NCBI RefSeq assembly: GCF_900188025.1
Contig: NZ_FZNO01000006.1
Coordinates: forward strand, 124,001 to 188,000
Direction of reading: 5' to 3'
Length of the DNA stretch: 64,000 nt
Source of the DNA: Blastococcus mobilis
GTDB lineage: Bacteria; Actinomycetota; Actinomycetes; Mycobacteriales; Geodermatophilaceae
Shown piece by piece: positions 1 through 64,000 of this stretch. Below the pieces are notes generated by a model. It had not been told where the DNA came from and did not search any database. It saw only the letters and a list, made by a program, of their open reading frames with translations. A program made the translations under genes and the position numbers. Numbering within the stretch: the first letter of the stretch is position 1; every line of letters starts with the position of its first letter.

Positions 1-1348
1 GACGCCTCAGCCGACTACGTGGCGGAGCGACTGGAGGCCGCCGGTTACGTCGTGGAGCGCCAGGAGTTCGAGTTCCCGTTCTTCCACCTGGGGGAGAGCT
101 CGTTCAGCCGCGTCGCCCCCAGTGCCCTGACGTACGAGCTGGGCACCGATTACACGCCGATGACCTACACCGGCGCGGGCACCGTCGACGACGGCGCGGT
201 CACCCCGGTGGATCTGAACTCCGGGACCAGCGGGTGCGAGGCCGCCGACTTCGCCGGCTTCCCCGCGGGGACCGTTGCTCTGGTCCAGCGAGGCGGCTGC
301 ACCTTCGGCCTCAAGGCGGCGAACGCCGAGGCGGCGAACGCCGATGCGGCGATCGTCTACAACAACGTGCCGGGTCCGCTCAACGGCACGCTGGGGACGC
401 CCGGAGTGGGTATCCCGGTCATCGGTGTCCCCACGGCTGTCGGTCAGGAGCTGAGCGCCCCCGGCACCACGGTCGACCTCAGCGTCGAGGCCATCAGCGA
501 GGTCCGGAGCACCGAGAACGTCCTCGCCGAGCTCCCTGGCCGCACGTCCGACAACGTCGTGATGGCCGGTGCCCACCGACTCCGTGCTCGCCGGTCCGGG
601 CATCAACGACAACGGCAGCGGCAGCGCCGCGATCCTCGAGGTCGCCGAGAACATCGCGAAGGTGAAGCCGAGCAACACCGTGCGCTTCGCCTGGTGGGGT
701 GCCGAGGAGCTGGGCCTGCTGGGCTCCGCCCACTACGTCAACTCGCTGAGCGCGGAGCAGAAGGAGGACATCGGCCTCTACCTGAACTTCGACATGGTCG
801 GCTCGCCGAACTTCGCGCGGTTCATCTACGACGGCGACCAGTCGGACTTCACGGCGACGGCTCCGGTTCCTGAGGGTTCGGCCCAGATCGAGTACGTGTT
901 CGAGGACTTCTACGAGCAGCGCAAGCTGTTCTACGAGGGCACCGAGTTCAGCGGACGGAGCGACTACCAGGCCTTCATCAACAACGGCATCCCGGCCGGC
1001 GGCCTCTTCACCGGAGCAGAAGGCGTGAAGCAGCCGTACCAGGCGGAGGCCTACGGTGGGACGGCCGGCCAGGCGTACGACCCGAACTACCACCAGGCCG
1101 GGGACACCATCGCCAACCTCGACCTGAGCGCGCTGGACCAGAACTCCGACGCCATCGCGTACTCGGTCCTGACGCTGGCCTACACCACGCAGGCGGTCAA
1201 CGGGGTCGTCGGTCAGCCGGTGCCGGGCGGCACCTACGCCGGGGACCCGGCGAACCGGACCTACCGGCTGAAGTCAGGCGGCCCGGCCGGTGGCGGTGGG
1301 CTGCACCCCGAGCACGACGATCACGACCACGGCGGGGTCGAGTCCTGA
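1..1348 (+). pseudogene. M28 family metallopeptidase, frameshifted, 5' end outside window
   Basis: Zn-dependent aminopeptidase of the M28 family, probably secreted, with a PA domain in the N-terminal half (GGCTFGLKAANAEAANADAA region, about bases 290-370). The reading frame starts upstream of base 1. It runs in frame 1 to the first zinc-ligand motif GAH at 571-576 and then goes out of frame. The rest continues in frame 2 from GAC at 578: DSVLAGPGINDNGSGSA, the GAEELGLLGS glutamates, LNFDMVGS and YHQAGDT, ending in a His/Asp-rich tail and TGA at 1346. Relatives read HLDS at this point, so two bases of the Leu codon appear to be missing at 577. The catalytic residues are otherwise all present, so this is either a recent mutation or a sequence error. 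Confidence 0.85.
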
Positions 1349-1535
1349 CCCTCCAACAGTGACCGACGCGGCGCCGTCCCTCCAGCGGGAGGGGCGGCGC
1401 CGTCGTCGTCGGTGACCCGGGAGGGGGAACCCACGACACGCCGGAACGTTCGCGGGGCCTGGGGCGTTGACCTGACCGAGTGGAGTGCAGCACCGTGAGC
1501 TCCACGGACCGACCAGTCACCTCAGGGAGATGACG

Positions 1536-2351
1536 ATGCCCAGCAGCAACCCGGCCTTCAGTCGGGGCTTCGGCGGCGCCGGAAACGGCCAGCAGTACGC
1601 CGGTTGGGGCGCGCAGCCGCAGCCGCAGTACGGTGCACCCGCCCAGCACGACCCCTACGCCGCTCCGTCGCCGTACGCGGCGACCACTACGCGGTACCTG
1701 ACGATGGACGACGTCGTCGCCAAGACCGGCATCACCTTCCTGGTGACCGTGGCCGCCGCCGCCGCCGTCTGGGCGCTGCCCGGGCAGGCGGCCTGGGGCC
1801 TCGCGCTCCCGGCCGTGCTCGTGGCCTTCGTCCTGGGCCTGGTGATCGCCTTCAAGCAGATCGCCAACCCGGCGGCGACGCTGGCCTACGGCGCGCTGTA
1901 CGGCGTCGCCCTCGGCGCCATCAGCGAGGCCTTCAACACGGTCTACCCGGGCATCGTGATGCAGGCGCTCATCGGCACCTTCGGTGTCTTCGCCGGCATG
2001 CTCGTGGTCTACAAGACCGGTGCCATCCGGGTCACCCCGAAGCTGACCCGGTGGGTCCTGGCGGCCGGGATCGGCGCTTTCGTGCTGATGGTGGTCAACA
2101 TCCTCGCCTCCTGGATCGGTGGCGGCGACGGCCTGGGCCTGCGCTCCGGCGGCCCGCTGGCGATCGGCTTCAGCCTGCTGGTCATCGGTATCGCGGCGTT
2201 CTTCCTGCTGCTGGACTTCGACATGGCCGACGAGGCCATCCGTCGCGGCGCTCCGGCGAAGTTCGCCTGGTACATCGCCTTCGGTCTGCTCGTGACCGTC
2301 ATCTGGCTCTACATCGAGATCTTGCGGCTGCTCAGCTACTTCCGCGAGTAG
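1536..2351 (+). CDS. Bax inhibitor-1/YccA family membrane protein
   Basis: Integral membrane protein of the actinobacterial Bax inhibitor-1 (BaxI_1) family, 271 aa. Members are thought to affect ion (Ca2+) leak and stress survival, but the role in actinobacteria is not settled. The N-terminus is a soluble Pro/Gln/Tyr/Gly-rich stretch of about 45 residues, followed by the TMDDVVAKTG sequence and about seven hydrophobic segments. The frame is open from a GTG at 1485. ATG 1536 is preferred because AGGGAG at 1524-1529 lies 6 nt upstream. It stands alone, with its own hairpins downstream. Confidence 0.85.
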   Translation: MPSSNPAFSRGFGGAGNGQQYAGWGAQPQPQYGAPAQHDPYAAPSPYAATTTRYLTMDDVVAKTGITFLVTVAAAAAVWALPGQAAWGLALPAVLVAFVLGLVIAFKQIANPAATLAYGALYGVALGAISEAFNTVYPGIVMQALIGTFGVFAGMLVVYKTGAIRVTPKLTRWVLAAGIGAFVLMVVNILASWIGGGDGLGLRSGGPLAIGFSLLVIGIAAFFLLLDFDMADEAIRRGAPAKFAWYIAFGLLVTVIWLYIEILRLLSYFRE

Positions 2352-2357
2352 AAGGAC

Positions 2358-2405
2358 CCCCTTCCTCCCCACTCCTCGCAGGCTCGGAGTGGGACCCGGG
2401 AAGGG
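2358..2405 (+). terminator. nested hairpin after the Bax inhibitor-1 gene
   Basis: The outer stem CCCTTCC (2359-2365) pairs with GGAAGGG (2399-2405). The inner stem CCCACTCC (2368-2375) pairs with GGAGTGGG (2386-2393). It starts 6 nt after the stop codon and has no U-tract, as is common for terminators in high-GC actinobacteria. Confidence 0.55.
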
Positions 2406-2430
2406 AGCCGTTCCAGCACCTCACCAGGCG

Positions 2431-2462
2431 AAGGCCCGGTCCCCGTGAGGGGGCCGGGCCTT
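2431..2462. terminator. 14-bp hairpin between convergent genes
   Basis: AAGGCCCGGTCCCC (2431-2444) pairs with 2449-2462 along all 14 positions, with one G-T pair and a GTGA loop. It lies between the convergent Bax-inhibitor and thiolase genes and could stop transcription in both directions. Confidence 0.7.
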
Positions 2463-2474
2463 CTGCCGTCCTTC

Positions 2475-2532
2475 GGCCCCCTGCAGGGCCCCGCCGCGAG
2501 CTTGCGAGTGGTGGGGGGCAGGGGGGCCTCTT

Positions 2533-2535
<3 letters not shown>
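2475..2535. repeat. dispersed palindromic element, copy A
   Basis: GC-rich element with the core CCGCCGCGAGCTTGCGAG. It is nearly the same as 42389-42452 and related to 3833-3898 and (inverted) 50690-50747. Read on the minus strand it begins inside the thiolase stop as TGAAAGAGG, then C-runs and a stem. It probably serves as the terminator of the thiolase gene. Confidence 0.65.
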
Positions 2536-3753
<1,218 letters not shown>

Positions 3754-3832
3754 GGGTCCTCCACGATGAGGCGGGCGCCCGGGCAGGGATGCGCAGGCGA
3801 CGGGTCGACCCCGAAGCTACCCCGGCCCGCAG

Positions 3833-3898
3833 GGCCCGGCCCCGTCCAGGGCGCCGCCCCGAGGTCGCGAGGGGCCGGGAGGGCGGGGTCCTCTTTCA
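3833..3898. repeat. dispersed palindromic element, copy D (divergent)
   Basis: Sits at the 3' end of the SGNH hydrolase gene. It has the same layout as copies A and B: the gene's stop reads TGAAAGAGG on the minus strand, followed by C-rich and G-rich halves that can fold. The core is less conserved than in the other copies. Confidence 0.45.
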
Positions 3899-4918
3899 CG
3901 CGGTGACCGTGGCCTCCGCCTGCTCGGGGGTCGGGATCTCCGGGGGACGGCGACGGCGGAGGAGCGCCCACGGACCGCGGGGCCCGGTGTCGGAACCCCG
4001 GACCTCGGCCGGCTGGACCTCGGTACCGGTCCGGCTGGCCGCGCGGGCCGCCGCCTTCGCCACCGGACGCACGGTGCCGCGCCGGATGGGACGCCGGCCG
4101 CGGTCGGCCGAGGCCGGCCACACCCCCACGGCGTCGGCGACGGAGGGGAGCAGCACGGCCGCGGCCTGCGCGTACCCGTGCGCGCTCGGGTGGAACTCGT
4201 CCACGCTGAACATGCTGTGGTCGGAGGCGAAGGCCGGCCCGAGGACGGAGCCGAGTGAGACCGTGCGCCCACCGGCCTCGACGACGGCGACCGTCTGCGC
4301 CGCGGCCAGCTGCCGGCTCCAGCGCCGGGCCAGCGTGCGCAGCGGCTGGGCGATCGGCCGGATGGTCCCGAGGTCCGGACACGTGCCCACCACGACCTCG
4401 CAGCCGGCCTCGGTCAGCCGCCGCACGGCGTCGGCGAGGTACCGGACCGACACCGACGTGCGGGTGCGGCTGGTGATGTCGTTGGCCCCGATCATGATGA
4501 GGGCGACGTCGGGCTGCTCGGCCAGCGCCTTGTCCACCTGCGCGTCGAGGCTGGCCGACCGTGCGCCGGTGACGGCCAGGCGGACCAGGCGGACGGGTCG
4601 CTCGGCGAGCTCGGTGAGCGCCGCCGCGATCAGCGCGCCGGGCGTCTCGCTGGAGCGCTCGACGCCCAGGCCGACCGCGGAGGAGTCGCCCAGGACGGCG
4701 AAGACGAGCGGCTTCGCCTCGCCCCTTCTCGAGGGCCGTCCGTAGACGCCGTTGCCGGAGGGCGGGTCGTCCTTCGTGCTGCGGGACTCGATGTTGCGGC
4801 GGGCGGCCCGGGCCTCCTCGCGGAGCAGGGCGACCAGCGCGGCGCCGCCCAGGGCGACGCTGCCACCGCCGTAAGCAGTGGCGGCGGCCAGCCGTCGCGC
4901 CGTCGCAGTCCGCGTCAC
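3896..4918 (-). CDS. SGNH/GDSL-type hydrolase
   Basis: Predicted esterase or lipase-like hydrolase of 340 aa. Block I GDSS puts the nucleophile at Ser79, block III is GAND (144-147), and block V DEFHPS gives Asp240 and His243. A hydrophobic stretch at about residues 14-33, just after a basic start, looks like a signal anchor, so the enzyme probably acts at or outside the membrane. The C-terminal 70 residues are basic and Pro-rich, beyond the catalytic domain. Start GTG 4918 has GGAGG directly upstream. It is transcribed away from the DUF2252 gene. The substrate is unknown. Confidence 0.88.
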   Translation of the reverse strand: MTRTATARRLAAATAYGGGSVALGGAALVALLREEARAARRNIESRSTKDDPPSGNGVYGRPSRRGEAKPLVFAVLGDSSAVGLGVERSSETPGALIAAALTELAERPVRLVRLAVTGARSASLDAQVDKALAEQPDVALIMIGANDITSRTRTSVSVRYLADAVRRLTEAGCEVVVGTCPDLGTIRPIAQPLRTLARRWSRQLAAAQTVAVVEAGGRTVSLGSVLGPAFASDHSMFSVDEFHPSAHGYAQAAAVLLPSVADAVGVWPASADRGRRPIRRGTVRPVAKAAARAASRTGTEVQPAEVRGSDTGPRGPWALLRRRRPPEIPTPEQAEATVTA

Positions 4919-4981
4919 GGTGCCTCCGCTCTGGTGCTCCTCGCCGTTCCTTCCTGTTACGCAGGTTATCGACCCTCTACC

Positions 4982-6364
4982 GTGCCTCCTGTGGCCCTAT
5001 CACCCCCAGGTGCGACCCAACCCACAGTGGCCGACGAGCGCGCACGACTGATCGTCGACGTCCTGGTCGACGCCTTCTCCGACCTCATGGCCGCCGACGC
5101 CGACGCCTTCCGCACGAAGTTCCGCAAGATGGCCGCCGATCCCTTCGCCTTCTACCGGGGTAGCGCCTGTCTGTTCTACGCCGACATGGCGACGACGGAG
5201 GATCGCTGGTGTGACGAGCGCACGTCCCGGGTGTGGATCCACGGTGACCTGCACGCGGAGAACTTCGGCACCTACATGGACGCCACGGGACGCATCGTCT
5301 TCGACGTCAACGACTTCGACGAGGCCTACCTCGGACACGTGAGCTGGGACCTGCGCCGGTTCGCCGCCAGCTTCGCGCTGATGTCCTGGCGCAAGGCATT
5401 CTCCGACGACGTCATCGCCGAGCTGATCGGGGTCTACCTGGGCGCCTGGCTGGACCAGGTCGAGGCGTTCGGAAGGTCCGACGCCGACCGGGACTTCGCG
5501 CTCACCGTGCACAACACCGAGGGGGCGGTGCGCGAGCTGATCCAGGAGACGGCCACCCGTACCCGGCTGGGACTGCTCGACCGGATGACCGTCGTGGAGC
5601 GCTACGAGCGGCGCTTCGCCGATCGGGCGCGCAACCGTCGGCTGGAGGAGCCCGAGCGGGACGAGGTGCTCGAGGCCCTGGAGCGGTACAAGGCCACGCT
5701 GCCCCCGCGGCCGTGGCGGCGCGAGGTCGCCTACGAGGTCAAGGACCTGATCGGCACGGGAGGCTTCGGGATCGGCAGCGCGGGGCTGCCCGCGTACAAC
5801 GTGCTCCTCGAGGGCTACGACCAGGCGCTGGAGAACGACGTCGTCCTGTCGGTCAAGCAGGGGAACGTGCCGGCGCCCAGTCGGATCGTCACCGACCCCG
5901 GGATCCGCGAGTACTTCCACCACGAGGGACACCGGACGGCGACCAGCCAGCGGGCGCTGCAGTCGCACGCCTCCCAGTTCCTCGGCCACACCGAGATCCG
6001 GGGCACCGGCTTCGTCGTCGCGGAGCTGTCGCCCTACGAGCTGGACCTCGACTGGGACGACCTCACCGAGCCCGCCGACATCCGGCCGGTCCTGGAGCAG
6101 CTGGGCCGGGCGACGGCGAAGCTGCACTGCGTGGGGGACGCCGACAGCGACCATGCGCTCGTGCCGTTCCAGACGGAGGAGGCGGTCCTGGCGATGATCG
6201 GCGGCCGCCGCGAGGAGTTCGTCGACGACCTCGTCGAGTTCGCGCACTCCTACGCGCGCCGCACCCAGGACGACTTCCGGCTGTTCGTCGACGCCTTCCG
6301 GGCCGGCGCGATCCCGGGGATCAGCTCGAGCGGCTCCGAACCGTTGGCCCCGGCGGACCGGTGA
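4982..6364 (+). CDS. DUF2252 family protein (kinase-like fold)
   Basis: DUF2252 protein of about 460 aa. The motifs HGDLHAENFG and FDVNDFDEA look like the catalytic loop and metal-binding segment of aminoglycoside-phosphotransferase-like kinases, so a small-molecule phosphotransferase is plausible. No substrate is known. The frame is open from GTG 4934, but residues before 4982 (Pro/Ser-rich) look unlike the family. GTG 4982, 4991 and 5027 are all possible and none has a clear SD. The gene diverges from the SGNH hydrolase across a short shared promoter region. Confidence 0.82.
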   Translation: MPPVALSPPGATQPTVADERARLIVDVLVDAFSDLMAADADAFRTKFRKMAADPFAFYRGSACLFYADMATTEDRWCDERTSRVWIHGDLHAENFGTYMDATGRIVFDVNDFDEAYLGHVSWDLRRFAASFALMSWRKAFSDDVIAELIGVYLGAWLDQVEAFGRSDADRDFALTVHNTEGAVRELIQETATRTRLGLLDRMTVVERYERRFADRARNRRLEEPERDEVLEALERYKATLPPRPWRREVAYEVKDLIGTGGFGIGSAGLPAYNVLLEGYDQALENDVVLSVKQGNVPAPSRIVTDPGIREYFHHEGHRTATSQRALQSHASQFLGHTEIRGTGFVVAELSPYELDLDWDDLTEPADIRPVLEQLGRATAKLHCVGDADSDHALVPFQTEEAVLAMIGGRREEFVDDLVEFAHSYARRTQDDFRLFVDAFRAGAIPGISSSGSEPLAPADR

Positions 6365-6401
6365 CACGGGTTGCCGGTGGCCGGTGGTGCGGTGACCGGC
6401 G

Positions 6402-7012
6402 TCAGCCCTCCTGGGGGAGATAGCGGGCCAGGGCCGCCGCGAGATCGGCCGGCTGCCAGCCGTGCCCACTGCCGGGGACCTCGGCCCGTTCGGCCGAGGC
6501 GAGGGACTCCACGATGGAGTCGGCCGCTTCGGCGAAGAACGGGACGGCCGACGTCCCGAGCAGGACCACGGTCGGTGCGGTGATCGCGGACCAGAGCTGC
6601 TTCCGCGGCGCCGACTGCGTCCAGGTCAGGGCCTCGGCGTCCGCCTCGACGGTCGGCGCCATCCGCTCGAACAGCGGCCACTGCGGTCCGGTGCGCATGG
6701 CCTCGAACCACTCCGGCGGCATGCCCGCCATGAACAGCCGCAGCGTGCCCTCGCGGTCCCCGGCAGCCACACGTTCGCGGATACCTCACCGGCCAGCCCG
6801 AACGGAGGTTCGCCGCTGCTCTCGCCACGCCCGGGGCGGTCGTAGTGGACGACGTCGAAGCCGCGGCCGGCCAGTTCGGTCGTCAGTGCCCGGGTGCCGG
6901 GGTCGACGGCGCGGAACTGTCCCGCACCCCCGACGAGGATCAGCGGCTGACCGCTGCCTTCCCGGTCGTAGCCGACCCGGACACCGTCCCCGGTCTCCAC
7001 GTAGTGCGTCAT
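6402..7012 (-). pseudogene. alpha/beta hydrolase with internal deletion and frame change
   Basis: The first part (from ATG 7012) reads as a normal alpha/beta-hydrolase N-terminus: oxyanion-loop region LILVGGAGQ and YDRPGRGESS. At about 6786-6795 it goes out of frame. A second frame then carries a normal C-terminal half, including PTVVLLGTSA and the catalytic-His region PGSGHGWQPADL, ending at TGA 6402. The GxSxG nucleophile segment and cap expected between them (about 70-80 residues) are absent in every frame. A deletion whose length is not a multiple of three explains both facts. The product cannot be an active hydrolase. Confidence 0.75.
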
Positions 7013-7042
7013 GCAGGTGCAGACCAGGGACGGCGGTCGAAC

Positions 7043-7504
7043 TCAGCGCTCGGCCGGCGCGAGGACCATCCCGACGTGCGGGCCGATGCCCGGCTTGTCG
7101 AAGGGCTCGCGGACCACCGTGAAACCCAGCCGCTCGTAGAAGCCGGCGGCCGTCACACGGGCGTCGCACCACACCAGATCCCCACCGCGCTCCACCACCG
7201 CGGCCACGGCGGCCGCCACGAGGGCCCGGCCCGCGCCGCTGCCCCGCACCTCGGGGTCGGTGGCCATGCCGCGCAGCTGCCACGGGGCAGCGGGGTCGGC
7301 ACGCCAGGGACAGGGCGCGGGGGAGAGGCGGACCACCCCGACCACCCGGCCGGCCGCGTCCCGCGCGGCGAGGTGGACCGTTCCGGGGTCCTCGTCGCCG
7401 GGCCAGACCACGTCGCCGCCGCCGGGGCGCAGGACCGCCCGGCGCAGGTCGTACGTGACCTCGGGGGCCACCTCGTCGACGGTCACGGCGATCGGTGCTG
7501 TCAC
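7043..7504 (-). CDS. GNAT family N-acetyltransferase
   Basis: GNAT-fold acetyltransferase of 153 aa. The acetyl-CoA binding motif A is DPEVRGSGAGRAL. It is followed by a C-terminal segment typical of single-domain GNATs (AAGFYERLGFTVV). The acceptor is unknown. GTG 7504 is taken as start, with GGAAGA about 8 nt upstream. The frame stays open for a long way upstream, but that part is antisense-like and lies inside the VWA gene. It begins 26 nt after the VWA stop and may be co-transcribed with it. Confidence 0.85.
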   Translation of the reverse strand: MTAPIAVTVDEVAPEVTYDLRRAVLRPGGGDVVWPGDEDPGTVHLAARDAAGRVVGVVRLSPAPCPWRADPAAPWQLRGMATDPEVRGSGAGRALVAAAVAAVVERGGDLVWCDARVTAAGFYERLGFTVVREPFDKPGIGPHVGMVLAPAER

Positions 7505-7530
7505 AGGCTCAGTCTTCCGGTGGGCCTCTT

Positions 7531-9516
7531 TCAGCGTGCCCGACGGCCTCGTCGCGTCCTGAGGTAGTCGGCGACCACGTACTCGCCGAGTCGTTCGGCG
7601 TCGGGCTGGAACACCCGGCCGCCGGCGCGCTGGGTGAGGTCGTGCACGAAGTGGATGAGGGCCGGGTCCGGGTCGAGGGCGAAGACGTTCACGGTCGCTC
7701 CCGTCCGGGCGACGCGCTCGACCTCGGCGACCGTGCGGGCGATCGTCTCGGGCATCGGCGGCCAGCAGAAGAACGGCGTGCCGTCGTCCTCCAGGTGTGC
7801 GGTGGGCTCCCCGTCGGTCACCACCAGGACCACCGGCTCGGCGTCCCGGTGGTGGGCGAGGAACCGCCGCGCCAGCATCAGCCCGTGCTGCAGGTTGGTG
7901 CCCTGGAGGGTGTCCACCGACAGCTCGGCGAGGGTCTCCGGCCGCAGCACCTGGGCCGTGGAGGAGAACCCGATGATCTGGATGGCGTCCTGCGGGAAGC
8001 GGGTGGTCACCAGCGAGTGCAGGGCCATCGCGGTGGACTTCGCCGCACCCCACGTGCCGCGCAGCGCCATCGAGTAGGAGAGGTCGACCAGGAGAGCCAC
8101 CGCGGCGCCGGCGCGCCGCTCCGTCTCGACCACCTCGAAGTCCTCGACGGCGATGCGGACCCGGCGCTGGTGCTCCGACCGGGGCTCCCCGGCCGTCCGG
8201 AGGACGGCATTGCGCACGGTGCGGACGACGTCGAGGGGCTGTTCGTCGCCGAAGCGCCACTCCCGCGAGCCGCCGGTGAGCTCACCAGCGGCTCCGGCGT
8301 CGGCGACGTCGTGCTCCCCGCGCCCCGTGGCGTCCAGCGTGGCGAACACCCGGCGCAGGGCGGTGGCGCCCAGCCGGCGGACGGCCTTGGGGGAGAGCTC
8401 CAACTTGCCGTCGGACCGGTTGAGGAAGCCCTGCCGCTCCAGCTCGCGCTCCAGCTGCCGGAGCGCGGCGAGGTCGTCGACGGCCGGCCGGCCGAGCGCC
8501 CGCTCCAGCAGCTCCTCGTCGATGTCGGCGAGCGAGGCGCCGGCGTAGCCCTGGGAGAGCTGGCTGGACAGCGCCTCCAGGTCGGCGAGCTCGGCGACCG
8601 CGCTGGTGGCGTCGCCCATGCCGAGGGCCTGCTCCCCGTCGGGCACCTGGCCGCGCTGTCCCCACGGCAGGTCCGGCCGGGCCTGGCGGAGGGCGTCGGA
8701 GAGGTGGGCCATCTCGCTGGCCAGGCCCATGTCGGACATCGTCTGCGCCATCAGCTCCGACAGCTCGGCGCGCTGGTCGGGGGTGAGGCCGGCCATCATG
8801 CGTTCCTGCGCCGCGGCCCGGCGCGCCAGGGAGTCGATGAGTTCCTCGATCGACTGCGGGTCGTCGGGGAAGAACTGGCCGTGCTTGTCCATGAAGTCGC
8901 GGAACCGCTCGTCGGTGTCCTCGCCCCGGTTGTGCGCATCGATCAGCTGCGACAGGTCGGCCACCATGTCCTTGACCGCCTGCATGTCCTGCTCGGTGGC
9001 GTTCTCCAGGGCCTGCTTCATCGAGGCGAAGGAGCTGTCGAGCACCTCCCGGCGCAGCAGGTCCTGGATCTGCTCGTAGGCCTGGCGGCCCTCGTCGGAG
9101 CGCCACGGGTAGTCCTTGAGCGCTCGGACGGCCCCGGCGGTGTCGTCCGGCAGCGCGTCGAGCTCGGCCTCGGCCAGCCGTGCGGCGTCGTCCGGGTCGG
9201 GGAACAGCTCCCGCCGCTCGGCGGTCAGCGCCTTGTCGAGCAGTTGCCGGACCTCCTGCAGCGTGCCGTCCATCCGACCGGCCGTGCGTGCCCTGCGGAG
9301 CCGCTCGCGGACCGAGCGGCGCAGCTCGTCCAGGCCCCGCCGTCCCTCCGTGCCGCGGCGCAGCAACTCGCGGAGCGCTTCCCGCACGCCGCTGCCGCCG
9401 AGGACGGAGTCGCCGATCTCGTCGACGGCGTTGCCCAGGTCGTACGGCGGCGCCAGCGGATCCGGACCACCGCGCCAGCGGCCGTAGCGGTAGCCCCGAC
9501 CGCGGCGACTCGTCAC
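7531..9516 (-). CDS. VWA domain-containing protein, partner of MoxR-like ATPase
   Basis: Protein of 661 aa. The first 440 residues are Arg/Glu/Leu-rich, largely helical and of unknown fold. The C-terminal 200 residues form a von Willebrand A domain with a MIDAS site: DLSYS at 478-482 and Asp568 in VTDGEP. No signal peptide or membrane segment is visible, so it should be cytoplasmic. It lies 78 nt after the AAA+ gene at 9595. MoxR/VWA pairs act as chaperone-like or metal-insertion machines, as in Mg-chelatase BchI/BchD and RavA/ViaA. The client here is unknown. Confidence 0.88.
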   Translation of the reverse strand: MTSRRGRGYRYGRWRGGPDPLAPPYDLGNAVDEIGDSVLGGSGVREALRELLRRGTEGRRGLDELRRSVRERLRRARTAGRMDGTLQEVRQLLDKALTAERRELFPDPDDAARLAEAELDALPDDTAGAVRALKDYPWRSDEGRQAYEQIQDLLRREVLDSSFASMKQALENATEQDMQAVKDMVADLSQLIDAHNRGEDTDERFRDFMDKHGQFFPDDPQSIEELIDSLARRAAAQERMMAGLTPDQRAELSELMAQTMSDMGLASEMAHLSDALRQARPDLPWGQRGQVPDGEQALGMGDATSAVAELADLEALSSQLSQGYAGASLADIDEELLERALGRPAVDDLAALRQLERELERQGFLNRSDGKLELSPKAVRRLGATALRRVFATLDATGRGEHDVADAGAAGELTGGSREWRFGDEQPLDVVRTVRNAVLRTAGEPRSEHQRRVRIAVEDFEVVETERRAGAAVALLVDLSYSMALRGTWGAAKSTAMALHSLVTTRFPQDAIQIIGFSSTAQVLRPETLAELSVDTLQGTNLQHGLMLARRFLAHHRDAEPVVLVVTDGEPTAHLEDDGTPFFCWPPMPETIARTVAEVERVARTGATVNVFALDPDPALIHFVHDLTQRAGGRVFQPDAERLGEYVVADYLRTRRGRRAR

Positions 9517-9594
9517 GCTTCCTCCTCGCTGACGCCCGTCGCCCCCGTGCCGCCAGGGACTCCGCCCCTCGGTGGACTCGCGGGCTCGTTCACC

Positions 9595-11070
9595 TCAGGC
9601 CCCGTAGACGGTGCGGGTGCCGTCGGTGTCCTTGGCGAGCCGTCGGGTCAGGTAGAGACCTTCCAGCGCGAACTCGACCGCGGCCGCCGCCTGCTCGGCC
9701 GACTGTTCGCCCTCGGGCACCCCCAGCCGGCCGAGAAGTTCCGCCAGCTTCGGGATGGTGCCCAGCTGGCCGAGCAGTGCCGGGGCGGGGACGAGCTCAC
9801 CGGACTCCACGGTCTCCCCGCCGGTGAAGTGCTCCTGCAGGCCGGTCAGGTCCAGACCGGCGCAGCGGGCCCGGAAGGTCTGCGCGGTTGCCTGGCGCAG
9901 CAGGTGTTCCAGAACCTCCAGCTCCCGCTCGTCGTCCGGGTCGGCGCCCGAATCGGCGAACTCGACCTTGCCGCGGCTGGCCGGCACGACGGCCGGCAGA
10001 TCCACCACCCGGGCGACCGGCCGGGATTCCCCGGCGATCGCGGCCCGGCGGACGGCGGAGGCGGTGACGGTCTCCAGTCCGGCGATGGCGAACCGTGCGC
10101 TGACCCCCGAGCGCTGGTCGACGTGGCTGGACTCGCGGACCAGGCGGGTGAACCGGGCGATGATCTCGACCAGGTGCTCGGGTACCACCGGCATGCCGAA
10201 CGTCCCGCCACCGGTCCAGCTGGTCTGCGACTCCTGGTGCACGAGCCGGATCTCGTCCTCGAGCTCGATCGGGTAGTGGGTGCGCACCTCTGCGCCGAAG
10301 CGGTCCTTGAGCGGGGTGATGATCCGCCCTCGGTTCGTGTAGTCCTCGGGGTTGGCGCTGGCCACGAGCAGCAGATCCAGCGGCAGGCGCACCCGGTGGC
10401 CGCGGATCTGGATGTCGCGCTCCTCCAGCACGTTCAGCAGCGCCACCTGGATCCGCTCGGCCAGGTCGGGCAGCTCGTTGACGCTGAAGATGCCGCGGTT
10501 GGTCCGCGGCACCAGGCCGTAGTGCACGGTTTCGGGGTCGCCCAGCGTGCGCCCCTCGGCGACCTTGATCGGGTCGACGTCGCCGATCAGGTCACCGACG
10601 CTGGTGTCAGGCGTCGCCAGCTTCTCGCCGAAGCGGTCGCTGCGGTGCAGCCAGCCGACCGGGGTGGCGTCGCCGTGCTCGGCGATCTGCCGGTGCGCCC
10701 AGACCGAGATCGGGTGCAGCGGGTGCTCGTTGAGCTCGCTGCCGACGAGGACCGGCGTCCACTCGTCCAGCAGGCCGACGAGGGTGCGGATCAGCCGGGT
10801 CTTGCCCTGGCCGCGCTCGCCGAGGAGGACGAGGTCGTGGCCGGCGATGATGGCCCGCTCGACCTCGGGGAGGACGGTGTCCTCGAAGCCGACCATGCCC
10901 GGCAGGCTGGGGTGCCCGCGGCCGAGTCGGGCGAGGAGGTTGGCGCGGAGCTCGGCCTTCACGGGACGGTAGGCGGCCCCGTCGGCACGCAGCTCGCCGA
11001 GCGTCGTCGGGGTGGGGGAAGGGGTGGCTGGTGCGGCGGTGACTCCAGAGGTGTCCGTCACCTCGACCAC
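9595..11070 (-). CDS. MoxR/ChlI-like AAA+ ATPase
   Basis: AAA+ ATPase of 491 aa. Walker A is GERGQGKT (84-91), a Walker-B-like strand ends in SVNELPDL, sensor 1 is in VASANPEDYTN, and the arginine-finger region is PLKDRFGAEV. It resembles the BchI/ChlI (magnesium chelatase) and MoxR clade rather than sigma-54 activators, despite frequent database naming as the latter. It is the upstream gene of the pair with the VWA protein. GTG 11070 is the longest start and GTG 11061 is equally possible. Confidence 0.9.
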   Translation of the reverse strand: MVEVTDTSGVTAAPATPSPTPTTLGELRADGAAYRPVKAELRANLLARLGRGHPSLPGMVGFEDTVLPEVERAIIAGHDLVLLGERGQGKTRLIRTLVGLLDEWTPVLVGSELNEHPLHPISVWAHRQIAEHGDATPVGWLHRSDRFGEKLATPDTSVGDLIGDVDPIKVAEGRTLGDPETVHYGLVPRTNRGIFSVNELPDLAERIQVALLNVLEERDIQIRGHRVRLPLDLLLVASANPEDYTNRGRIITPLKDRFGAEVRTHYPIELEDEIRLVHQESQTSWTGGGTFGMPVVPEHLVEIIARFTRLVRESSHVDQRSGVSARFAIAGLETVTASAVRRAAIAGESRPVARVVDLPAVVPASRGKVEFADSGADPDDERELEVLEHLLRQATAQTFRARCAGLDLTGLQEHFTGGETVESGELVPAPALLGQLGTIPKLAELLGRLGVPEGEQSAEQAAAAVEFALEGLYLTRRLAKDTDGTRTVYGA

Positions 11071-11129
11071 GGTACGACGATCACACGCGTCCGGTCACGG
11101 TCCGATGCGCCGCCTGCGAAGATCGGCGT

Positions 11130-12368
11130 GTGTCCAGCCCCGAGGTGCCCACCGTGACCTCACCCCTGATCAGCGGTGTCGACGTCGAGGAGGCGGCGGC
11201 GCTCCTGTCCGGCGTCGTCCGGCAGACCCCGCTGTGGCACTCCCGCGGGCTGGCCGACCGCGTCGGGGGCCCGGTCTGGCTCAAGTGCGAGAACCTGCAG
11301 CGAACCGGGTCGTTCAAGATCCGCGGTGCCTACACGCGGATCGCCCGGCTGACCGACGCCGAACGGGCCCGGGGCGTGGTCGCGGCCAGTGCCGGCAACC
11401 ACGCGCAGGGCGTTGCTCTCGCCGCCCGGCTGCTCGGCGCCTCGGCCACCGTCTTCATGCCGGAGACCGCACCGCTGCCCAAGGTGGCCGCCACCCGCTC
11501 CTACGGTGCCGAGATCCGGATGCTGGGTCAGAGCCTCACCGAGCCGTTGCTCGCCGCCGCGGAGTACGCCGAGCGCACCGGCTCGGTGTTCATCCATCCC
11601 TTCGAGCACCCGGACGTGATCGCGGGCCAGGGCACCGTGGGGCTCGAGGTCCTCGACCAGTGCCCGGAGGTCGCGACCGTCCTCGTCTGCGCCGGCGGCG
11701 GAGGGCTGGTCGCGGGTGTCGCCGCCGCCGTGAAGGCGCGCCGTCCGGACGTCCGCGTGGTCGCCGTCCAGGCCGAGGGGGCCGCGGCGTTCCCGGGGTC
11801 GCTGGCGGCCGGCCGGCCCACGGCGCTGCCGACGATGGCGACGATGGCCGACGGGATCGCCGTCGCCGCCCCCGGCGACCTCACCCTCGCCCACGTCCGC
11901 AACCTGGTGGACGAGGTCCGCACGGTCAGCGAAGAAGACCTCTCCCGGGCCCTGCTGTTCTGCCTGGAGCGGGCCAAGCTGGTCGTCGAGCCGGCGGGGG
12001 TGGCCGCCGTTGCCGCCGTCCTGGCCGACCCCAAGGCCTTCGCGCCACCGGTGGTCGCCGTCGTCTCCGGCGGCAACATCGACCCGGTGCTCCTGCTGAA
12101 GGTGGTCCAGCACGGCATGGCCGCGGCCGGACGCTACCTGTCGCTGCGCCTCCGGGTACCCGACCGGCCGGGTTCCCTGGCCGCGGTGCTCGCCGAACTC
12201 GCAGCGGTCGGTGCCAACGTGCTGGAGGTCGAGCACGAGCGGACCGCGGCCCGGCTCGACGTCGGCGAGGTGGAGGTCTTCGTCGTCCTGGAGACCCGCG
12301 GGCCCGACCATACCGGCGAGGTCGTGTCGGCGCTGTCGCGAGCCGGGTACCCGGTCACCCGGGAGTGA
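11130..12368 (+). CDS. ilvA: threonine ammonia-lyase with C-terminal ACT domain
   Basis: PLP enzyme of about 412 aa that deaminates L-threonine to 2-oxobutanoate, the entry to isoleucine synthesis or threonine catabolism. The PLP lysine is Lys63 (GSFKIRGAY), the phosphate-binding loop is CAGGGGLVAG, and a single ACT domain takes up about the last 75 residues (RLRVPDRPGSLAAVL onward). One ACT domain instead of two is the layout of many actinobacterial and biodegradative-type enzymes. Start GTG 11130 would be nearly leaderless. GTG 11154 has GAGG 8 nt upstream and may be the true start. Confidence 0.9.
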   Translation: MSSPEVPTVTSPLISGVDVEEAAALLSGVVRQTPLWHSRGLADRVGGPVWLKCENLQRTGSFKIRGAYTRIARLTDAERARGVVAASAGNHAQGVALAARLLGASATVFMPETAPLPKVAATRSYGAEIRMLGQSLTEPLLAAAEYAERTGSVFIHPFEHPDVIAGQGTVGLEVLDQCPEVATVLVCAGGGGLVAGVAAAVKARRPDVRVVAVQAEGAAAFPGSLAAGRPTALPTMATMADGIAVAAPGDLTLAHVRNLVDEVRTVSEEDLSRALLFCLERAKLVVEPAGVAAVAAVLADPKAFAPPVVAVVSGGNIDPVLLLKVVQHGMAAAGRYLSLRLRVPDRPGSLAAVLAELAAVGANVLEVEHERTAARLDVGEVEVFVVLETRGPDHTGEVVSALSRAGYPVTRE

Positions 12369-12374
12369 GCCCGC

Positions 12375-12398
12375 CCGGCCGCCGATGAGTACGGCCGG
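12375..12398 (+). terminator. hairpin after ilvA
   Basis: CCGGCCG (12375-12381) pairs with CGGCCGG (12392-12398) around a 10-nt loop, starting 6 nt after the ilvA stop. The rest of the 208-nt gap up to the M3 peptidase start shows no gene. Confidence 0.5.
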
Positions 12399-12576
12399 CC
12401 CGCGCCGTCCTTCCTCCCGTGGACACGACCTCCCGGATGGCTCAGCACCGCCCGCGACGAGCGGTCGGTGACTGTCAGCGGTGCGGCCTGGCGTGCGCGG
12501 CAGGACGGACGCGATCGCGGTCGAGGGGGAACCCGAGAGCGCGGGCAACACCCGAGGAGCGACAGGATGGGACGCG

Positions 12577-14646
12577 ATGAGTCCTGACTCCGCCCCGCTG
12601 CCCCCCGACAACCCACTGCTGAGCGTCTCGGCCCTGCCCTACCGGCTGCCGCCGTTCGCCGAGATCTCCGCCGAGCACTGCCACGAGGCACTGCTGGCCG
12701 GGATGGCCGAACAGCGAGCCGAGATCGCGGCGATCGCCGGCTCGACCGACGCGCCGACGTTCGAGAACACGATCGTGGCCCTGGAGCGGTCCGGGGCCCT
12801 GCTGACCCGCGCCTGGAACGTGTTCGGCAACCTGACGTCCTCGGTGTCCACACCGCGGCTCCGGCAGATCGAGCGGGAGCTCGCCCCGCTGCAGGCCGCC
12901 CACTCCGATGCGATCCACCTCGACCCGCAGTTGTTCGCCCGGGTCGACGCCGTGCACACCGCTCGGCACGAGGCCGGCCCGGACGGTGCCGGCCTGGACG
13001 ACGAGGCGGTGCGGCTGGTCGAGCGCTACCACCTGGACTTCGTCCTGGCCGGGGCGCAGCTCGACGAGGCGGGCCGCGCGCGGCTGCGCGAGCTGAATCG
13101 CGAGCTCTCGACCCTGTCGACCGCGTTCGGCCAGAACCTCCAGCTGGCCACCGAAGCCGCTGCCGTCCGCGTGGCCGACGCCGCTGAGCTCGACGGGCTC
13201 TCCGCCGAGGAGATCGCGGGCGCCGCACGGGCCGCCGCCGACCGGGGCCTCGACGGCTTCCTGCTCCCGATCCTCCTGCCGACCGGGCAACCCGTGCTCA
13301 CCAAGCTGCGCGACCGCGAGCTGCGGCGCCGGATCTTCGAGGCCTCGCTGGGCCGGGCGTCGAACGGGGAGCACGACAACCGTCCGGTGGCCGTGCGGAT
13401 CGCCCGGCTGCGCGCCGAGCGCGCACGGCTGCTCGGCTTCGACACCCACGCGGATCTGGTGCTCGCCGACTCCACCGCGCGCACCACTGCGGCGGTCGAC
13501 TCGATGCTCTCCTCCATGGTGCCGGCGTCGGTGGCGAACGCCGACGCCGAGGCCGCCGTGCTGGCCGACGCTGCGGCCCGGGACGGCGTGGAGCTCGCCC
13601 CGTGGGACTGGGCGTTCTACAGCGAGCAGGTCCGGTCGGAGCGCTACGCCGTCGACACCGCAGCCCTGCGGCCGTACTTCGAGCTGGACCGCGTGCTGGT
13701 CGACGGCGTCTTCCACGCCGCCGAGCTGCTCTACGGCTACCGGTTCGCGCCACGGGCCGACCTCGCCGGCTACCACCCCGACGTCCGGGTCTGGGAGGTC
13801 AGCGGTGCCGACGGCGGCAGTGTCGGCCTCTACCTGGGCGACTTCTTCGCGCGCGAGGGCAAGCGCGGCGGGGCATGGATGAGCTCGTTCGTCCGCCAGT
13901 CGCGGCTGCTCGGCACGCAGCCCGTCGTCGTGAACAACCTCAACGTGACCCAGGCGCCGCAGGGCCAGCCCACGCTGCTCACTCTCGACGAGGTGAACAC
14001 CCTCTTCCACGAGTTCGGCCACGCGCTGCACGGCCTCAGCTCGGCGGTCACCTACCCGCGTTTCTCGGGCACCGCAGTGCCTCGCGACTTCGTCGAGTTC
14101 CCGAGCCAGGTGAACGAGATGTGGGCGCTGTGGCCCGAGGTGCTGCGCAACTACGCCCGGCACGTGACGACCGGTGAGCCGCTGCCGCGCTCGCTCGTCG
14201 AGTCGATCGATGCCGGGCGGCTGTGGGGCGAGGGCTTCGCCACCCTCGAGTACCTGGCCGCAACGCTGCTCGACCAGGCCTGGCACCGCATCACGCCCGA
14301 CACCGAGGTGGATGACCCGATCGCGTTCGAGCGGCAGGCACTCACCGAGGCCGGGGTCGCCTCTGCCCTGGTGCCGCCGCGGTACCGGACGACGTACTTC
14401 CAGCACATCTTCGCCGGGGGCTACGCAGCCGGGTACTACTCCTACATCTGGTCGGAGGTCCTCGACGCCGACACGGTGGAATGGTTCAAGGAGAACGGCG
14501 GTCTGCGACGGGAGAACGGTGACGCCTTCCGGAGCCGGTTGCTCGCCGTCGGCGGATCGGTGGATCCGCTCGCCGCCTTCCGCGCCGTCCGCGGCCGGGA
14601 CGCCGACCCCGGCCCGCTGCTGAGGAGACGAGGCCTACTCGCTTGA
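12577..14646 (+). CDS. M3 family oligopeptidase (Dcp/OpdA-like)
   Basis: Cytosolic zinc peptidase of 689 aa, close to the usual M3 length, that degrades oligopeptides. The active site is HEFGH at 478-482 (His478, Glu479, His482) with the third ligand Glu507 in FVEFPSQ. The C-terminal substrate-binding part YFQHIFAGGYAAGYYSYIWS is typical of Dcp/oligopeptidase A. The frame is open from GTG 12481, but ATG 12577 has GGATGG 6 nt upstream and matches the family N-terminus (NPLLSVSALPYRLPPF). No signal peptide was seen. Confidence 0.92.
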   Translation: MSPDSAPLPPDNPLLSVSALPYRLPPFAEISAEHCHEALLAGMAEQRAEIAAIAGSTDAPTFENTIVALERSGALLTRAWNVFGNLTSSVSTPRLRQIERELAPLQAAHSDAIHLDPQLFARVDAVHTARHEAGPDGAGLDDEAVRLVERYHLDFVLAGAQLDEAGRARLRELNRELSTLSTAFGQNLQLATEAAAVRVADAAELDGLSAEEIAGAARAAADRGLDGFLLPILLPTGQPVLTKLRDRELRRRIFEASLGRASNGEHDNRPVAVRIARLRAERARLLGFDTHADLVLADSTARTTAAVDSMLSSMVPASVANADAEAAVLADAAARDGVELAPWDWAFYSEQVRSERYAVDTAALRPYFELDRVLVDGVFHAAELLYGYRFAPRADLAGYHPDVRVWEVSGADGGSVGLYLGDFFAREGKRGGAWMSSFVRQSRLLGTQPVVVNNLNVTQAPQGQPTLLTLDEVNTLFHEFGHALHGLSSAVTYPRFSGTAVPRDFVEFPSQVNEMWALWPEVLRNYARHVTTGEPLPRSLVESIDAGRLWGEGFATLEYLAATLLDQAWHRITPDTEVDDPIAFERQALTEAGVASALVPPRYRTTYFQHIFAGGYAAGYYSYIWSEVLDADTVEWFKENGGLRRENGDAFRSRLLAVGGSVDPLAAFRAVRGRDADPGPLLRRRGLLA

Positions 14647-14723
14647 GCACTGCGTTCGCCGGGTGGGGGTCGGAGGCCTCCGACCGGCGAACGCGCAACG
14701 GCTCCGCGTCAGAGGGGACGGCA

Positions 14724-14816
14724 TGTCACCGCGGTGCGGTCCGGAGGATCGCAGTGTCACCGCGGTGCGGTCCGGAGGACCGCAATGTCACCGCGGTGCG
14801 GTCCGGAGGACCGCGA
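14724..14816. repeat. three tandem 31-bp units with internal palindromes
   Basis: Units start at 14724, 14755 and 14786 and differ at only a few positions. Each holds the perfect palindrome CACCGCGGTG and a second stem GCGGTCC-GGA-GGACCGC. The array fills the gap between the convergent M3 peptidase and RNHCP genes. It may end transcription, or bind a protein in register every three helical turns. No function can be assigned from sequence. Confidence 0.9.
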
Positions 14817-14827
14817 CGTCTTGGCGC

Positions 14828-15151
14828 TCACAACCAGGGGAGCGAGAGCACCAGGTCCAGGTCGTCGGGGCTCTCGCCGTCGCGGACCAGCCGGTTGGGC
14901 TGGCGGTGGCCGCACGCCGTGCAGCGGTGCACCACCTGCCAGCCCTTGCCGGACTTCTCCACCAGCCCGATCGGCTCCATGGGCTGCCGGCATTCACTGG
15001 CGCGGTCGCCGGGGAGCTCGTCGACGTGCAGCGACCACAGGCAGAACGGGCAGTGGTTGCGGTAGTGCCCGTCGGTGTTGGCCGGCACCGGGGCCGTGCA
15101 GTGGACGCAGGCGAACCCGGTGTTCTCCGCCTGACGGGAGCGCGCCCCCAT
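14828..15151 (-). CDS. RNHCP domain zinc protein
   Basis: Small protein of 107 aa with the RNHCP domain, named for the RNHCPFCLWS motif found here. Three Cys pairs (CVHC, CPFC, CTACGH) suggest one or two zinc sites. The biochemical role of the family is unknown. ATG 15151 lies 8 nt after the greA stop with no strong SD of its own, so translation is probably coupled to greA. Confidence 0.85.
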   Translation of the reverse strand: MGARSRQAENTGFACVHCTAPVPANTDGHYRNHCPFCLWSLHVDELPGDRASECRQPMEPIGLVEKSGKGWQVVHRCTACGHRQPNRLVRDGESPDDLDLVLSLPWL

Positions 15152-15159
15152 CGGAGGCG

Positions 15160-15663
15160 TCAGGGAACGAACGGCTCGACGGCAACGACCTCGACGCTGA
15201 TGTCGCGGCCGTTGGGGGCCTGGTAGGTCACGGTCGTGCCAGGTTCAGCTCCAAGGATCGCCGACCCGAGAGCGGACTCCGGGGAGTAGACGGTGAGGTC
15301 GGTGGTCCCGGCGATCTCGCGGGAGCCGAGCAGGAACTTCTCGGTGTCGTCGTCCCCGGCGAACCTGATGGTGATGACCGTGCCCAGGGCCGCGTTCGTG
15401 GCCGTCGTCGGTGCGGCGCCCACCCGAGCCTTGCGCAGCAGGTCGGTCAGCTGACGGATGCGGGCCTCCTGCTTGCCCTGCTCGTCCTTGGCCGCGTGGT
15501 AGCCGCCGTTCTCCTTGAGATCGCCCTCCTCCCGGCGGGCGTTGATCTCCGCGGCCATTGCCGGGCGGGAGGCCACCAACTGGTCGAGCTCGGCCTTGAG
15601 CCGGTCGTGGGCCTCCTGCGTCAGCCAGACGCCCTGGTCCTGCTCGTCAGTGGGGATGGACAC
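15160..15663 (-). CDS. greA: transcription elongation factor GreA
   Basis: GreA of 167 aa. It binds the RNA polymerase secondary channel and promotes cleavage of backtracked RNA. The N-terminal coiled coil has the acidic tip EEGDLKENGGYHAAK, and the C-terminal FKBP-like domain contains TVYSPESALGSAILG. The frame is open to 15807, but GTG 15663 gives the family length and has AGGAG 9 nt upstream. It diverges from mca, as in M. tuberculosis, where Rv1080c is greA and Rv1082 is mca. Confidence 0.95.
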   Translation of the reverse strand: MSIPTDEQDQGVWLTQEAHDRLKAELDQLVASRPAMAAEINARREEGDLKENGGYHAAKDEQGKQEARIRQLTDLLRKARVGAAPTTATNAALGTVITIRFAGDDDTEKFLLGSREIAGTTDLTVYSPESALGSAILGAEPGTTVTYQAPNGRDISVEVVAVEPFVP

Positions 15664-15913
15664 GTAGCGGTACTCCTGAGGACTCGGGTGGCCACCTCCG
15701 GGTGGGGATGGCCCGCTTGTCGATCCGGCCAAGCTAACACCGGGATCGGCGCCGACGCACGGACGCGGCAGGCGATCCACCGGATGCGGAACCGTACCGG
15801 GCCGCACGGCGATCAGAGGCGTATCTCACCCCGCGGGCACACCACCAGGCACTTCGGGCGCCACCCGTCCGGGCGTCCGCCGCTCCCCGACGTCGGCGGG
15901 GGACAATGACCCG

Positions 15914-16801
15914 GTGACCTCACCCGACCAGTTGCGCCTGCTCGCGGTGCACGCACATCCCGACGACGAGTCGAGCAAGGGCGCCGCCACGATGGCGAAG
16001 TACGTCGCCGAGGGCGCCCGCGTCCTGGTGGCCACCTGTACCGGCGGCGAACGCGGCTCGGTGCTCAACCCGGCGATGGACCGACCGGAGATCTGGGAGC
16101 GGCTGCCGCAGATCCGGGTCGAGGAGATGGCGCGGGCCCGCGAGATCCTCGGGGTCGAGCAGGAGTTCCTCGGCTTCGTCGACTCCGGCCTGCCCGAGGG
16201 CGAGCCGCTGCCCCCGCTCCCGGAGGGATGCTTCGCGCTGACCCCGGTCGAGGAGGCCGCCGCGCCCCTCGTCGCGCTGATCCGCCGATTCAAGCCCCAG
16301 GTGATCACCACCTACGACGAGCGGGGCGGCTATCCGCACCCCGACCACATCAAGACCCACGAGATCTCGGTGCACGCCTTCGACGCCGCGGGGGACCCGG
16401 ACCGGTACCCGGACCTCGGGGAGCCGTGGCAGCCGAGCAAGCTCTACTACCACATGAGCTTCACGCTGCCGCGCACGAAGGCGCTGCACGAGGCGATCCT
16501 GGCGACCGGCGCGGAATCGCCGTACACCGAGTGGCTGGCCAACTGGGATCCCGCGCACGACATCTCCCACCGGGTCACCACGCGGGTGTCGTGTGCCGAG
16601 TACTTCCCGGTGCGCGACGCCGCGCTGATCGCGCATGCCACCCAGATCGACCCGGAGGGCCGCTGGTTCGCCTGCCCGCCGGAGACGCAGCAGCGGGTGT
16701 GGCCCACCGAGGACTACGAGCTGGCCCGCAGCCTGGTCGACTCGCCGACGCCGGAGGACGATCTGTTCGCCGGAATCCGCAGTGAGGTGGGTGTGCGATG
16801 A
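15914..16801 (+). CDS. mca: mycothiol S-conjugate amidase
   Basis: Zinc amidase of 295 aa that cleaves mycothiol S-conjugates to a mercapturic acid (exported) and GlcN-Ins (recycled), so it detoxifies electrophiles. Zinc ligands are His15 and Asp18 in AHPDDES and His145 in PHPDH, as in LmbE/MshB-type enzymes. The length and the Mca-specific segment GERGSVLNPAMDRPE favour Mca over MshB. Start GTG 15914 has GGGGGA upstream. The stop overlaps the next start (ATGA). Confidence 0.93.
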   Translation: MTSPDQLRLLAVHAHPDDESSKGAATMAKYVAEGARVLVATCTGGERGSVLNPAMDRPEIWERLPQIRVEEMARAREILGVEQEFLGFVDSGLPEGEPLPPLPEGCFALTPVEEAAAPLVALIRRFKPQVITTYDERGGYPHPDHIKTHEISVHAFDAAGDPDRYPDLGEPWQPSKLYYHMSFTLPRTKALHEAILATGAESPYTEWLANWDPAHDISHRVTTRVSCAEYFPVRDAALIAHATQIDPEGRWFACPPETQQRVWPTEDYELARSLVDSPTPEDDLFAGIRSEVGVR

Positions 16802-17115
16802 CCGAGTTCTCCGCCGTGCTGGCCCAGCAGCTCCCCGAGGACGTCGGCAAGTCCGGCCCGCTCGGGCTGCTGCTGACCGTCGTCCTGCTGATCGCCGTGG
16901 TGCTGCTGGTCCGCTCGATGACCAAGCACCTCAAGCGGATCCCGCCGAGCTTCGATCCCGTCGAGCCGGGAGAGCAGGTCCCCGACACCCCGGCGGAGCT
17001 CTTCGAGCCGCAGCCGGGCCAGGAGGTGCTGGACAACCTCCGTCGGGCGCCCCTGGCCATCGAGCCGCCCCGCCGCGCGGATGACGGGCGGCCCGAGCGT
17101 TCCTCCGACCACTGA
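16798..17115 (+). CDS. small single-pass membrane protein downstream of mca
   Basis: Protein of 105 aa with one hydrophobic segment (GLLLTVVLLIAVVLLV, about residues 23-38) and an acidic, Pro-rich cytoplasmic tail. It overlaps mca by 4 nt, so the two are translationally coupled. In M. tuberculosis the gene after mca is the small protein Rv1083, and this is the positional counterpart. No catalytic motif is present. A role with Mca at the membrane is inference. Confidence 0.8.
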   Translation: MTEFSAVLAQQLPEDVGKSGPLGLLLTVVLLIAVVLLVRSMTKHLKRIPPSFDPVEPGEQVPDTPAELFEPQPGQEVLDNLRRAPLAIEPPRRADDGRPERSSDH

Positions 17116-17121
17116 CCGCAG

Positions 17122-17160
17122 CAGGACGCCGTCCCCGTCTCCGACGAGGACGGCGTCCTG
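17122..17160. terminator. 13-bp perfect hairpin between convergent genes
   Basis: CAGGACGCCGTCC (17122-17134) pairs perfectly with GGACGGCGTCCTG (17148-17160) around a 13-nt loop. It lies between the mca operon and the convergent secreted-protein gene. Confidence 0.75.
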
Positions 17161-17165
17161 TGGTC

Positions 17166-17735
17166 TCACCAGGCGTGCGCGACGTCGATCACGAGCCGCG
17201 GTGTGTCATCCGACTGCGGAGTTCCGGGCACGGTGAACACCCGGAACGGGAGCCGGGCACGGACGCCGAGGGCCAGCGTCGTGGAACCCTCGAAGGAGCC
17301 GGCCCACGCGACCTGGCGGAACGTCGTGAAGCCGGAGACGTTCACGACCTCCTGGCGATCGGCCGGCAGGAACGTCGGGTTGCCGTACTCGTCGTAGGCG
17401 GGTGCGCCCACGACGATCTGCAGGTCCGCCGCGCCCCGCACCGGAACCGGCCTACCCGAGCCGTCCTCGAGCACGAGGGGCACGTACCGCACGTCGTACG
17501 AACCGAAGGTCGTGTCCTGGCCGCCGACATCGATGACCAGGCGGTCGAAGCAGGCATGACGCCCGGCACGGACGCCGAAGACCATCTCCGTGTCGGCTGC
17601 CTCCGAGGTCTTCGGCAGCGAACCCCAGGTGATCCCGCAGTGGCGACTTGTGGTCGCCGAGGCGGCGCTGATCACCCCCAGTGAGACGACCACGGAGACG
17701 AGGACGACGAGGAGTCGGAACAGCGGGCGGTTCAT
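17166..17735 (-). CDS. secreted protein with AMIN-like domain
   Basis: Protein of 189 aa with a clear Sec signal peptide (MNRPLF, hydrophobic core, SAASATTS cleavage region near residue 27). The mature part resembles the beta-sandwich AMIN-like domain of actinobacterial exported proteins (CFDRLVID, PRLVIDVAH). Two early Cys residues may form a disulfide. AMIN domains target enzymes to cell-wall sites, but no enzyme domain is attached here. ATG 17735 has AGGAGG 6 nt upstream, and the longer open frame upstream is not supported. Confidence 0.75.
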   Translation of the reverse strand: MNRPLFRLLVVLVSVVVSLGVISAASATTSRHCGITWGSLPKTSEAADTEMVFGVRAGRHACFDRLVIDVGGQDTTFGSYDVRYVPLVLEDGSGRPVPVRGAADLQIVVGAPAYDEYGNPTFLPADRQEVVNVSGFTTFRQVAWAGSFEGSTTLALGVRARLPFRVFTVPGTPQSDDTPRLVIDVAHAW

Positions 17736-18170
17736 GGTGGCCTCCTGGACGGACGCGCCCTGCGAAGGGTGCGCACACGTGAGGATCCGCCGTAGCTGCC
17801 ACGATCGCCATGGGCAGGAAATGCCATGGAGTGACGAATTCGCGGCACTACGCCCGGCACATACTGTCAATCGAGGCACGAACTCTTCCGGGTCAGGTCG
17901 GGCCACTGCCGCCGGGTCATCGGGCTGATGCGCGCCGTCATCGGTACGTCCGGCCCAGTGGAGAACCGGTGTCGCCCAGCTCCTGGGTGCCACCCGTCGC
18001 GGACCGGCCGGAAGGGGTGCAGCCTCTCCCACGCGGGTCGGTCAACGCCGACCGCCACGCGAGGACCGGTGTGCTCGCGGAGCGGTTCGTGCCGCCGTCG
18101 CTGGAGTACCGCAACGGCCAGCCACCGAGCTGGCGAGAGATCGACGCCGCGGTGTCCCGCTCGCGCCGGT
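17736..18170. other. 435-bp gap without a convincing gene
   Basis: Open frames on both strands cross the gap but show no family resemblance. One plus-strand frame (17810-18196) ends in a protein-like stretch (LAERFVPPSLEYRNGQPPSW). It runs into the SDR stop region and could be the remnant of a lost gene. GC and AT composition change near 17750-17900, so this may be the left edge of the inserted gene block. Confidence 0.4.
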
Positions 18171-19067
18171 TCAGGGCATCGGCATGCCGCCGGTGACACC
18201 GATGCGCTCACCGGTGATGTAGCTCGATTCCTGGGAAGCCAGGAACACGTACGCCGGCGCCAGCTCCGCCGGCTGCCCCGCCCGGCCGATGGGGGTCTCG
18301 GCACCGAAGGAGCCGACCTGCTCCGCCGGCATGGTCGCGGGGATCAGCGGCGTCCAGATCGGTCCGGGCGCCACGGTGTTGACCCGGATGCCCTTCGGCG
18401 CGAGCTCCTGGGAGAGCCCCTTCGTGAGGTTCACCAGCGCCCCCTTGGTCGAGGCGTAGTCCAGCAACGAGGGGGAGGGCTGGTAGGCCTGGATCGAGGT
18501 GGTGATGATGATGCTGGAGCCGGGCTGCATGTGCCGCACGGCCGCCTTGCAGAGCCAGAACGTGGCGAAGACGTTGGTGTAGTAGGTGCGCAGCAACTGC
18601 TCGGTGCTGAGGTCCTCGATGCCGTCGATCGACATCTGGTAGGCCGCATTGCTGACCAGCACGTCCAGGCCGCCGAGCTCGGCGACCGTCCGCTCGACCA
18701 GGCTCTGGCAGAACCCCTCGTCCCGGACGTCGCCGGGCGCGGTCACGGCCTGACGCCCCGCGTCGCGGACGACTCGGGCGGTGACCTGGGCGTCGTCCTC
18801 CTCCTCGGGCAGGTAGGAGATCAGCACGTCGGCGCCCTCACGCGCGTATGCCAGCGCCACGGCTCGTCCGATGCCGGAATCGCCGCCGGTGATGAGGGCT
18901 CGCCTGCCCTCGAGCCGGCCGCTGCCCCGGTAGGTCGACTCGCCGTAGTCCGGCTCGATCGCCATGTCCGACTCGAGCCCCGGGTGCTCGATCGTCTGCT
19001 CGGGCAGCGCGTCGGTCTGGACGTGCTGGGAGGTGGGGTCCTGCGCGGAGAACTGGTCCTGGCTCAT
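18171..19067 (-). CDS. SDR family oxidoreductase (YhdF/general-stress type)
   Basis: Short-chain dehydrogenase of 298 aa. The NAD(P) motif TGGDSGIG is at 60-67, with NAAYQ at 140-144, and the catalytic set is Ser191, Tyr204 and Lys208 (YASTK). A 50-residue polar N-terminal extension before the Rossmann fold is typical of the YhdF/YdaD general-stress subgroup. The substrate is unknown. ATG 19067 has AAGGAG upstream. It is the last gene of the trx-MFS-SDR unit, 27 nt after the MFS stop. Confidence 0.9.
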   Translation of the reverse strand: MSQDQFSAQDPTSQHVQTDALPEQTIEHPGLESDMAIEPDYGESTYRGSGRLEGRRALITGGDSGIGRAVALAYAREGADVLISYLPEEEDDAQVTARVVRDAGRQAVTAPGDVRDEGFCQSLVERTVAELGGLDVLVSNAAYQMSIDGIEDLSTEQLLRTYYTNVFATFWLCKAAVRHMQPGSSIIITTSIQAYQPSPSLLDYASTKGALVNLTKGLSQELAPKGIRVNTVAPGPIWTPLIPATMPAEQVGSFGAETPIGRAGQPAELAPAYVFLASQESSYITGERIGVTGGMPMP

Positions 19068-19094
19068 GGGGCTCCTTCGGGTCCGATCCGCGCC

Positions 19095-20453
19095 TCATAC
19101 CCGTCGGGTGGCGCAGGCAGACCGCCCGCCGGGCGCCGACGCCGGGGGCGGCGCCGAGGTGGATGCGCAGGGCTCCGCGGGCCGCGACGTCCACCGGGCG
19201 GGGCGCTGGTGCGTCTCGTACATGCGGACGGCGGTGAGCAGGCCGGAGGCCGCGGTGAGTGCGGCGACGACCCAGACGGCCGTGCGGATGCCGTACAGGT
19301 CGGCGAGCACACCGGAGAGCAGCGCGCCGACGGCGAAACCACCGTCCCGCCACAACCGGTAGATGCCGACGGCGCGGGCGCGCCAGGCCGGGTGGGCGAC
19401 GTCGCCGATGGCGGCCAGCAGGGTCGGGTAGACCATCGCGGTTCCCGCACCCAGCAGGGCGGCGGCAGCGGCCCAGACGAGGAAGGTGTCGGCGGCGGCG
19501 ATCAGCCCGAGGGCGCCGGCCTGCAGCAGCATGCCGCCGGTGATGAAGGGCTTGCGGCCCCAGCGGTCCGACAGCCCACCGGTGACCAGCTGCCCCAGGC
19601 CCCACACGGCCGGGTAGAGGGCGGCGAGCACGCCGACGCGGCCGATGCCGAGCCCCGCTCCGGCGAACAGGACGGGGAAGAGTCCCCAGGCCAGGCCGTC
19701 GTTGAGGTTGTTGACCAGGCCGGCCTGGCTGGCCGAGGAGAGCGCCGGCTCCCGGAAGCTGGTCTGCAGGAACACCTGCCGCTGCGTCAGGTCCTCCCGC
19801 AGGTGGTCATGCCGGTTGTCGGCGCGGTGGGTCTGCGCCTCCAGCCGGGCGTGCCCCCGGGTCTCGCGGACGGCGAGGGTGGACACGCCCAGGCCGAGCG
19901 CGGCGTACGCGATACCGACGAAGAACGGCTCCGGGCGCAGCCCGAAGGTGGCGGCCAGGTAGCCGGTGGCCAGTGCGGTGAGGGCGACGGCGAGGTAGCC
20001 GGCGGCCTCGTTGAACCCCATCGCCAGCCCGCGCCGGGCCGGGCCGACCAGGTCGATCTTCATGATCACGGTGGTCGACCAGGTGAGCCCCTGGCTGATC
20101 CCCAGCAGCACGTTGGCCGCCACGATCCAGCCCCACGATGGCGACCAGATCAGCAACAGCGGCACCGGGACGGCGATGAACCAGCCGGCGACCAGCACCG
20201 GCTTCCGCCCGTATCGGTCCGACCAGGCGCCGGCCAGGTAATTGGTGACCGCCTTCGCCAGCCCGAACGCCAGGATGTAGGTCAGGACCGCGCTGTAGGC
20301 GGTCAGCCCGAACTCCCGCTCAGCGAGCAGCGGCAGCACCGTCCGCTCCTGGCCCAGCATCCCGCCGACCAGCGCGTTCACCGCGACCAGCAGGGCGAAC
20401 TGGGCAGCGTTCTGCCGCAGGCCCAGTTCCACCCTGCGGGTACGGCGGCTCAT
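19095..20453 (-). CDS. MFS transporter
   Basis: Major facilitator of 452 aa with about 12 hydrophobic segments. MFS motif A occurs in both halves (GAWSDRYGRKP and GGLSDRWGRKP), with a hydrophilic central loop at about residues 200-235. The last 40 residues are Ala/Pro/Ser/Arg-rich and not membrane-like. It lies between thioredoxin and SDR genes, so it may export or import a sulfur or redox-related compound. That is inference from context only. ATG 20453 follows an out-of-frame ATG in a short GATGAGCC duplication. Confidence 0.85.
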   Translation of the reverse strand: MSRRTRRVELGLRQNAAQFALLVAVNALVGGMLGQERTVLPLLAEREFGLTAYSAVLTYILAFGLAKAVTNYLAGAWSDRYGRKPVLVAGWFIAVPVPLLLIWSPSWGWIVAANVLLGISQGLTWSTTVIMKIDLVGPARRGLAMGFNEAAGYLAVALTALATGYLAATFGLRPEPFFVGIAYAALGLGVSTLAVRETRGHARLEAQTHRADNRHDHLREDLTQRQVFLQTSFREPALSSASQAGLVNNLNDGLAWGLFPVLFAGAGLGIGRVGVLAALYPAVWGLGQLVTGGLSDRWGRKPFITGGMLLQAGALGLIAAADTFLVWAAAAALLGAGTAMVYPTLLAAIGDVAHPAWRARAVGIYRLWRDGGFAVGALLSGVLADLYGIRTAVWVVAALTAASGLLTAVRMYETHQRPARWTSRPAEPCASTSAPPPASAPGGRSACATRRV

Positions 20454-20480
20454 CGGCTCATCGGCTCGTCACCGGGTCGG

Positions 20481-20849
20481 TCAGGCGCTGCGGCGCTGCG
20501 TGGCCAGGTCGGCGCGCACCTGGTCCATGTCCAGGCCGCGCACCGCGGTGACGAGTTCCTCGAGCGCCTCGGCGGGAAGGGCGCCGGGCTGGGCGAACAC
20601 CAGCACGCCGTCGCGGAAGGCCATCAGGGTCGGGATCGAGCGGATCCCGGCGGCCGCGGCCAGCTCCTGCTCGGCCTCGGTGTCGACCTTGCCGAACACG
20701 ATGTCGGGGTGCCGCTGCGAGGCGTCCTCGAACACTGGCGCGAAGGCCCGGCACGGGCCGCACCAGCCGGCCCAGAAGTCGACCAGCACGATGCCGTCGC
20801 GGGTGACGGTGTCCTGGAAGGTGGTGGCGGTCAGAGCGGTCGAACTCAT
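20481..20849 (-). CDS. thioredoxin
   Basis: Thioredoxin of 122 aa with the active site WCGPC (Cys30, Cys33) and the cis-Pro region [14 protein letters not shown]. It reduces protein disulfides or persulfides in the cytoplasm. ATG 20849 is the family start and has AGAGGA upstream. It heads the unit trx-MFS-SDR. A CsoR/CstR-like palindrome lies 24 nt upstream of the start codon, so transcription is probably induced by the same signal as the rhodanese unit. Confidence 0.92.
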
Positions 20850-20872
20850 GGGTGGTCCTCTCTCAGTTGTTC

Positions 20873-20890
20873 GTATACCCCGGGGGGTAC
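20873..20890. promoter_or_regulatory. CsoR/CstR-like operator upstream of trx
   Basis: GTATACCCCGGGGGGTAC is an imperfect palindrome of the TACCCC-GGGGTA form bound by CsoR-family (DUF156) repressors. It sits 24 nt upstream of the trx ATG and probably overlaps the transcription start. A sister site is at 22780-22795. The remainder of the 208-nt gap shows no gene. Confidence 0.6.
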
Positions 20891-21057
20891 AACAGGATGA
20901 CGGTCGGATCTGTTCCGGCCGGGCCGTCAGCCGAGGTGCGATGGGTCCTGCTGGCCCTGCGCTCCAGCGGTGCGATGACGTACTGCCAGCCGGTGCAGCC
21001 CGTGCTGTCCGTCTTCGCGCTCGGGCTGCCGGCGTGGGCCCTGATGGCTGGCGCACC

Positions 21058-22215
21058 TCACGCCTGGATCGGATCGACCGGTCGCCCGAGTCCGGCACCG
21101 CCGTGGACACCCTGCCGTTCGTGCAGCGCTTCCGACGCCGTCGGCCGGCGCCGCCAGGCGAGCGCCGCGACCCACGCGAGGACGAAGCCCGCGACCACGA
21201 GCAGCCCGGAGCGGGAGAGGTCCAGGCCGCTGATCCAGGTGGTGACGACGTCGTCGAGCCCCAGGCGGTCGTGCAGCACCGAGACGAGCTGGATCGTGCC
21301 GACGACGAGCGCGACGGCCACCGACAGCCCGGTGACCACGGCGTTGTAGGTGAGCTTGCGCAGAGGGCGGGCGAACGCCCAGTCGTACGCGGCGGTCATG
21401 AAGGCGCCGTCCAGGGTGTCGAACAGGCTCATCCCGGCCGCGAAGAGCACGGGCAGGACGAGCACCGCGTACCAGGGCAACGTGACCGCGGCCGTGCCCG
21501 CCAGCACGAGCAGTGCGACCTCCGTGGCGGTGTCGAACCCCAGGCCCATGAGCAAGCCGACCGGGTAGGCCTGGGCCGGGTGGTTGATCCTCCGGGTGAA
21601 GCGACCCAACAGCCGGGACAGGGCACCTGCGGTGGCGAGCGACGCGTCGAGCTGCTCGGCCGTGAGCCGTCCGCTGCGGAACCGCCGCCGCGTGCGCAGG
21701 ATGCCGACCAGCGCGACCAGGTTGACCAGCCCGACGACCCACAGGAAGAAGCCGGCGGCGCCGGTGCCGAACGTGCTCAAGGCCGTATGGACGGCCGAGC
21801 CCTCCTGCACCAGGGATGAGGCCAGCCGCGCGCCGGTGGCGACGAGCAACGCCATCGCGAAGACGACGCTCGAGTGCCCCAGGGAGAACCAGAAACCGAC
21901 CGACAGGGGGCGCTTGCCGTCGGCGGTCAGCTTGCGGGTGGCGCCGTCGATGACCCCGATGTGGTCGACGTCGAAGGCGTGCCGCACGCCGAAGGCGTAG
22001 GCGGTCAGGCCCAGCCCGAGGCCGAAGACCTGGTCCCCGACGACGTGATCCTGCGGGGCGACGAGGAGAGCGAGCACCCCCCAGCCCACGACGTGCAGAC
22101 CGGCGACGACGGCCAGCAGCCGCAGCAGTCGGTGGGTGTCCTGCCCGCGCCAGGATCCGCCGGCAGGGGTGCCGGCGTGCCCAGCCCGGGGCATCACGGG
22201 TGTCGAGGTGGTCAT
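21058..22215 (-). CDS. nickel/cobalt transporter of the NiCoT family
   Basis: HoxN/NixA-type permease of 385 aa with about eight membrane segments. The NiCoT signature HAFDVDHI (79-86), GHSSVVF and LGFDTATE are all present; the His/Asp of the first form the metal-recognition site. It takes up Ni2+ and/or Co2+. ATG 22215 has CGGAGA upstream, and the frame upstream of it is not coding-like. It follows the rhodanese gene by 85 nt on the same strand. No urease, hydrogenase or cobalamin gene is nearby. Confidence 0.9.
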
Positions 22216-22300
22216 GAGGTGTCTCCGAGTGGATGGTGCGCGAGGTGTGGCGGACGGCCTGCCCGTGGCACGGGCCGCGAGCCGCCATCGGTGGTGGAAG

Positions 22301-22660
22301 TCAGATGTGGGTGCGGCCGGGCGGACCGTCGAGCGGCAGCCCGGCCCGCTGCCAGGCGAGCATGCCGCCACGGACGTCGACGACGTCCCGCCCCTCGTTC
22401 CTGAGCAGCGCCGCGGCGCGCGCGGACCTCGCCCCGGACCGGCAGACCGTGATGACCCGCCGGTGGGCAGGAACCTCCCGGAGCCGACCGGCCAGCTGGT
22501 CGAGCGGGATGTTGCGGCTCCGAGGCGCGTGCCCGGCCTTGAACTCCTGCCGCGTCCTGACGTCGAGCAGTACCGCGCCCGACTGCCGCAGGAGTTCGGC
22601 CTCGCGGGGGGTCACCTTGTTCCCGGCGAGGGCCTTCTTGATCCGATCGAGCAGCCTCAT
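22301..22660 (-). CDS. single-domain rhodanese (sulfurtransferase)
   Basis: Rhodanese-like protein of 119 aa. The catalytic Cys73 lies in the loop CRSGARS, which has the six-residue form of thiosulfate/persulfide sulfurtransferases. LLDVRTRQEF and IPLDQL are typical. The start MRLLDRIKKAL is set by the ATGA overlap with a 31-codon ORF upstream. The CsoR-type palindrome at 22780, with a thioredoxin under a similar site, suggests a role in reactive-sulfur handling (inference). Confidence 0.9.
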   Translation of the reverse strand: MRLLDRIKKALAGNKVTPREAELLRQSGAVLLDVRTRQEFKAGHAPRSRNIPLDQLAGRLREVPAHRRVITVCRSGARSARAAALLRNEGRDVVDVRGGMLAWQRAGLPLDGPPGRTHI

Positions 22661-22752
22661 GCCTGATCGCCGCCGCAGATCCGGGGACCCGATTCCGTCG
22701 CGACGGACGGCGTCCCGTCGTCGAACTGCTCGATACGCACGAGCCTGGCCAT
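22657..22752 (-). CDS. 31-residue leader or small protein coupled to rhodanese
   Basis: A short frame with a strong SD (CGGAGG, 5-7 nt before ATG 22752) encodes 31 residues beginning MARLVRIEQFDDG. It contains one Cys near the end (RICGGDQA). Its TGA overlaps the rhodanese ATG. The good SD and exact coupling argue that it is translated. It may be a functional small protein or a leader that passes ribosomes to the rhodanese gene. No homologue is recognised. Confidence 0.55.
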   Translation of the reverse strand: MARLVRIEQFDDGTPSVATESGPRICGGDQA

Positions 22753-22779
22753 GTTGACCTCCGATGACCTGCCGACTGG

Positions 22780-22795
22780 ATACCCTCGGGGGTAT
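22780..22795. promoter_or_regulatory. CsoR/CstR-like operator, divergent region
   Basis: ATACCCTCGGGGGTAT: the half-sites ATACCC and GGGTAT are perfectly inverted around TCGG. It lies 27 nt upstream of the leader-rhodanese start, almost the same geometry as the trx site. It is also in the 203-nt gap upstream of the rightward gene at 22956, so it could affect both directions. Confidence 0.65.
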
Positions 22796-22955
22796 ATTGG
22801 ACTCAACGACGAGGTGGGGCAGTTGTTCCCGGCGGCCGCAGTGGGCGAGGGCCGGGACCAATGCGCGGCCCTCGCACCCGGCGGGTACCTGGGCGGGTGT
22901 AGGCGGGAGGCCGTCGGGCTACAGCGGTGACAGGGTTCGAGACGGGAGGACAGCT

Positions 22956-23462
22956 GTGGACGCGGTGAGCGGCACCAGTCGTGCTCGGGCGCTTTTGCCG
23001 GCGGCGGGCCGGGGCGTCCTCGCGGGGCTGCTGGGTGTGGCGGTGATGACGGCGGCGGAGAAGGTCGAGCAGTCGATCACCCATCGCCCGAACTCCTACG
23101 TCCCGGCGCGCACGCTGCTGACGCTGTTGGGGCGGCACCCGTCCGACGACGCCCGGCCGACCGGGTGGAACCACGCAATGCACTGGGGCACCGGGGCGGT
23201 CCTGGGTGCGCTGCGCGGGGTGTGGGCCGCGGTCGGGCTGCGCGGCCCACAGGCGCACGTGGCGCACACCATCGTGCGGCTGTCGACCGATCAGACGTTG
23301 GAGAACACCACCGGGGTGGGGGCGCCGCCGATGATCTGGCCGCGCGACGAGCGCGCCGTCGACGTCCTGCACAAAGCGATCTACTCGCTGGCGACCGGCC
23401 TGATCGCCGAGCGGATGGTCCCGCCGTACCTGCAGTCCCGCCGCGGGCTGACCAGTCACTGA
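22956..23462 (+). CDS. conserved membrane-associated protein, unknown function
   Basis: Protein of 168 aa. A hydrophobic segment near the N-terminus (GVLAGLLGVAVMTAAEK) is followed by the conserved-looking stretches RPNSYVPARTL, NHAMHWGTGAVLG and a C-terminal helix. I cannot place it in a named family. GTG 22956 has GGAGG 6 nt upstream and the frame upstream is not coding-like. It is the first gene of a rightward unit with DUF2243 and CtaG. Confidence 0.75.
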   Translation: MDAVSGTSRARALLPAAGRGVLAGLLGVAVMTAAEKVEQSITHRPNSYVPARTLLTLLGRHPSDDARPTGWNHAMHWGTGAVLGALRGVWAAVGLRGPQAHVAHTIVRLSTDQTLENTTGVGAPPMIWPRDERAVDVLHKAIYSLATGLIAERMVPPYLQSRRGLTSH

Positions 23463-23478
23463 GACGGAGACGCGCAGG

Positions 23479-23961
23479 GTGACCGTCTCAGGGACCCGAC
23501 CGTCCCCCGTCGACCGCCGCAGGTCGCTGCTCACCGGCACCATGCTCGGCATCGCGATCATGGCCGCCGCGGACGAGGTGGTCTTCCACCAACTGCTGGG
23601 CTGGCACCACTTCTACGACCGCTCGACGCCCGACGTGGCCCTGCTGTCCGACGGGTTGCTGCAGACGGCCTACCTGGTGCTGCTGGTCGCCGGCTTCTTC
23701 CGGTTCGCCGACCTCCGCCGGCGCGCGACGCTGGCCCACCGCTCGACGTGGGGTGGATTCCTGCTGGGTCTGGGCGCCTTCCAGTTGCTCGACGGGGTGG
23801 TCGACCACAAGCTGCTGCGGCTGCATCAGGTCCGCTACGGCGTCGACTTGCTGCCCTACGACCTGTTCTGGAACGGCGCCGCGGTGGTGCTGCTGCTGAT
23901 CGGTGCGATCCTGACCTGGCGGTCCCGCAGTGAGGGGCGGACACCGGCCCCCGGGCACTGA
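23479..23961 (+). CDS. DUF2243 family membrane protein
   Basis: Membrane protein of 160 aa with four hydrophobic segments and the DUF2243 hallmarks ADEVVFHQLLGWHHFYD and LLDGVVDHKLLRLHQ. Several conserved His residues suggest metal or heme contact, but the function is unknown. It starts at GTG 23479, 16 nt after the previous stop, and ends 5 nt before the CtaG-like gene. DUF2243 genes are frequently paired with caa3-type CtaG genes, which supports the call. Confidence 0.85.
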   Translation: MTVSGTRPSPVDRRRSLLTGTMLGIAIMAAADEVVFHQLLGWHHFYDRSTPDVALLSDGLLQTAYLVLLVAGFFRFADLRRRATLAHRSTWGGFLLGLGAFQLLDGVVDHKLLRLHQVRYGVDLLPYDLFWNGAAVVLLLIGAILTWRSRSEGRTPAPGH

Positions 23962-23966
23962 CCGTC

Positions 23967-24893
23967 GTGGCGGTCGCGTCCGTACCACTGGCGCACGGCG
24001 GCTCGCACGTGGCCGGCGACTCCGTCGTGGTGTGGCTGCTGGCGGCGCTGGTCGCGATCGTGCCGGTTGCGGTGTACCTCGCCGGCGTGGCCCGGCTGCG
24101 CGGGAACGGCCGCGGCTGGAGCAACCGGCGGACGGCGAGCTTCCTGCTGGGAACCGCCCTGGTCGGCACGGCGCTGTCCCCGGCGGTCGACGCAGGCACG
24201 GCCGGGGGCCACATGGCGCAGCACCTGCTGCTGGGCATGTACGCACCGATCGCGCTGGTGCTCGGGGCGCCGCTGACCCTGCTGCTGGCCGCCCTGCCAG
24301 TCCCCGCCCGCCGGCCGGCCGCCGTGGTCCTTCGTGCCAGGTCGCTGCACGTGCTCTCGCACGTGGCCACCGCCGCCGCGCTCAGCGTCGGCGGCCTGTA
24401 CCTGTTGTACCTCACGCCGCTGTACGCGCTGAGTGCCCGCTCGGAGTCGGTCCATCACCTGCTCCACCTGCACTTCGTGCTGGCCGGGTACCTGTACGCC
24501 TGGGCGGTCGCCGGCCCCGATCCGGCTCCTCGCCGTCCCGGCACGAGGACGCGGATCGCCGTTCTCGTCGTCGCCGGCGGGGCGCACGGCTACCTGGCCA
24601 AGCTGCTCTACGCGCGGGCCCCGGACCTGCCTCCCGGCAGCGGCCACACCGCCGCGGAGATCGAATCCGCGGCGCAGTGGATGTACTACGGCGGCCACGT
24701 CGGAGAGCTGCTCCTGCTGGTGGCGCTGTTCACCGCCTGGTACCGCCGCACCGGTCGCACCACGCGTGTAGCTGACGTGACGCAGCGGACCTCGGAAGGG
24801 GGCGGCCGCTCGATGCGTGTCCGACACGGATGTGGCGAGACGTCGCCACAGCGAGGGCTGACCGGCGGGGGCGTGACTCGCCTCGTCCCCTGA
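23967..24893 (+). CDS. cytochrome c oxidase assembly protein, CtaG (caa3) type
   Basis: Multi-pass membrane protein of 308 aa of the caa3_CtaG family, linked to copper delivery or maturation of heme-copper oxidase. Conserved features include GGHMAQHLLLGMYAPI, SVHHLLHLHFVLAGYLYAW and the late His region MYYGGHVGELLLL. The last 45 residues are hydrophilic and may be a non-conserved tail. GTG 23967 is coupled to DUF2243. No oxidase subunit genes are in the window. The 119-nt gap after it holds no gene. Confidence 0.83.
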   Translation: MAVASVPLAHGGSHVAGDSVVVWLLAALVAIVPVAVYLAGVARLRGNGRGWSNRRTASFLLGTALVGTALSPAVDAGTAGGHMAQHLLLGMYAPIALVLGAPLTLLLAALPVPARRPAAVVLRARSLHVLSHVATAAALSVGGLYLLYLTPLYALSARSESVHHLLHLHFVLAGYLYAWAVAGPDPAPRRPGTRTRIAVLVVAGGAHGYLAKLLYARAPDLPPGSGHTAAEIESAAQWMYYGGHVGELLLLVALFTAWYRRTGRTTRVADVTQRTSEGGGRSMRVRHGCGETSPQRGLTGGGVTRLVP

Positions 24894-25012
24894 GCGAGCT
24901 GGTCCGTTGTGGAGTCGGTGAGGTCGAGGGGAGTTGCTGCCGTCCGGGCAATGGTCGCCGGCGGGTCGACGGCATGAGTTCGCACACGGACCCGTGAGGG
25001 AAGCAAAGGGGC

Positions 25013-27010
25013 ATGCCCAACCGTCTCGCCGGCGCCACGAGCCCATACCTGCTGCAACACGCGGACAATCCGGTCGACTGGTGGGAGTGGGGACCGGAGG
25101 CGTTCGAGGAGGCGCGGCGTCTCAGCAGACCACTCCTGATCAGCGTCGGCTACGCCGCCTGTCACTGGTGCCACGTGATGGCGCACGAGTCCTTCGAGGA
25201 CGAGGCGACGGCCGCGCAGATGAACGCGTCCTTCGTCTGCGTGAAGGTCGACCGGGAGGAGCGGCCCGACGTCGACAGCGTGTACATGACCGCCACCCAG
25301 GCCATGACCGGACACGGCGGCTGGCCGATGACCGTGTTCACGACCCCCGACGGCAAGCCGTTCTACTGCGGCACCTACTTCCCGCCCCGCCCCGCCCACG
25401 GCATGCCCGCCTTCCGGCAGGTGCTCGCAGCGGTCGAGGACGCCTGGGCCAATCGTCGAGCCGACCTCGAGACGGCGGGCACGAAGATCGCCGGCGCCAT
25501 CTCCTCTCGGCTGGATCTCGGTGCCCCCGCGCCGTTGTCGGCCGAGGTCCTCGACTCCGCCGTCCGTACGTTGGGCAGCAGCTACGACGAGACGGCCGCG
25601 GGCTTCGGGGGTGCGCCCAAGTTCCCGCCGTCCATGCTGCTGGAGTTCCTGCTCCGCAACCACGCACGCACCGGTGATGCCGAGGCCCTGCGCATGGCGC
25701 GAGGAACGCTCGAGGCCATGGCCCGCGGCGGCATCTACGACCAGCTCGCCGGCGGTTTCGCGCGGTACTCCGTCGACGCGGGGTGGGTGGTGCCGCACTT
25801 CGAGAAGATGCTGTACGACAACGCCCTGCTGCTGCGGGTGTACCTGCACCTCTGGCGGACGACGGGCGACGAGTGGGCCCGCCGGGTCGCCGACGAGACG
25901 GCCGGCTTCCTGATCCGCGACCTCGGCACGCCGGAGGGCGGCTTCGCCTCCGCCCTGGACGCCGACACCGACGGTGTCGAAGGACTGACCTACGTGTGGA
26001 CGCCGGACCAGCTGACCGAGGTCCTCGGTCCCGATGACGGGCGTTGGGCCGCCGACCAGTTCGAGGTGACCGACCGCGGCACCTTCGAGCACGGGACGTC
26101 GACGTTGCAGTGGCTGCACGACTCCGACGATCCCGCCCGGTTGGCCACCGTGAAGGAGCGGCTGTTGGCCGCGCGCGCCCGGCGACCGCAGCCGGCCCGG
26201 GACGACAAGGTGGTCACCGCGTGGAACGGACTGGCCATCGCGGCGCTGGCCGAGCACGGGGTTCTCACCGGCGCCGACGGTTCGGTGGCAGCGGCGCGCC
26301 GGGCGGCCGAGCTGCTGGCCGGGACGCACTGGGTCGACGGCCGGCTCCGGCGGGCCTCCCGGAACGGGGTCGCGGGTCGGTACGCGGGTGTCCTGGAGGA
26401 CTACGGCGACCTGGCCGAGGGACTGCTGGCACTGCACCAGGCGACCGGTGAGGGCCGCTGGCTGGAGCTGGCCGGGGACCTGCTGGACGTCGTCGCCGAA
26501 CAGTTCATCGACGTCGAGGGATGGCACGACACGGCCGCCGATGCCGAGGCGCTGGTCCACCGGCCCTTCGATCCCGCGGACGGCCCGACGCCCGCGGGCA
26601 TCGCTGCCGCGGCAGGGGCGGCGGTGGGGTACGCCGCGTTGGCCGGCTCGCCGCGGCACCGGGAACTCGGAGAGGCGGCGCTCGCGTCGCTGACCCGGCT
26701 GGTCGCCCAGGCCCCCCGCGCGGCCGGGTGGGCCGCGGCCGTGGGTGAGGCGCTGCTGGCCGGCCCGCTGGAGGTGGCGGTCAGCGGTCCGGCCGGTCCC
26801 GAACGGGATGCGCTCGCGGCCGCGGCCCGCGCGGCCACCAGCCCGGGCGCCGTCGTCGTCGTCGGAGAGCCGGACGCGCTGGGGGTGCCGCTCCTGGCCG
26901 ACCGCCCCGTGCAGGCCGGCCGTGCCGCCGCCTACGTCTGCCGGGGGTTCGTCTGCTCCGCCCCCGTCACCGACGTGTCCGCTCTCAGCGCAGCGATGGC
27001 AGCTTCCTGA
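25013..27010 (+). CDS. YyaL/DUF255 thioredoxin-domain protein
   Basis: Cytoplasmic protein of 665 aa. The N-terminal thioredoxin-like domain carries CHWC (Cys50, Cys53) in GYAACHWCHVMAHESFED. The central and C-terminal parts form an alpha/alpha-toroid resembling N-acylglucosamine epimerases (NPVDWWEW, AWNGLAIAAL). It is the counterpart of M. tuberculosis Rv1084 by content and position. The enzymatic role of the family is not established. ATG 25013 has AGGGG a few bases upstream. Confidence 0.9.
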   Translation: MPNRLAGATSPYLLQHADNPVDWWEWGPEAFEEARRLSRPLLISVGYAACHWCHVMAHESFEDEATAAQMNASFVCVKVDREERPDVDSVYMTATQAMTGHGGWPMTVFTTPDGKPFYCGTYFPPRPAHGMPAFRQVLAAVEDAWANRRADLETAGTKIAGAISSRLDLGAPAPLSAEVLDSAVRTLGSSYDETAAGFGGAPKFPPSMLLEFLLRNHARTGDAEALRMARGTLEAMARGGIYDQLAGGFARYSVDAGWVVPHFEKMLYDNALLLRVYLHLWRTTGDEWARRVADETAGFLIRDLGTPEGGFASALDADTDGVEGLTYVWTPDQLTEVLGPDDGRWAADQFEVTDRGTFEHGTSTLQWLHDSDDPARLATVKERLLAARARRPQPARDDKVVTAWNGLAIAALAEHGVLTGADGSVAAARRAAELLAGTHWVDGRLRRASRNGVAGRYAGVLEDYGDLAEGLLALHQATGEGRWLELAGDLLDVVAEQFIDVEGWHDTAADAEALVHRPFDPADGPTPAGIAAAAGAAVGYAALAGSPRHRELGEAALASLTRLVAQAPRAAGWAAAVGEALLAGPLEVAVSGPAGPERDALAAAARAATSPGAVVVVGEPDALGVPLLADRPVQAGRAAAYVCRGFVCSAPVTDVSALSAAMAAS

Positions 27011-27028
27011 GCACGCCTCAGCGGCCTA

Positions 27029-27053
27029 CCGTGTAACCGTGTAATCAACACGG
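27029..27053. promoter_or_regulatory. direct and inverted repeat upstream of an RHH-like gene
   Basis: CCGTGTAA is duplicated in tandem (27029-27036, 27037-27044). The second copy forms an inverted repeat CCGTGT-AATCA-ACACGG (27037-27053). It lies 16 nt upstream of ATG 27070 and is a likely operator, possibly for autoregulation. Confidence 0.5.
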
Positions 27054-27069
27054 ACCGCGGGAGGTCGCC

Positions 27070-27681
27070 ATGCATGGACACCGATTCGCCGACGCTGCCT
27101 TCGGAGCGGGGTTCGGGCCCGGCTTCCGCCGCGGGCGCGGCCGTGGGCCGGGGGGCCGGGGTGGGGAGGCGCCACCCCCGGTCGAACGCGCCGAGGTCGC
27201 CGGCTGGTTCTCCGGGCGGCTCCCGGACGGGTGGTTCACCGGACCGGCCGAGCTCACCATCGACCGGGACGAGATCACCGTCGTCGGCACCCTGTCCGAA
27301 CCCGAGGCCGGCGAGGGTGACCCCGCTGCGGCACGCGCCGGGCGGATCGCCCGCTTCCGCGAGGAGACCCGTCAGCAGCGCATGGCGATCGCCGACGCCG
27401 CACAGGAGCGGTACGGCCGTTCGGTGGCATGGGGCGCCGTGTGCGGCGACCAGCGCGAGCTGTTCACCACGCTGTCCACGCCGGTCATGACCCGGTTGCG
27501 TCAGGCCGAACGGCTGGTGCTCGACACCCTGGTGGACGCCGGGGTGGCTCGCTCGCGGTCGGAGGCGCTGGCCTGGGCGGTGCGGCTGGTCGGCCGGAAT
27601 GCCGACCAGTGGCTCACCGAGCTGCGCGAGGCCATGGCGTCGGTCGAGGAGGTCCGCAGCCGGGGACCGCAGCCCGGCTGA
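27070..27681 (+). CDS. conserved actinobacterial protein with helical C-terminal domain
   Basis: Protein of 203 aa. After a Gly/Arg-rich start (FRRGRGRGPGGRGG), a middle domain contains PAELTIDRDEITVVGTL. The C-terminal 60 residues (RLRQAERLVLDTLVDAGVA, SRSEALAWAVRLVG) look like a ribbon-helix-helix-type or similar DNA-contact fold. The function is unknown. ATG 27070 has GGGAGG upstream. The palindrome just before the start suggests autoregulation by this RHH-like end, which is inference. Confidence 0.75.
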   Translation: MHGHRFADAAFGAGFGPGFRRGRGRGPGGRGGEAPPPVERAEVAGWFSGRLPDGWFTGPAELTIDRDEITVVGTLSEPEAGEGDPAAARAGRIARFREETRQQRMAIADAAQERYGRSVAWGAVCGDQRELFTTLSTPVMTRLRQAERLVLDTLVDAGVARSRSEALAWAVRLVGRNADQWLTELREAMASVEEVRSRGPQPG

Positions 27682-27739
27682 GTCCAGTTCGGCTGAGCGG
27701 GTGCGCGGCTCGATTCTTCCGGCAGGGACACTGGACTCT

Positions 27740-28993
27740 GTGCCAGCCAGTGCCGTCCCTGTAGCGACCGACGTCCTCGTGGTCGGAGCCGGTCCGGCGG
27801 GTTCCGCGGCGGCGGCCTGGGCGGCCCGGTCCGGGCACGACGTCGTCCTCGCCGACGTGGCGGTCTTCCCGCGTGACAAGACCTGCGGCGACGGCCTGAC
27901 GCCTCGCGCGATCGCCGAGCTCGACCTCCTGGGGCTCGGCGACTGGGTACGCGGGCACGCCCGCAACCGGGGGCTGCGCGCCGCCGGCTTCGGCCGCGAG
28001 TGGCAGCTGCCCTGGCCGGGTGGCGCGTTCCCCGACCACGGCAGCGCCGTGCCGCGCACCGAGCTCGACGCCCGCATCCGCGAGGTGGCGCTCGGCTGGG
28101 GGGCGGAGCCGCTCGAGGGTGCCCGCGCCGTCGATGTGGAGCGCGACGGCGACCGGGTGACCGCCGTGGTCTTCGAGTCGGCCGACGACGAGCATTTCTC
28201 CGTCGCCTGCCGGCGACTGGTCGTGGCCGACGGCGTCCGGTCGCCTCTGGGCCGTGTCCTGGGGCGGGAATGGCACCGGGAGACCGCCTACGGGGTCGCC
28301 GCGCGCGGTTACGTGCGCTCCGGGCGCAGCGACGACGAGTGGATCTCCTCCCACCTGGAGCTGCGGGGCGACGCCGGCGAGCTGCTGTCCGGCTACGGCT
28401 GGGTGTTCCCGCTGGGCGCGGCGGCCGGCGAGGTGAACATCGGGGTCGGCACGCTGGCCACCGCGCGGCGTCCCGCCGGGGTGCAGCTGAAGTCGCTGCT
28501 GGAGACCTACACCGACGCCCGCCGTGACGAGTGGCAGATCGACGGGCCGGTCCGCGCGCCCGCCTCGGCCCTCCTGCCGATGGGCGGGGCCGTCTCCGGG
28601 GTCGCCGGGCGCAACTGGGCCCTGATCGGCGACGCCGCCGGCTGCGTGAACCCGCTCAACGGCGAGGGCATCGACTACGGGCTGGAGACCGGGCGGATGA
28701 TCGTCGAGCTGCTGGGGGAGGGCGACTGGTCGATCGCGTGGCCGGCGACCCTGCGGCGGCACTACGGCGAGGCGTTCTCCATCGCGCGCCGGCTGGCGGG
28801 GTTGCTCACCCTGCCCCGGTTCCTCCCCGCGGCCGGCCCGGTCGGCATGCGCTCCCGGGCGCTGATGACGGTGGCGCTGCGGGTCATGGGCAACCTGGTG
28901 ACCGAGGCCGATCGCGACGTCGTCGCCAGGACCTGGCGACTCGCGGGCCGAATGTCGGTGAAACTCGACGACCGCCCACCGTTCACCGCGTAG
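27740..28993 (+). CDS. geranylgeranyl reductase family FAD-dependent oxidoreductase
   Basis: Flavoprotein of 417 aa. The FAD ADP-binding motif is VVGAGPAGSAAAAW, with the second FAD motif GDAAGCVNPLNGEGI and the PRTELDARI segment. The family reduces isoprenoid chains. In mycobacteria the relative MenJ partly saturates the menaquinone side chain, which is the most likely role here. GTG 27740 is chosen because GAGPAG should lie near the N-terminus. No SD is visible and the transcript may be nearly leaderless. Confidence 0.87.
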   Translation: MPASAVPVATDVLVVGAGPAGSAAAAWAARSGHDVVLADVAVFPRDKTCGDGLTPRAIAELDLLGLGDWVRGHARNRGLRAAGFGREWQLPWPGGAFPDHGSAVPRTELDARIREVALGWGAEPLEGARAVDVERDGDRVTAVVFESADDEHFSVACRRLVVADGVRSPLGRVLGREWHRETAYGVAARGYVRSGRSDDEWISSHLELRGDAGELLSGYGWVFPLGAAAGEVNIGVGTLATARRPAGVQLKSLLETYTDARRDEWQIDGPVRAPASALLPMGGAVSGVAGRNWALIGDAAGCVNPLNGEGIDYGLETGRMIVELLGEGDWSIAWPATLRRHYGEAFSIARRLAGLLTLPRFLPAAGPVGMRSRALMTVALRVMGNLVTEADRDVVARTWRLAGRMSVKLDDRPPFTA

Positions 28994-28997
28994 CGGG

Positions 28998-29130
28998 TCC
29001 GGCCGAGCGGGGGCCCGGAGGGCTCCCCGAGGCGGGACGGGACGTGAGCCGAGAAGGGAACTCGCGGCGGAGCCGCGGTCCGGGAGAGCGGAGGCCCGCA
29101 GGGTCTCCCGAGCCCGGACGGAAGGGGCTC
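28998..29130. repeat. imperfect tandem duplication of a palindromic unit
   Basis: Two related units of about 50 bp (from 28998 and from 29077, about 79 bp apart) share the pattern GGTCCGG-GAGCGG-GGCCCG-AGGG-CTCCCCGAG. The second has a clear stem CGGGAGA (29081-29087) with TCTCCCG (29104-29110). They lie between convergent genes and probably end transcription. Confidence 0.6.
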
Positions 29131-29173
29131 AACACAACTGGGGACGGCTCTTGGCCGCGGTCGTCTGACGGAG

Positions 29174-29980
29174 TCAGACGAAAGGAGAGTTGTACATCGC
29201 GAAGTAGACGGCGATGTAGTGGCAGATGGCCGCGACGATCGTCATCGCGTGGAAGACCTCGTGGTACCCGAACGTGCCCGGCCAGGGGTTCGGCTTCCTG
29301 ATGCCGTAGGCCACGCCGCCGACCGTGTACAGCAGGCCGCCGACCGCGAGCAGGACCATCGCGGTGACGCCGGCGAAGTGCAGGATGTCGGTGAGCACGA
29401 AGACCGCCACCCAGCCCAGCCCGATGTAGAGCGGAACCCCCACCCAGCGGGGTGCGGTCGGCCAGCTGAGCTTGAGGACGACGCCTCCCAGCGCCGCGGC
29501 CCACACTCCGGCGAGGACCCAGAAGCCTGTGGGTTGGTCGACCGCCAGCAGGGCGAACGGGGTGTAGGTCCCGGCGATGAACAGGAAGATCATCGAATGG
29601 TCGAGCCGCTTCATGATCTTCCAGCCGCGCGGTGACCACCGCCGGCGGTGGTAGAGCGCGCTGACGCCGAACAGGCCGCAGATGGTGAGGCAGTAGAGGG
29701 CGATCGAGAAGCCGGCGCGCGCACCCTGGACGGCGGCCAGCGGGACGAGGACCGCACCCGCCACGATGGCGCCGAAGAAGGCGAACAGGTGCAGCCAGCC
29801 GCGCATGCGGGGCCGGGTGTCGGGGTGCTCCCAGTCCCGGTCGGCGAAGTCGCCGGCGGTCCAGGTCCGCTCGACCTGCTCGCCCTCGGCGCGGACCGCC
29901 TCGACGGCCTCGACCAGGGGGGCCTCCAGCTCGGCGCTGTCGGCCTCGACCCGTACCTGCTCGCGTTCCTGGGGGGCCAT
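29174..29980 (-). CDS. hemolysin III/PAQR family membrane protein
   Basis: Seven-segment membrane protein of 268 aa (YqfA/hemolysin III, PAQR superfamily). The conserved SALYH, DHSMIFLFIAGTYTPF and HEVFHAMTIVAAICHY give the Ser/His/Asp set that binds zinc in PAQR hydrolases. A 65-residue acidic N-terminal extension precedes the first membrane segment. Haemolysis is not implied. Rv1085c is the positional counterpart. ATG 29980 is favoured over GTG 29986 because GGAG lies 7 nt upstream. Confidence 0.88.
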   Translation of the reverse strand: MAPQEREQVRVEADSAELEAPLVEAVEAVRAEGEQVERTWTAGDFADRDWEHPDTRPRMRGWLHLFAFFGAIVAGAVLVPLAAVQGARAGFSIALYCLTICGLFGVSALYHRRRWSPRGWKIMKRLDHSMIFLFIAGTYTPFALLAVDQPTGFWVLAGVWAAALGGVVLKLSWPTAPRWVGVPLYIGLGWVAVFVLTDILHFAGVTAMVLLAVGGLLYTVGGVAYGIRKPNPWPGTFGYHEVFHAMTIVAAICHYIAVYFAMYNSPFV

Positions 29981-30106
29981 ACTCACGCTCCGAGGTTACG
30001 GACCCGTAGGTAGCCCGTCATCCGCAGCGACCGGTGACGTTGCCGAGGGCGGGCACGGGGCGACGCGACGTCGGCACGGATGCCCGCCCGGCCGTGCGCC
30101 GGGGCC

Positions 30107-30112
30107 TAGGGT
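30107..30112 (+). promoter_or_regulatory. -10 box for leaderless isoprenyl synthase transcript
   Basis: TAGGGT lies 6 nt before GTG 30119. This spacing of a TANNNT box is typical of leaderless actinobacterial mRNAs. No SD precedes the GTG. Confidence 0.55.
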
Positions 30113-30118
30113 GACCGC

Positions 30119-30898
30119 GTGGGCGTGCGTCAGTGGGTGCGGGACGCGATCGTCCAGATCTACGAGCGGCGGCTGGCCGATGCGCTCGAGGGCGCCGACG
30201 TCCCACGCCACGTCGGCGTCATCATGGACGGCAACCGGCGCTGGGCGCGGGCGATCGGCCTCGAGGACGTCGCGCACGGCCACCGCCGCGGCGCCGACAA
30301 GATCGTCGACCTGCTGGGGTGGTGTGACGACGCCGGCGTCTCCGTCGTCACCCTGTTCATGCTCTCCACCGACAACCTCAGCCGGCCGGAGTCCGAGCTG
30401 CGGGCACTGCTGCAGATCATCGAGGACGTCGCCGTCGACCTCTCCCGGCCGCACCGGCGTTGGCAGGTGCGGGCGATGGGCGCACCGGAGGTCCTGCCGC
30501 CGGAGACCGTCGCCGTCCTGAAGCAGGCGGAGGAGGACACCCGCGGCCGGCCGGGCGCGACGGTGAACCTGGCCGTCGGCTACGGCGGGCGGCAGGAGAT
30601 CGCCGACGCCGTCCGGTCGCTGCTGGCCGAGCATGCTCAGCGCGGCACCGCGCTGGAGGAGCTGGTGGAGGCGCTGGAGGTCGAGCACATCGCCGAGCAC
30701 CTCTACACCCGCGGTCAGCCCGACCCGGACCTGGTCATCCGCACCAGCGGTGAGCAGCGGCTGTCCGGGTTCCTGCTGTGGCAGACGGCCAACACCGAGT
30801 TCCACTTCACCGACGTCTACTGGCCCGACTTCCGGCGGGTGGACTTCCTCCGTGCACTGCGCGACTACTCCGCGCGGCACCGGCGCTTCGGCAGCTGA
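30119..30898 (+). CDS. cis-isoprenyl diphosphate synthase (UppS family)
   Basis: Z-prenyltransferase of 259 aa. The catalytic Asp37 is in VIMDGNRRWA, with LFMLSTDNLSRP and RTSGEQRLSGFLLWQ completing the active site. It condenses isopentenyl diphosphate in cis. By position, next to hemolysin III, it matches M. tuberculosis Rv1086, a Z-farnesyl diphosphate synthase. Product length (C15 or decaprenyl/undecaprenyl) cannot be told here. The start is GTG 30119 with a close -10 box. Confidence 0.92.
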   Translation: MGVRQWVRDAIVQIYERRLADALEGADVPRHVGVIMDGNRRWARAIGLEDVAHGHRRGADKIVDLLGWCDDAGVSVVTLFMLSTDNLSRPESELRALLQIIEDVAVDLSRPHRRWQVRAMGAPEVLPPETVAVLKQAEEDTRGRPGATVNLAVGYGGRQEIADAVRSLLAEHAQRGTALEELVEALEVEHIAEHLYTRGQPDPDLVIRTSGEQRLSGFLLWQTANTEFHFTDVYWPDFRRVDFLRALRDYSARHRRFGS

Positions 30899-31015
30899 CG
30901 GCGGGGTGTCGCTGCGCCCGGCGCAGCTCGGGCGAACCCTCGCGCGGCACCGCCGTCCCGGCGCCACGGCCTGCCGGTTCGGTCGCTGCCAGGAGCGGCT
31001 GCAAAACTGCCCGTC

Positions 31016-32233
31016 ATGGCCGTTCTCCCTCCTGACCTGCCCCTCGAGTACGTCCGGCTGGGGCTGCGGTTCGACCGGTTGGAGTCCGGCTTCGTCGACG
31101 CCTACACCGGGAACCCGCGGCTGCGCGCCGAGGTGGCCGACGAACCGGCCCCCACGCCGTCCGGGCTGCGCGACCAGGCGCGCACCCTCCTGCAGGAACT
31201 GGACGCCGCGGGGCTGCCCGCCGACCGCACCGAGTACCTGCGCGGGCAGCTGACCGGCCTGGAGTGCACCGCACGGAAGATGAGCGGGGAGCAGATCGGG
31301 TTCGTCGACGAGGTGGCCGCCTACTTCCAGGTCGATGTCGCCCCCGGCGACCCGGCGGAGTACGCCGCCGCCCACGCCGAACTCGCCGCCCTCCTGCCGG
31401 GCGACGGCACGCTCGCCGAGAGGTACGCCGCGCACCGCCGCCGGGAGGAGTGCCCGCCGGACCGGCTGGAGACCGCGGTGCACGCCCTGTCCAGCGCGCT
31501 GCGGGACCGGGTCCGGGGGCAGTACGGCCTGCCCGAGGTGGAGACCGTGCGCTACGAGGTGGTCACCGACAAGCCCTGGTCGGGGTTCAACTACTACGAG
31601 GGCGGCTACCGCTCCCGCGTCGCCATCAACGCCGACCTGCCGCACCGGCTCTCGCAGCTGCCGCACCTCGTGGCGCACGAGTCCTATCCCGGTCACCACA
31701 CCGAGCACTGCCGCAAGGAGCGCGGCCTCGTGGACCGCGCCGACCGGATGGAGCACACGGTCTTCCTGGTCAACACCCCCGAGTGCCTGATGGCGGAGGG
31801 GCTGGCGGACCTCGGCGTGCAGGCGTCGATCGGGGAGGGCTGGGGTCCGTGGGCCGCGGAGATCCTCGGTGATCTCGGGCTCCGGTTCGACGGGCACCTC
31901 GCTGAGCGGATCGCGACGGCGGCCGCGCCGCTGAACCGGGTGCGCCAGGACGCCGCCGTCCTCCTCCATGACCGCGGCGCCGACGTCGACGAGGTGAGCG
32001 CCTACCTGCAGCGCTGGTCCCTGGTGAGCGCCGAGCGGGCCGCCCAGCAGATCCGGTTCCTCACCGACCCGCTGTGGCGCGCCTACACCTCCACCTACGT
32101 GGAGGGCTTCGACCTGCTGTCCCGCTGGCTGGCCGCCCGGCCGGCGGAGCAGTCGGTGGCCGACCGATTCCTCCGCCTGCTCGACGAGCCCCTGACTCCC
32201 CGGGCTGTGGCCGGCGAGCTCCGGGCCGTCTGA
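31016..32233 (+). CDS. DUF885-related putative metallopeptidase
   Basis: Protein of 405 aa related to DUF885. The motif HESYPGHHTE (HExxxGHH type) followed about 40 residues later by CLMAEGLADLG resembles gluzincin-like zinc sites. Peptidase activity is predicted but not proven for this branch. No signal peptide is seen. ATG 31016 has no SD close by. It is co-directional with, and 3 nt from, the small membrane gene that follows. The 117-nt gap before it shows no gene. Confidence 0.78.
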   Translation: MAVLPPDLPLEYVRLGLRFDRLESGFVDAYTGNPRLRAEVADEPAPTPSGLRDQARTLLQELDAAGLPADRTEYLRGQLTGLECTARKMSGEQIGFVDEVAAYFQVDVAPGDPAEYAAAHAELAALLPGDGTLAERYAAHRRREECPPDRLETAVHALSSALRDRVRGQYGLPEVETVRYEVVTDKPWSGFNYYEGGYRSRVAINADLPHRLSQLPHLVAHESYPGHHTEHCRKERGLVDRADRMEHTVFLVNTPECLMAEGLADLGVQASIGEGWGPWAAEILGDLGLRFDGHLAERIATAAAPLNRVRQDAAVLLHDRGADVDEVSAYLQRWSLVSAERAAQQIRFLTDPLWRAYTSTYVEGFDLLSRWLAARPAEQSVADRFLRLLDEPLTPRAVAGELRAV

Positions 32234-32236
32234 ACG

Positions 32237-32512
32237 ATGACCCGGCACGACCCACGGGAGGCCCGCACGCTGGGGCTGTGGACCGCGGTCTGGCTCGGCG
32301 GCCTGCTGCTGGGTGGGCTCCTCTGGCTGGGCGACCTGTCCCTCCAGTGGCCGGTGCTGCTCGTCCCGGTCCTGTGGGCCCTGGTCGCGCTGCGGCCCCG
32401 GGAGGGACGCCGACGCGCGGTCGCCGATCCGCGCGACGCCGCCGTCTACCGCACCGACACCGTGGAACGGCCGGCGCTGCGCCCGCCCGGCCGGCGGGAC
32501 GGGTGGGGCTGA
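32237..32512 (+). CDS. small two-segment membrane protein
   Basis: Protein of 91 aa with two hydrophobic stretches (TAVWLGGLLLGGLLWLG and WPVLLVPVLWALVAL) and a basic C-terminal tail. ATG 32237 follows the previous stop by 3 nt, so it is probably co-translated with the DUF885 gene. No family is recognised. It might be an accessory to the following ABC transporter, but nothing in the sequence shows this. Confidence 0.65.
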   Translation: MTRHDPREARTLGLWTAVWLGGLLLGGLLWLGDLSLQWPVLLVPVLWALVALRPREGRRRAVADPRDAAVYRTDTVERPALRPPGRRDGWG

Positions 32513-32557
32513 CACGCTCTGCGCGAAACCGGTCGACCCCTGTCGGTCCCCCGGCGG

Positions 32558-33561
<1,004 letters not shown>

Positions 33562-33565
<4 letters not shown>

Positions 33566-34320
33566 GAACCCTGCTGCGCGACACCGGGACCGTCTTCGTG
33601 CGGGCGATGCGGATGTCGCTGCGCAACCCGGCGTGGCTGGTCATCATGATGATGCAGCCGATCCTCTACATCCTGCTGTTCGGACCGCTGCTCCAGCCGC
33701 TGGCCGGCCAACTGGGGACGGGCAACGCCTATCAGATCTTCGTTCCCGGCATCCTCGTGCAGCTCGGCATCTTCGGCTCGCTGTTCGTCGGGTTCGGCCT
33801 GATCGCCGAGTACCGGGCCGGCGTCATCGAGAGCCAGCGGGTCACACCGGCGAGCCGCACCGCGCTGCTGCTCGGGCGGGTGCTGCGCGACGTCGTCGTC
33901 CTGCTGGTGCAGGGTGTGCTGCTCGTGCTGGTGTCCCTGCCGCTCGGGCTGCGTGCGCCGCTGCTCGGGGTCGTGCTGACGCTGGTGGTCATCGCGCTGC
34001 TGGGGGCGGCGTTCGCGTCGACCTCCTACGCCCTGGCGCTCACGCTGAAGAGCGAGGACGCCTTCGCGCCGCTGCTGAACGCGTTCGTGCTCCCGGTCCT
34101 GCTGCTCTCGGGCATCCTCCTGCCGATGACCCTCGCCCCCGGGTGGCTGCAGACGATCAGCGACATCAACCCGCTCAAGCACGTCGTCGAGGGGACCCGC
34201 GAGTTCTTCGTCGGCGGTTACGACACCTCGGTCGCCTGGTGGGGTGCCGCCCTCACGGTCGTGCTGGCCGTTCTGGGATGGGCGTTCGGCGTCCGACGTT
34301 TCCGGCGCGAGTCCAGCTGA
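33562..34320 (+). CDS. ABC-2 type permease (DrrB-like)
   Basis: Membrane component of 252 aa with six hydrophobic segments, typical of ABC-2 permeases (QPILYILLFGPLL near the start, NPLKHVVEGTREFF near the end). ATGA overlap with the ATPase gene shows coupled translation. The complex is expected to be two ATPases plus two of these permeases in the inner membrane, working as an exporter. Confidence 0.92.
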
Positions 34321-34427
34321 GCCCACGGTCGACCGCCGGTGCGACGAATGAGGCGGTTGGTACTCCATCGAGTGAACGTTGGGGTGCCTTTCGGGGTGGT
34401 GCGCGCGCTTCTGTCGGTGGCCGGGCC

Positions 34428-34571
34428 TAGCGTCCGCAGTGGATGACGAGCTGCCCTCGTCGTCCACGGGAGGCCCGGTTGGTGCTGACGTCTACGTCGA
34501 CCAGAGGGGCCGGAATCCGGCCTCTGCGCCGGGGCCCGGCCACCTTCGAGCGGGGGCGCGCCGTGCGCCCC
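34428..34571 (+). promoter_or_regulatory. putative promoter and structured 5' leader of phoH
   Basis: A -10-like TAGCGT (34428-34433) is followed by about 145 nt of leader with four possible hairpins: GGATGACGAG/CTCGTCGTCC (34441-34465), TGGT..GACG/CGTC..ACCA (about 34480-34504), CAGAGG..CCGG/CCGGCCTCTG (34502-34526) and GGGGCGC/GCGCCCC (34553-34571). The SD GGGAG and ATG 34586 follow. No known riboswitch class fits. The region 34321-34585 holds no recognised gene. Confidence 0.4.
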
Positions 34572-34585
34572 ACGGGAGTCGATAC

Positions 34586-35959
34586 ATGACCGAGCTTGCG
34601 AGGCCATGCAGCAACTCAGCACCCATGGGCACGAGGCCGACGAGCGCTGGCGAGGTGGCCTCGTTGACCACTCGTCGTACGTATGTCCTCGACACCTCCG
34701 TCCTGCTCTCCGACCCGGGCGCCTTGATGCGCTTCGGCAACTCCGACGTGGTGCTCCCGCTCGTCGTGATCGGTGAGCTGGAGGACAAGCGCAACCACCC
34801 CGAGCTCGGCTGGTTCGCCCGCCAGGCCCTGCGCATGCTCGACGACCTGCGCGTGACGCACGGTCGGCTGGACGCCCCTGTCCCCATCGGTGAGGACGGC
34901 GGCACCCTGCACGTCGAGCTCAACCACAGCGACCCGTCGGTGCTGCCGGCCGGCTTCCGCAACGACAGCAACGACAGCCGGATCATGGTCGTCGCGCTGA
35001 ACCTGCGGTCGGAGGGCCGCGACGTCCGCCTCATAACCAAGGACGTGCCGCTGCGGGTGAAGGCGGCCGCCGTCGGGCTGGACACCGACGAGTACCGCGT
35101 CATGGACGCCGTCGACGCCGGCTGGACCGGCATGGCGGAGCTGTCGCTGGACGACGCCGAGCTCGACGACCTCTACGAGACCGGCGAGACGTTCGTCGCG
35201 GCCGCGGCGGAGCTGCCCCCGCACACCGGGCTGGTGCTGCTGTCCTCCCGGGGGTCGGCGCTGGGTCGGGTCGCCCCCGACAAGCACGTGCGGTTGGTGC
35301 GCGGCGACCGTGAGGCGTTCGGTCTGCACGGCCGCTCCGCCGAGCAGCGCATCGCCCTCGACCTCCTCCTGGACCCCGAGATCGGCATCGTCTCCCTGGG
35401 TGGGCGCGCCGGCACCGGCAAGTCGGCGCTGGCGCTGTGCGCGGGCCTGGAGTCGGTGATGGAACGCCGGGCGCACAAGAAGGTGGTCATCTTCCGGCCG
35501 CTCTACGCCGTCGGCGGGCAGGAGCTCGGCTACCTGCCGGGCAGCGAGAACGAGAAGATGTCGCCCTGGGCGCAGGCCGTCTACGACACGCTCGGGGCGC
35601 TGGTCTCCCCGGCGGTGATCGACGAGATCGCCTCGCGCGGCCTCATCGAGGTGCTGCCGCTGACCCACATCCGCGGTCGCTCGCTGCACGACTCGTTCGT
35701 GATCGTCGACGAGGCGCAGTCCCTCGAGCGCGGTGTGCTGCTGACGGTGCTGTCACGGCTGGGCGCGGGGTCCCGGGTGGTGCTCACCCACGACGTCGCC
35801 CAGCGGGACAACCTCCGGGTGGGCCGGCACGACGGCATCACCGCGGTGATCGAGGCGCTCAAGGGTCATCCGCTGTTCGCCCACGTGACCCTCACCCGTT
35901 CCGAGCGCTCGCCGATCGCCGCCCTGGTGACCGAGATGCTGGAGGACCTGCCCCTCTGA
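34586..35959 (+). CDS. phoH: PhoH family protein with N-terminal PIN domain (PhoH2 type)
   Basis: Fusion of a PIN-type RNase domain and a PhoH ATPase, 457 aa. The PIN part begins [13 protein letters not shown], with acidic residues in GELEDKR and NDSRIM. Walker A is GGRAGTGKS (272-280) and Walker B is [10 protein letters not shown]. The M. tuberculosis orthologue PhoH2 (Rv1095) is described as an RNA helicase/RNase. ATG 34586 has GGGAG 7 nt upstream; starts at 34625 and 34652 are less likely. Mycobacterial phoH2 is preceded by the small gene phoAT, and no such gene is recognisable here. Confidence 0.92.
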
Positions 35960-35973
35960 CCGGCGGCCCCCTT

Positions 35974-36043
35974 GCTCCTGGGGTGTTGTTCGTGCGTCAG
36001 GGGTTCTGCAGAACCCGAGGAGCGCGAACAACACCCCAGGAGC
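35974..36043. terminator. 70-nt composite palindrome between convergent genes
   Basis: The 19-bp arms 35974-35992 and 36025-36043 are perfect inverted repeats. The interior carries a second perfect palindrome GGGTTC-TGCA-GAACCC (36001-36016). It fills the gap between phoH and the convergent DUF559-like gene. A bidirectional terminator is the simple reading, but the size and symmetry also suit a mobile palindromic element. Confidence 0.7.
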
Positions 36044-36047
36044 GGGG

Positions 36048-36965
36048 TCAGCGCATGCGGCGACGGACGCGCGCGGCGAAGCTGTCGGGTCGGTGCAGAT
36101 CCGACCACGTCCATCGGATGACGCCCCAACCCTCGTCCCGGATGGCATCTTCACGGCGTTTCTCGCGGAACACGGCGTCGCCGGCGTCCTCCCCCGGCCG
36201 GAGCAGACGCCCGTACTTGATGCGGCCGTCGAACTCGCCGATCAGGCGGTGCTCCTCCCAGGCGAAGTCGGTGCGTCCGATGACGCCACCGTCGGCTGAG
36301 CGGACCTCGAACTGGAGCGCCGAGGGGGCGAGCTTCCAGCGGTGCAGGATCACCCGGCTGCGTGACTCGCCGACGCTCTCGCTGCGCCCGTCGGCGAAGA
36401 GGACAGCCCGGGCCGCGCTCCTGCTGCCGGGTGCACCGGCGATGTCTAAGAGTCGGGCTCGCAGGGCGTCGCGATCGAGCAGACCAAGGCGGAGCGCTGC
36501 GTCGAGGACCACGACGGCGGCCTCATGCGGGAGGGACCGCGCCAGGTCCAGCGCCGTCCGCACAGGACTGGTCACCTGCAGGCCGTCGACGTCGACCACT
36601 TCGTCGTCGCGCAGGCGGGCGACGTGGCAGCACAGCACGCGGCCAGTGTCGTTCCAGGCACGGGGGCGTCGCGTCACGTGCACCCGGTCGAGCGGAACGT
36701 CCCAGAGCGGAAGACCCTGGAGGACCGCCGCCGACTGGTGGCTGACAACGGCCGGACGGCGTAGGCCCGGCATCGTCGCGCGAATCAGGAGGCGATGTGT
36801 CGCCGCCGCGTCCAGCGGGAGGGTGCCGTTGACGTAGGCGCCACGCCGTAGCCGCCCGAGCTTGCCGGTCCGGACGAGCCGGCGCAGCTCGTCGTCGGAC
36901 CAGCCCTCCCGGACGGCGTCACGCCGTAGGTGCAGGTGGACGGCTGGTTCGAGGGAGTCGGTCAC
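36048..36965 (-). CDS. AbiEi-like/DUF559-like putative nuclease
   Basis: Protein of 305 aa. The N-terminal 100 residues look like an AbiEi-type winged-helix region (LRRLVRTGKLGRLRRGAYV, VVSHQSAAVLQGLPL). The C-terminal 110 residues have the Vsr/DUF559-like nuclease pattern: Glu in SVGESRSR, Asp in GRTDFAW, and EFDGRIKYG. This two-domain layout is common as a stand-alone gene in actinobacteria. No toxin partner is next to it, so a toxin-antitoxin role is not supported. The substrate is unknown. Confidence 0.75.
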   Translation of the reverse strand: MTDSLEPAVHLHLRRDAVREGWSDDELRRLVRTGKLGRLRRGAYVNGTLPLDAAATHRLLIRATMPGLRRPAVVSHQSAAVLQGLPLWDVPLDRVHVTRRPRAWNDTGRVLCCHVARLRDDEVVDVDGLQVTSPVRTALDLARSLPHEAAVVVLDAALRLGLLDRDALRARLLDIAGAPGSRSAARAVLFADGRSESVGESRSRVILHRWKLAPSALQFEVRSADGGVIGRTDFAWEEHRLIGEFDGRIKYGRLLRPGEDAGDAVFREKRREDAIRDEGWGVIRWTWSDLHRPDSFAARVRRRMR

Positions 36966-37143
36966 CCGGCCACAGTGCGGTGCCTGACCCGGTCCGGAGG
37001 GCGCTTCTCATGACCAGTGGACAGCCGGCTGCCCTGTGGACGTCCGGTCCGTGGGTGTTTCTCGCGCTCTCGGCGCCCTGCGGGACCTCTGAAGCGCGAG
37101 ATCCGCTCCACGAGCGCGGCCGACCGGGCAGCGGTCCGGTGGG

Positions 37144-37398
37144 TCAGAGGGCGGGGGAGTGGTTCTCGGTCCCCGTGGAGGCATCCGCGGACCGCTGCGG
37201 ACCCTTGCCCGCCGGCGCGGAGGGTCGGGGAGTGCTGGCGAGGCGGAGCACCGCCACCACGGCCCAGCCGGCGCCGAGGCACCACAGCACCCGCATCATC
37301 ATCTCTTCGGTCGACAGGTCCCCCCGGAGCCCGAGCGCCAGCACCGGCAGGGCCAGCACGAACCCGACGAGGAGAACGTCCCAGCGCAGCGGACTCAT
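37144..37398 (-). CDS. small membrane protein at the end of the flhA unit
   Basis: Protein of 84 aa with two hydrophobic stretches (VLLVGFVLALPVLALGL and VLWCLGAGWAVVAVL) and a polar tail. ATG 37398 overlaps the stop of the FlhF-like gene (ATGA), so it belongs to the flagellar transcript. No homologue is recognised. The 178-nt gap beyond it (36966-37143) holds no gene. Confidence 0.7.
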   Translation of the reverse strand: MSPLRWDVLLVGFVLALPVLALGLRGDLSTEEMMMRVLWCLGAGWAVVAVLRLASTPRPSAPAGKGPQRSADASTGTENHSPAL

Positions 37399-40274
37399 GT
37401 CGTCGTGCTCTCCAGCCGCTCGCAGAGCAGCGAGGCCCAGCGGTGCGGCGTGGCCTGGACGCCGTCGAGGAGGGCCACGGGTGCGTTCACCCGGCGGAGG
37501 ACGGCGGCGGGGTCGGCGCTGAGGTCGGTGTCCTGCACGATCAGGGCGTCGACCCGGGGCAGGCGGTCGATCCACGGCAGCAGGTCCTCGGGCTTGCGGG
37601 TGGCCTCGACGACCGCCCACACCGCGACCGGCGTCCAGACGGTCATCATCTGGGCCATCCAGTAGGTGTCGCTCCGCAGCGGCGCGTCGACCGCCACGAT
37701 GGTCACCGTGCCGGCGGTGACCGACTCCTGGCGGTGCTCGATGGCGGCGTCGACAGTGGTCACCCGGCTGGTCGTCGGGGCGAGCCCGGCGAGGTCGCCA
37801 CGGGTCGCCCACTGCACGCGGTCGGGGTCCAGCCGCAGCGATGCGGCCAGCGATCGGGCGGCACGGAGCGCGTCGACCCCGGGGCCGACCACGAACACGG
37901 TTTCGCCGGCGCCACTGGGCAGTTCGGGAGCCTGGGGCAGGCGCAGCGCAAGGCTGCGGGTGAGCGCCGCGTAGGTGCCTCGCTCGGCGACGTCCTCGGC
38001 GAAGGTGCTGCCCAGCATGTCGGCCGGGACACCCAGCAGCTCCAGCCGGCTCGCGACGTCGCCCTGCCCGACCACCGTGGGAGCGACAGGATCCGCCGGT
38101 GCGGCTGCGCTGCGCAGCTCCTCGGCGCCCAGCTCGTCGAACTCCTCGGGCAGCTCCGCGATGTCCGCGGTCGGCATCAGGGGAGCCACGGGCAGCCGGG
38201 TCACCGTCGCCAGCGTGCGGGTGTGCGGAGCCGGCGCGGCCGGCTCGGGGGTGTCGACGACCGGCGCGGGCAGCGGAGCGGAGGACGTGTCGATGCCCAG
38301 GAACCCGGCGTGCTCCTGCTCGTCCGCGGCACCCGGTGTGGTTGCGGGCGCAGCGGGCGCCGACGACCGCGCCGAGGGGGAGGCGCTCTGTCGCGGCGCG
38401 GCCGGCGGCACCGGGGGGCGCCCGCGACCACGTGAGGACGGCAGCGGGGGCAGCAGCGACAACGGCGGCATGACGGTGGTCGCGTCGAAGGTCATCATCG
38501 GCGCCGGATCGCTCGCGGTACGAGCCAGCAGGGGCGCCGGCTCGGCCACTGCGGACTCCTCGAGGTGCTGCTCCACGAACTCCTCGACCGCCTGTGCCTC
38601 CGCGACGGGGGGCTCCGCGACGGGTGCCTCGGCGACCGGCTCCTCGATGGCGGGCGCGTCGATGACGAGGGCCTCCACCGGCTCGTGAGCCACCGGCGCC
38701 TCGGCCGAGGCGGCCGTGACGGCCTGGTCCTCCGGGGACGAAGGGAAGAGCGAGGCGGAGGTGGACTCCTGGAACGTCACTCCGGCCCAGATCGGGGCGT
38801 CGGTCGTCACCGCGCGCGGGCTCGTGGCCTCACCCCACAGCGGTGCCGACGACGACGTGCCCCACATCTGGTCCCCCGGACCGCAGGTGGTGACGGGAGC
38901 GGGCGACGGAGCGGCGGCAGGCGGCAGCTCGGCGACGACGTCCTCGGCCGGCACGGCGACAAGGGGCTCGGCGACGACGTGCTCGGCGGGCACGGCCAGA
39001 ACGGACTCGGGGGAGGCGGGCTGGGCGGGCACCGCGAACTCGGGCCCGGCGGGTACCGCGAAGACCGGCTCGGCGGGTACCGCGAAGACCGGCTCGACCG
39101 GCACGGCGAGAACCGGCTCAGCGGTCGCGGCGATCTCCGGCTCGGTCAGCGCCGTCTGAGGGGCCGCCCCGGCCAGGACCTTGCGCAGGATGCCGGCGAG
39201 GGCCTCGTCGGAGTGCCCCTGGGCGAGGGCGCCGCGCAGCAGGTCGGCGATGGCCTCCTCCCGCGGGGAGACCGACGCCGCGGCGACCTCGGGCGCGGCT
39301 GCCCACTGGGGGACCTCGACCGGTCGATCCGTCGTGGAGGGCGGCGCGACGACCTGATCTCCCACCGTTTCCTCCTCCTGGCGCGCCGCGGGCGACGGGA
39401 CCGATGAACCTGCTGTCGGGACGGGGTCGGACCGGACCGGCCAGGGCTCGGCATCATCGTGCGGACGCGTCGCCTCCGGCTGAGCCAGAGCCTCCTGGAC
39501 CGCCTGTCGTACGTCCTGGTCCCCGGCGACCATCCGCGCGAGCGCGGCGGTGAACGGGGAGGGCGCGTCGGGAACGACGCGTTGGTCCTCCTCGCGGACG
39601 GTGGGACGGACCTCGTCGTCCTCGTCGCGGACGGAGGCCTGGGACCGGGACACGGCCCCCGCGCGCGGGGAGGAAGCGCGCGGGAACGTGGCCCGGGAAT
39701 AGGTCGGGGTGGCGGGTTCGGGCAGCTGGGCGGCCAGCAGCCCCACCAGCTCGCTGACCCGCGCATCCTCCGCCGGAGGGGCAGCCGGCCGCGACGCCGC
39801 CCACGTCGGAGCGGCGGTGCGCGGTTGGGCAGCGGCGGGCGCCGGAGCCGGCGTGGCCACGGGGGCGGGGGTGACCGAGCGTGCCGCGCGTGCGGCCGCG
39901 GCCGCCGCACGGGCCGCTGGGGGAATGTCGTCGGCCGACCGGGCCGCGGCCTCCGCGGCATACGCCGCAGCGCCGTTCCGGGCGGGGGCGGTCACGCGGG
40001 CGCGGGCCGGGGCGGCCGAGGCCAGCGGTGAGGAGAAGTCGGCGGGCAGGGCATCGTCGTCGGCTCGGGCACGCGCCGGAACAGCCGGACGGCCGGTGGT
40101 GTCGAGAGCGCCCTCGGCCACCTCGGCGATGTAGCGCTCGGTCGCGAAGAACCCGAGCACCCCGCCGGAACGGACGCGGCGCACGCCGACGACACGGGCG
40201 TGGGGGCCGAACTGCTCGCGGGCGGCTGCGATCGCGTCGTCGCGCGAGGCGGCCTCAACGGATCGCAACGGCAC
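37395..40274 (-). CDS. FlhF-like protein with degenerate GTPase site
   Basis: Protein of 959 aa, more than twice the usual FlhF length. Residues 1-57 match the FlhF N-terminal domain (DAIAAAREQFGPHARVVGVRR). A low-complexity Ala/Pro/Glu/Val-rich region of about 680 residues follows. The last 215 residues fit the SRP-type GTPase fold (FVVGPGVDALRAARSLAASL, LPRVDALIVQDTDLSADPAA, RRVNAPVALLDG). The P-loop GxxGVGKT is replaced by GPGVDALR, so GTP binding is unlikely. The place after flhA is the usual place of flhF. GTG 40274 overlaps flhA by 20 nt, and TTG 40268 is an alternative. Confidence 0.7.
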   Translation of the reverse strand: MPLRSVEAASRDDAIAAAREQFGPHARVVGVRRVRSGGVLGFFATERYIAEVAEGALDTTGRPAVPARARADDDALPADFSSPLASAAPARARVTAPARNGAAAYAAEAAARSADDIPPAARAAAAAARAARSVTPAPVATPAPAPAAAQPRTAAPTWAASRPAAPPAEDARVSELVGLLAAQLPEPATPTYSRATFPRASSPRAGAVSRSQASVRDEDDEVRPTVREEDQRVVPDAPSPFTAALARMVAGDQDVRQAVQEALAQPEATRPHDDAEPWPVRSDPVPTAGSSVPSPAARQEEETVGDQVVAPPSTTDRPVEVPQWAAAPEVAAASVSPREEAIADLLRGALAQGHSDEALAGILRKVLAGAAPQTALTEPEIAATAEPVLAVPVEPVFAVPAEPVFAVPAGPEFAVPAQPASPESVLAVPAEHVVAEPLVAVPAEDVVAELPPAAAPSPAPVTTCGPGDQMWGTSSSAPLWGEATSPRAVTTDAPIWAGVTFQESTSASLFPSSPEDQAVTAASAEAPVAHEPVEALVIDAPAIEEPVAEAPVAEPPVAEAQAVEEFVEQHLEESAVAEPAPLLARTASDPAPMMTFDATTVMPPLSLLPPLPSSRGRGRPPVPPAAPRQSASPSARSSAPAAPATTPGAADEQEHAGFLGIDTSSAPLPAPVVDTPEPAAPAPHTRTLATVTRLPVAPLMPTADIAELPEEFDELGAEELRSAAAPADPVAPTVVGQGDVASRLELLGVPADMLGSTFAEDVAERGTYAALTRSLALRLPQAPELPSGAGETVFVVGPGVDALRAARSLAASLRLDPDRVQWATRGDLAGLAPTTSRVTTVDAAIEHRQESVTAGTVTIVAVDAPLRSDTYWMAQMMTVWTPVAVWAVVEATRKPEDLLPWIDRLPRVDALIVQDTDLSADPAAVLRRVNAPVALLDGVQATPHRWASLLCERLESTTT
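39024..39122 (-). repeat. 24-nt tandem repeats inside the FlhF-like gene
   Basis: About four imperfect 24-nt units (GCGGGTACCGCGAAGACCGG type on the plus strand) encode the eight-residue repeat EPVFAVPA. The region is likely to vary in copy number between strains. Confidence 0.8.
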
Positions 40275-42300
40275 CGCTCACAACTCCCAGCGATTCGATC
40301 TGCGCTGTCCGGGAGACCTCGGCGTAGGAGATCACCGGAAGCCGGGGGAGGACCTGGCGCATCAGGCGCGCGAGTGCGGCACGCACCTGGGGCGAGCACA
40401 CCAGGACGGGGGAGAGGCCGGAGCGCTCGGCGTCCTCGAGCAGACCGCTGCAGCCGTTGACGAGGGCGTCGATGCCGGCGGCGTCCAGCGCCAGGACCAT
40501 GCCCGCGTCGCTCTGCCGGATCGACTCGAGCAGCCGCTGCTCGAAGCCGGGATCCAGCGTGAAGACGTGCAGGCGCTCGTCGGGCGTCACGTACGGGTGA
40601 CTGATCGCCGAGCCGAGAGCCGCCCGGGCCGCCTCGACGAGACCGTCGAGATCGGCGGACGTCTTCGCACGTACAGAGAGTGCCTCGAAGATGCGGACCA
40701 GGTCTCGGATCGACACACCCTCTTCGAGCAACGCGTGCAACACGCGTTGCACCTCTCCCAGGGTCAGCAGGGTGGGAGTCAGTTCCTCGACGACGACGGG
40801 GTGCGTCCGGCGGACCATCTCCACCAGGAGACGCACGTCCTCGCGACCGAGTAGATCCGCAGCGTTCTGCCGGACGACCTCGGCGAGGTGGGTCGTGATG
40901 ACCGAGGACCGGTCGACGACGGTCGCTCCGGCCATCTCGGCCTGGCGCTGCAGCTCGACCGGCACCCACTTGGCCGCCAGCCCGAAGACGGGCTCGCGCG
41001 TGGCCTTGCCCGGGAGGCCGTCGAGGTTGTCGCCGATCGCCAGGATGGTGCCGGCGGGGGAGATGCCCTTGGCCGCGGGGACGCCGTTGAGCCAGATGAC
41101 GTACTGCGAGCCGGGCAGGTCCAGGTTGTCGCGGGTACGCACCAGCGGGATCACCAGGCCGGTGTCCATGGCGACCTTGCGGCGCAGCGCCTTGACCCGG
41201 TCGAGGAGGTCCCCACCGCGGGCGGGGTCGACCAGGTCGACCAGGTCGAAGGCCACCTCGAGCTCCAGCGGGTCCACCCGCATCTTCTCGACGATCGCCT
41301 CGGGGGAGTCCGGCGTGGGCTCGTCGTCCCCCGCGGCTGCGGCGGCCTCGGCGTCCTCGTCGACCTCCGGGGTCTCCGACATCCGGGTCGCGACGATGAG
41401 GAAACCGGCGCCGATCACGAGGAACGGCAGCTTCGGCAGTCCGGGGATGAGGCACATCGCGATGGCCGCGCCGCCGGCGATCCGCACCGGCTGCTTGAAG
41501 CGGCCCAGCTGCGCGAGGAGGTCGGTGCCCATGTCGCCCTCGGTGGCCGAGCGCGTGACGATGATGCCGGTCGCGGTGGACATCAGCAGGGCCGGGATCA
41601 TGGAGACCAGGCCGTCGCCCACGGTCAGCAGCGAGAACGTCGAGACGGCCTCGCCGGGCTCCATGCTCCGCTGCATGACGCCGATGGCGAACCCGCCGAT
41701 GAGGTTGACCAGCGTGACGATGATGCCGGCGATGGCGTCGCCCTTGACGAACTTGCTGGCGCCGTCCATCGAGCCGTAGAAGTCCGCCTCGGCGGTGACC
41801 TCGTGGCGGCGCTTGCGGGCCTGCGCCTCGTTGATCAGTCCGGCGTTCAGATCGGCGTCGATCGCCATCTGCTTGCCCGGCATCGCGTCGAGGGTGAACC
41901 GGGCACCGACCTCGGCCACGCGGCCGGCACCGTTGGTGATGACGACGAACTGGACGATCGTCAGGATCAGGAAGATCACCAGACCGACGACCAGCGAGCC
42001 GCCGATCACGAAGTGCCCGAAGGCCTCGATGACCTTGCCGGCGTAGCCGTCGGTGAGGACCAACCGGGTGGAGGAGACGTTCAGCGACAACCGGAACAGG
42101 GTGGCCACGAGGAGCAGTGACGGAAAGACGGCGAAGTCCAGCGGCTTCTTGATCTGCATGGCGACCAGCAGGATCAGCAGCGACGCGGTGATGTTCAGGC
42201 CGAGCAGCAGATCGAGGAGCGCGGCCGGCAGCGGCACGACCAGCATGAGCACGATCGACACGACCCCGATGGGGACGGCCGCCTTGCCGATGCCCTTCAC
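40255..42300 (-). CDS. flhA: flagellar export gate protein FlhA
   Basis: FlhA of 681 aa. The N-terminal half has about eight membrane segments with the conserved RLSLNVSSTRLVLTDG and FVKGDAIAGI stretches. The linker at about residues 320-350 is acidic (DEDAEAAAAAGDDEPT), and the cytoplasmic domain binds export chaperones and substrates. It forms the nonameric gate of the flagellar type III export apparatus. GTG 42300 has GGAG 7 nt upstream. It starts a new unit after the hairpin element behind flhB and is followed by the FlhF-like gene. Confidence 0.97.
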   Translation of the reverse strand: MKGIGKAAVPIGVVSIVLMLVVPLPAALLDLLLGLNITASLLILLVAMQIKKPLDFAVFPSLLLVATLFRLSLNVSSTRLVLTDGYAGKVIEAFGHFVIGGSLVVGLVIFLILTIVQFVVITNGAGRVAEVGARFTLDAMPGKQMAIDADLNAGLINEAQARKRRHEVTAEADFYGSMDGASKFVKGDAIAGIIVTLVNLIGGFAIGVMQRSMEPGEAVSTFSLLTVGDGLVSMIPALLMSTATGIIVTRSATEGDMGTDLLAQLGRFKQPVRIAGGAAIAMCLIPGLPKLPFLVIGAGFLIVATRMSETPEVDEDAEAAAAAGDDEPTPDSPEAIVEKMRVDPLELEVAFDLVDLVDPARGGDLLDRVKALRRKVAMDTGLVIPLVRTRDNLDLPGSQYVIWLNGVPAAKGISPAGTILAIGDNLDGLPGKATREPVFGLAAKWVPVELQRQAEMAGATVVDRSSVITTHLAEVVRQNAADLLGREDVRLLVEMVRRTHPVVVEELTPTLLTLGEVQRVLHALLEEGVSIRDLVRIFEALSVRAKTSADLDGLVEAARAALGSAISHPYVTPDERLHVFTLDPGFEQRLLESIRQSDAGMVLALDAAGIDALVNGCSGLLEDAERSGLSPVLVCSPQVRAALARLMRQVLPRLPVISYAEVSRTAQIESLGVVSGAVAIR

Positions 42301-42345
42301 GCGCCCACTCCGGGGGCGCAGGGCAGACGCGGGCTCACGTCCTTC

Positions 42346-42353
42346 TCATCGGC
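42346..42353 (-). promoter_or_regulatory. GCCGATGA element upstream of flhA (possible sigma-28 promoter)
   Basis: Minus strand GCCGATGAGAAGG, 46 nt upstream of flhA. It matches the -10 of the promoter upstream of flbD over GCCGATGAGAAG. At 16 nt further upstream the sequence is TACC, not TCAR, so the -35 match is missing. It follows the terminator-like repeat copy B. Confidence 0.4.
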
Positions 42354-42388
42354 AGCCCGCCGACGACCTGGTACCCCGCGTCCGTGAC

Positions 42389-42452
42389 GGCCCCTCTGCA
42401 GGGGCCCGCCGCGAGCGTGCGAGTGGTGGGAGGGCAGAGGGGTCCTCTTTCA
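42389..42452. repeat. dispersed palindromic element, copy B
   Basis: Nearly the same sequence as copy A (2475-2535), including the core CCGCCGCGAGCGTGCGAGTGG and the TGAAAGAGG at the gene's stop on the minus strand. It sits at the 3' end of flhB and most likely ends the fliM-flhB transcript. Confidence 0.7.
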
Positions 42453-43592
42453 GGCGGTGACGCGGCGGCGGCCGGCCTTGGGCAGCCCCTCCACCTCGGG
42501 TGGCTCGAAGCCCGGCCGGTGGAAGCCGCCCTTCACGCCGCGGGCCCCCAGGTGCATGACGAAGGCCAGCACGCGCGCGACGGCGGTGAAGAGCTGGGCG
42601 GGGACCTCCTGGCCGAGGTCGCAGGACGCGTGCAGCGCACGGGTCAGCGGGACGTCCTGCACCATCGGCACCCGCGCCTCCTGGGCGAGTGCGCGCAGCT
42701 TGGCGGCGACCTCGCCGGCGCCCTTCGCCACGACCCGCGGAGCGCCCTTGGCCGGGTCGTACTTGAGTGCGACCGCGACGTGGGTGGGGTTGACCAGCAG
42801 GACGTCGGCGTCGGCGACCTCGCTCATCATCCGGTTCCGCGACATCGCCATCTGGACGCCGCGACGGTGCGCCTTCATGTACGGGTCACCCTCGGACTGC
42901 TTGTGCTCCTGGGTGATCTCGTACTTGCTCATCTTGAGCTGCTTCATCATCTTCATCCGGACGACGACGTAGTCGGCCACGGCGATGACCAGCCCGGTGA
43001 CGGCGACGACCCGGAACATGAGGATGGCCGAGTCGGTGAACGTGGCGGCGACGGCGGACAGCGGGAGGGCGCCGGCCGATGACACCAGCGCCTGCGCCCG
43101 GTCACTGGTGATGATCACGACGGTTCCCAGGGCCGCCGTCTTGATCAGCGCCTTGACCGACTCCCACAGGCCCTGGGTGCCGAACATCCGCTTGATCCCG
43201 GGGAAGGGATTCAGCTTCTTCATCGTCGGCTTCATCGGCTTGGCCGCGAAGCTGACCCCACCCTGTGCGGCCGCGGCCACGGTGCCGACGACCATCATCC
43301 CCAGCGCCATGGGCAGCAGGGTGGTCATGAAGGCGGTGAGCGCCTGCCCCATCAGCACCGAGAGCGCGCCCGGCTCCGGGTTGCTGGCCACCGAGCCGAT
43401 CTGCACGAAGAGCTTCTGCACGGCGTCGAACGCGTTGCCCACCAGCATCGGCAGCAGGAAGCTCGCCGCCGCGACGCCCAGCCAGGTACCGAGTTCCTGG
43501 GTCCGCGGGATCTGTCCTTCCTTGCGCGCCTTCTTCAGGCGCTGCGGAGTGGGCTTCTCGGTCTTCTCCCCGCCGGGACCGTCCTTGGCCAT
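42450..43592 (-). CDS. flhB: flagellar export switch protein FlhB
   Basis: FlhB of 380 aa. A polar start (EKTEKPTPQRLKKARKEGQI) precedes four membrane segments and the cytoplasmic domain with the autocleavage site NPTH (Asn268-His271). Cleavage there switches export from rod/hook to filament substrates, with FliK as the ruler. The 30-residue C-terminal tail is basic and not conserved. Its start overlaps the fliR stop by one base. Confidence 0.97.
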   Translation of the reverse strand: MAKDGPGGEKTEKPTPQRLKKARKEGQIPRTQELGTWLGVAAASFLLPMLVGNAFDAVQKLFVQIGSVASNPEPGALSVLMGQALTAFMTTLLPMALGMMVVGTVAAAAQGGVSFAAKPMKPTMKKLNPFPGIKRMFGTQGLWESVKALIKTAALGTVVIITSDRAQALVSSAGALPLSAVAATFTDSAILMFRVVAVTGLVIAVADYVVVRMKMMKQLKMSKYEITQEHKQSEGDPYMKAHRRGVQMAMSRNRMMSEVADADVLLVNPTHVAVALKYDPAKGAPRVVAKGAGEVAAKLRALAQEARVPMVQDVPLTRALHASCDLGQEVPAQLFTAVARVLAFVMHLGARGVKGGFHRPGFEPPEVEGLPKAGRRRVTA

Positions 43593-44356
43593 CAGCCGCT
43601 CCGGAGGGAGACCATCGCGCGGGTCGCGTGGTCCAGCAACGCGTCCAGCGCGGGCGGGAGGAGCGGGAAGGTCAGGCCCAGCATCGTGAGGGTCAGCAGG
43701 ATCTTGAGCGGGAACCCGAAGGAGAAGATGTTCAGCGCCGGCGCGGCCCGGCTGAGCAGCGCCAGCGCGACATCGGCGAGCAGCAGCACCGCCACCATCG
43801 GGCCGGCGATCTGGAGGGCGGCCAGGAACATCATCGAGAACGCGGTCGCCAGGACCGCGGCGATCTGGTCGGTGGGCACCTCACCGCCGACGGGCAGGCC
43901 CACGTAGGACGTCGCGAAGCCCTTGACGATGAGCAGGTGTCCGCCGCTGGTGAACAGCAGGGTGATCGCCAGCAGGTAGTGCAGGCGCCCGACCGAGGAG
44001 TTCTGCGTCATGGACAGCGGGTCGTAGGCCGGCTGCAGCGAGAAGCCGCCGGTGACGTCGAGCAGGTCGCCGGCCATCTGCACCGCGCTGAAGAACACCT
44101 GGACGACGAAGCCCAGTGCCGCTCCGATGATCACCTCGGTCACCGCGGCGACCACGAGGAAGCCGGCGGTCGGCTCGGGCAGCGACGGCGCGATCTGGGT
44201 GGAGAGCAGCAGCGACAGCGCCATCGCGAAGGCGCCCTTGACCGGCGCCGGGATGGTGCGGGAGTTGAACGGCGGGGCCAACAGCACGAAGCCGGTGGCG
44301 CGCGCCGTCCCGAGCAGGAGTGCCGCCAGCGTGACCGCCGGGACCGAGAGGTCCAT
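43592..44356 (-). CDS. fliR: flagellar export protein FliR
   Basis: FliR of 254 aa with about six membrane segments, part of the FliP5-FliQ4-FliR1 export gate core. Characteristic parts are ATGFVLLAPPFNSRTIPAPVK at the start and PALNIFSFGFPLKILLTL near the end. It starts 7 nt after fliQ and its stop shares a base with the flhB start. Confidence 0.95.
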   Translation of the reverse strand: MDLSVPAVTLAALLLGTARATGFVLLAPPFNSRTIPAPVKGAFAMALSLLLSTQIAPSLPEPTAGFLVVAAVTEVIIGAALGFVVQVFFSAVQMAGDLLDVTGGFSLQPAYDPLSMTQNSSVGRLHYLLAITLLFTSGGHLLIVKGFATSYVGLPVGGEVPTDQIAAVLATAFSMMFLAALQIAGPMVAVLLLADVALALLSRAAPALNIFSFGFPLKILLTLTMLGLTFPLLPPALDALLDHATRAMVSLRSG

Positions 44357-44363
44357 CGCGGCG

Positions 44364-44639
44364 TCAGGTCCGGTCGAGCAGCGCCGGCAGCTGGTCGAAC
44401 AGGCCCTGGGTGAAGCTGACCAGCTCGGCGAGCACCCAGTTGCCGGTGACCAGCAGCGCGATCGCGACGGCGATGATCTTCGGGACGAACGAGAGGGTCT
44501 GCTCCTGGATCTGGGTGGCGGCCTGGAACAGCGAGATCAGGAAGCCGACCAGCAGGGCGGTCACCAGAATGGGGGCGGCCACCTTCGCGGCGACCAGCAT
44601 CGTCTGAGCGGCGATCTCGGTGACGTCGGCGTCGCTCAC
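44364..44639 (-). CDS. fliQ: flagellar export protein FliQ
   Basis: FliQ of 91 aa, the usual size, with two membrane helices (APILVTALLVGFLISLFQAAT and IIAVAIALLVTGNW) and the conserved QIQEQTLSFVPK between them. It is part of the FliPQR gate. GTG 44639 has GGAGGAG upstream. The 82-nt gap to fliP is unusually wide for this operon but shows no extra gene. Confidence 0.96.
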   Translation of the reverse strand: MSDADVTEIAAQTMLVAAKVAAPILVTALLVGFLISLFQAATQIQEQTLSFVPKIIAVAIALLVTGNWVLAELVSFTQGLFDQLPALLDRT

Positions 44640-44721
44640 GACGACTCCTCCCCGACGCCCGTCGTACCGGTGAGCGAGGAGGTCGCGGTGCCCATCGGTG
44701 CACCCGCACGCGCGTTCGGCA

Positions 44722-45564
44722 TCAGCCGCCCCCGCCGTACGAACCCACCAGCGCGGTGGTGATCAGCGCCCAGCCGTCCACGACGACGAAGAGCAGCAGC
44801 TTGAAGGGCAGCGACACGATGGTCGGCGGCACCATCATCATGCCCATCGCCATCAGTGAGGCGCTGACCAGCATGTCCAGCACCAGGAAGGGGATGAAGA
44901 CGACCAGCCCGATGATGAAGGCGCTCTTGAGCTCGGACAGCACGAACGCCGGGACGAGGGTGGTCATGCTCACCTCGGCCGGGGTCGCCGGGGCCTCCTC
45001 GCCGGAGAGCCCGATCATCAGCTGGAGCTCGTCCTCGCGGGTGTTGCTGAGCAGGAACTCGCGCAGCGGGACGACCCCGGAGTCGTAGGCCTGCGACACC
45101 GTGATCGTCCCGTCCATGTAGGGCTGGAGGGCGATCTCGTTGATGTCGGCGAACACCGGCCCCATCACGAACAGCGTCAGGAACAGCGCGATGCCGGTGA
45201 GCACCTGGTTGGGCGGCGCGGAGGGCAGCCCCAGGGCGTTCCGGGTCAGTCCCAGGACGACGATGATCTTGGTGAAGGAGGTGCAGAGGAGCAGCACCGA
45301 CGGCGCCACGGAGAGCACCGTGATCGCGAGGATCAGCGTGATCGAGCTGCTGGGCGAACCGTCGCCGATCGAGATGTCGACGTTGCCGTCCCCGGGGACG
45401 ACCGGCGCCGTGGGCTGTACCGGGGCGGTGGGGGCGGCGGAGGCAGGCCCGGCGAGCAGCATCGCCGCCACCGTGCACAGCGCCGACAGCAGGAGGACCA
45501 GGACCGCCCGACGCCGCGTCGAGGAGCCCCCGGGCGCCCGGAGCGGGCGCACGGACGCGGTCAT
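44722..45564 (-). CDS. fliP: flagellar export protein FliP
   Basis: FliP of 280 aa. It has a cleavable signal peptide (basic start, hydrophobic core, GPASAAPT) and then a Pro/Thr-rich spacer. The conserved core contains TSFTKIIVVLGLTRNALG, PPNQVLTGIALFLTLFVM and SELKSAFIIGLVVFIPFL. Five copies form the base of the export channel. ATG 45564 overlaps the fliO stop (ATGA). Confidence 0.96.
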   Translation of the reverse strand: MTASVRPLRAPGGSSTRRRAVLVLLLSALCTVAAMLLAGPASAAPTAPVQPTAPVVPGDGNVDISIGDGSPSSSITLILAITVLSVAPSVLLLCTSFTKIIVVLGLTRNALGLPSAPPNQVLTGIALFLTLFVMGPVFADINEIALQPYMDGTITVSQAYDSGVVPLREFLLSNTREDELQLMIGLSGEEAPATPAEVSMTTLVPAFVLSELKSAFIIGLVVFIPFLVLDMLVSASLMAMGMMMVPPTIVSLPFKLLLFVVVDGWALITTALVGSYGGGG

Positions 45565-45992
45565 GACCGGCGGACCGTGCGCTCGCGGAGCTGGGTGACG
45601 AAGGCGCCCCAGCCGTTGCGGTCGAAGACCGAACCGGCGAGTGCCGGGCTGGTCGACCGGGCCCCCAGCGCCGGGATCTGGTCGGTGGCGGCGTCGGGGG
45701 CAGCGCCGACGTGCACGGGCACGCGGCGCTCCCGCAGGGCCGCGTCCACGGCCTCGCCGTCCACCTCGGCCAGCAGGGTGATCTGCTCCTCGGTCGCGCC
45801 CACGACCAGGACGACGTCGGCGATGCGGACGACGTTGAGGGTGCTCGCCCGGCCCATGCGCTGGCGGGCGACGACCTCGATCAGGCCGTTGCCCTGGCCC
45901 AGGCCGCGCTTCTTGGCCACGCGCGCGGCGAACAGCAGCACCGCGGCGATGAACGCCAGCGACAGGACCAGCCGGATGATCATCCACGTCAT
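45561..45992 (-). CDS. fliO: flagellar biosynthesis protein FliO
   Basis: FliO of 143 aa with one N-terminal membrane helix (IIRLVLSLAFIAAVLLFAA) and a small cytoplasmic domain (GNGLIEVVARQRMGRASTLNVV) that aids FliP assembly. It is identified as much by place, directly before fliP, as by sequence, since FliO is weakly conserved. ATG 45992 has GAGGTG upstream, and the longer frame to 46031 is not favoured. Confidence 0.88.
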   Translation of the reverse strand: MTWMIIRLVLSLAFIAAVLLFAARVAKKRGLGQGNGLIEVVARQRMGRASTLNVVRIADVVLVVGATEEQITLLAEVDGEAVDAALRERRVPVHVGAAPDAATDQIPALGARSTSPALAGSVFDRNGWGAFVTQLRERTVRRS

Positions 45993-46065
45993 GCCGTCAC
46001 CTCGCCGGCGTTCGGCCACCCCGTCACGCACGTCCCCGTGCCGGTGGCGGAGCGCACGAGGTCGC

Positions 46066-46800
46066 TCACGCCGACTGCCCCAGCTCCGCGGCGGCGTCGG
46101 TCACTATCTCGCTGATCCGCAGGCCGAAGTCCTCGTCCACGACGACGACCTCGCCGCGGGCGATGAGGGTGCCGTTGACCAGCAGGTCGGCCGGAGCGCT
46201 GGCGGCGCGGTCGAGTTCGACGACCTCACCCGGGTGGAGGGAGAGCAGCTCCTGCACGGTCATGCGGGTGCGGCCGATCTCGACCGTCACCTCCATGGCC
46301 ACGTGCCGCAGCAGGTCCAGGCTGCCGCGCTGGGTCTGCGCGGCGGGGAGGGTGACCTGAAGGGCGAAGGTGGCCTGGTGCTCGGTGCCGGCCATGAGCG
46401 GGACGGCGACGAACATGCCCTTGTCCCGAAGACCGTCCAGCGCGGCGACCGGCTCCTCGACGCGCTCGGAGGCGATACGCACCCGGCCGAGCGTGGCGGC
46501 GGCGGCCTCGAGGGCCGGCCGCAGCGCGGTGGCGACGTCCATCCGGCCGACGGGGGAGTTGGAGAGGGCCTGGACGACGTCGGCGGAGACCACCAGGACG
46601 ATGTCGCCGCTGACCTCGCCGGACAGACCGGCCGAGACGGCGGAGGCGGCGCCGGGCGGGAGCGGGACGCTGTCGGGGTCGCTGACGGGCGCGCCGGGGA
46701 CCAGCTCCACCGTGGCCGGGACCAGGGTGGCGGCGGCGCGGGCGGCCGCCGTGACCACCGCGGAGACGGTCTGGGAGTCCTGGGACGTGTCGGTGCTCAT
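46066..46800 (-). CDS. fliN: flagellar motor switch protein FliN (long form)
   Basis: Protein of 244 aa. The C-terminal 85 residues form a SpoA/FliN domain (VEIGRTRMTVQELLSLHPGE, GEVVVVDEDFGLRISEIV). The N-terminal 150 residues resemble a CheC-like domain (GLSGEVSGDIVLVVS, PALEAAAATLG), as in FliY-type proteins, although FliY's CheC phosphatase residues are not clear. It forms the C-ring with FliM and FliG. It overlaps fliM by 4 nt. Confidence 0.92.
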   Translation of the reverse strand: MSTDTSQDSQTVSAVVTAAARAAATLVPATVELVPGAPVSDPDSVPLPPGAASAVSAGLSGEVSGDIVLVVSADVVQALSNSPVGRMDVATALRPALEAAAATLGRVRIASERVEEPVAALDGLRDKGMFVAVPLMAGTEHQATFALQVTLPAAQTQRGSLDLLRHVAMEVTVEIGRTRMTVQELLSLHPGEVVELDRAASAPADLLVNGTLIARGEVVVVDEDFGLRISEIVTDAAAELGQSA

Positions 46801-47804
46801 GCTGTGTCCTTCGCGGCGGCGTACGGGGTCGGGACGATGGCGGCGGCCAGTCGGCGCCGGTGGTTGCTGGCGATCGCGTAGGCGAACGTCACGTCGTTGG
46901 TCGTGACCTCGAGCGGCGCGTCCGGTGGGTGGCGGAGGAGGAGGACGTCGCCGACGGCGAGGGAGAGCAGGTCCGCCGACGAGACGGTGAGCGGGGCGAA
47001 GCGCACGCTGACGTCGACCGGCACGAGGTTGAGCCGGGCGGTGAGCGCCTCGGCGGCACGCTTGCGCTTGGCCAGCGCCGTCTCGGAGAGCTGCGGCGAG
47101 GCCGCGTTGTTGAGCGCCTGGGCGAAGGAGGAGAACGGCAGGACGAGCGTCGCCTCGCCCTCCCGGGCGCCGACGGCCATCGCGAAGGTGGCGACCATGA
47201 CGGTGTCGGACCCGGAGGCGGCCTGCGCCAGCAGCGGGTTGTACTCGAACCCGTTGAGCGCCGGCTGGATGTCGGTGATCGAGGCGAACGAGGCGGCGAA
47301 CTCGTCGAGCAGCCGGCCCAGCAGGTGGTCGGTGATGGCGGACTCCATCGCCGTCATCGGCCGGTTCGGCTGCTCGGCCCGGCCCGAGCCGCCCAGCATG
47401 TGGTCCACGATGGCCATGGCCATGTCCAGCGGGTACGCGAGGAGGCCCTTGCCGGCCAGCGGCTCCAGCGTGAACGTGGTGATGAAGACGGGGTTGGGGA
47501 GCGTCACGAGGTAGTCGTCGTAGGAGAACTGCTCGATCCCGACGAGCTCGAGGCGGGCACCGGCGCGCAGGAAGGTCGTGAGGATGGTGGTCGCCTGGCG
47601 GGCGAAGGACTCCTGGGCGATCTGCAGGACCCGGACGTGTTCACGGGAGAGCTTCGTCGGCCGGCGGAAGTCGTAGGTGCGGGGCTCACCGCGGCGGCTG
47701 CGCCCGCTCGTCCCGCTGCCGGGGAGCGACGGTGCCGTGGGTGACGCCTCCGGGGACAGAGGGCCCGCCTTGCCGGGGGCTCGTCCGGTCTCGGGTTGGG
47801 TCAC
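46797..47804 (-). CDS. fliM: flagellar motor switch protein FliM
   Basis: FliM of about 335 aa. It has the middle CheC-like domain with LEPLAGKGLLAYPL and HMLGGSGR and a C-terminal SpoA domain (DVSVRFAPLTVSSADLLSL). It links FliG to FliN in the C-ring. The usual N-terminal CheY-binding peptide (LSQxEIDALL) is not visible; the first 45 residues are Pro/Ser/Gly-rich. GTG 47804 is preferred over ATG 47816 because GAGG lies 6 nt before it. Confidence 0.93.
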   Translation of the reverse strand: MTQPETGRAPGKAGPLSPEASPTAPSLPGSGTSGRSRRGEPRTYDFRRPTKLSREHVRVLQIAQESFARQATTILTTFLRAGARLELVGIEQFSYDDYLVTLPNPVFITTFTLEPLAGKGLLAYPLDMAMAIVDHMLGGSGRAEQPNRPMTAMESAITDHLLGRLLDEFAASFASITDIQPALNGFEYNPLLAQAASGSDTVMVATFAMAVGAREGEATLVLPFSSFAQALNNAASPQLSETALAKRKRAAEALTARLNLVPVDVSVRFAPLTVSSADLLSLAVGDVLLLRHPPDAPLEVTTNDVTFAYAIASNHRRRLAAAIVPTPYAAAKDTA

Positions 47805-47812
47805 GTCAGACC

Positions 47813-47840
47813 TCATCGGCGGAACCGGGGCCGACCCTGA
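47813..47840 (-). promoter_or_regulatory. sigma-28-type promoter upstream of fliM
   Basis: On the minus strand TCAG (47840-47837), 16 nt, then GCCGATGA (47820-47813). The spacing and boxes equal those before flbD and flgB. The start point would fall near the fliM GTG, giving an almost leaderless mRNA. It directly follows the hairpin behind fliL. Confidence 0.6.
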
Positions 47841-47930
47841 CCGACGGCGCGGGAGCGCTTCCGGTCCTCCGGGAGAGGTGTGACGGGTGGTGCGGAGTGT
47901 GGTGGTGCGTGATGTGCCGGTGCCGTGCGA

Positions 47931-47971
47931 ACGAGCGGCGGACCCCGCTGGGAGCGGGGCCCACCGCTCGT
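47931..47971 (-). terminator. nested hairpin after fliL
   Basis: The outer stem ACGAGCGG (47931-47938) pairs with CCGCTCGT (47964-47971). The inner stem CCCCGCT (47943-47949) pairs with AGCGGGG (47953-47959). It begins in the fliL stop codon and separates the flbD-fliL unit from fliM. The other 90 nt of the gap hold the fliM promoter. Confidence 0.7.
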
Positions 47972-48438
47972 CACTGCGTGACGTACTCGGTGTAGTAGAT
48001 GCCCATCACCATCGGGACGTCGTGTTCGGTGTAGGCCTCGATGATCTTCTGCTCCAGCGCTTCCTTGAGCGCTTCCCGGGCCCCGACCACGTCGGCCGGG
48101 TTCGCCTGCGAGAACGTCGAGATGATCTGGTCGTAGGCCTTGGCGCCGTCGACGCTCGCGCCGCCGTGGCCGCCGCCGGCGGCCGCCGTGGTGATCTCCA
48201 GGGTGATGCCGACCTTGAGGTAGCCACCCCCGGCGAGGTTGACCGCCACCGGCTGCAAGGCGACGTACCCGCCGTGCTCCGGGGGCGCGGCCTCGGCCTC
48301 GCCCGAACTGGCGAACAGGAAGAAGTAGGCGGCCCCGGCCGCGGCCACGAGAACCACGCCGAGGATGAGGAAGAGCTTCTTCTTGCCGCCCTTGCCCTCG
48401 GTCTCCTCGGTCTCGGAGGTCTTGTCTCTGGTGCTCAC
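47971..48438 (-). CDS. fliL: flagellar basal body-associated protein FliL
   Basis: FliL of 155 aa. A Lys/Glu-rich cytoplasmic start precedes one membrane helix (LFLILGVVLVAAAGAAYFFLF). The periplasmic-side domain begins YVALQPVAVNLAGGGYLKVGI and ends with the conserved MGIYYTEYVTQ. FliL rings surround stator units and support torque. GTG 48438 overlaps the motB stop (GTGA), which fits a stator operon. Confidence 0.92.
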   Translation of the reverse strand: MSTRDKTSETEETEGKGGKKKLFLILGVVLVAAAGAAYFFLFASSGEAEAAPPEHGGYVALQPVAVNLAGGGYLKVGITLEITTAAAGGGHGGASVDGAKAYDQIISTFSQANPADVVGAREALKEALEQKIIEAYTEHDVPMVMGIYYTEYVTQ

Positions 48439-49340
48439 GGCGTTGCCTCCTGTTGGGTGGCGTCGATGCCCGGCAGCAGAGCGTTGGCCTCTGCCGAGGC
48501 GTTGGACAGGACGACGATGTCGACCCGGCGGTTGACCGACAGGGCGTTCGGATCGGACTGGGGGACCAGCGGCCGGGTCGAGGAGTAGCCGGTGGCCGAC
48601 ATGCGGGGTTCGGGAACGCCCTCGCCGGCGAGGTAGCGGAGCACGGTGCTGGCGCGGTAGCCGGAAAGCTCCCAGTTGGAGGGCCACGGGCCGCCCTTGG
48701 TGACGGGCAGGTGGTTGGCATGCCCCTCGACGCGCAGAACGTTGGACAGATCGGTCAGCGCAGGTGCGACGGCGCGGAGGATCGCTGCACCCTCGGGGCG
48801 GAGGACGGCCGCCTCGGCGTCGAAGAGGACCTGGTCGGCGACGATGTGCACCACGAGGCCTCGCTCGTCGACTTCGAAGCGTGCCGCGTCGGCGTATCCG
48901 GCCGCGGCCAGGGCGGCTTCGATCTCGGCCCGGGCGGCGGCGAGCTCGTCGTAGGCCGAGGCGGCCTCGGCGGCGATCCGCTCGGCCCGCTCGGCAGCGG
49001 CTGCCGCCGCGGCGGCGTCGACCTGGGTGTCCTGGACCGACGGGTCCGGCGGGATGGCGGAGGCGATGTCGATGGCCCCTGGCAGGCCGTCGAGCACGGC
49101 TCCCTCGGGAGTCGTGCCGGCCATCACGCTGATGGGAGCCCCGAAGCTCGCCGACAGGCCCTTGGCCAGGGCCGCGAACTTCGTCTTGTCGACCTCGCTC
49201 ATGGCGTACAGCACGATGAACAGGACGAGGAGCAGCGTCATCATGTCGGCGTAGGACACCATCCACCGCTCGTGGTTCTCGTGCTCCTCCTCCTCGTGCT
49301 TCTTCGGGCGTCTGCGCCCCGGATGCGGGGCGGTGCTCAC
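48435..49340 (-). CDS. motB: flagellar stator protein MotB
   Basis: MotB of 301 aa. A charged start (KKHEEEEHENHERW) leads to the single membrane helix with the proton-conducting Asp32 (SYADMMTLLLVLF). A helical, Ala/Glu-rich linker and an OmpA-like peptidoglycan-binding domain (VEGHANHLP, NWELSGYRASTVLRYL, NRRVDIVVL) follow. The Asp and the MotB-type plug suggest H+ rather than Na+ drive, which is inference. It forms the stator with MotA, 73 nt upstream. Confidence 0.95.
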   Translation of the reverse strand: MSTAPHPGRRRPKKHEEEEHENHERWMVSYADMMTLLLVLFIVLYAMSEVDKTKFAALAKGLSASFGAPISVMAGTTPEGAVLDGLPGAIDIASAIPPDPSVQDTQVDAAAAAAAAERAERIAAEAASAYDELAAARAEIEAALAAAGYADAARFEVDERGLVVHIVADQVLFDAEAAVLRPEGAAILRAVAPALTDLSNVLRVEGHANHLPVTKGGPWPSNWELSGYRASTVLRYLAGEGVPEPRMSATGYSSTRPLVPQSDPNALSVNRRVDIVVLSNASAEANALLPGIDATQQEATP

Positions 49341-49413
49341 GAGCCCTCCTCGCCAGCGCTCGACGGCCGCGTTCGCGGGGCCGCTGCGTCGATGGGTGCG
49401 CCCGCACGCTCCC

Positions 49414-50184
49414 TCACGCTGCCTCCCGCTCGACCTCGCTCGGAGGCACCATGGCGGTGAGCTTCTGGCGCACGGCCCGCGGGCTGGTGCCGGCCTGGAT
49501 CTCGGTGATGCCCTCGACCAGCAGCTCCATCTGCGCGGCCTGCAGCTCGCTGACCCGCATGATCTTGGCCCCCATGGGCAGGAACCAGAAGTTGGCTGCC
49601 ATGACGCCCCAGAGGGTGGCGACGAACGCGGCGGCGATCATCGGGCCCAGCGACTCCGGGTCGTTGAGGTTCTCCATCACGTTGATGAGCCCGACGACGC
49701 AGCCCACGATGCCGATGGTGGGGGAGTAGCCGCCCATCTGGTTGAAGAACTTCGCGGCGACCTTGTCCTCCGACTTCTTCGCCGCGATCTCGCCCTCGAG
49801 CACGGCGCGGAGCTCCTCGGGGTCGGTGCCGTCGATGCCCATCTGCAGGCCGCGCTTCAGGAACGGGTCGTCGATCTGCTTGACCTGCGCCTCGAGCGCG
49901 AGCAGACCCTCCTTGCGCGCCTTCTCGGCGAGGCTCACCAGGGTCTGGATCTGCTGGGTCGGCGGGGCCACCTTGGCAGGCAGCACCCCCATCTTGAACC
50001 AGGCGGGGATCTTCTTCAGGTCGCTCATCGTGAAGCTCGACAGCGCCGCACCGAAGGTGGCGAAGATGACCAGGACGATCGCCGGGAGGAAGAGCAGCGA
50101 CATCGGGTCGGCGCCTTCGAGGATCATGAAGATCAGCAGGGCACCGAGCGAGATCGCGAACCCGATCAGAGTGGCCGGATCCAT
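49414..50184 (-). CDS. motA: flagellar stator protein MotA
   Basis: MotA of 256 aa with four membrane segments, of which the last pair has GGYSPTIGIVGCVVGLI and FVATLWGVMAANFWFLPMG. Between segments 2 and 3 is the charged cytoplasmic loop (ARKEGLLALEAQV, DDPFLKRGLQM) that touches FliG. Five MotA surround two MotB and carry protons to drive rotation. It starts 3 nt after the flbD stop. Confidence 0.96.
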   Translation of the reverse strand: MDPATLIGFAISLGALLIFMILEGADPMSLLFLPAIVLVIFATFGAALSSFTMSDLKKIPAWFKMGVLPAKVAPPTQQIQTLVSLAEKARKEGLLALEAQVKQIDDPFLKRGLQMGIDGTDPEELRAVLEGEIAAKKSEDKVAAKFFNQMGGYSPTIGIVGCVVGLINVMENLNDPESLGPMIAAAFVATLWGVMAANFWFLPMGAKIMRVSELQAAQMELLVEGITEIQAGTSPRAVRQKLTAMVPPSEVEREAA

Positions 50185-50187
50185 GGA

Positions 50188-50472
50188 TCAGCGCTCCTCG
50201 CGGCTCGGGAACGGGACGACCGACGAGTCCGCGGGGGCGACGCCCTCGCGCCGGGCCGGGCGGTACTCGCCGCGGTCCATCTCGTAGGACGTCGCGAGGA
50301 TCCCCGCGCGGTACTCCCGGATCTCCTCGAGCACCTCGTCCACGGTCTCCTTGACCACGTACTTGGTGCCGTCCAGCAGGAAGGCGACCGTGTCGGGGTG
50401 CGCCTCGATCCGCTCGATCAGGTCGGGGTTGAGCGCGAACTGCTCACCGTTCAGGCGCGTCACACGGATCAC
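50188..50472 (-). CDS. flbD: FlbD family flagellar protein
   Basis: Small protein of 94 aa of the FlbD (Gram-positive) family, which is unrelated to the Caulobacter regulator of that name. The conserved start is MIRVTRLNGEQFALNPDLIE and the body has TKYVVKETVDEVLEEI. The function is uncertain; in other genomes it lies, as here, right before motA. It opens the flbD-motA-motB-fliL unit behind a sigma-28-type promoter. Confidence 0.88.
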   Translation of the reverse strand: MIRVTRLNGEQFALNPDLIERIEAHPDTVAFLLDGTKYVVKETVDEVLEEIREYRAGILATSYEMDRGEYRPARREGVAPADSSVVPFPSREER

Positions 50473-50524
50473 GGTTCGGTCCTCTTGGTCGGTAGGGCCC
50501 GGAGGGGGCGGGAAGGCACTCTTC

Positions 50525-50552
50525 TCATCGGCTCACCAAGACCCTTCCTTGA
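50525..50552 (-). promoter_or_regulatory. sigma-28-type promoter upstream of flbD-motA-motB-fliL
   Basis: On the minus strand TCAA (50552-50549), 16 nt, then GCCGATGA (50532-50525), 53 nt before the flbD start. This is the best match in the window to the FliA/SigD/WhiG consensus (TAAA, 15-16 nt, GCCGATAA). Confidence 0.7.
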
Positions 50553-50604
50553 GCCGAACGGCCGGTGAGGACGACGGCATAGCCCCGGGATCCCGCGGAA
50601 AATC

Positions 50605-50642
50605 GACGGCCCGGCCACTCCGCGGGGAGTGACCGGGCCGTC
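50605..50642 (-). terminator. nested hairpin after flgE
   Basis: The outer stem GACGGCCCGG (50605-50614) pairs with CCGGGCCGTC (50633-50642). The inner stem CACTCC (50616-50621) pairs with GGAGTG (50626-50631). It separates the flgB-flgE unit from the flbD promoter. Confidence 0.75.
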
Positions 50643-50689
50643 CCATGGCCTCCCTCCAGAGCCCTCACATGGCGGGGAGGTGGGAGCTG

Positions 50690-50747
50690 GAGGACCCGCC
50701 TGCCCCCCGTCGCTCGCACGCTCGCGGCGGGGCCCTACAGGCGGGCC
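50690..50747. repeat. dispersed palindromic element, copy C (inverted)
   Basis: Contains GCTCGCACGCTCGCGGCGGGG, the reverse complement of the core in copies A and B. The stems CCCGCCTG/CAGGCGGG (outer) and CCCCGTCGC/GCGGCGGGG (inner) fold well. It begins 7 nt after the flgE stop, in the opposite orientation relative to its gene than copies A, B and D. With 50605-50642 it makes a double terminator. Confidence 0.65.
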
Positions 50748-50753
50748 GACGAA

Positions 50754-51989
50754 CTAGCGCTTGAGGTTGACCAGGTCCTGCAGGATCTCGTCGGAGCTGG
50801 TGATCACGCGGCTGTTGGCCTGGAAGCCGCGCTGGGCGACGATCAGGCCGGTGAACTCCTCGGCGAGGTCGACGTTCGACATCTCCAGCGCACCGGACAT
50901 CAGCGCGCCACGACCGCCTTCTGCCGCCGTGCCGATCTGCGCCACGCCGGAGTTCACCCCGACCCGGAACGAGCTGTTGCCGGCCTTCTCCAGCCCCCCG
51001 GGGTTGTTGAAGGAGCCCAGGGCCAGGCGGCCGATGGGCTGGCGCAGCTCGTTGGAGTAGACGCCCATGATCGTGCCGTCGGCACCGAGCTGGAAGGACT
51101 GCAGGGAGCCCAGTGCGTACCCGTCCTGCTCCGGAGCTCCCAGCGTGTTCGCACCGCCGTACTGGGTGAGCCCGCTGATGTTCACCGTCACGGCGTTCTG
51201 CCAGCTGGCGTAGGCAGCGGGAGGCGTGAACGCGGGCAGATTGAACGCTGGGCCGGCCGGGTCGATCAGGGCTCCGGCGGCGTCGAACTCGATCTGCGTG
51301 GCGGGCAGCAGATTGGTGCCGTCGGAGTGGTCGACGGTGACGTCCCAGGTGTTGGCGCCGGTCTTCGCGAAGTTGTAGAAGACCTTCTGCGCGACGCCCT
51401 GGCTGTCGTACATGGTGATGCCGGTCTGGGCCGTGGCACCGATCGCGGCGTCCGAGGGCAGGTTGCCGTTGACGATCCCGGAGGTGCTGGCGCTCGGGTT
51501 CACGAGCTGGCCGTAGGGGACCGACAGGTCACCGATGGGGCCGTTCGGGTTGACCACGCCATCGGCATTCGCCATCCAGCCCTGCAGGATCGAGCCGTCG
51601 GGTGTGACCAGCTTGCCGGCCCCGTCGAAGTCGAACGAGCCCGCGCGGGTGAACAGCTGCTCGCCACCGGTGCCGCGGGTGACGAAGAAGCCGTCGCCCT
51701 CGATCATGAAGTCCGTCGAGCGGCCGGTGGACTGGGTGGCGCCCTGGGTCCAGTTGGTGGTGATCGCGGCGACCTTCACGCCGAGGCCGACCTGCGCCGG
51801 GTTCGTGCCACCGCGGTCCGCGGCCGGGGCCCCGCCCGCGCGGATGACCTGCGAGAGCGTGTCCTGGAAGACGGTCTGCGATCCCTTGAAGCCCACCGTG
51901 TTGACGTTGGCGATGTTGTTGCCGGTGACGTCCATCTTGGTCTGGTGCGCGCGGAGGCCGGAGATGGCCGAGAACATGGAACGAAGCAC
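50754..51989 (-). CDS. flgE: flagellar hook protein FlgE
   Basis: Hook subunit of 411 aa. The N-terminal rod-type motif is MFSAISGLRAHQTKMDVTGNNIAN and the C-terminus is typical (GALEMSNVDLAEEFTGLIVA, FQANSRVITSSDEIL). It has the length and middle domains of hook FlgE rather than the shorter FlgF/FlgG rod proteins. GTG 51989 has GAGGAG 9 nt upstream; the in-frame ATG lies at codon 5. It is the last gene of the basal-body unit. Confidence 0.95.
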   Translation of the reverse strand: MLRSMFSAISGLRAHQTKMDVTGNNIANVNTVGFKGSQTVFQDTLSQVIRAGGAPAADRGGTNPAQVGLGVKVAAITTNWTQGATQSTGRSTDFMIEGDGFFVTRGTGGEQLFTRAGSFDFDGAGKLVTPDGSILQGWMANADGVVNPNGPIGDLSVPYGQLVNPSASTSGIVNGNLPSDAAIGATAQTGITMYDSQGVAQKVFYNFAKTGANTWDVTVDHSDGTNLLPATQIEFDAAGALIDPAGPAFNLPAFTPPAAYASWQNAVTVNISGLTQYGGANTLGAPEQDGYALGSLQSFQLGADGTIMGVYSNELRQPIGRLALGSFNNPGGLEKAGNSSFRVGVNSGVAQIGTAAEGGRGALMSGALEMSNVDLAEEFTGLIVAQRGFQANSRVITSSDEILQDLVNLKR

Positions 51990-52046
51990 GGAGAGGTTCT
52001 CCTCAGGTGTCGGGGTCGCCGGTCGGCAGGAGAGCGGTCGGGCGGG

Positions 52047-52478
52047 TCAGGAGGGCTTGGGGACGGCGATCTCGGTGAGGCGGCCGACCGGGACCTTGAC
52101 GCCGTCGATGACGGCCACGGCCTCGCTGTCGCGGCTGGCGAGCCGGACCGAGGTGACGACCCCGGTCCTCGACGCGCCGGTCGTGTCGGTGTAGGTGGCG
52201 GTCCGTCCGACGAGGGCGCCGGCGGTGGCCGACTCCTGGAGGACGAGCATCGACGCGTTCTGGTTGACCAGCTGCTCCAGCTTCTCGACCTGACTGAAGG
52301 TCGCCGTCTGGGACATCATCTGGCTCGAGTCGACCGGATTTCCCGGGTCCTGGTAGCGCATCTGGGCGACCAGGAGCTTCATGAAGACGTCCTTGCCCAT
52401 CTGGTCGGGACGGTCGACCGTTGAGGAGGCGGGGGTGTAGTACGTGCCCTCGATCCCGGTCACGCCTGGTGTCGTCAT
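52047..52478 (-). CDS. flgD: flagellar hook assembly protein FlgD (short form)
   Basis: Hook-capping scaffold of 143 aa. The N-terminal domain is clear (MGKDVFMKLLVAQMRYQDPGNPVDSS motif region, FSQVEKLEQL). The C-terminus has only a short SH3-like part (GALVGRTATYTD, VPVGRLTEIAVP) and lacks the FlnI-like domain of E. coli FlgD (231 aa). Short FlgD is common in Gram-positives. ATG 52478 is the family start and AGGAG lies 10 nt upstream. Confidence 0.92.
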   Translation of the reverse strand: MTTPGVTGIEGTYYTPASSTVDRPDQMGKDVFMKLLVAQMRYQDPGNPVDSSQMMSQTATFSQVEKLEQLVNQNASMLVLQESATAGALVGRTATYTDTTGASRTGVVTSVRLASRDSEAVAVIDGVKVPVGRLTEIAVPKPS

Positions 52479-52495
52479 CGGTCGGTCGCTCCTTC

Positions 52496-54070
52496 TCAGA
52501 CGCGCACGTCCACGCCGGACGACGTGGAGCGGTTGCGGGGCGGCGTCGGTCCGCTCACTGGGGTATCGGCAGGCGTGCCCCAGGGGCGTGACCGTTCGTC
52601 GCCCCGGTCCTGCTGGGTGCCGCGGTGGCCGAAGGCCTGCTGCTCGGCCTGCTGCTGTGCCGAGTGGCGGGCCAGCCACGAGCCGCCGGTGTCCCGGTCG
52701 ACCTCCAGCCGGGAGCAGTTCAGCCCCGCGCCTTCCAGGTCCCTGCGCAGGTCGGGCAGCCCGTCGAGGAGGGCCGCCCGCCCGTACTCGTGTGCGCCGC
52801 GGAGGGTGAGGTCGACGGTTCCTCGGGTCAGGGTGACCGAGACCTCGACCGGCCCGAGGTTCTCCGGGTTGAGGACGAGGGTCATCGTCTGGGTCCCGTC
52901 GGGGCCGCGGCCGAGCACGGCGACCTGGCGGGCGATCTGTGACCCCACGGGCAGGGCCGCCGCCGATCCGGTGGCGCCGGTCGCGGCGGTCGGCGTGGTG
53001 GCCGAGACCGGCGCGGAGCTCGCCGCGGACCCGAGGAGGCTCACCTCGGAGACCCCGTCCCCGGCAGGAGCGCTCGGTGCCCCGGAGCCCGTACCGGGGT
53101 GCCCGGCGCCAGGCGACTGCGATCCGCCCGCCCCGGACGAGCCCACCTGCGCGGTGGCTGCGGCGGGAGCGGCTCCGGTCGTGCCCGCCGCCTCTCCCGA
53201 TGTCGGCAGTGCGCTGAGGCCACCGGGTGCCACCGGCGCCTCGGGCACCGCGGCGGCCGGCACCACAGTGGCCGCCACCCCGGCGGCCGGCACCGGGGTG
53301 GCGGCGCGGGAGTCCCCGGCCACGACGACCGTGAGGCCGGCGGCTGCCGGCCCCCCGTGCGCGGCGGAGACGGGTGCCACGACAGGAGCCGGGATCGTCC
53401 CCGCGGCATCGGGCACCGGGACAGCAGCGGGTGCGGCGCCGACCGCGGGGGCCGGTACCGCGGCCGGCACACCGCCGGCGGCGTCGGTCGGTGCGGTCAC
53501 CACAGGGCCTCCGGTCACATCGGCCCGGCCGCCCGGGGGAGCCGCCACCGCCGGGCCGACAGTCACCGTCGCGGCGGCGTCCGTCTGACCGGTGGTGGCG
53601 AGGGGGGTGCCCAGCACCATCGCCCAGACCGCGGCCGGCAGGCCCGTCCCCGCCGTGTCGGTCGCGGCGGTCTCGCCGGTTCCCCCGGCAGCATCGACGG
53701 CGGGGTCCGCGGCGCCGTCCGGCGTCGTGCCCGTGCTCTGGTCGACCGCCGCGCCGTCGCCCCGCGCCGCCGCGGCGGCCGCGCGGTCCAGTGCCCGGTC
53801 CGCCCGGTCCGCTGCCCGCTCCGCCTGCTGCATGGCCCGCGTACCGGCCTCGGTGGCCCGGTTCGCCGCTCGGGCCGCTCGGTCGTCAGGGGTGCTGCGG
53901 CGCTCGGCGGCCCGGTCCGCCCCGGGGAACCGGTCCGCGGAGAGAGCGTCGCCCAGGGCGGAGGCGAACGGTGACGCCCCGGCCGCGCCGCGCACGTCCG
54001 GACCGTTCGCAGGCCGCGCGCGATGTGCGATCGCGGTGCTGTGGAGGGGCAGCGCCCCGGGAGCCGTCAT
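52496..54070 (-). CDS. fliK: flagellar hook-length control protein FliK
   Basis: Protein of 524 aa. A very Ala/Arg/Asp-rich N-terminal helical region (AERAADRADRALDRAAAAAA) leads into a long Ala/Pro/Gly/Val/Thr-rich spacer. The conserved Flg_hook domain is at the C-terminus (MTLVLNPENLGPVEVSVTL, LRGAHEYGRAALLDGLPDLR). It measures hook length and switches FlhB specificity. It overlaps the preceding hydrolase gene by 4 nt. Confidence 0.9.
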   Translation of the reverse strand: MTAPGALPLHSTAIAHRARPANGPDVRGAAGASPFASALGDALSADRFPGADRAAERRSTPDDRAARAANRATEAGTRAMQQAERAADRADRALDRAAAAAARGDGAAVDQSTGTTPDGAADPAVDAAGGTGETAATDTAGTGLPAAVWAMVLGTPLATTGQTDAAATVTVGPAVAAPPGGRADVTGGPVVTAPTDAAGGVPAAVPAPAVGAAPAAVPVPDAAGTIPAPVVAPVSAAHGGPAAAGLTVVVAGDSRAATPVPAAGVAATVVPAAAVPEAPVAPGGLSALPTSGEAAGTTGAAPAAATAQVGSSGAGGSQSPGAGHPGTGSGAPSAPAGDGVSEVSLLGSAASSAPVSATTPTAATGATGSAAALPVGSQIARQVAVLGRGPDGTQTMTLVLNPENLGPVEVSVTLTRGTVDLTLRGAHEYGRAALLDGLPDLRRDLEGAGLNCSRLEVDRDTGGSWLARHSAQQQAEQQAFGHRGTQQDRGDERSRPWGTPADTPVSGPTPPRNRSTSSGVDVRV

Positions 54071-55008
54071 CGGTAGGTCTCCGCCTCGGTCATCACTGCA
54101 CGGACGTAGTTCTGGGTCTCGGGGTAGGGCGGGATGCCGCCGTAGCGGCTCACCGTGCCGGGGCCGGCGTTGTAGGCGGCCAGAGCGAGCTCAGTGGACC
54201 CGAACTGCTTGGTGAGGCTGCTCAGGTAGCGGGCCGCGCCGTCGATCGCCGACGTCGGGTCGAGCGCGTTCACGCCGAGGCCCTTGGCCGTCGCGGGCAT
54301 GAACTGCATGAGGCCCTGTGCACCGGCCGACGAGACCGCCGAGGCGTTGAAGCCGGACTCCTGCGACGCCACGGCCGCCAGCAGCGAGGCGTCCACCCCG
54401 TGGCGGGCGCCCGCCCGGGTGAACAGGTCGGCGTAGGGCACCCCGGCCAGCGCGCCGGCGGACGCGGACGAGGGGCCGGCCGCCTGCTGGGGGAGCACGC
54501 GGCGGATGACCGTCGGGCTGCCGACGTCCTGCACCTTCACGACCTCGCCGGCCTGCGGGGCGGCGATCATCTTGCCGTTGCCGATGTAGACCCCGACGTG
54601 GTCGATACCGGCCCGCGACGAGGAGTGGTCGAAGAAGAGGAGGTCACCCGGGCGCGCCTCGCTCAAGGAGGCCACCGGCTGGCCGCTCGTGGCCTGCTGG
54701 GAGGACGTCCGAGGCAGTTCGATGCCCAGGTTCTTGTAGACGAGCTGGGTGAAGCCGGAGCAGTCCAGCCCCTGCGTGGGGTCGGTCCCGCCCCACAGGT
54801 AGGGGACGCCGAGGTACTTCTGCGCCTCGGCGACGACGGCGTCCTCGCTCGCGGTCGGACCGGCGCTGGAGACGGTCGTGCTGCTCGTCCCGGTGAGCCC
54901 GGCGGCGGCGGCCGCGCTCGCCCAGGTGCCCGACGTCGAGACGGGGCGGTGCACGAAGCGGCTCTGGATCTCGCTGATCCGGGCCTGCACCTGGGTCACA
55001 CCCTCCAC
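54067..55008 (-). CDS. NlpC/P60 and lytic transglycosylase fusion, flagellar peptidoglycan hydrolase
   Basis: Protein of 313 aa with two wall-cutting domains. NlpC/P60 covers about residues 55-170, with Cys83 (GLDCSGFTQLVY) and His137 (DHVGVYIG). A Slt-type transglycosylase covers about 190-313, with Glu217 (VASQESGFN), AQGLMQFMPATA and AYNAGPGTVSRYGG. No signal peptide is seen, so it may be exported through the flagellar apparatus as FlgJ is. It lies between fliJ and fliK and presumably opens peptidoglycan for the rod. Confidence 0.9.
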   Translation of the reverse strand: MEGVTQVQARISEIQSRFVHRPVSTSGTWASAAAAAGLTGTSSTTVSSAGPTASEDAVVAEAQKYLGVPYLWGGTDPTQGLDCSGFTQLVYKNLGIELPRTSSQQATSGQPVASLSEARPGDLLFFDHSSSRAGIDHVGVYIGNGKMIAAPQAGEVVKVQDVGSPTVIRRVLPQQAAGPSSASAGALAGVPYADLFTRAGARHGVDASLLAAVASQESGFNASAVSSAGAQGLMQFMPATAKGLGVNALDPTSAIDGAARYLSSLTKQFGSTELALAAYNAGPGTVSRYGGIPPYPETQNYVRAVMTEAETYR

Positions 55009-55493
55009 GGCACCTCCCCGGTCTCGTGTCCCTGCTCCATGTCCTCGGCACAGTCATCGGCAGGCCGGGTGGCCGACCGTCCCGCGCGCCCGGTCACGAG
55101 GTCGTCGACGGCACGCTCCTCTGCGGTGTCCTCCGCGTGCTGGAGCTCGGCCATGTGTCGCTCGCGGAGCCGCTCCAGGCCCTTGGTGCGCTGCGCGGCC
55201 GCGGTCCACCGGGCACGCACGAGCGCCGACTGCTCGGCGGAGGCGGTGGCCAGGGCGCGGGCGTCCGAGGCGTCGGTGGCCGCGGTACGCAGCAGCGTCA
55301 TGGCGGCGAGGAACTGGCCGGCGGGCAGTGACCGGGGGAGGACGGCGGTCGCGAGCGCCGTCTCGTACTCGGTGGCCCGGCGGTCGGCGTCGGCCGCGGC
55401 GTTCGCCGCCTCCGCCGCGGCGGCGGCTGCGGCCCGCTCCTCGCTCCGACGCAGCTCCAGCACCGGCTGCAGGCGGAACGCCGCCCGCTTCAC
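54996..55493 (-). CDS. fliJ: flagellar export chaperone FliJ
   Basis: Protein of 165 aa, almost entirely an antiparallel coiled coil rich in Ala, Arg and Glu. It starts FRLQPVLELRRSEERAAAAA, the usual FliJ opening. It stimulates the FliI ATPase and couples it to FlhA. It is called from fold, length and place 25 nt after fliI. It overlaps the following hydrolase gene by 13 nt. Confidence 0.88.
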   Translation of the reverse strand: MKRAAFRLQPVLELRRSEERAAAAAAAEAANAAADADRRATEYETALATAVLPRSLPAGQFLAAMTLLRTAATDASDARALATASAEQSALVRARWTAAAQRTKGLERLRERHMAELQHAEDTAEERAVDDLVTGRAGRSATRPADDCAEDMEQGHETGEVPWRV

Positions 55494-55518
55494 GCGAGAG
55501 CCCTGCGCGACCGCGTCG

Positions 55519-56829
55519 TCACGCCGACCTCACGATCCGCTGCAGCCAGTTCCAGGACTCCGCCGGCGGGGTGGACTCACCCATGGGCTGCTGGAGGAAC
55601 GCCTCGATGGCGGGCGCGAGCATGCGAGCGCGGTCGACGAGTGGATCGCTGCCGGTCTGGTACGCCCCGATCTCGATGAGCTCCCGCACGTCGCGCAGCG
55701 CGCCCATCAGCCGGCGGACCTCTCGGGCGTCGGCCATCTGCGCCGGCGGCACGACGGCCGTCGCGACACGGGAGATCGACTCCAGGACGTCGATGGCCGG
55801 GAAGTGGCCGGTCGTGGCCAGCTTGCGGGTGAGCACGATGTGGCCGTCGAGGATCGACCGCGCGGTGTCGGCGATCGGCTCGTTGTGGTCGTCGCCCTCC
55901 ACCAGGACGGTGTAGAGGCCGGTGATCGAGCCGGTGATGCCGGTGCCGGCCTTCTCGAGCAGCTGCGGCATCATCGCGAAGACGCTGGGCGGGTAGCCCC
56001 GGGTCGCCGGCGGCTCGCCCGCGGACAGGCCCACCTCGCGCTGCGCCATGGCGGTGCGGGTGATCGAGTCCATGAGCAGCAGCACGTCGCGGCCCTCGTC
56101 GCGGAACGCCTCGGCGATGCGGGTGGCGACGAACGCGGCCTTGAGCCGCACCAGCGGCGGCTCGTCGGACGTCGCGACGACGACGACGGTGCGCGCCATG
56201 CCCTCCTCGCCAAGGTTCTCCTCGAGGAATTCGCGCACCTCGCGACCACGCTCGCCGATCAGGCCGATGACCCGGACGTCGGCATCGGTGCCGCGGGTGA
56301 TCTGCGCCAGCAGGCTGGACTTGCCGACGCCGGAGCCGGCGAAGATGCCCAGGCGCTGTCCCTTGCCGCAGGGCACCAGCGTGTCCAGCGCGCGGACCCC
56401 GAAGGTCAGCGGCTCCTGGACCCGGGTGCGGCTCAGCGCGTGCGGCGTCTCGCTGGCCAGGTCCACGAAGGCGATCCGGGAGCCGAGCGGCGGACCGCCG
56501 TCGACGGGCCGGCCGAGACCGTCGAGCACCCGGCCCAGCAGCGCCTCGCCCACCGGCACCTGCAGCGGCATGCCGGTCGCGCGCACGGGCGCGCCGGCGT
56601 GGACGCCGGAGAGGTTCCCGAGCGGCATGCAGGTGAGCCGGTCCCGGCCGACGGCGACGACCTCGGCGAGCAGCGCGCGACTGCCGGGGTCGACCTCGAC
56701 CAGGTCGCCGACGGCGGCGCTGATGCCGTCGACGGTCAGGGTCAGGCCCATGGCGCCGGTGACCGATCCGGTCACCTGCGGCCGGGCTGCGGCCCGGGCA
56801 CGCGCCAGCACGGTGGACGGGAACGTCAT
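55519..56829 (-). CDS. fliI: flagellum-specific ATPase FliI
   Basis: ATPase of 436 aa related to F1-beta. Walker A is AGSGVGKS (164-171), with GERGREVREFLEE, Walker B LLLMDSITRTAMAQREVGL and RGYPPSVFAMMPQLLEKAG. It energises export with FliH and FliJ at the base of the motor. ATG 56829 overlaps the fliH stop (ATGA). The frame runs open upstream but that part is not FliI-like. Confidence 0.96.
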   Translation of the reverse strand: MTFPSTVLARARAAARPQVTGSVTGAMGLTLTVDGISAAVGDLVEVDPGSRALLAEVVAVGRDRLTCMPLGNLSGVHAGAPVRATGMPLQVPVGEALLGRVLDGLGRPVDGGPPLGSRIAFVDLASETPHALSRTRVQEPLTFGVRALDTLVPCGKGQRLGIFAGSGVGKSSLLAQITRGTDADVRVIGLIGERGREVREFLEENLGEEGMARTVVVVATSDEPPLVRLKAAFVATRIAEAFRDEGRDVLLLMDSITRTAMAQREVGLSAGEPPATRGYPPSVFAMMPQLLEKAGTGITGSITGLYTVLVEGDDHNEPIADTARSILDGHIVLTRKLATTGHFPAIDVLESISRVATAVVPPAQMADAREVRRLMGALRDVRELIEIGAYQTGSDPLVDRARMLAPAIEAFLQQPMGESTPPAESWNWLQRIVRSA

Positions 56830-57578
56830 GAGGCCAGGACCGCCTGCACCCGCTCGAACGCGGCACCGAGCTGGGCGTCGATCCGGCGGGGGCCGATCTC
56901 CGCGATCGCTCCGGCCCGTTCCACGGTCAGGTCGCCGACCACCCGGACGGTCTCGGGGAGCTCGGCGAGGGCCTCGGTGGGGATCTCGGCCAGGTCGTCG
57001 GGATGCACCCGCACCACCGCAGGCGAGTCGGACGGGGACAGCGACAGCGCGCGCCGGACGGCGTCCAGGACCGGGGAGTCGGCGAGAGCGAGCTCGCGGC
57101 CGAGCAGGTCCTCGACCAGGGTGAGGACCGTCCCGATGACGGTCTCGCGGATCTCGTCCGCGGTCGGCACCGACGCCTCGTCGAGACGCGCGACCGCGGC
57201 GGTGAGGGCTGCGGTCGCCGACGCCATCCGCCGCTCCCACCGGGCCTGCACGTCGGCGAGACGCTCGGCGGCGGCCCGCTCGGTCTCGGCGACCACGGCC
57301 GCTGCGGCGGTCATGCCCTCGGCGTGGCCGGCGGTGAAGCCCTCCGCGTGCGCGCGCTGGCGCAGCCGCGCCAGTTCCTCGGCGTAGACGTCGCCCAGCC
57401 GGAAGGACGGCCCGCCGCCGACGACCGGGACGTCGGCCGCGCGGCGGACGGTCGAGCGCCGCTCGACGGCCGGCTCGGACTGCTGGACCGGGATCTGCTC
57501 GGGACGGGACCCGCGGTAGGGAACGGCCCGCTGCGCGCCGGCGCCGCGCAGCAGGACACCCTCACGAGACGAACTCAT
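56826..57578 (-). CDS. fliH: flagellar assembly protein FliH
   Basis: Protein of 250 aa. An Arg/Pro-rich N-terminus precedes the Ala/Gly-rich helical segment with GFTAGHAEG-type repeats. The C-terminal FliH/V-ATPase E-like domain (ETVIGTVLTLVEDLLGREL, AVVRVHPDDLAEI) follows. It holds FliI at the C-ring. The start lies 17 nt inside fliG, so the two genes are tightly coupled. Confidence 0.9.
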   Translation of the reverse strand: MSSSREGVLLRGAGAQRAVPYRGSRPEQIPVQQSEPAVERRSTVRRAADVPVVGGGPSFRLGDVYAEELARLRQRAHAEGFTAGHAEGMTAAAAVVAETERAAAERLADVQARWERRMASATAALTAAVARLDEASVPTADEIRETVIGTVLTLVEDLLGRELALADSPVLDAVRRALSLSPSDSPAVVRVHPDDLAEIPTEALAELPETVRVVGDLTVERAGAIAEIGPRRIDAQLGAAFERVQAVLAS

Positions 57579-58644
57579 CGTCCTGTCCGCGGGTCAGCGT
57601 CAGGACACCCTGCTCCTCGAGCGTGCGGATGATGCCGACGACCTTGGCCTGGGCCTCCTCGACCGTGCGCGTGCGAACCGGGCCGAGCAGCTCGATCTCC
57701 TCGTTGAGGTTCTCGGCGGCACGCTCGGAGAGGTTCCGGACGACCTTGTCGCGGACGTCGGGGCGGACGCCCTTGAGGGCTGTGGCCAGGTCGTTGGCCT
57801 CGACCTCGCGCAACACCTGCTGCAGGGAGCGGTCGTCGATGGTGACGATGTCCTCGAAGACGAACATCTGCGAGCGGACCTGCTCGGCCAGCTCCGGGTC
57901 GGTGCTGTCCAGCCACTCGAGGATGGAGCGCTCGGTAGGCCGCGGCGAGCGGTTGATGATCTCGACGAGGGTCTCGACGCCACCGACGGTGGTCATGTCC
58001 TGGTGCGCGAGGAGCGAGCCCATCCGGCGGCCCAGCTCTTCCTCGACGAGGCGGACCATCTCGGGCGACGTCCGGTCCATCGTGGCGATGCGGTGGGCGA
58101 CCTCGGCCTGCTGTTCCGGGGCGAAGCCGGAGAGCACCTCGGCCGACTGGGCGGCGGTGAGGTGGGCGAGGACCAGCGCGATGATCTGCGCGTGCTCGTC
58201 CTTGAGGAAGGTGACGAGCTGGCGCACGTCGGCGTTGCGCAGAGAGGCGAACGGCACCTCGGTGTAGACGACGTTGAGCCGGGACAGGATGCCCTCCGCC
58301 TTGTCCTCGCCCAGGCCGGCCGCGAGGATCTCGCGGGCGAATTCGACCCCGCCGCGGCCGATGAACTGCTGGGCGGTCATGAGGCCGTGGAACTCGCTCA
58401 TGACCTCGTCGACGTCCTCGACCTCGACCGAGCCCAGGCGCATCAGCTCCCGGGTCAGCGATTCGACCTCGCGGGGCCGGAGCTTGGTCAGGATGGCCCC
58501 GGCTTCCTCCTTGGTCATCTGGGCGAGGAACACCGCCGCCTTGCGGAGGCCCGGGAGCTCTGCACGTGGAGGAGCCGCCGGAACGGCGGGCAGGTTGGCC
58601 ACCCCGCCCAGTCCGACCAGCTGCTCCATACCGGCCAGCGTCAC
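57562..58644 (-). CDS. fliG: flagellar motor switch protein FliG
   Basis: FliG of 360 aa. The N-domain (KAAVFLAQMTKEEAGAILTKL) binds FliF. The ARM domains contain EHAQIIALVLAHLTAAQSAEVL, and the C-domain has the charged torque helix region (DRSLQQVLREVEANDLATAL). It touches MotA and sets the rotation sense. GTG 58644 overlaps the fliF stop (GTGA). ATG 58629 is an in-frame alternative. Confidence 0.96.
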   Translation of the reverse strand: MTLAGMEQLVGLGGVANLPAVPAAPPRAELPGLRKAAVFLAQMTKEEAGAILTKLRPREVESLTRELMRLGSVEVEDVDEVMSEFHGLMTAQQFIGRGGVEFAREILAAGLGEDKAEGILSRLNVVYTEVPFASLRNADVRQLVTFLKDEHAQIIALVLAHLTAAQSAEVLSGFAPEQQAEVAHRIATMDRTSPEMVRLVEEELGRRMGSLLAHQDMTTVGGVETLVEIINRSPRPTERSILEWLDSTDPELAEQVRSQMFVFEDIVTIDDRSLQQVLREVEANDLATALKGVRPDVRDKVVRNLSERAAENLNEEIELLGPVRTRTVEEAQAKVVGIIRTLEEQGVLTLTRGQDDEFVS

Positions 58645-60234
58645 GACTTGTTCTCCGTCAGCCAGCCGCGCAGCATCGCCGCGACCTCGTCCGGACGCTC
58701 GCTCACCATGGCCGAGATCTCCCCCCGCACCTTCTGCCGTTCGGCGGCCTCGAGCTCCATCTGGCGGTTGTCGATCTGGACCTCTTCGCGGCTGCTCGCG
58801 ACCCGGAGGCGGTCGAGCTCGGCGAGCATGTCGTCGCTGAGCTCGAGGGGCTCGTACTCCTCCTCGATCTCGCTGCGGCGGCGCGACCGGAGCCAGACGA
58901 TGAGGACGACGAGCGCGATGCCGGCGGCGATGCCACCGGTGCGGATCATCGACCACATCTGCTCGCTGGCCTCGGCCTCGCGAGCGGCCTCCATCTCCGC
59001 CGCGGCGGCCTCTGCCGCCGCATTGTCGAAGGGCATCGCGGCGACCGCGATCTCGTCGCCGCGCGCCTCGTCCAGGCCGACGGCGTTGCCGATCAGGTCA
59101 CGGATCTGCTGCTGATTGAGGTTGCCGGCGACCGTGTCGTCCATCACCACCGAGACGGTCAGCCGGTTCAGCGCGCCAGGGGTGCCCTCGACGACCTCGG
59201 TGACCTTGCCGACGGAGTTGTTCGCCGTCGTCGACTCCTTGTTGTAGGCCGACTCGCCGCCGCCGGCGTTCTCCGCCGCGTCGGGCATGTTCTCTGGCCC
59301 CAGCACGCCCCCGACCGGGGCGCCCCCGCCGACGTACTCCTCGGTCGTCGTGGTCTCCGACAGCGGCGGGGTGTCCTCGTCGTAGACGTAGGTCTCCGAC
59401 GTGGTGGCCCGATGGTCGAGGTCGACGTCCGCGCGAACGGACACCACGGCCCGGCCCGGGCCGAGCACCCGGTCGAGGATCTGCTGGGCGTTGGTGGCCA
59501 GCCGGGACTGGTACTCCTGCTCGACCTGCGAGCGGGCGTCACCGGCGCCGCCGGGTGATCCCGCTGCCGGGTGCGGCGAGCACCTGGCCGGCGGCGTCGG
59601 TCACGGTGACCTGGCCGGGCTCCATGCCCTGGATGCTGGAGGAGACCAGGTTGGTCACCGCCTGGATCTGTTCCCCCGACAGCGTCGTCCCGGCGGCGAG
59701 GTCGAGCAGCACCGACGCGGTGGGGTCGGCCTGGTCGGTCACGAAGACCTCGTCCTCGGGCAGGGCGACGTGCACGACGGCGGAATTGACGCCGTCCAGC
59801 GCCTCGAGGGTCTTGGATAGCTCCCCCTCCAGCGCGCGCTGGTAGGTGACCTGCTGCTGGAACTCGCTGGTCGTGATGCCCTGCTCGTCGAGGAGTGCGT
59901 ACCCGGTGTCCTGACCGGCCGGCAGGCCCTGGCCGCTCATGGTCAGCCGCAGGTCGTAGACCTGGTCCTTGGCCACCATGATCGTCTGACCGCCGTCGGT
60001 GAGCTCGTAGGCGACACCTGCCGCGTTGAGCTCGTCGACGATCGCCGAGGCGTCGGTGGAGGCCAGGTTCGAGAACAGCGGGGCCTGCGTGGGGGCGGTG
60101 ATCCAGCGGAAGAAGAAGAACCCGCCGAGAAGCAGCCCGAGGACGAGAAGGCCGATGACGACCTTCTGTCCGAGGCTGATCGTGGAGAACGTGGAGCGGG
60201 CGCGCTCCATCGTCCCGGCGAGTGCCGCATTCAT
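58641..60234 (-). pseudogene. fliF: flagellar MS-ring protein FliF, single-base frameshift
   Basis: The MS-ring gene is complete in content but in two frames. From ATG 60234 the first frame gives the N-terminal membrane helix (VVIGLLVLGLLLGGFFFF), the ring-building domains (ELNAAGVAYELTDGGQTIMV, VHVALPEDEVF) and stops at 59539. The second frame continues from GAGDARSQVEQEYQSRL through DRVLGPGRAVVSV, a second membrane helix and the FliG-binding tail (EVAAMLRGWLTENKS). Removing one G from GGG at 59553-59555 (plus strand) joins them exactly (GSGITGGAGDARS). FliF is essential for flagella, so this is either an error in the sequence or a motility-null mutation. Confidence 0.9.
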
Positions 60235-60551
60235 CAGACCGGCATCCTCATGATCTCGTTGAAGGCCTCAACGGCCTTGTTCTTGAAGGTCACGACCATC
60301 TCGGTGGCCAGGGACGCCTCGGTCCTGGCGATGACGTAGTCGTGCACGTCCTTCAGGTCGCCGGTGGCGGCCTGGGCACCGAGGGCGTCCGCCGCGTTCT
60401 GCGTGCTCTGCAGCTCGTCGAACGTCGAGGCCAGCACCGAGGCGAAGCCGTCGGCACCCGCGCCGGCCTGCACACCGGGCTCGGTGACGCCGCCGACCGC
60501 GCCGAGGCCGACCGGGGTGATACCGCCGATGGCGCCGATGGGAGAGGTCAT
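60234..60551 (-). CDS. fliE: flagellar hook-basal body protein FliE
   Basis: FliE of 105 aa joins the MS ring to the rod. The conserved C-terminal half reads DLKDVHDYVIARTEASLATE and FKNKAVEAFNEIMRMPV. The Gly-rich N-terminal 35 residues are variable. Its stop shares a base with the fliF start (TGATG), so translation is coupled. Confidence 0.94.
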   Translation of the reverse strand: MTSPIGAIGGITPVGLGAVGGVTEPGVQAGAGADGFASVLASTFDELQSTQNAADALGAQAATGDLKDVHDYVIARTEASLATEMVVTFKNKAVEAFNEIMRMPV

Positions 60552-60553
60552 GG

Positions 60554-60958
60554 TCAGCCCTTCCCGAGCTGGAGAGCGGCCTGGTACATGTTCGTGGCCC
60601 GTTCCACCACGGCGAGGTTCGCCTGGTAGCCGCGCTGGGCGATCATCATCTGGGTCATCTGGTCACCGAGATCGATGTCGGGGTACTTGACGTAGCCCTC
60701 CTCGTCGGCGAGCGGGTGGTCCGGCTGGTAGACCATCCGGCCCTGGGGGTCGCCGAACTCGGCGCGGGCGACGCGGACGCCGCCGCTCCCCGAGCCGTAG
60801 TCGACCGACTGCGCGACGACGAAGCGCTGCTGGAAGGCGTCCTCGTCGGTCCGCCGGACCGTGTTGATGTTCGAGATGTTGTCCGAGACGGCGTCCAGCC
60901 ACTTGCGGTGGACCATCAGCCCCGACCCGGAGATCCCGAGCGTGTCGAAGATGGCCAC
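60554..60958 (-). CDS. flgC: flagellar basal-body rod protein FlgC
   Basis: Proximal rod protein of 134 aa. It has the rod N-terminal motif ISGSGLMVHRKWLDAVSDNISNINT and the FlgC C-terminus YPDIDLGDQMTQMMIAQRGYQ with NLAVVERATNMYQAAL. GTG 60958 lies 1 nt after the flgB stop. The length is usual for the family. Confidence 0.95.
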   Translation of the reverse strand: MAIFDTLGISGSGLMVHRKWLDAVSDNISNINTVRRTDEDAFQQRFVVAQSVDYGSGSGGVRVARAEFGDPQGRMVYQPDHPLADEEGYVKYPDIDLGDQMTQMMIAQRGYQANLAVVERATNMYQAALQLGKG

Positions 60959-60959
60959 G

Positions 60960-61307
60960 TCATGCCGTCCTGAGGGCGGTGCGCAGGGAGTTGTACTTGC
61001 CGTCGAGCGCGTTCAGGGCCAGCTGGTAGCGCAGGCCGGTCTCGGTGGCGATGAGCGTCTCCGCGTCGAGGTTGACGTTGTTGCCGTTGGTGTTGGTCGG
61101 CTCGAGCGAGCGCGCGACCGTGCCACCGTTGATCTCCGGCGTCTCGCCGCTGCGCAGGGCGCCCTTGAGCGAGGACTCGAAGTCGACGCGACCGGCCAGG
61201 AAACCGGGCGTGTTGATGTTGGCGATGTTGTCGGCGGTGACGCGCTGGCGCTGCGCGAGGCCGGAGAGGCTGGCGTGCAGCGCCGCGGGGGTGATGTCGC
61301 CGATCAC
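60960..61307 (-). CDS. flgB: flagellar basal-body rod protein FlgB
   Basis: Proximal rod protein of about 115 aa: ALHASLSGLAQRQRVTADNIAN, NTPGFLAGRVDFESSL and the C-terminal ATETGLRYQLALNALDGKYNS. The frame stays open to 61373 (TTG) with GTG at 61367. Those starts lie in or beside a hairpin and lack an SD. GTG 61307 gives the usual family N-terminus and overlaps the stop of a short upstream frame that does have a strong SD. It is the first gene of the basal-body unit. Confidence 0.88.
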   Translation of the reverse strand: MIGDITPAALHASLSGLAQRQRVTADNIANINTPGFLAGRVDFESSLKGALRSGETPEINGGTVARSLEPTNTNGNNVNLDAETLIATETGLRYQLALNALDGKYNSLRTALRTA

Positions 61308-61339
61308 GGCGCGGGTCGCCGACGGGTGCAGCAGGACAC
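61304..61339 (-). CDS. 11-codon upstream ORF coupled to flgB
   Basis: GTG 61339 follows a strong SD (GGAGG, 6 nt away) and encodes an 11-residue peptide with adjacent Cys residues (SCCTRRRPAP after the start). Its TGA overlaps the flgB GTG (GTGA). It may deliver ribosomes to flgB, which lacks its own SD. An undetected indel joining it to flgB is the alternative. Confidence 0.4.
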   Translation of the reverse strand: MSCCTRRRPAP

Positions 61340-61427
61340 GTTCGACCTCCGGGTACGCGGAAGGCACTCGCAAGCGAGTGCGGGGTCCGCCGATCCGTGG
61401 CGAAGTGGTGCTGTCCGTGCTCTTCCC

Positions 61428-61455
61428 TCATCGGCACCCCGGCCGGAGGGCCTGA
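61428..61455 (-). promoter_or_regulatory. sigma-28-type promoter upstream of flgB
   Basis: On the minus strand TCAG (61455-61452), 16 nt, then GCCGATGA (61435-61428), about 120 nt upstream of flgB. The leader between contains a perfect hairpin GCACTCGC-AA-GCGAGTGC (61364-61381). The remaining sequence of the 320-nt gap up to the next terminator shows no gene. Confidence 0.65.
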
Positions 61456-61620
61456 CCGCAGGTCCACCACACGAGGGACACGCGAGCCGGGCGGGATTGC
61501 GGTGGCTCGTGTGACCAGCGGTGACCTGGCCGTGTCCCGCGGCGGCTGGGGCGGGGGAGTTGGCACCATCCGTGCCTCGGGCCCGGGACGTGCGGGTGTC
61601 CCGTCGTCAGAAAGCACGAA

Positions 61621-61651
61621 CGCCCCTGTCACCGGGCCGGTGACAGGGGCG
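61621..61651 (-). terminator. 13-bp perfect hairpin ending the fliD-fliS unit
   Basis: CGCCCCTGTCACC (61621-61633) pairs perfectly with GGTGACAGGGGCG (61639-61651) around GGGCC, 45 nt after the last gene of the unit. Confidence 0.8.
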
Positions 61652-61695
61652 AGGGGAGCGGCCGGCGATGAGGCCGCCGTGATCAGAACGCCGTG

Positions 61696-62127
61696 TCAGA
61701 GCGCCTGGTCGATGAACGACGCGACCGGCCGCGACGGACCGTAGGACATGCGAGCGGCGAGATCCCGCTGCTTCTGGGACTGGGTGATCCGCTCGACCAG
61801 TGCCTCGGCGACCGCGAGCTGGTGCTGCAGCAACCGGGCGGCCCGCTCGCGCAGGTCGTCGGGCACCGGGCCCAGACCCGTGGGCGGCACCCAGTCGGTG
61901 GACCGCCGGCCCCAGGCCGCGATCTCCTCGGCGCGGCCCCGCGCCATGGTCTCCTCAGCGGCGAGGACCTCGCCCTCGAGCTCCGTGAGGACCTGGTGCC
62001 AGTCCAGGGGACGCCTACGCCTGCCGTCGTCCCTCGACGTCGAGTCCCGGGCTGCGGAAGGGGGCGTGTACGGCTTGTGTCCGAAGCCCGCGGTGGTCGC
62101 GCCACTCACCGGCCCCACCGCGCTCAC
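61696..62127 (-). CDS. FliT-like flagellar protein
   Basis: Protein of 143 aa. A polar N-terminus (about 45 residues) precedes helices such as LDWHQVLTELEGEVLAAEETM and LLQHQLAVAEALVERITQSQ. The place after fliS, the size and the helical character suggest a FliT-type export chaperone, possibly for FliD. Sequence similarity to FliT itself is not clear. GTG 62127 overlaps the fliS stop (GTGA), and the frame upstream is inside fliS. Confidence 0.65.
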   Translation of the reverse strand: MSAVGPVSGATTAGFGHKPYTPPSAARDSTSRDDGRRRRPLDWHQVLTELEGEVLAAEETMARGRAEEIAAWGRRSTDWVPPTGLGPVPDDLRERAARLLQHQLAVAEALVERITQSQKQRDLAARMSYGPSRPVASFIDQAL

Positions 62128-62510
62128 GACCGACTGCCGGCCAGCGAGGCAGCGGCCGCCCGCCACGCGTCGCGGAGCGGCTCCACCACCTGGCGGCAGG
62201 AGGAGATGCGGTTGGTGTCCAGCTTGATGTTGGCCTGGATCAGCTCGCCGATCAGCCAGCTGTAGAGCGCGGCCAGCCGGGGACCGCCCTCCCAGGCGTC
62301 CACCTGCAGGCTGGACATCAGCTCCATCACGATGGCTTGCGCGTGCTGCAGCTGTTCGTTCGCCGCCTCGCGCTCACCGAGCGCCGCGGCCTTCTGGGCT
62401 CGCTCGAGGTCCAGGGCGAGCCGGTCGTACAGCATCACCAGCACCTGCTGCGGCGAGCTCGTGGCGACGGCGTCACCGAGGTAGCGGGCGCGGAGGGAAG
62501 CGGCACTCAT
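62124..62510 (-). CDS. fliS: flagellin export chaperone FliS
   Basis: FliS of 128 aa, a four-helix chaperone that binds the flagellin C-terminus and prevents early polymerisation. Conserved parts are RYLGDAVATSSPQQVLVMLYDRL near the start, ANEQLQHAQAIVMELMSSL and LYSWLIGELIQANIKLD. It lies between fliD and the FliT-like gene, the usual order. The start ATG at 62510 gives the family length. Confidence 0.95.
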   Translation of the reverse strand: MSAASLRARYLGDAVATSSPQQVLVMLYDRLALDLERAQKAAALGEREAANEQLQHAQAIVMELMSSLQVDAWEGGPRLAALYSWLIGELIQANIKLDTNRISSCRQVVEPLRDAWRAAAASLAGSRS

Positions 62511-62553
62511 CGAGGAACTCCTGGAGCGAGAGGGGCGGTGCGAGGGGGCGGGC

Positions 62554-63918
62554 TCAGGACAGCGAGTTGAGCTGGCCGGCCAGCCAACTGGACTGGTTCT
62601 GGAGGGAGCTCAGCGCCGTCTCCATGGCGGTGAACTGCCGGGTGAGCATCTGCTTGCGCTTCGCGAGCCGGACATCCCAGGCGGCGATGCGGTCCTGGAT
62701 CTCCCGGCCCATGGAGTCCTGCCCCGTGGCCAGCGAGGTCAGCGTGCCCGTGGTGGCGTCCGAGGCCGTCTTCGCCGCCGTGCGGAGCCGCTCGGCGATG
62801 CCGGGCACGGCGGCCACGTCGTCGCCGCCGCCGACCACGCCGTCCGGGCCGTTGCTCGCCGGGGTGCCAGCCATCAGCGTCTGCGCGAGCGCGGGATCGT
62901 CCTTTAGCGCTGCGGTGAACTTGTCCTTGGTGAAGGTGAGCTTGCCGTCGCGGGTCAACTCGAAGCCGATCCGGGCGGGGGAATCCGCCCCGACGGCCTT
63001 GGAGAGGGCCTCCAGCAGCTGACCGCTGATCTGCGTGACGGCGTACTCGCCGCGCAGCGCCGCGGTGCTGCCGGGCGTGTTGTTCGTCTGCTTTTTGATG
63101 GTGTCCAGCGCCGAGTTCACCGCGTCGACGAGCGCAGAGACCTTAGTGGTGACGGCGTCGGGGTCCGAGACCACGCTGACGGTGACGGGGGCGGTCTCCT
63201 CCTTGCTCACCGTGATGGTCGTGCCGGCGAGGACCCCCTGGAACACGTTCGTGGAGGAGGTCACGACGTAGGCGTCGGCGGTAGTGCCGATTTTCAACTC
63301 GGCGTCCCGGCCGACGCTGGCGGCCTTGAAGCTTTCGGTCCCACCCAGGGAGAACGCGGCGTTCTTGCCGGACGCGTCCGCGCTGATCTGGAGGGCGAAC
63401 ACGTTGGTCCCGGTCTGGACCACGGCGGCCGTGAGGCCGAGCTTGCTGCCGTTCACCTTGGCCGCGACCTGGTCGAGCGACTCTGTGCCGTCGAGGGCGA
63501 TGGTGCCCTTGCTGGTCGCCCCGTCGAGGCTCCTGACCTCGATGTCCGTGAGGTTCGCCGCCGTCGTCGTCGACGCCCAGCGGGTGGTGCTCACCGTGGA
63601 GTGCGTGCTCGCCACTGAGGTCACGGTGAAGGTCAGCGAACCCGTCGCGGCGCCCGTCGCGGCCGCGACCGTCACGCTGCCGGTGGAGCTGGTGCCCTTC
63701 GTGCTCGTCCATGTCTCTGGCTTGAGGACGGTGTCCGCCGCGGTCGTGAGAGCCTGCAGGGCGGTGTTGACGGTGCGGTACGCGGTGGCGGTGGTCTGGG
63801 TCGCCGAGAGCTTCGCCTTGAGCGCCGTCTGCGGGGCCGCCTCCACCTGCATGAGTTGGGAAACCAATGCGCCGGTGTCCATCCCGGAGACCAGGCCGGT
63901 ACTGATGCTCATCGTCAT
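62554..63918 (-). CDS. fliD: flagellar filament cap protein FliD
   Basis: FliD of 454 aa. The N-terminal D0 region reads GLVSGMDTGALVSQLMQVEAA, and the C-terminal helices contain QDRIAAWDVRLAKRKQMLTRQF and LSSLQNQSSWLAGQLNSL. Five subunits cap the growing filament and fold incoming flagellin. The middle part is Thr/Ser/Val-rich as in secreted surface proteins, with one Lys-rich stretch. It is the first gene of its unit in the window. Confidence 0.95.
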   Translation of the reverse strand: MTMSISTGLVSGMDTGALVSQLMQVEAAPQTALKAKLSATQTTATAYRTVNTALQALTTAADTVLKPETWTSTKGTSSTGSVTVAAATGAATGSLTFTVTSVASTHSTVSTTRWASTTTAANLTDIEVRSLDGATSKGTIALDGTESLDQVAAKVNGSKLGLTAAVVQTGTNVFALQISADASGKNAAFSLGGTESFKAASVGRDAELKIGTTADAYVVTSSTNVFQGVLAGTTITVSKEETAPVTVSVVSDPDAVTTKVSALVDAVNSALDTIKKQTNNTPGSTAALRGEYAVTQISGQLLEALSKAVGADSPARIGFELTRDGKLTFTKDKFTAALKDDPALAQTLMAGTPASNGPDGVVGGGDDVAAVPGIAERLRTAAKTASDATTGTLTSLATGQDSMGREIQDRIAAWDVRLAKRKQMLTRQFTAMETALSSLQNQSSWLAGQLNSLS

Positions 63919-63960
63919 GTCGCTGGCTCCTGGGCTCGACGGGAAGGTGGTGGGAAGTGA

Positions 63961-63994
63961 GTGAGGGGGGAGACCCGAGGGCCTCCCCCCTCAC
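63961..63994 (-). terminator. 12-bp perfect hairpin upstream of fliD
   Basis: GTGAGGGGGGAG (63961-63972) pairs perfectly with CTCCCCCCTCAC (63983-63994). It probably ends the transcript of the gene beyond the window edge, which by usual order could be flagellin. Confidence 0.7.
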
Positions 63995-64000
63995 CCGGGG

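Follow-up and report, generated by a model that had tools for sequence, protein, structure and literature searches.

A variant sigma-28-like promoter class that appears to serve the flagellar cluster of Blastococcus mobilis, with candidate CsrA-type elements in leader RNAs

A single promoter class appears to serve the flagellar cluster of the soil actinobacterium Blastococcus mobilis, judging from the sequences at its operon heads. In the 64,000-nucleotide stretch of DNA that was analysed (the window), the motif TCAR-N16-GCCGATGA occurs exactly at 47813-47840, 50525-50552, and 61428-61455 on the minus strand, as a sequence-only reading of the window had reported. That reading had proposed one promoter class for early, stator, and switch/export genes, and this is supported by sigma-28-like sites before flgB, flbD-motAB, and fliM, respectively. 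The three sites would be the -35 and -10 elements of one class serving the cluster. We consider it probable that this class is read by a sigma factor encoded in the cluster and that leader RNA provides a second tier of control. The promoters and the genes associated with them are as follows.

61428..61455, minus strand: flgB promoter, TCAG-N16-GCCGATGA; exact match, conserved in relatives with spacer 16
60960..61307, minus strand: flgB, proposed start GTG 61307; Pfam Flg_bb_rod
50754..51989, minus strand: flgE, among the genes that follow the flgB promoter; Pfam
50525..50552, minus strand: flbD promoter (then flbD, motA, motB), TCAA-N16-GCCGATGA; exact match
50188..50472, minus strand: flbD; Pfam FlbD, 4e-28
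49414..50184, minus strand: motA; Pfam MotA_ExbB
48435..49340, minus strand: motB; Pfam MotB_plug, OmpA
47813..47840, minus strand: fliM promoter, TCAG-N16-GCCGATGA; exact match, conserved in relatives
46797..47804, minus strand: fliM, proposed leaderless start GTG 47804; Pfam FliM
40255..42300, minus strand: flhA, among the genes that follow the fliM promoter; Pfam FHIPEP, 2e-256

Dinucleotide shuffles of the window contain on average 0.01 matches to the full motif, and none of 100 shuffles reaches three. The sequence-only reading had also suggested scanning the whole genome, and across its 5,094,633 bases the exact motif is confined to the three flagellar sites; relaxing the -10 box to GCCGATRA returns the same three matches and no others, with none in the reversed-pattern control. 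By itself the -10 word is no evidence, because GCCGATGA alone is abundant in the window (21 occurrences against 3.7 expected) and one-mismatch matches are numerous (112 genome-wide against 15 in the reversed control). The one-mismatch scan was dropped as a regulon finder for the same reason, the word being too common; among the matches listed, the flagellar cluster holds only the three sites and one at C41:188951, before flagellin. Nine Geodermatophilaceae genomes without FliM together carry 15 exact matches, about 1.7 each, so the reversed control understates the background. Frequent as GCCGATGA is, and despite these matches in genomes without FliM, we regard chance matching in a GC-rich genome as a negligible explanation, and judge the three sites to be real because they stand at operon heads and are conserved in relatives. 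A scan of the B. mobilis genome with a different pattern, TCAAG-N15-GCCGWWR, gave five matches against two in the control, none tied to a chemotaxis or receptor gene; three lie outside the flagellar cluster, each within or close to an ORF, of which one is ECF-sigma-like, one is transposase-like, and one has no Pfam match. An Rfam search of the window gave no match.

All 63 close-relative loci contain at least one site of the TCAR-N16-GCCGATGA type, none was found in the 17 distant loci scanned, and the reversed-pattern control is zero in all 80. When any spacer length from 13 to 19 was allowed, the family loci yielded 112 exact sites before flgB, flbD, and fliM, of which 111 had a spacer of 16, and among relatives bases change inside both boxes while this spacing is kept. 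The elements conserved across relatives are G[GC]TCA[AG] at -35 and GCCGATG, with a variable spacer sequence, and the flgB promoter takes the extended form GGTCA...TGCCGATG. The flbD site, exact or with one mismatch, is present with spacer 16 in 57 of 64 loci. In other families a strict search (TCAR-N15/16-GCCGAW) found sites before flbD (12/18), fliM (6/20), flgB (4/16), and fliC (4/12), leaving 40 of 66 operon heads without one; the reversed control gave 0/66, the opposite strand 2/66, and random windows 1.6%. The spacer there is 15 in 20 of the 26 sites, versus 16 in Geodermatophilaceae.

Compared with the flagellar sigma-28 (FliA/SigD/WhiG) consensus used in PMC8325347, TAAA / GCCGATAA, the B. 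mobilis sites share an arrangement of two boxes before flagellar operons, and the -10 box is one base from GCCGATAA at all three sites. The -35 box is TCAG or TCAA instead of TAAA, and the sites stand before early genes too. The resemblance to the FliA/SigD/WhiG consensus noted in the sequence-only reading is therefore upheld for the -10 box and the fixed spacer but not for the -35 box. Because the latter is TCAR, the sites are a variant of the sigma-28 consensus and not standard members.

The same boxes could in principle be bound by an activator, since a regulator may also recognize two boxes at fixed spacing. We find this very improbable, as the boxes are asymmetrical and look like sigma-28 elements, and the constant 7 to 8 nt between the box and the fliM start codon is the geometry of a -10 element and its start site. 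In 59 of 60 sites the fliM GTG follows the -10 box at position +7 or +8, and the fliM mRNA looks leaderless, its 5′ end apparently at the GTG start codon. An ATG inside the fliM -10 box is probably not the start, since just 35 of the 60 sites have it in frame.

Further sites of the same kind precede fliC, flgN, and the cluster sigma gene, which brings the class to six operon starts in all. The fliC-associated site is the one at C41:188951, with one mismatch to TCAR-N16-GCCGATGA; the flgN site has spacer 16 in 17 of 21 loci, and the site before the sigma gene was seen in 10 of 21 loci only. The gap between fliC and fliD, inspected by eye, has no site of this class.

The sequence-only reading had noted that the sigma factor could be a distant FliA or WhiG, and had suggested looking for either gene. 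Both are present, WhiG on C77 and a FliA-like gene in the same flagellar cluster, so the factor need not be distant.

C41:189009-189980: FliA-like cluster sigma gene, at the head of the flagellar cluster, about 1 kb past the right edge of the window

The cluster sigma is FliA-like, with TIGR02479 (FliA_WhiG) as its best family, and is not filed as a member, the scores of 150.6 and 152.2 bits lying under the cut-off of 189.6. It has matches in 47 of 48 family genomes with FliM and in 0 of 9 without (the exception, G045, has FliM and no cluster-sigma match), and outside Geodermatophilaceae in stretches of six genomes. Its region-4 helix reads SRVSQMR, versus SRxxQxH in WhiG and E. coli FliA. The reader of the sites would most likely be this factor, its altered helix going alongside TCAR in place of TAAA, and the site before its own gene suggests an autoregulatory feed.

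The WhiG gene on C77, outside the cluster, exceeds the NCBIfam WhiG equivalog cut-off (391.7 bits against 343) and matches the WhiG chain of the RsiG complex 6pfj with 309 bits. A candidate RsiG is encoded on C85 (Pfam RsiG, 67.9 and 38.1 bits, over a cut-off of 27; 4e-24 to the partner chain of 6pfj) and carries two E(X)3S(X)2R(X)3[QH](X)3D motifs, at residues 44 and 144, as expected of a twin-motif RsiG; both c-di-GMP motifs are present in 21 of 21 genomes read. Among 57 family genomes RsiG is found in 49, WhiG over the cut-off in 48, and FliM in 48, nearly the same set. It is conceivable, if rather unlikely, that WhiG and not the cluster sigma reads the sites, and that RsiG loaded with c-di-GMP restrains WhiG and so gates the whole flagellar cluster. 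Besides the structural matches and the co-occurrence, WhiG-like sigmas drive the flagella of Actinoplanes (PMC8325347), and as of 2013 the roles of WhiG in motile simple actinobacteria had, according to PMC4255298, not yet been analysed. Against it, a FliA-like sigma gene sits in the cluster itself, the -35 box differs from the TAAA that PMC8325347 takes for WhiG, and the joint absence of WhiG, RsiG, and flagella spans three genera, perhaps through one or few events and partly through incomplete genomes. WhiG with canonical recognition residues occurs in the same genomes as the cluster sigma, and our preference for the latter is based on its location and recognition residues.

The two sigmas might also share the sites in a two-step cascade; for example, WhiG could start the sigma gene along with the early operons, after which its product would serve fliC, flgN, and its own gene. 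Such a division would fit the sub-types of site, those of flgB and fliM being mostly GCCGATGA and those of fliC and the sigma gene often GCCGAA, GCCGTA, or GCCGAG. However, the sub-types are not clean, as the flbD site varies from relative to relative between GCCGATGA and GCCGAAGA, and fliC sites are in some cases GCCGATGA, and we hold the cascade to be unlikely.

Under the preferred reading, with the cluster sigma at the promoters, features of the leader RNAs suggest a second, post-transcriptional tier of flagellar control. The fliC leader holds a hairpin whose loop is ACGGA in 15 of 16 cases and ACGGC in one, and whose arms covary (39 of 48 outer pairs against 22.4 in shuffles, a value reached by 0/2000). 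The leader is no more stable than shuffled sequences. This hairpin is a likely candidate for a CsrA-binding site. The cluster encodes a csrA (PF02599, 85.1 bits over a cut-off of 27, 3e-24) after a FliW-like gene, whose product scores under the NCBIfam cut-offs (92 versus 165). In the flbD leaders of other families the arms of an ACGGA loop covary as well (36 of 48 outer pairs, with 20.5 in shuffles; 0/2000), and ACGGA is found in 0 of 60 flbD leaders of Geodermatophilaceae. A limited literature search found no report of CsrA sites in actinobacterial flagellar leaders.

The flgB leader contains three further features.

61414..61418, minus strand: ACGGA element 1, possible CsrA site; sequence pattern
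61394..61398, minus strand: ACGGA element 2, with CGCC/GGCG arms; sequence pattern
61304..61339, minus strand: 11-codon upstream ORF, GTG start after GGAGG, TGA overlapping the flgB start

Of the 46 family loci with flgB, 45 have element 1, whose arm pairing is only weakly above shuffles (32/2000 reach it). Element 2 is present in 44 of them, and its pairing, reached by 720/2000 shuffles, is uninformative because the arms are nearly invariant; its hairpin is not formed in the minimum-energy fold of the B. mobilis leader. A pooled result for the family (0/2000 shuffles) mixed these two different elements and was withdrawn. In the flgB leaders of other families 99/2000 shuffles reach the observed arm pairing. 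The overlapping upstream ORF occurs in B. mobilis and, among 46 relatives that have flgB, in 43; it was not found in the 16 loci of other families that were searched.

CsrA would hold the fliC, other-family flbD, and perhaps flgB transcripts, with their ACGGA loops, until freed by FliW; flgB would in addition be coupled to the short leader ORF, and the fliM mRNA, beginning at its GTG, would escape this tier. A FlgM search was negative in all 57 family genomes with a method that was positive in three controls, so FlgM export would not be the checkpoint. That this checkpoint is replaced by RsiG and c-di-GMP acting on WhiG together with CsrA-FliW acting on fliC, flgB, and other-family flbD leaders, the leaderless switch/export operon escaping CsrA, is a decidedly doubtful proposal.

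Several of these components have counterparts in known systems. Sigma-28-class control has already been reported for the flagella of Actinoplanes, so the B. mobilis promoters vary an established type; the flagellar cluster of Actinoplanes missouriensis is under FliA-family (WhiG-like) sigmas (PMC8325347). Actinoplanes has three FliA-family sigmas (PMC13293333), in contrast to one WhiG and one cluster sigma in B. mobilis, and, as PMC8325347 describes it, lacks RsiG, whereas B. mobilis encodes the twin-motif form. WhiG and twin-motif RsiG with both c-di-GMP motifs are shared with Streptomyces and Rubrobacter, where the known or proposed outputs of the RsiG-(c-di-GMP)-WhiG switch are sporulation and type IV pili (PMC8325347); that such a switch would act on flagella in B. 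mobilis is a hypothesis. In Bacillus and Campylobacter flagellin leaders are controlled by FliW and CsrA (PMC7652899, PMC4894983), and B. mobilis shares with these systems a FliW-like gene and csrA in the flagellar cluster and a putative flagellin-leader loop of the ANGGA type. Campylobacter CsrA binds other flagellar mRNAs too (PMC7652899, PMC4894983), and the difference here is that actinobacterial flbD and flgB leaders also carry loops that are putative CsrA sites. The E. coli iraD leader, on which CsrA acts through a coupled short ORF (PMC7652899), resembles the flgB leader in having a short ORF that overlaps the start of the next gene and CsrA-type elements upstream; here, however, the gene is flgB, the ORF is found in Geodermatophilaceae only, and the coupling is putative.

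The promoters, the possibly leaderless fliM, and the likely CsrA hairpin together point to a simple scheme by which this group would control its flagella. If it is true, flagellar assembly in the group would be timed partly at the RNA level and not by an exported anti-sigma factor.

The sequence-only reading had proposed one shared sigma-28-class promoter before three flagellar units. TCAR-N16-GCCGATGA indeed has three matches in the window, all on the minus strand and exactly where that reading put them (flgB, 61428-61455; flbD, 50525-50552; fliM, 47813-47840), while shuffled sequence yields a mean of 0.01. Genome-wide (5,094,633 bases, 88 contigs), TCAR-N16-GCCGATRA is restricted to these same three places. 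With the conservation described below, the three-site observation is sound and firmer than first put. The box GCCGATGA by itself is over-represented on both strands of the window (21 against 3.7 expected), an excess that is probably a coding word. Elsewhere in the genome, a tandem repeat (C36:95545-95866) holds eight one-mismatch matches at 42-nt spacing, and on contig C69 (stretch L189) TCAAG-N15-GCCGATG lies immediately ahead of an ORF of 299 aa that has no Pfam match and may be another target of the promoter class.

FlgE places the window in Geodermatophilaceae near Blastococcus, the genus of its nearest named relatives (83% identity to B. litoris). Among 80 FlgE-anchored loci compared, 63 contain at least one exact site and the remaining 17 none, and the reversed pattern is found in 0/80; the 63 belong to Geodermatophilaceae, plus two labelled otherwise (a Frankiales MAG and a record named Bacillus sp.). 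The best upstream site is exact at 55 of 70 loci for fliM, at 29 of 64 for flbD (28 more with one mismatch), and at 27 of 70 for flgB, a total that includes loci with flgB outside the stretch. The spacer, with no length favoured in the count, is 16 in 111 of the 112 exact sites of family loci and 15 in one. Alignment anchored on the sites shows conserved boxes, the -35 box extended to G[GC]TCA[AG], and variable spacer letters. An exact match is present in 52 of 57 family genomes, with 166 matches in all versus 6 for the reversed pattern; 151 fall in the 48 FliM-positive genomes and 15 in the nine FliM-negative ones, so that the background is about 1.7 per genome. We also noticed one genome (G048:C1:2286998-2287545) whose FliM match is in two adjoining pieces of different frame, from a frameshift or a sequence error.

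Three further sites were identified in the genome of B. mobilis:

Upstream of flagellin (fliC): TCAA-N16-GCCGAAGA
Upstream of flgN: TTGA-N16-GCCGATGG
Upstream of the cluster sigma gene: TCAA-N16-GCCGAGGG

Of 21 loci including this one, 17 show a flgN site with spacer 16 and one with spacer 15, and three gave none; the sigma-gene site was found at 10. TCAA-N16-GCCGTA was read by eye at the flagellin of several relatives, and a stricter scorer gave no flagellin site in 9 of 16 flagellin regions. Outside the family we took 20 of the 46 FliM-positive genomes in the class sample, picked so as to cover diverse families, along with 16 flanking stretches from 15 of them. Here strict TCAR-N15/16-GCCGAW stands upstream of flbD in 12/18, fliM in 6/20, flgB in 4/16 and fliC in 4/12 (controls: reversed 0/66, opposite strand 2/66, random windows 1.6%). 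Of 26 such sites 20 have a 15-nt spacer, versus 16 in Geodermatophilaceae; spacer length may have shifted jointly across the promoters of this class between families.

As for the sigma factor, no FliA gene lies in the window, as first noted, and a distant FliA or WhiG had been suggested. Profile search gave a single TIGR02479 match over the cut-off, C77:40671-41345, which is the WhiG equivalog (neighbours: an XerC-like gene, rpsB, tsf, pyrH and frr), but a second, FliA-like match of 152 bits sits only about 1 kb past the window, at C41:189183-189842. This cluster sigma gene, of 323 codons with its GTG start assigned by conservation (position 1980 of stretch L041), adjoins flagellin and is divergent to flgN. 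Its match (145-158 bits) is found in 47 of 48 FliM-positive versus 0 of 9 FliM-negative family genomes, the one FliM-positive genome without it being a 260-contig draft (G045); it is on the fliM contig in 39 of the 47, 17.4-22.5 kb from fliM, and on another contig in eight. The cluster sigma reads DWASRSVR at 19 of 21 loci and SRVSQMR at 18 of 21 (the rest unread by script), and DWA[AST]R with SQ[ML]R in six genomes of other families; WhiG reads DWIPRSVR and SRICQ[LM]H, each in 21/21. From these segments we infer that a His-to-Arg change in the recognition segment would pair with TCAR replacing TAAA.

FlgM was found in 0 of 57 family genomes, with positive E. coli, B. subtilis and T. maritima controls; a published survey likewise places later actinobacterial classes among those without it (PMC10746217). 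A predicted anti-sigma factor of WhiG is present:

C85:15081-15641: RsiG, 186 aa, with both c-di-GMP motifs

Both motifs occur in all 21 genomes read. Among the 57, RsiG is in 49, FliM in 48 and WhiG over the cut-off in 48, and the exceptions to their overlap are G033 (74% complete; WhiG and RsiG, no FliM) and G054 (73% complete; no WhiG). Another study gives RsiG for 16/16 Geodermatophilaceae and for no Actinoplanes (PMC8325347).

The ATG within GCCGATGA was rejected as the fliM start codon, being in frame at only 35 of 60 sites. Downstream of the fliM -10 box the earliest start codon in frame is a GTG, which lies at +7 in 24 of these 60 sites (own included) and at +8 in 35; at the 60th (L046), where the script misassigned the frame, a GTG stands at +8 by eye. 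The frame tracks this GTG whenever its distance from the -10 box shifts by one base, and at seven fliM loci of other families a GTG or ATG occupies the same place, 9-10 nt past GCCGAW. The simplest reading is that the fliM mRNA would be leaderless.

The flgB leader carries other elements, listed with an ORF elsewhere in the window:

61414-61418 and 61394-61398: ACGGA elements of the flgB leader
61304-61339, minus strand: short ORF overlapping the flgB start, conserved in the family at 10-22 codons
37395-40274, minus strand: 959-aa ORF after flhA, of coding-like codon usage, no match in Pfam or NCBIfam

The short ORF opens with GTG after GGAGG here and in 43 of the 46 relatives whose stretch includes flgB; L050, one of the three without the scripted pattern, has it by eye. 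The flgB start, assignable in 40 of 44, is within 12 nt of the short-ORF stop in 40/40, nearly always overlapping it as ATGA or GTGA. No such ORF was found before flgB in 16 loci of other families. The arrangement recalls E. coli iraD, which CsrA represses via a coupled short ORF according to a paper (PMC7652899) that also gives an ANGGA loop as the known CsrA/RsmE site.

In the family, ACGGA is found in 43 of 46 flgB leaders scored (L094, L097 and L103, without it, show no flgB leader when read), 16/16 fliC regions, 0/60 flbD and 6/56 fliM, the last with only 0-1 flanking pairs. The conserved fliC hairpin loop is ACGGA in 15/16 and ACGGC in L143. For other families the count required four or more flanking pairs and a position within 110 nt of the aligned start; such an ACGGA occurs at flbD in 10/18, flgB in 9/16, fliC in 3/12 and fliM in 1/20 (random windows 1.9%). 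The hairpin arms of flbD in these families, and those of fliC, change in step, the observed pairs being reached by 0/2000 shuffles with kinship ignored, in a test that counts outer pairs only, two inner pairs having been a selection requirement. For flgB the observed value is reached by 99/2000 shuffles in other families and, within the family, by 32/2000 for element 1 and 720/2000 for the nearly invariant element 2. Folding gives a mixed picture, with the fliC hairpin in the centroid and the flgB hairpin absent from the minimum-energy fold; evidence for a flgB hairpin is weak. A candidate regulator is encoded outside the window:

L041:5549-5824, plus strand: csrA (Pfam 3e-24), directly after a FliW-like gene

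The FliW-like gene (NCBIfam 3e-26, below its cut-off) and csrA sit in the divergent gene run headed by flgN (flgN ... flgL-fliW).

These promoters form a TCAR variant of the sigma-28 type, one that occurs too in other flagellated actinobacterial families of the sample. Control of actinobacterial flagella by sigma-28-class factors has already been reported, and the promoter finding as given is therefore not new in kind; worth following are WhiG-RsiG alongside a cluster sigma, the predicted leaderless fliM, and the leaders that are putatively of CsrA type by their loop sequence.
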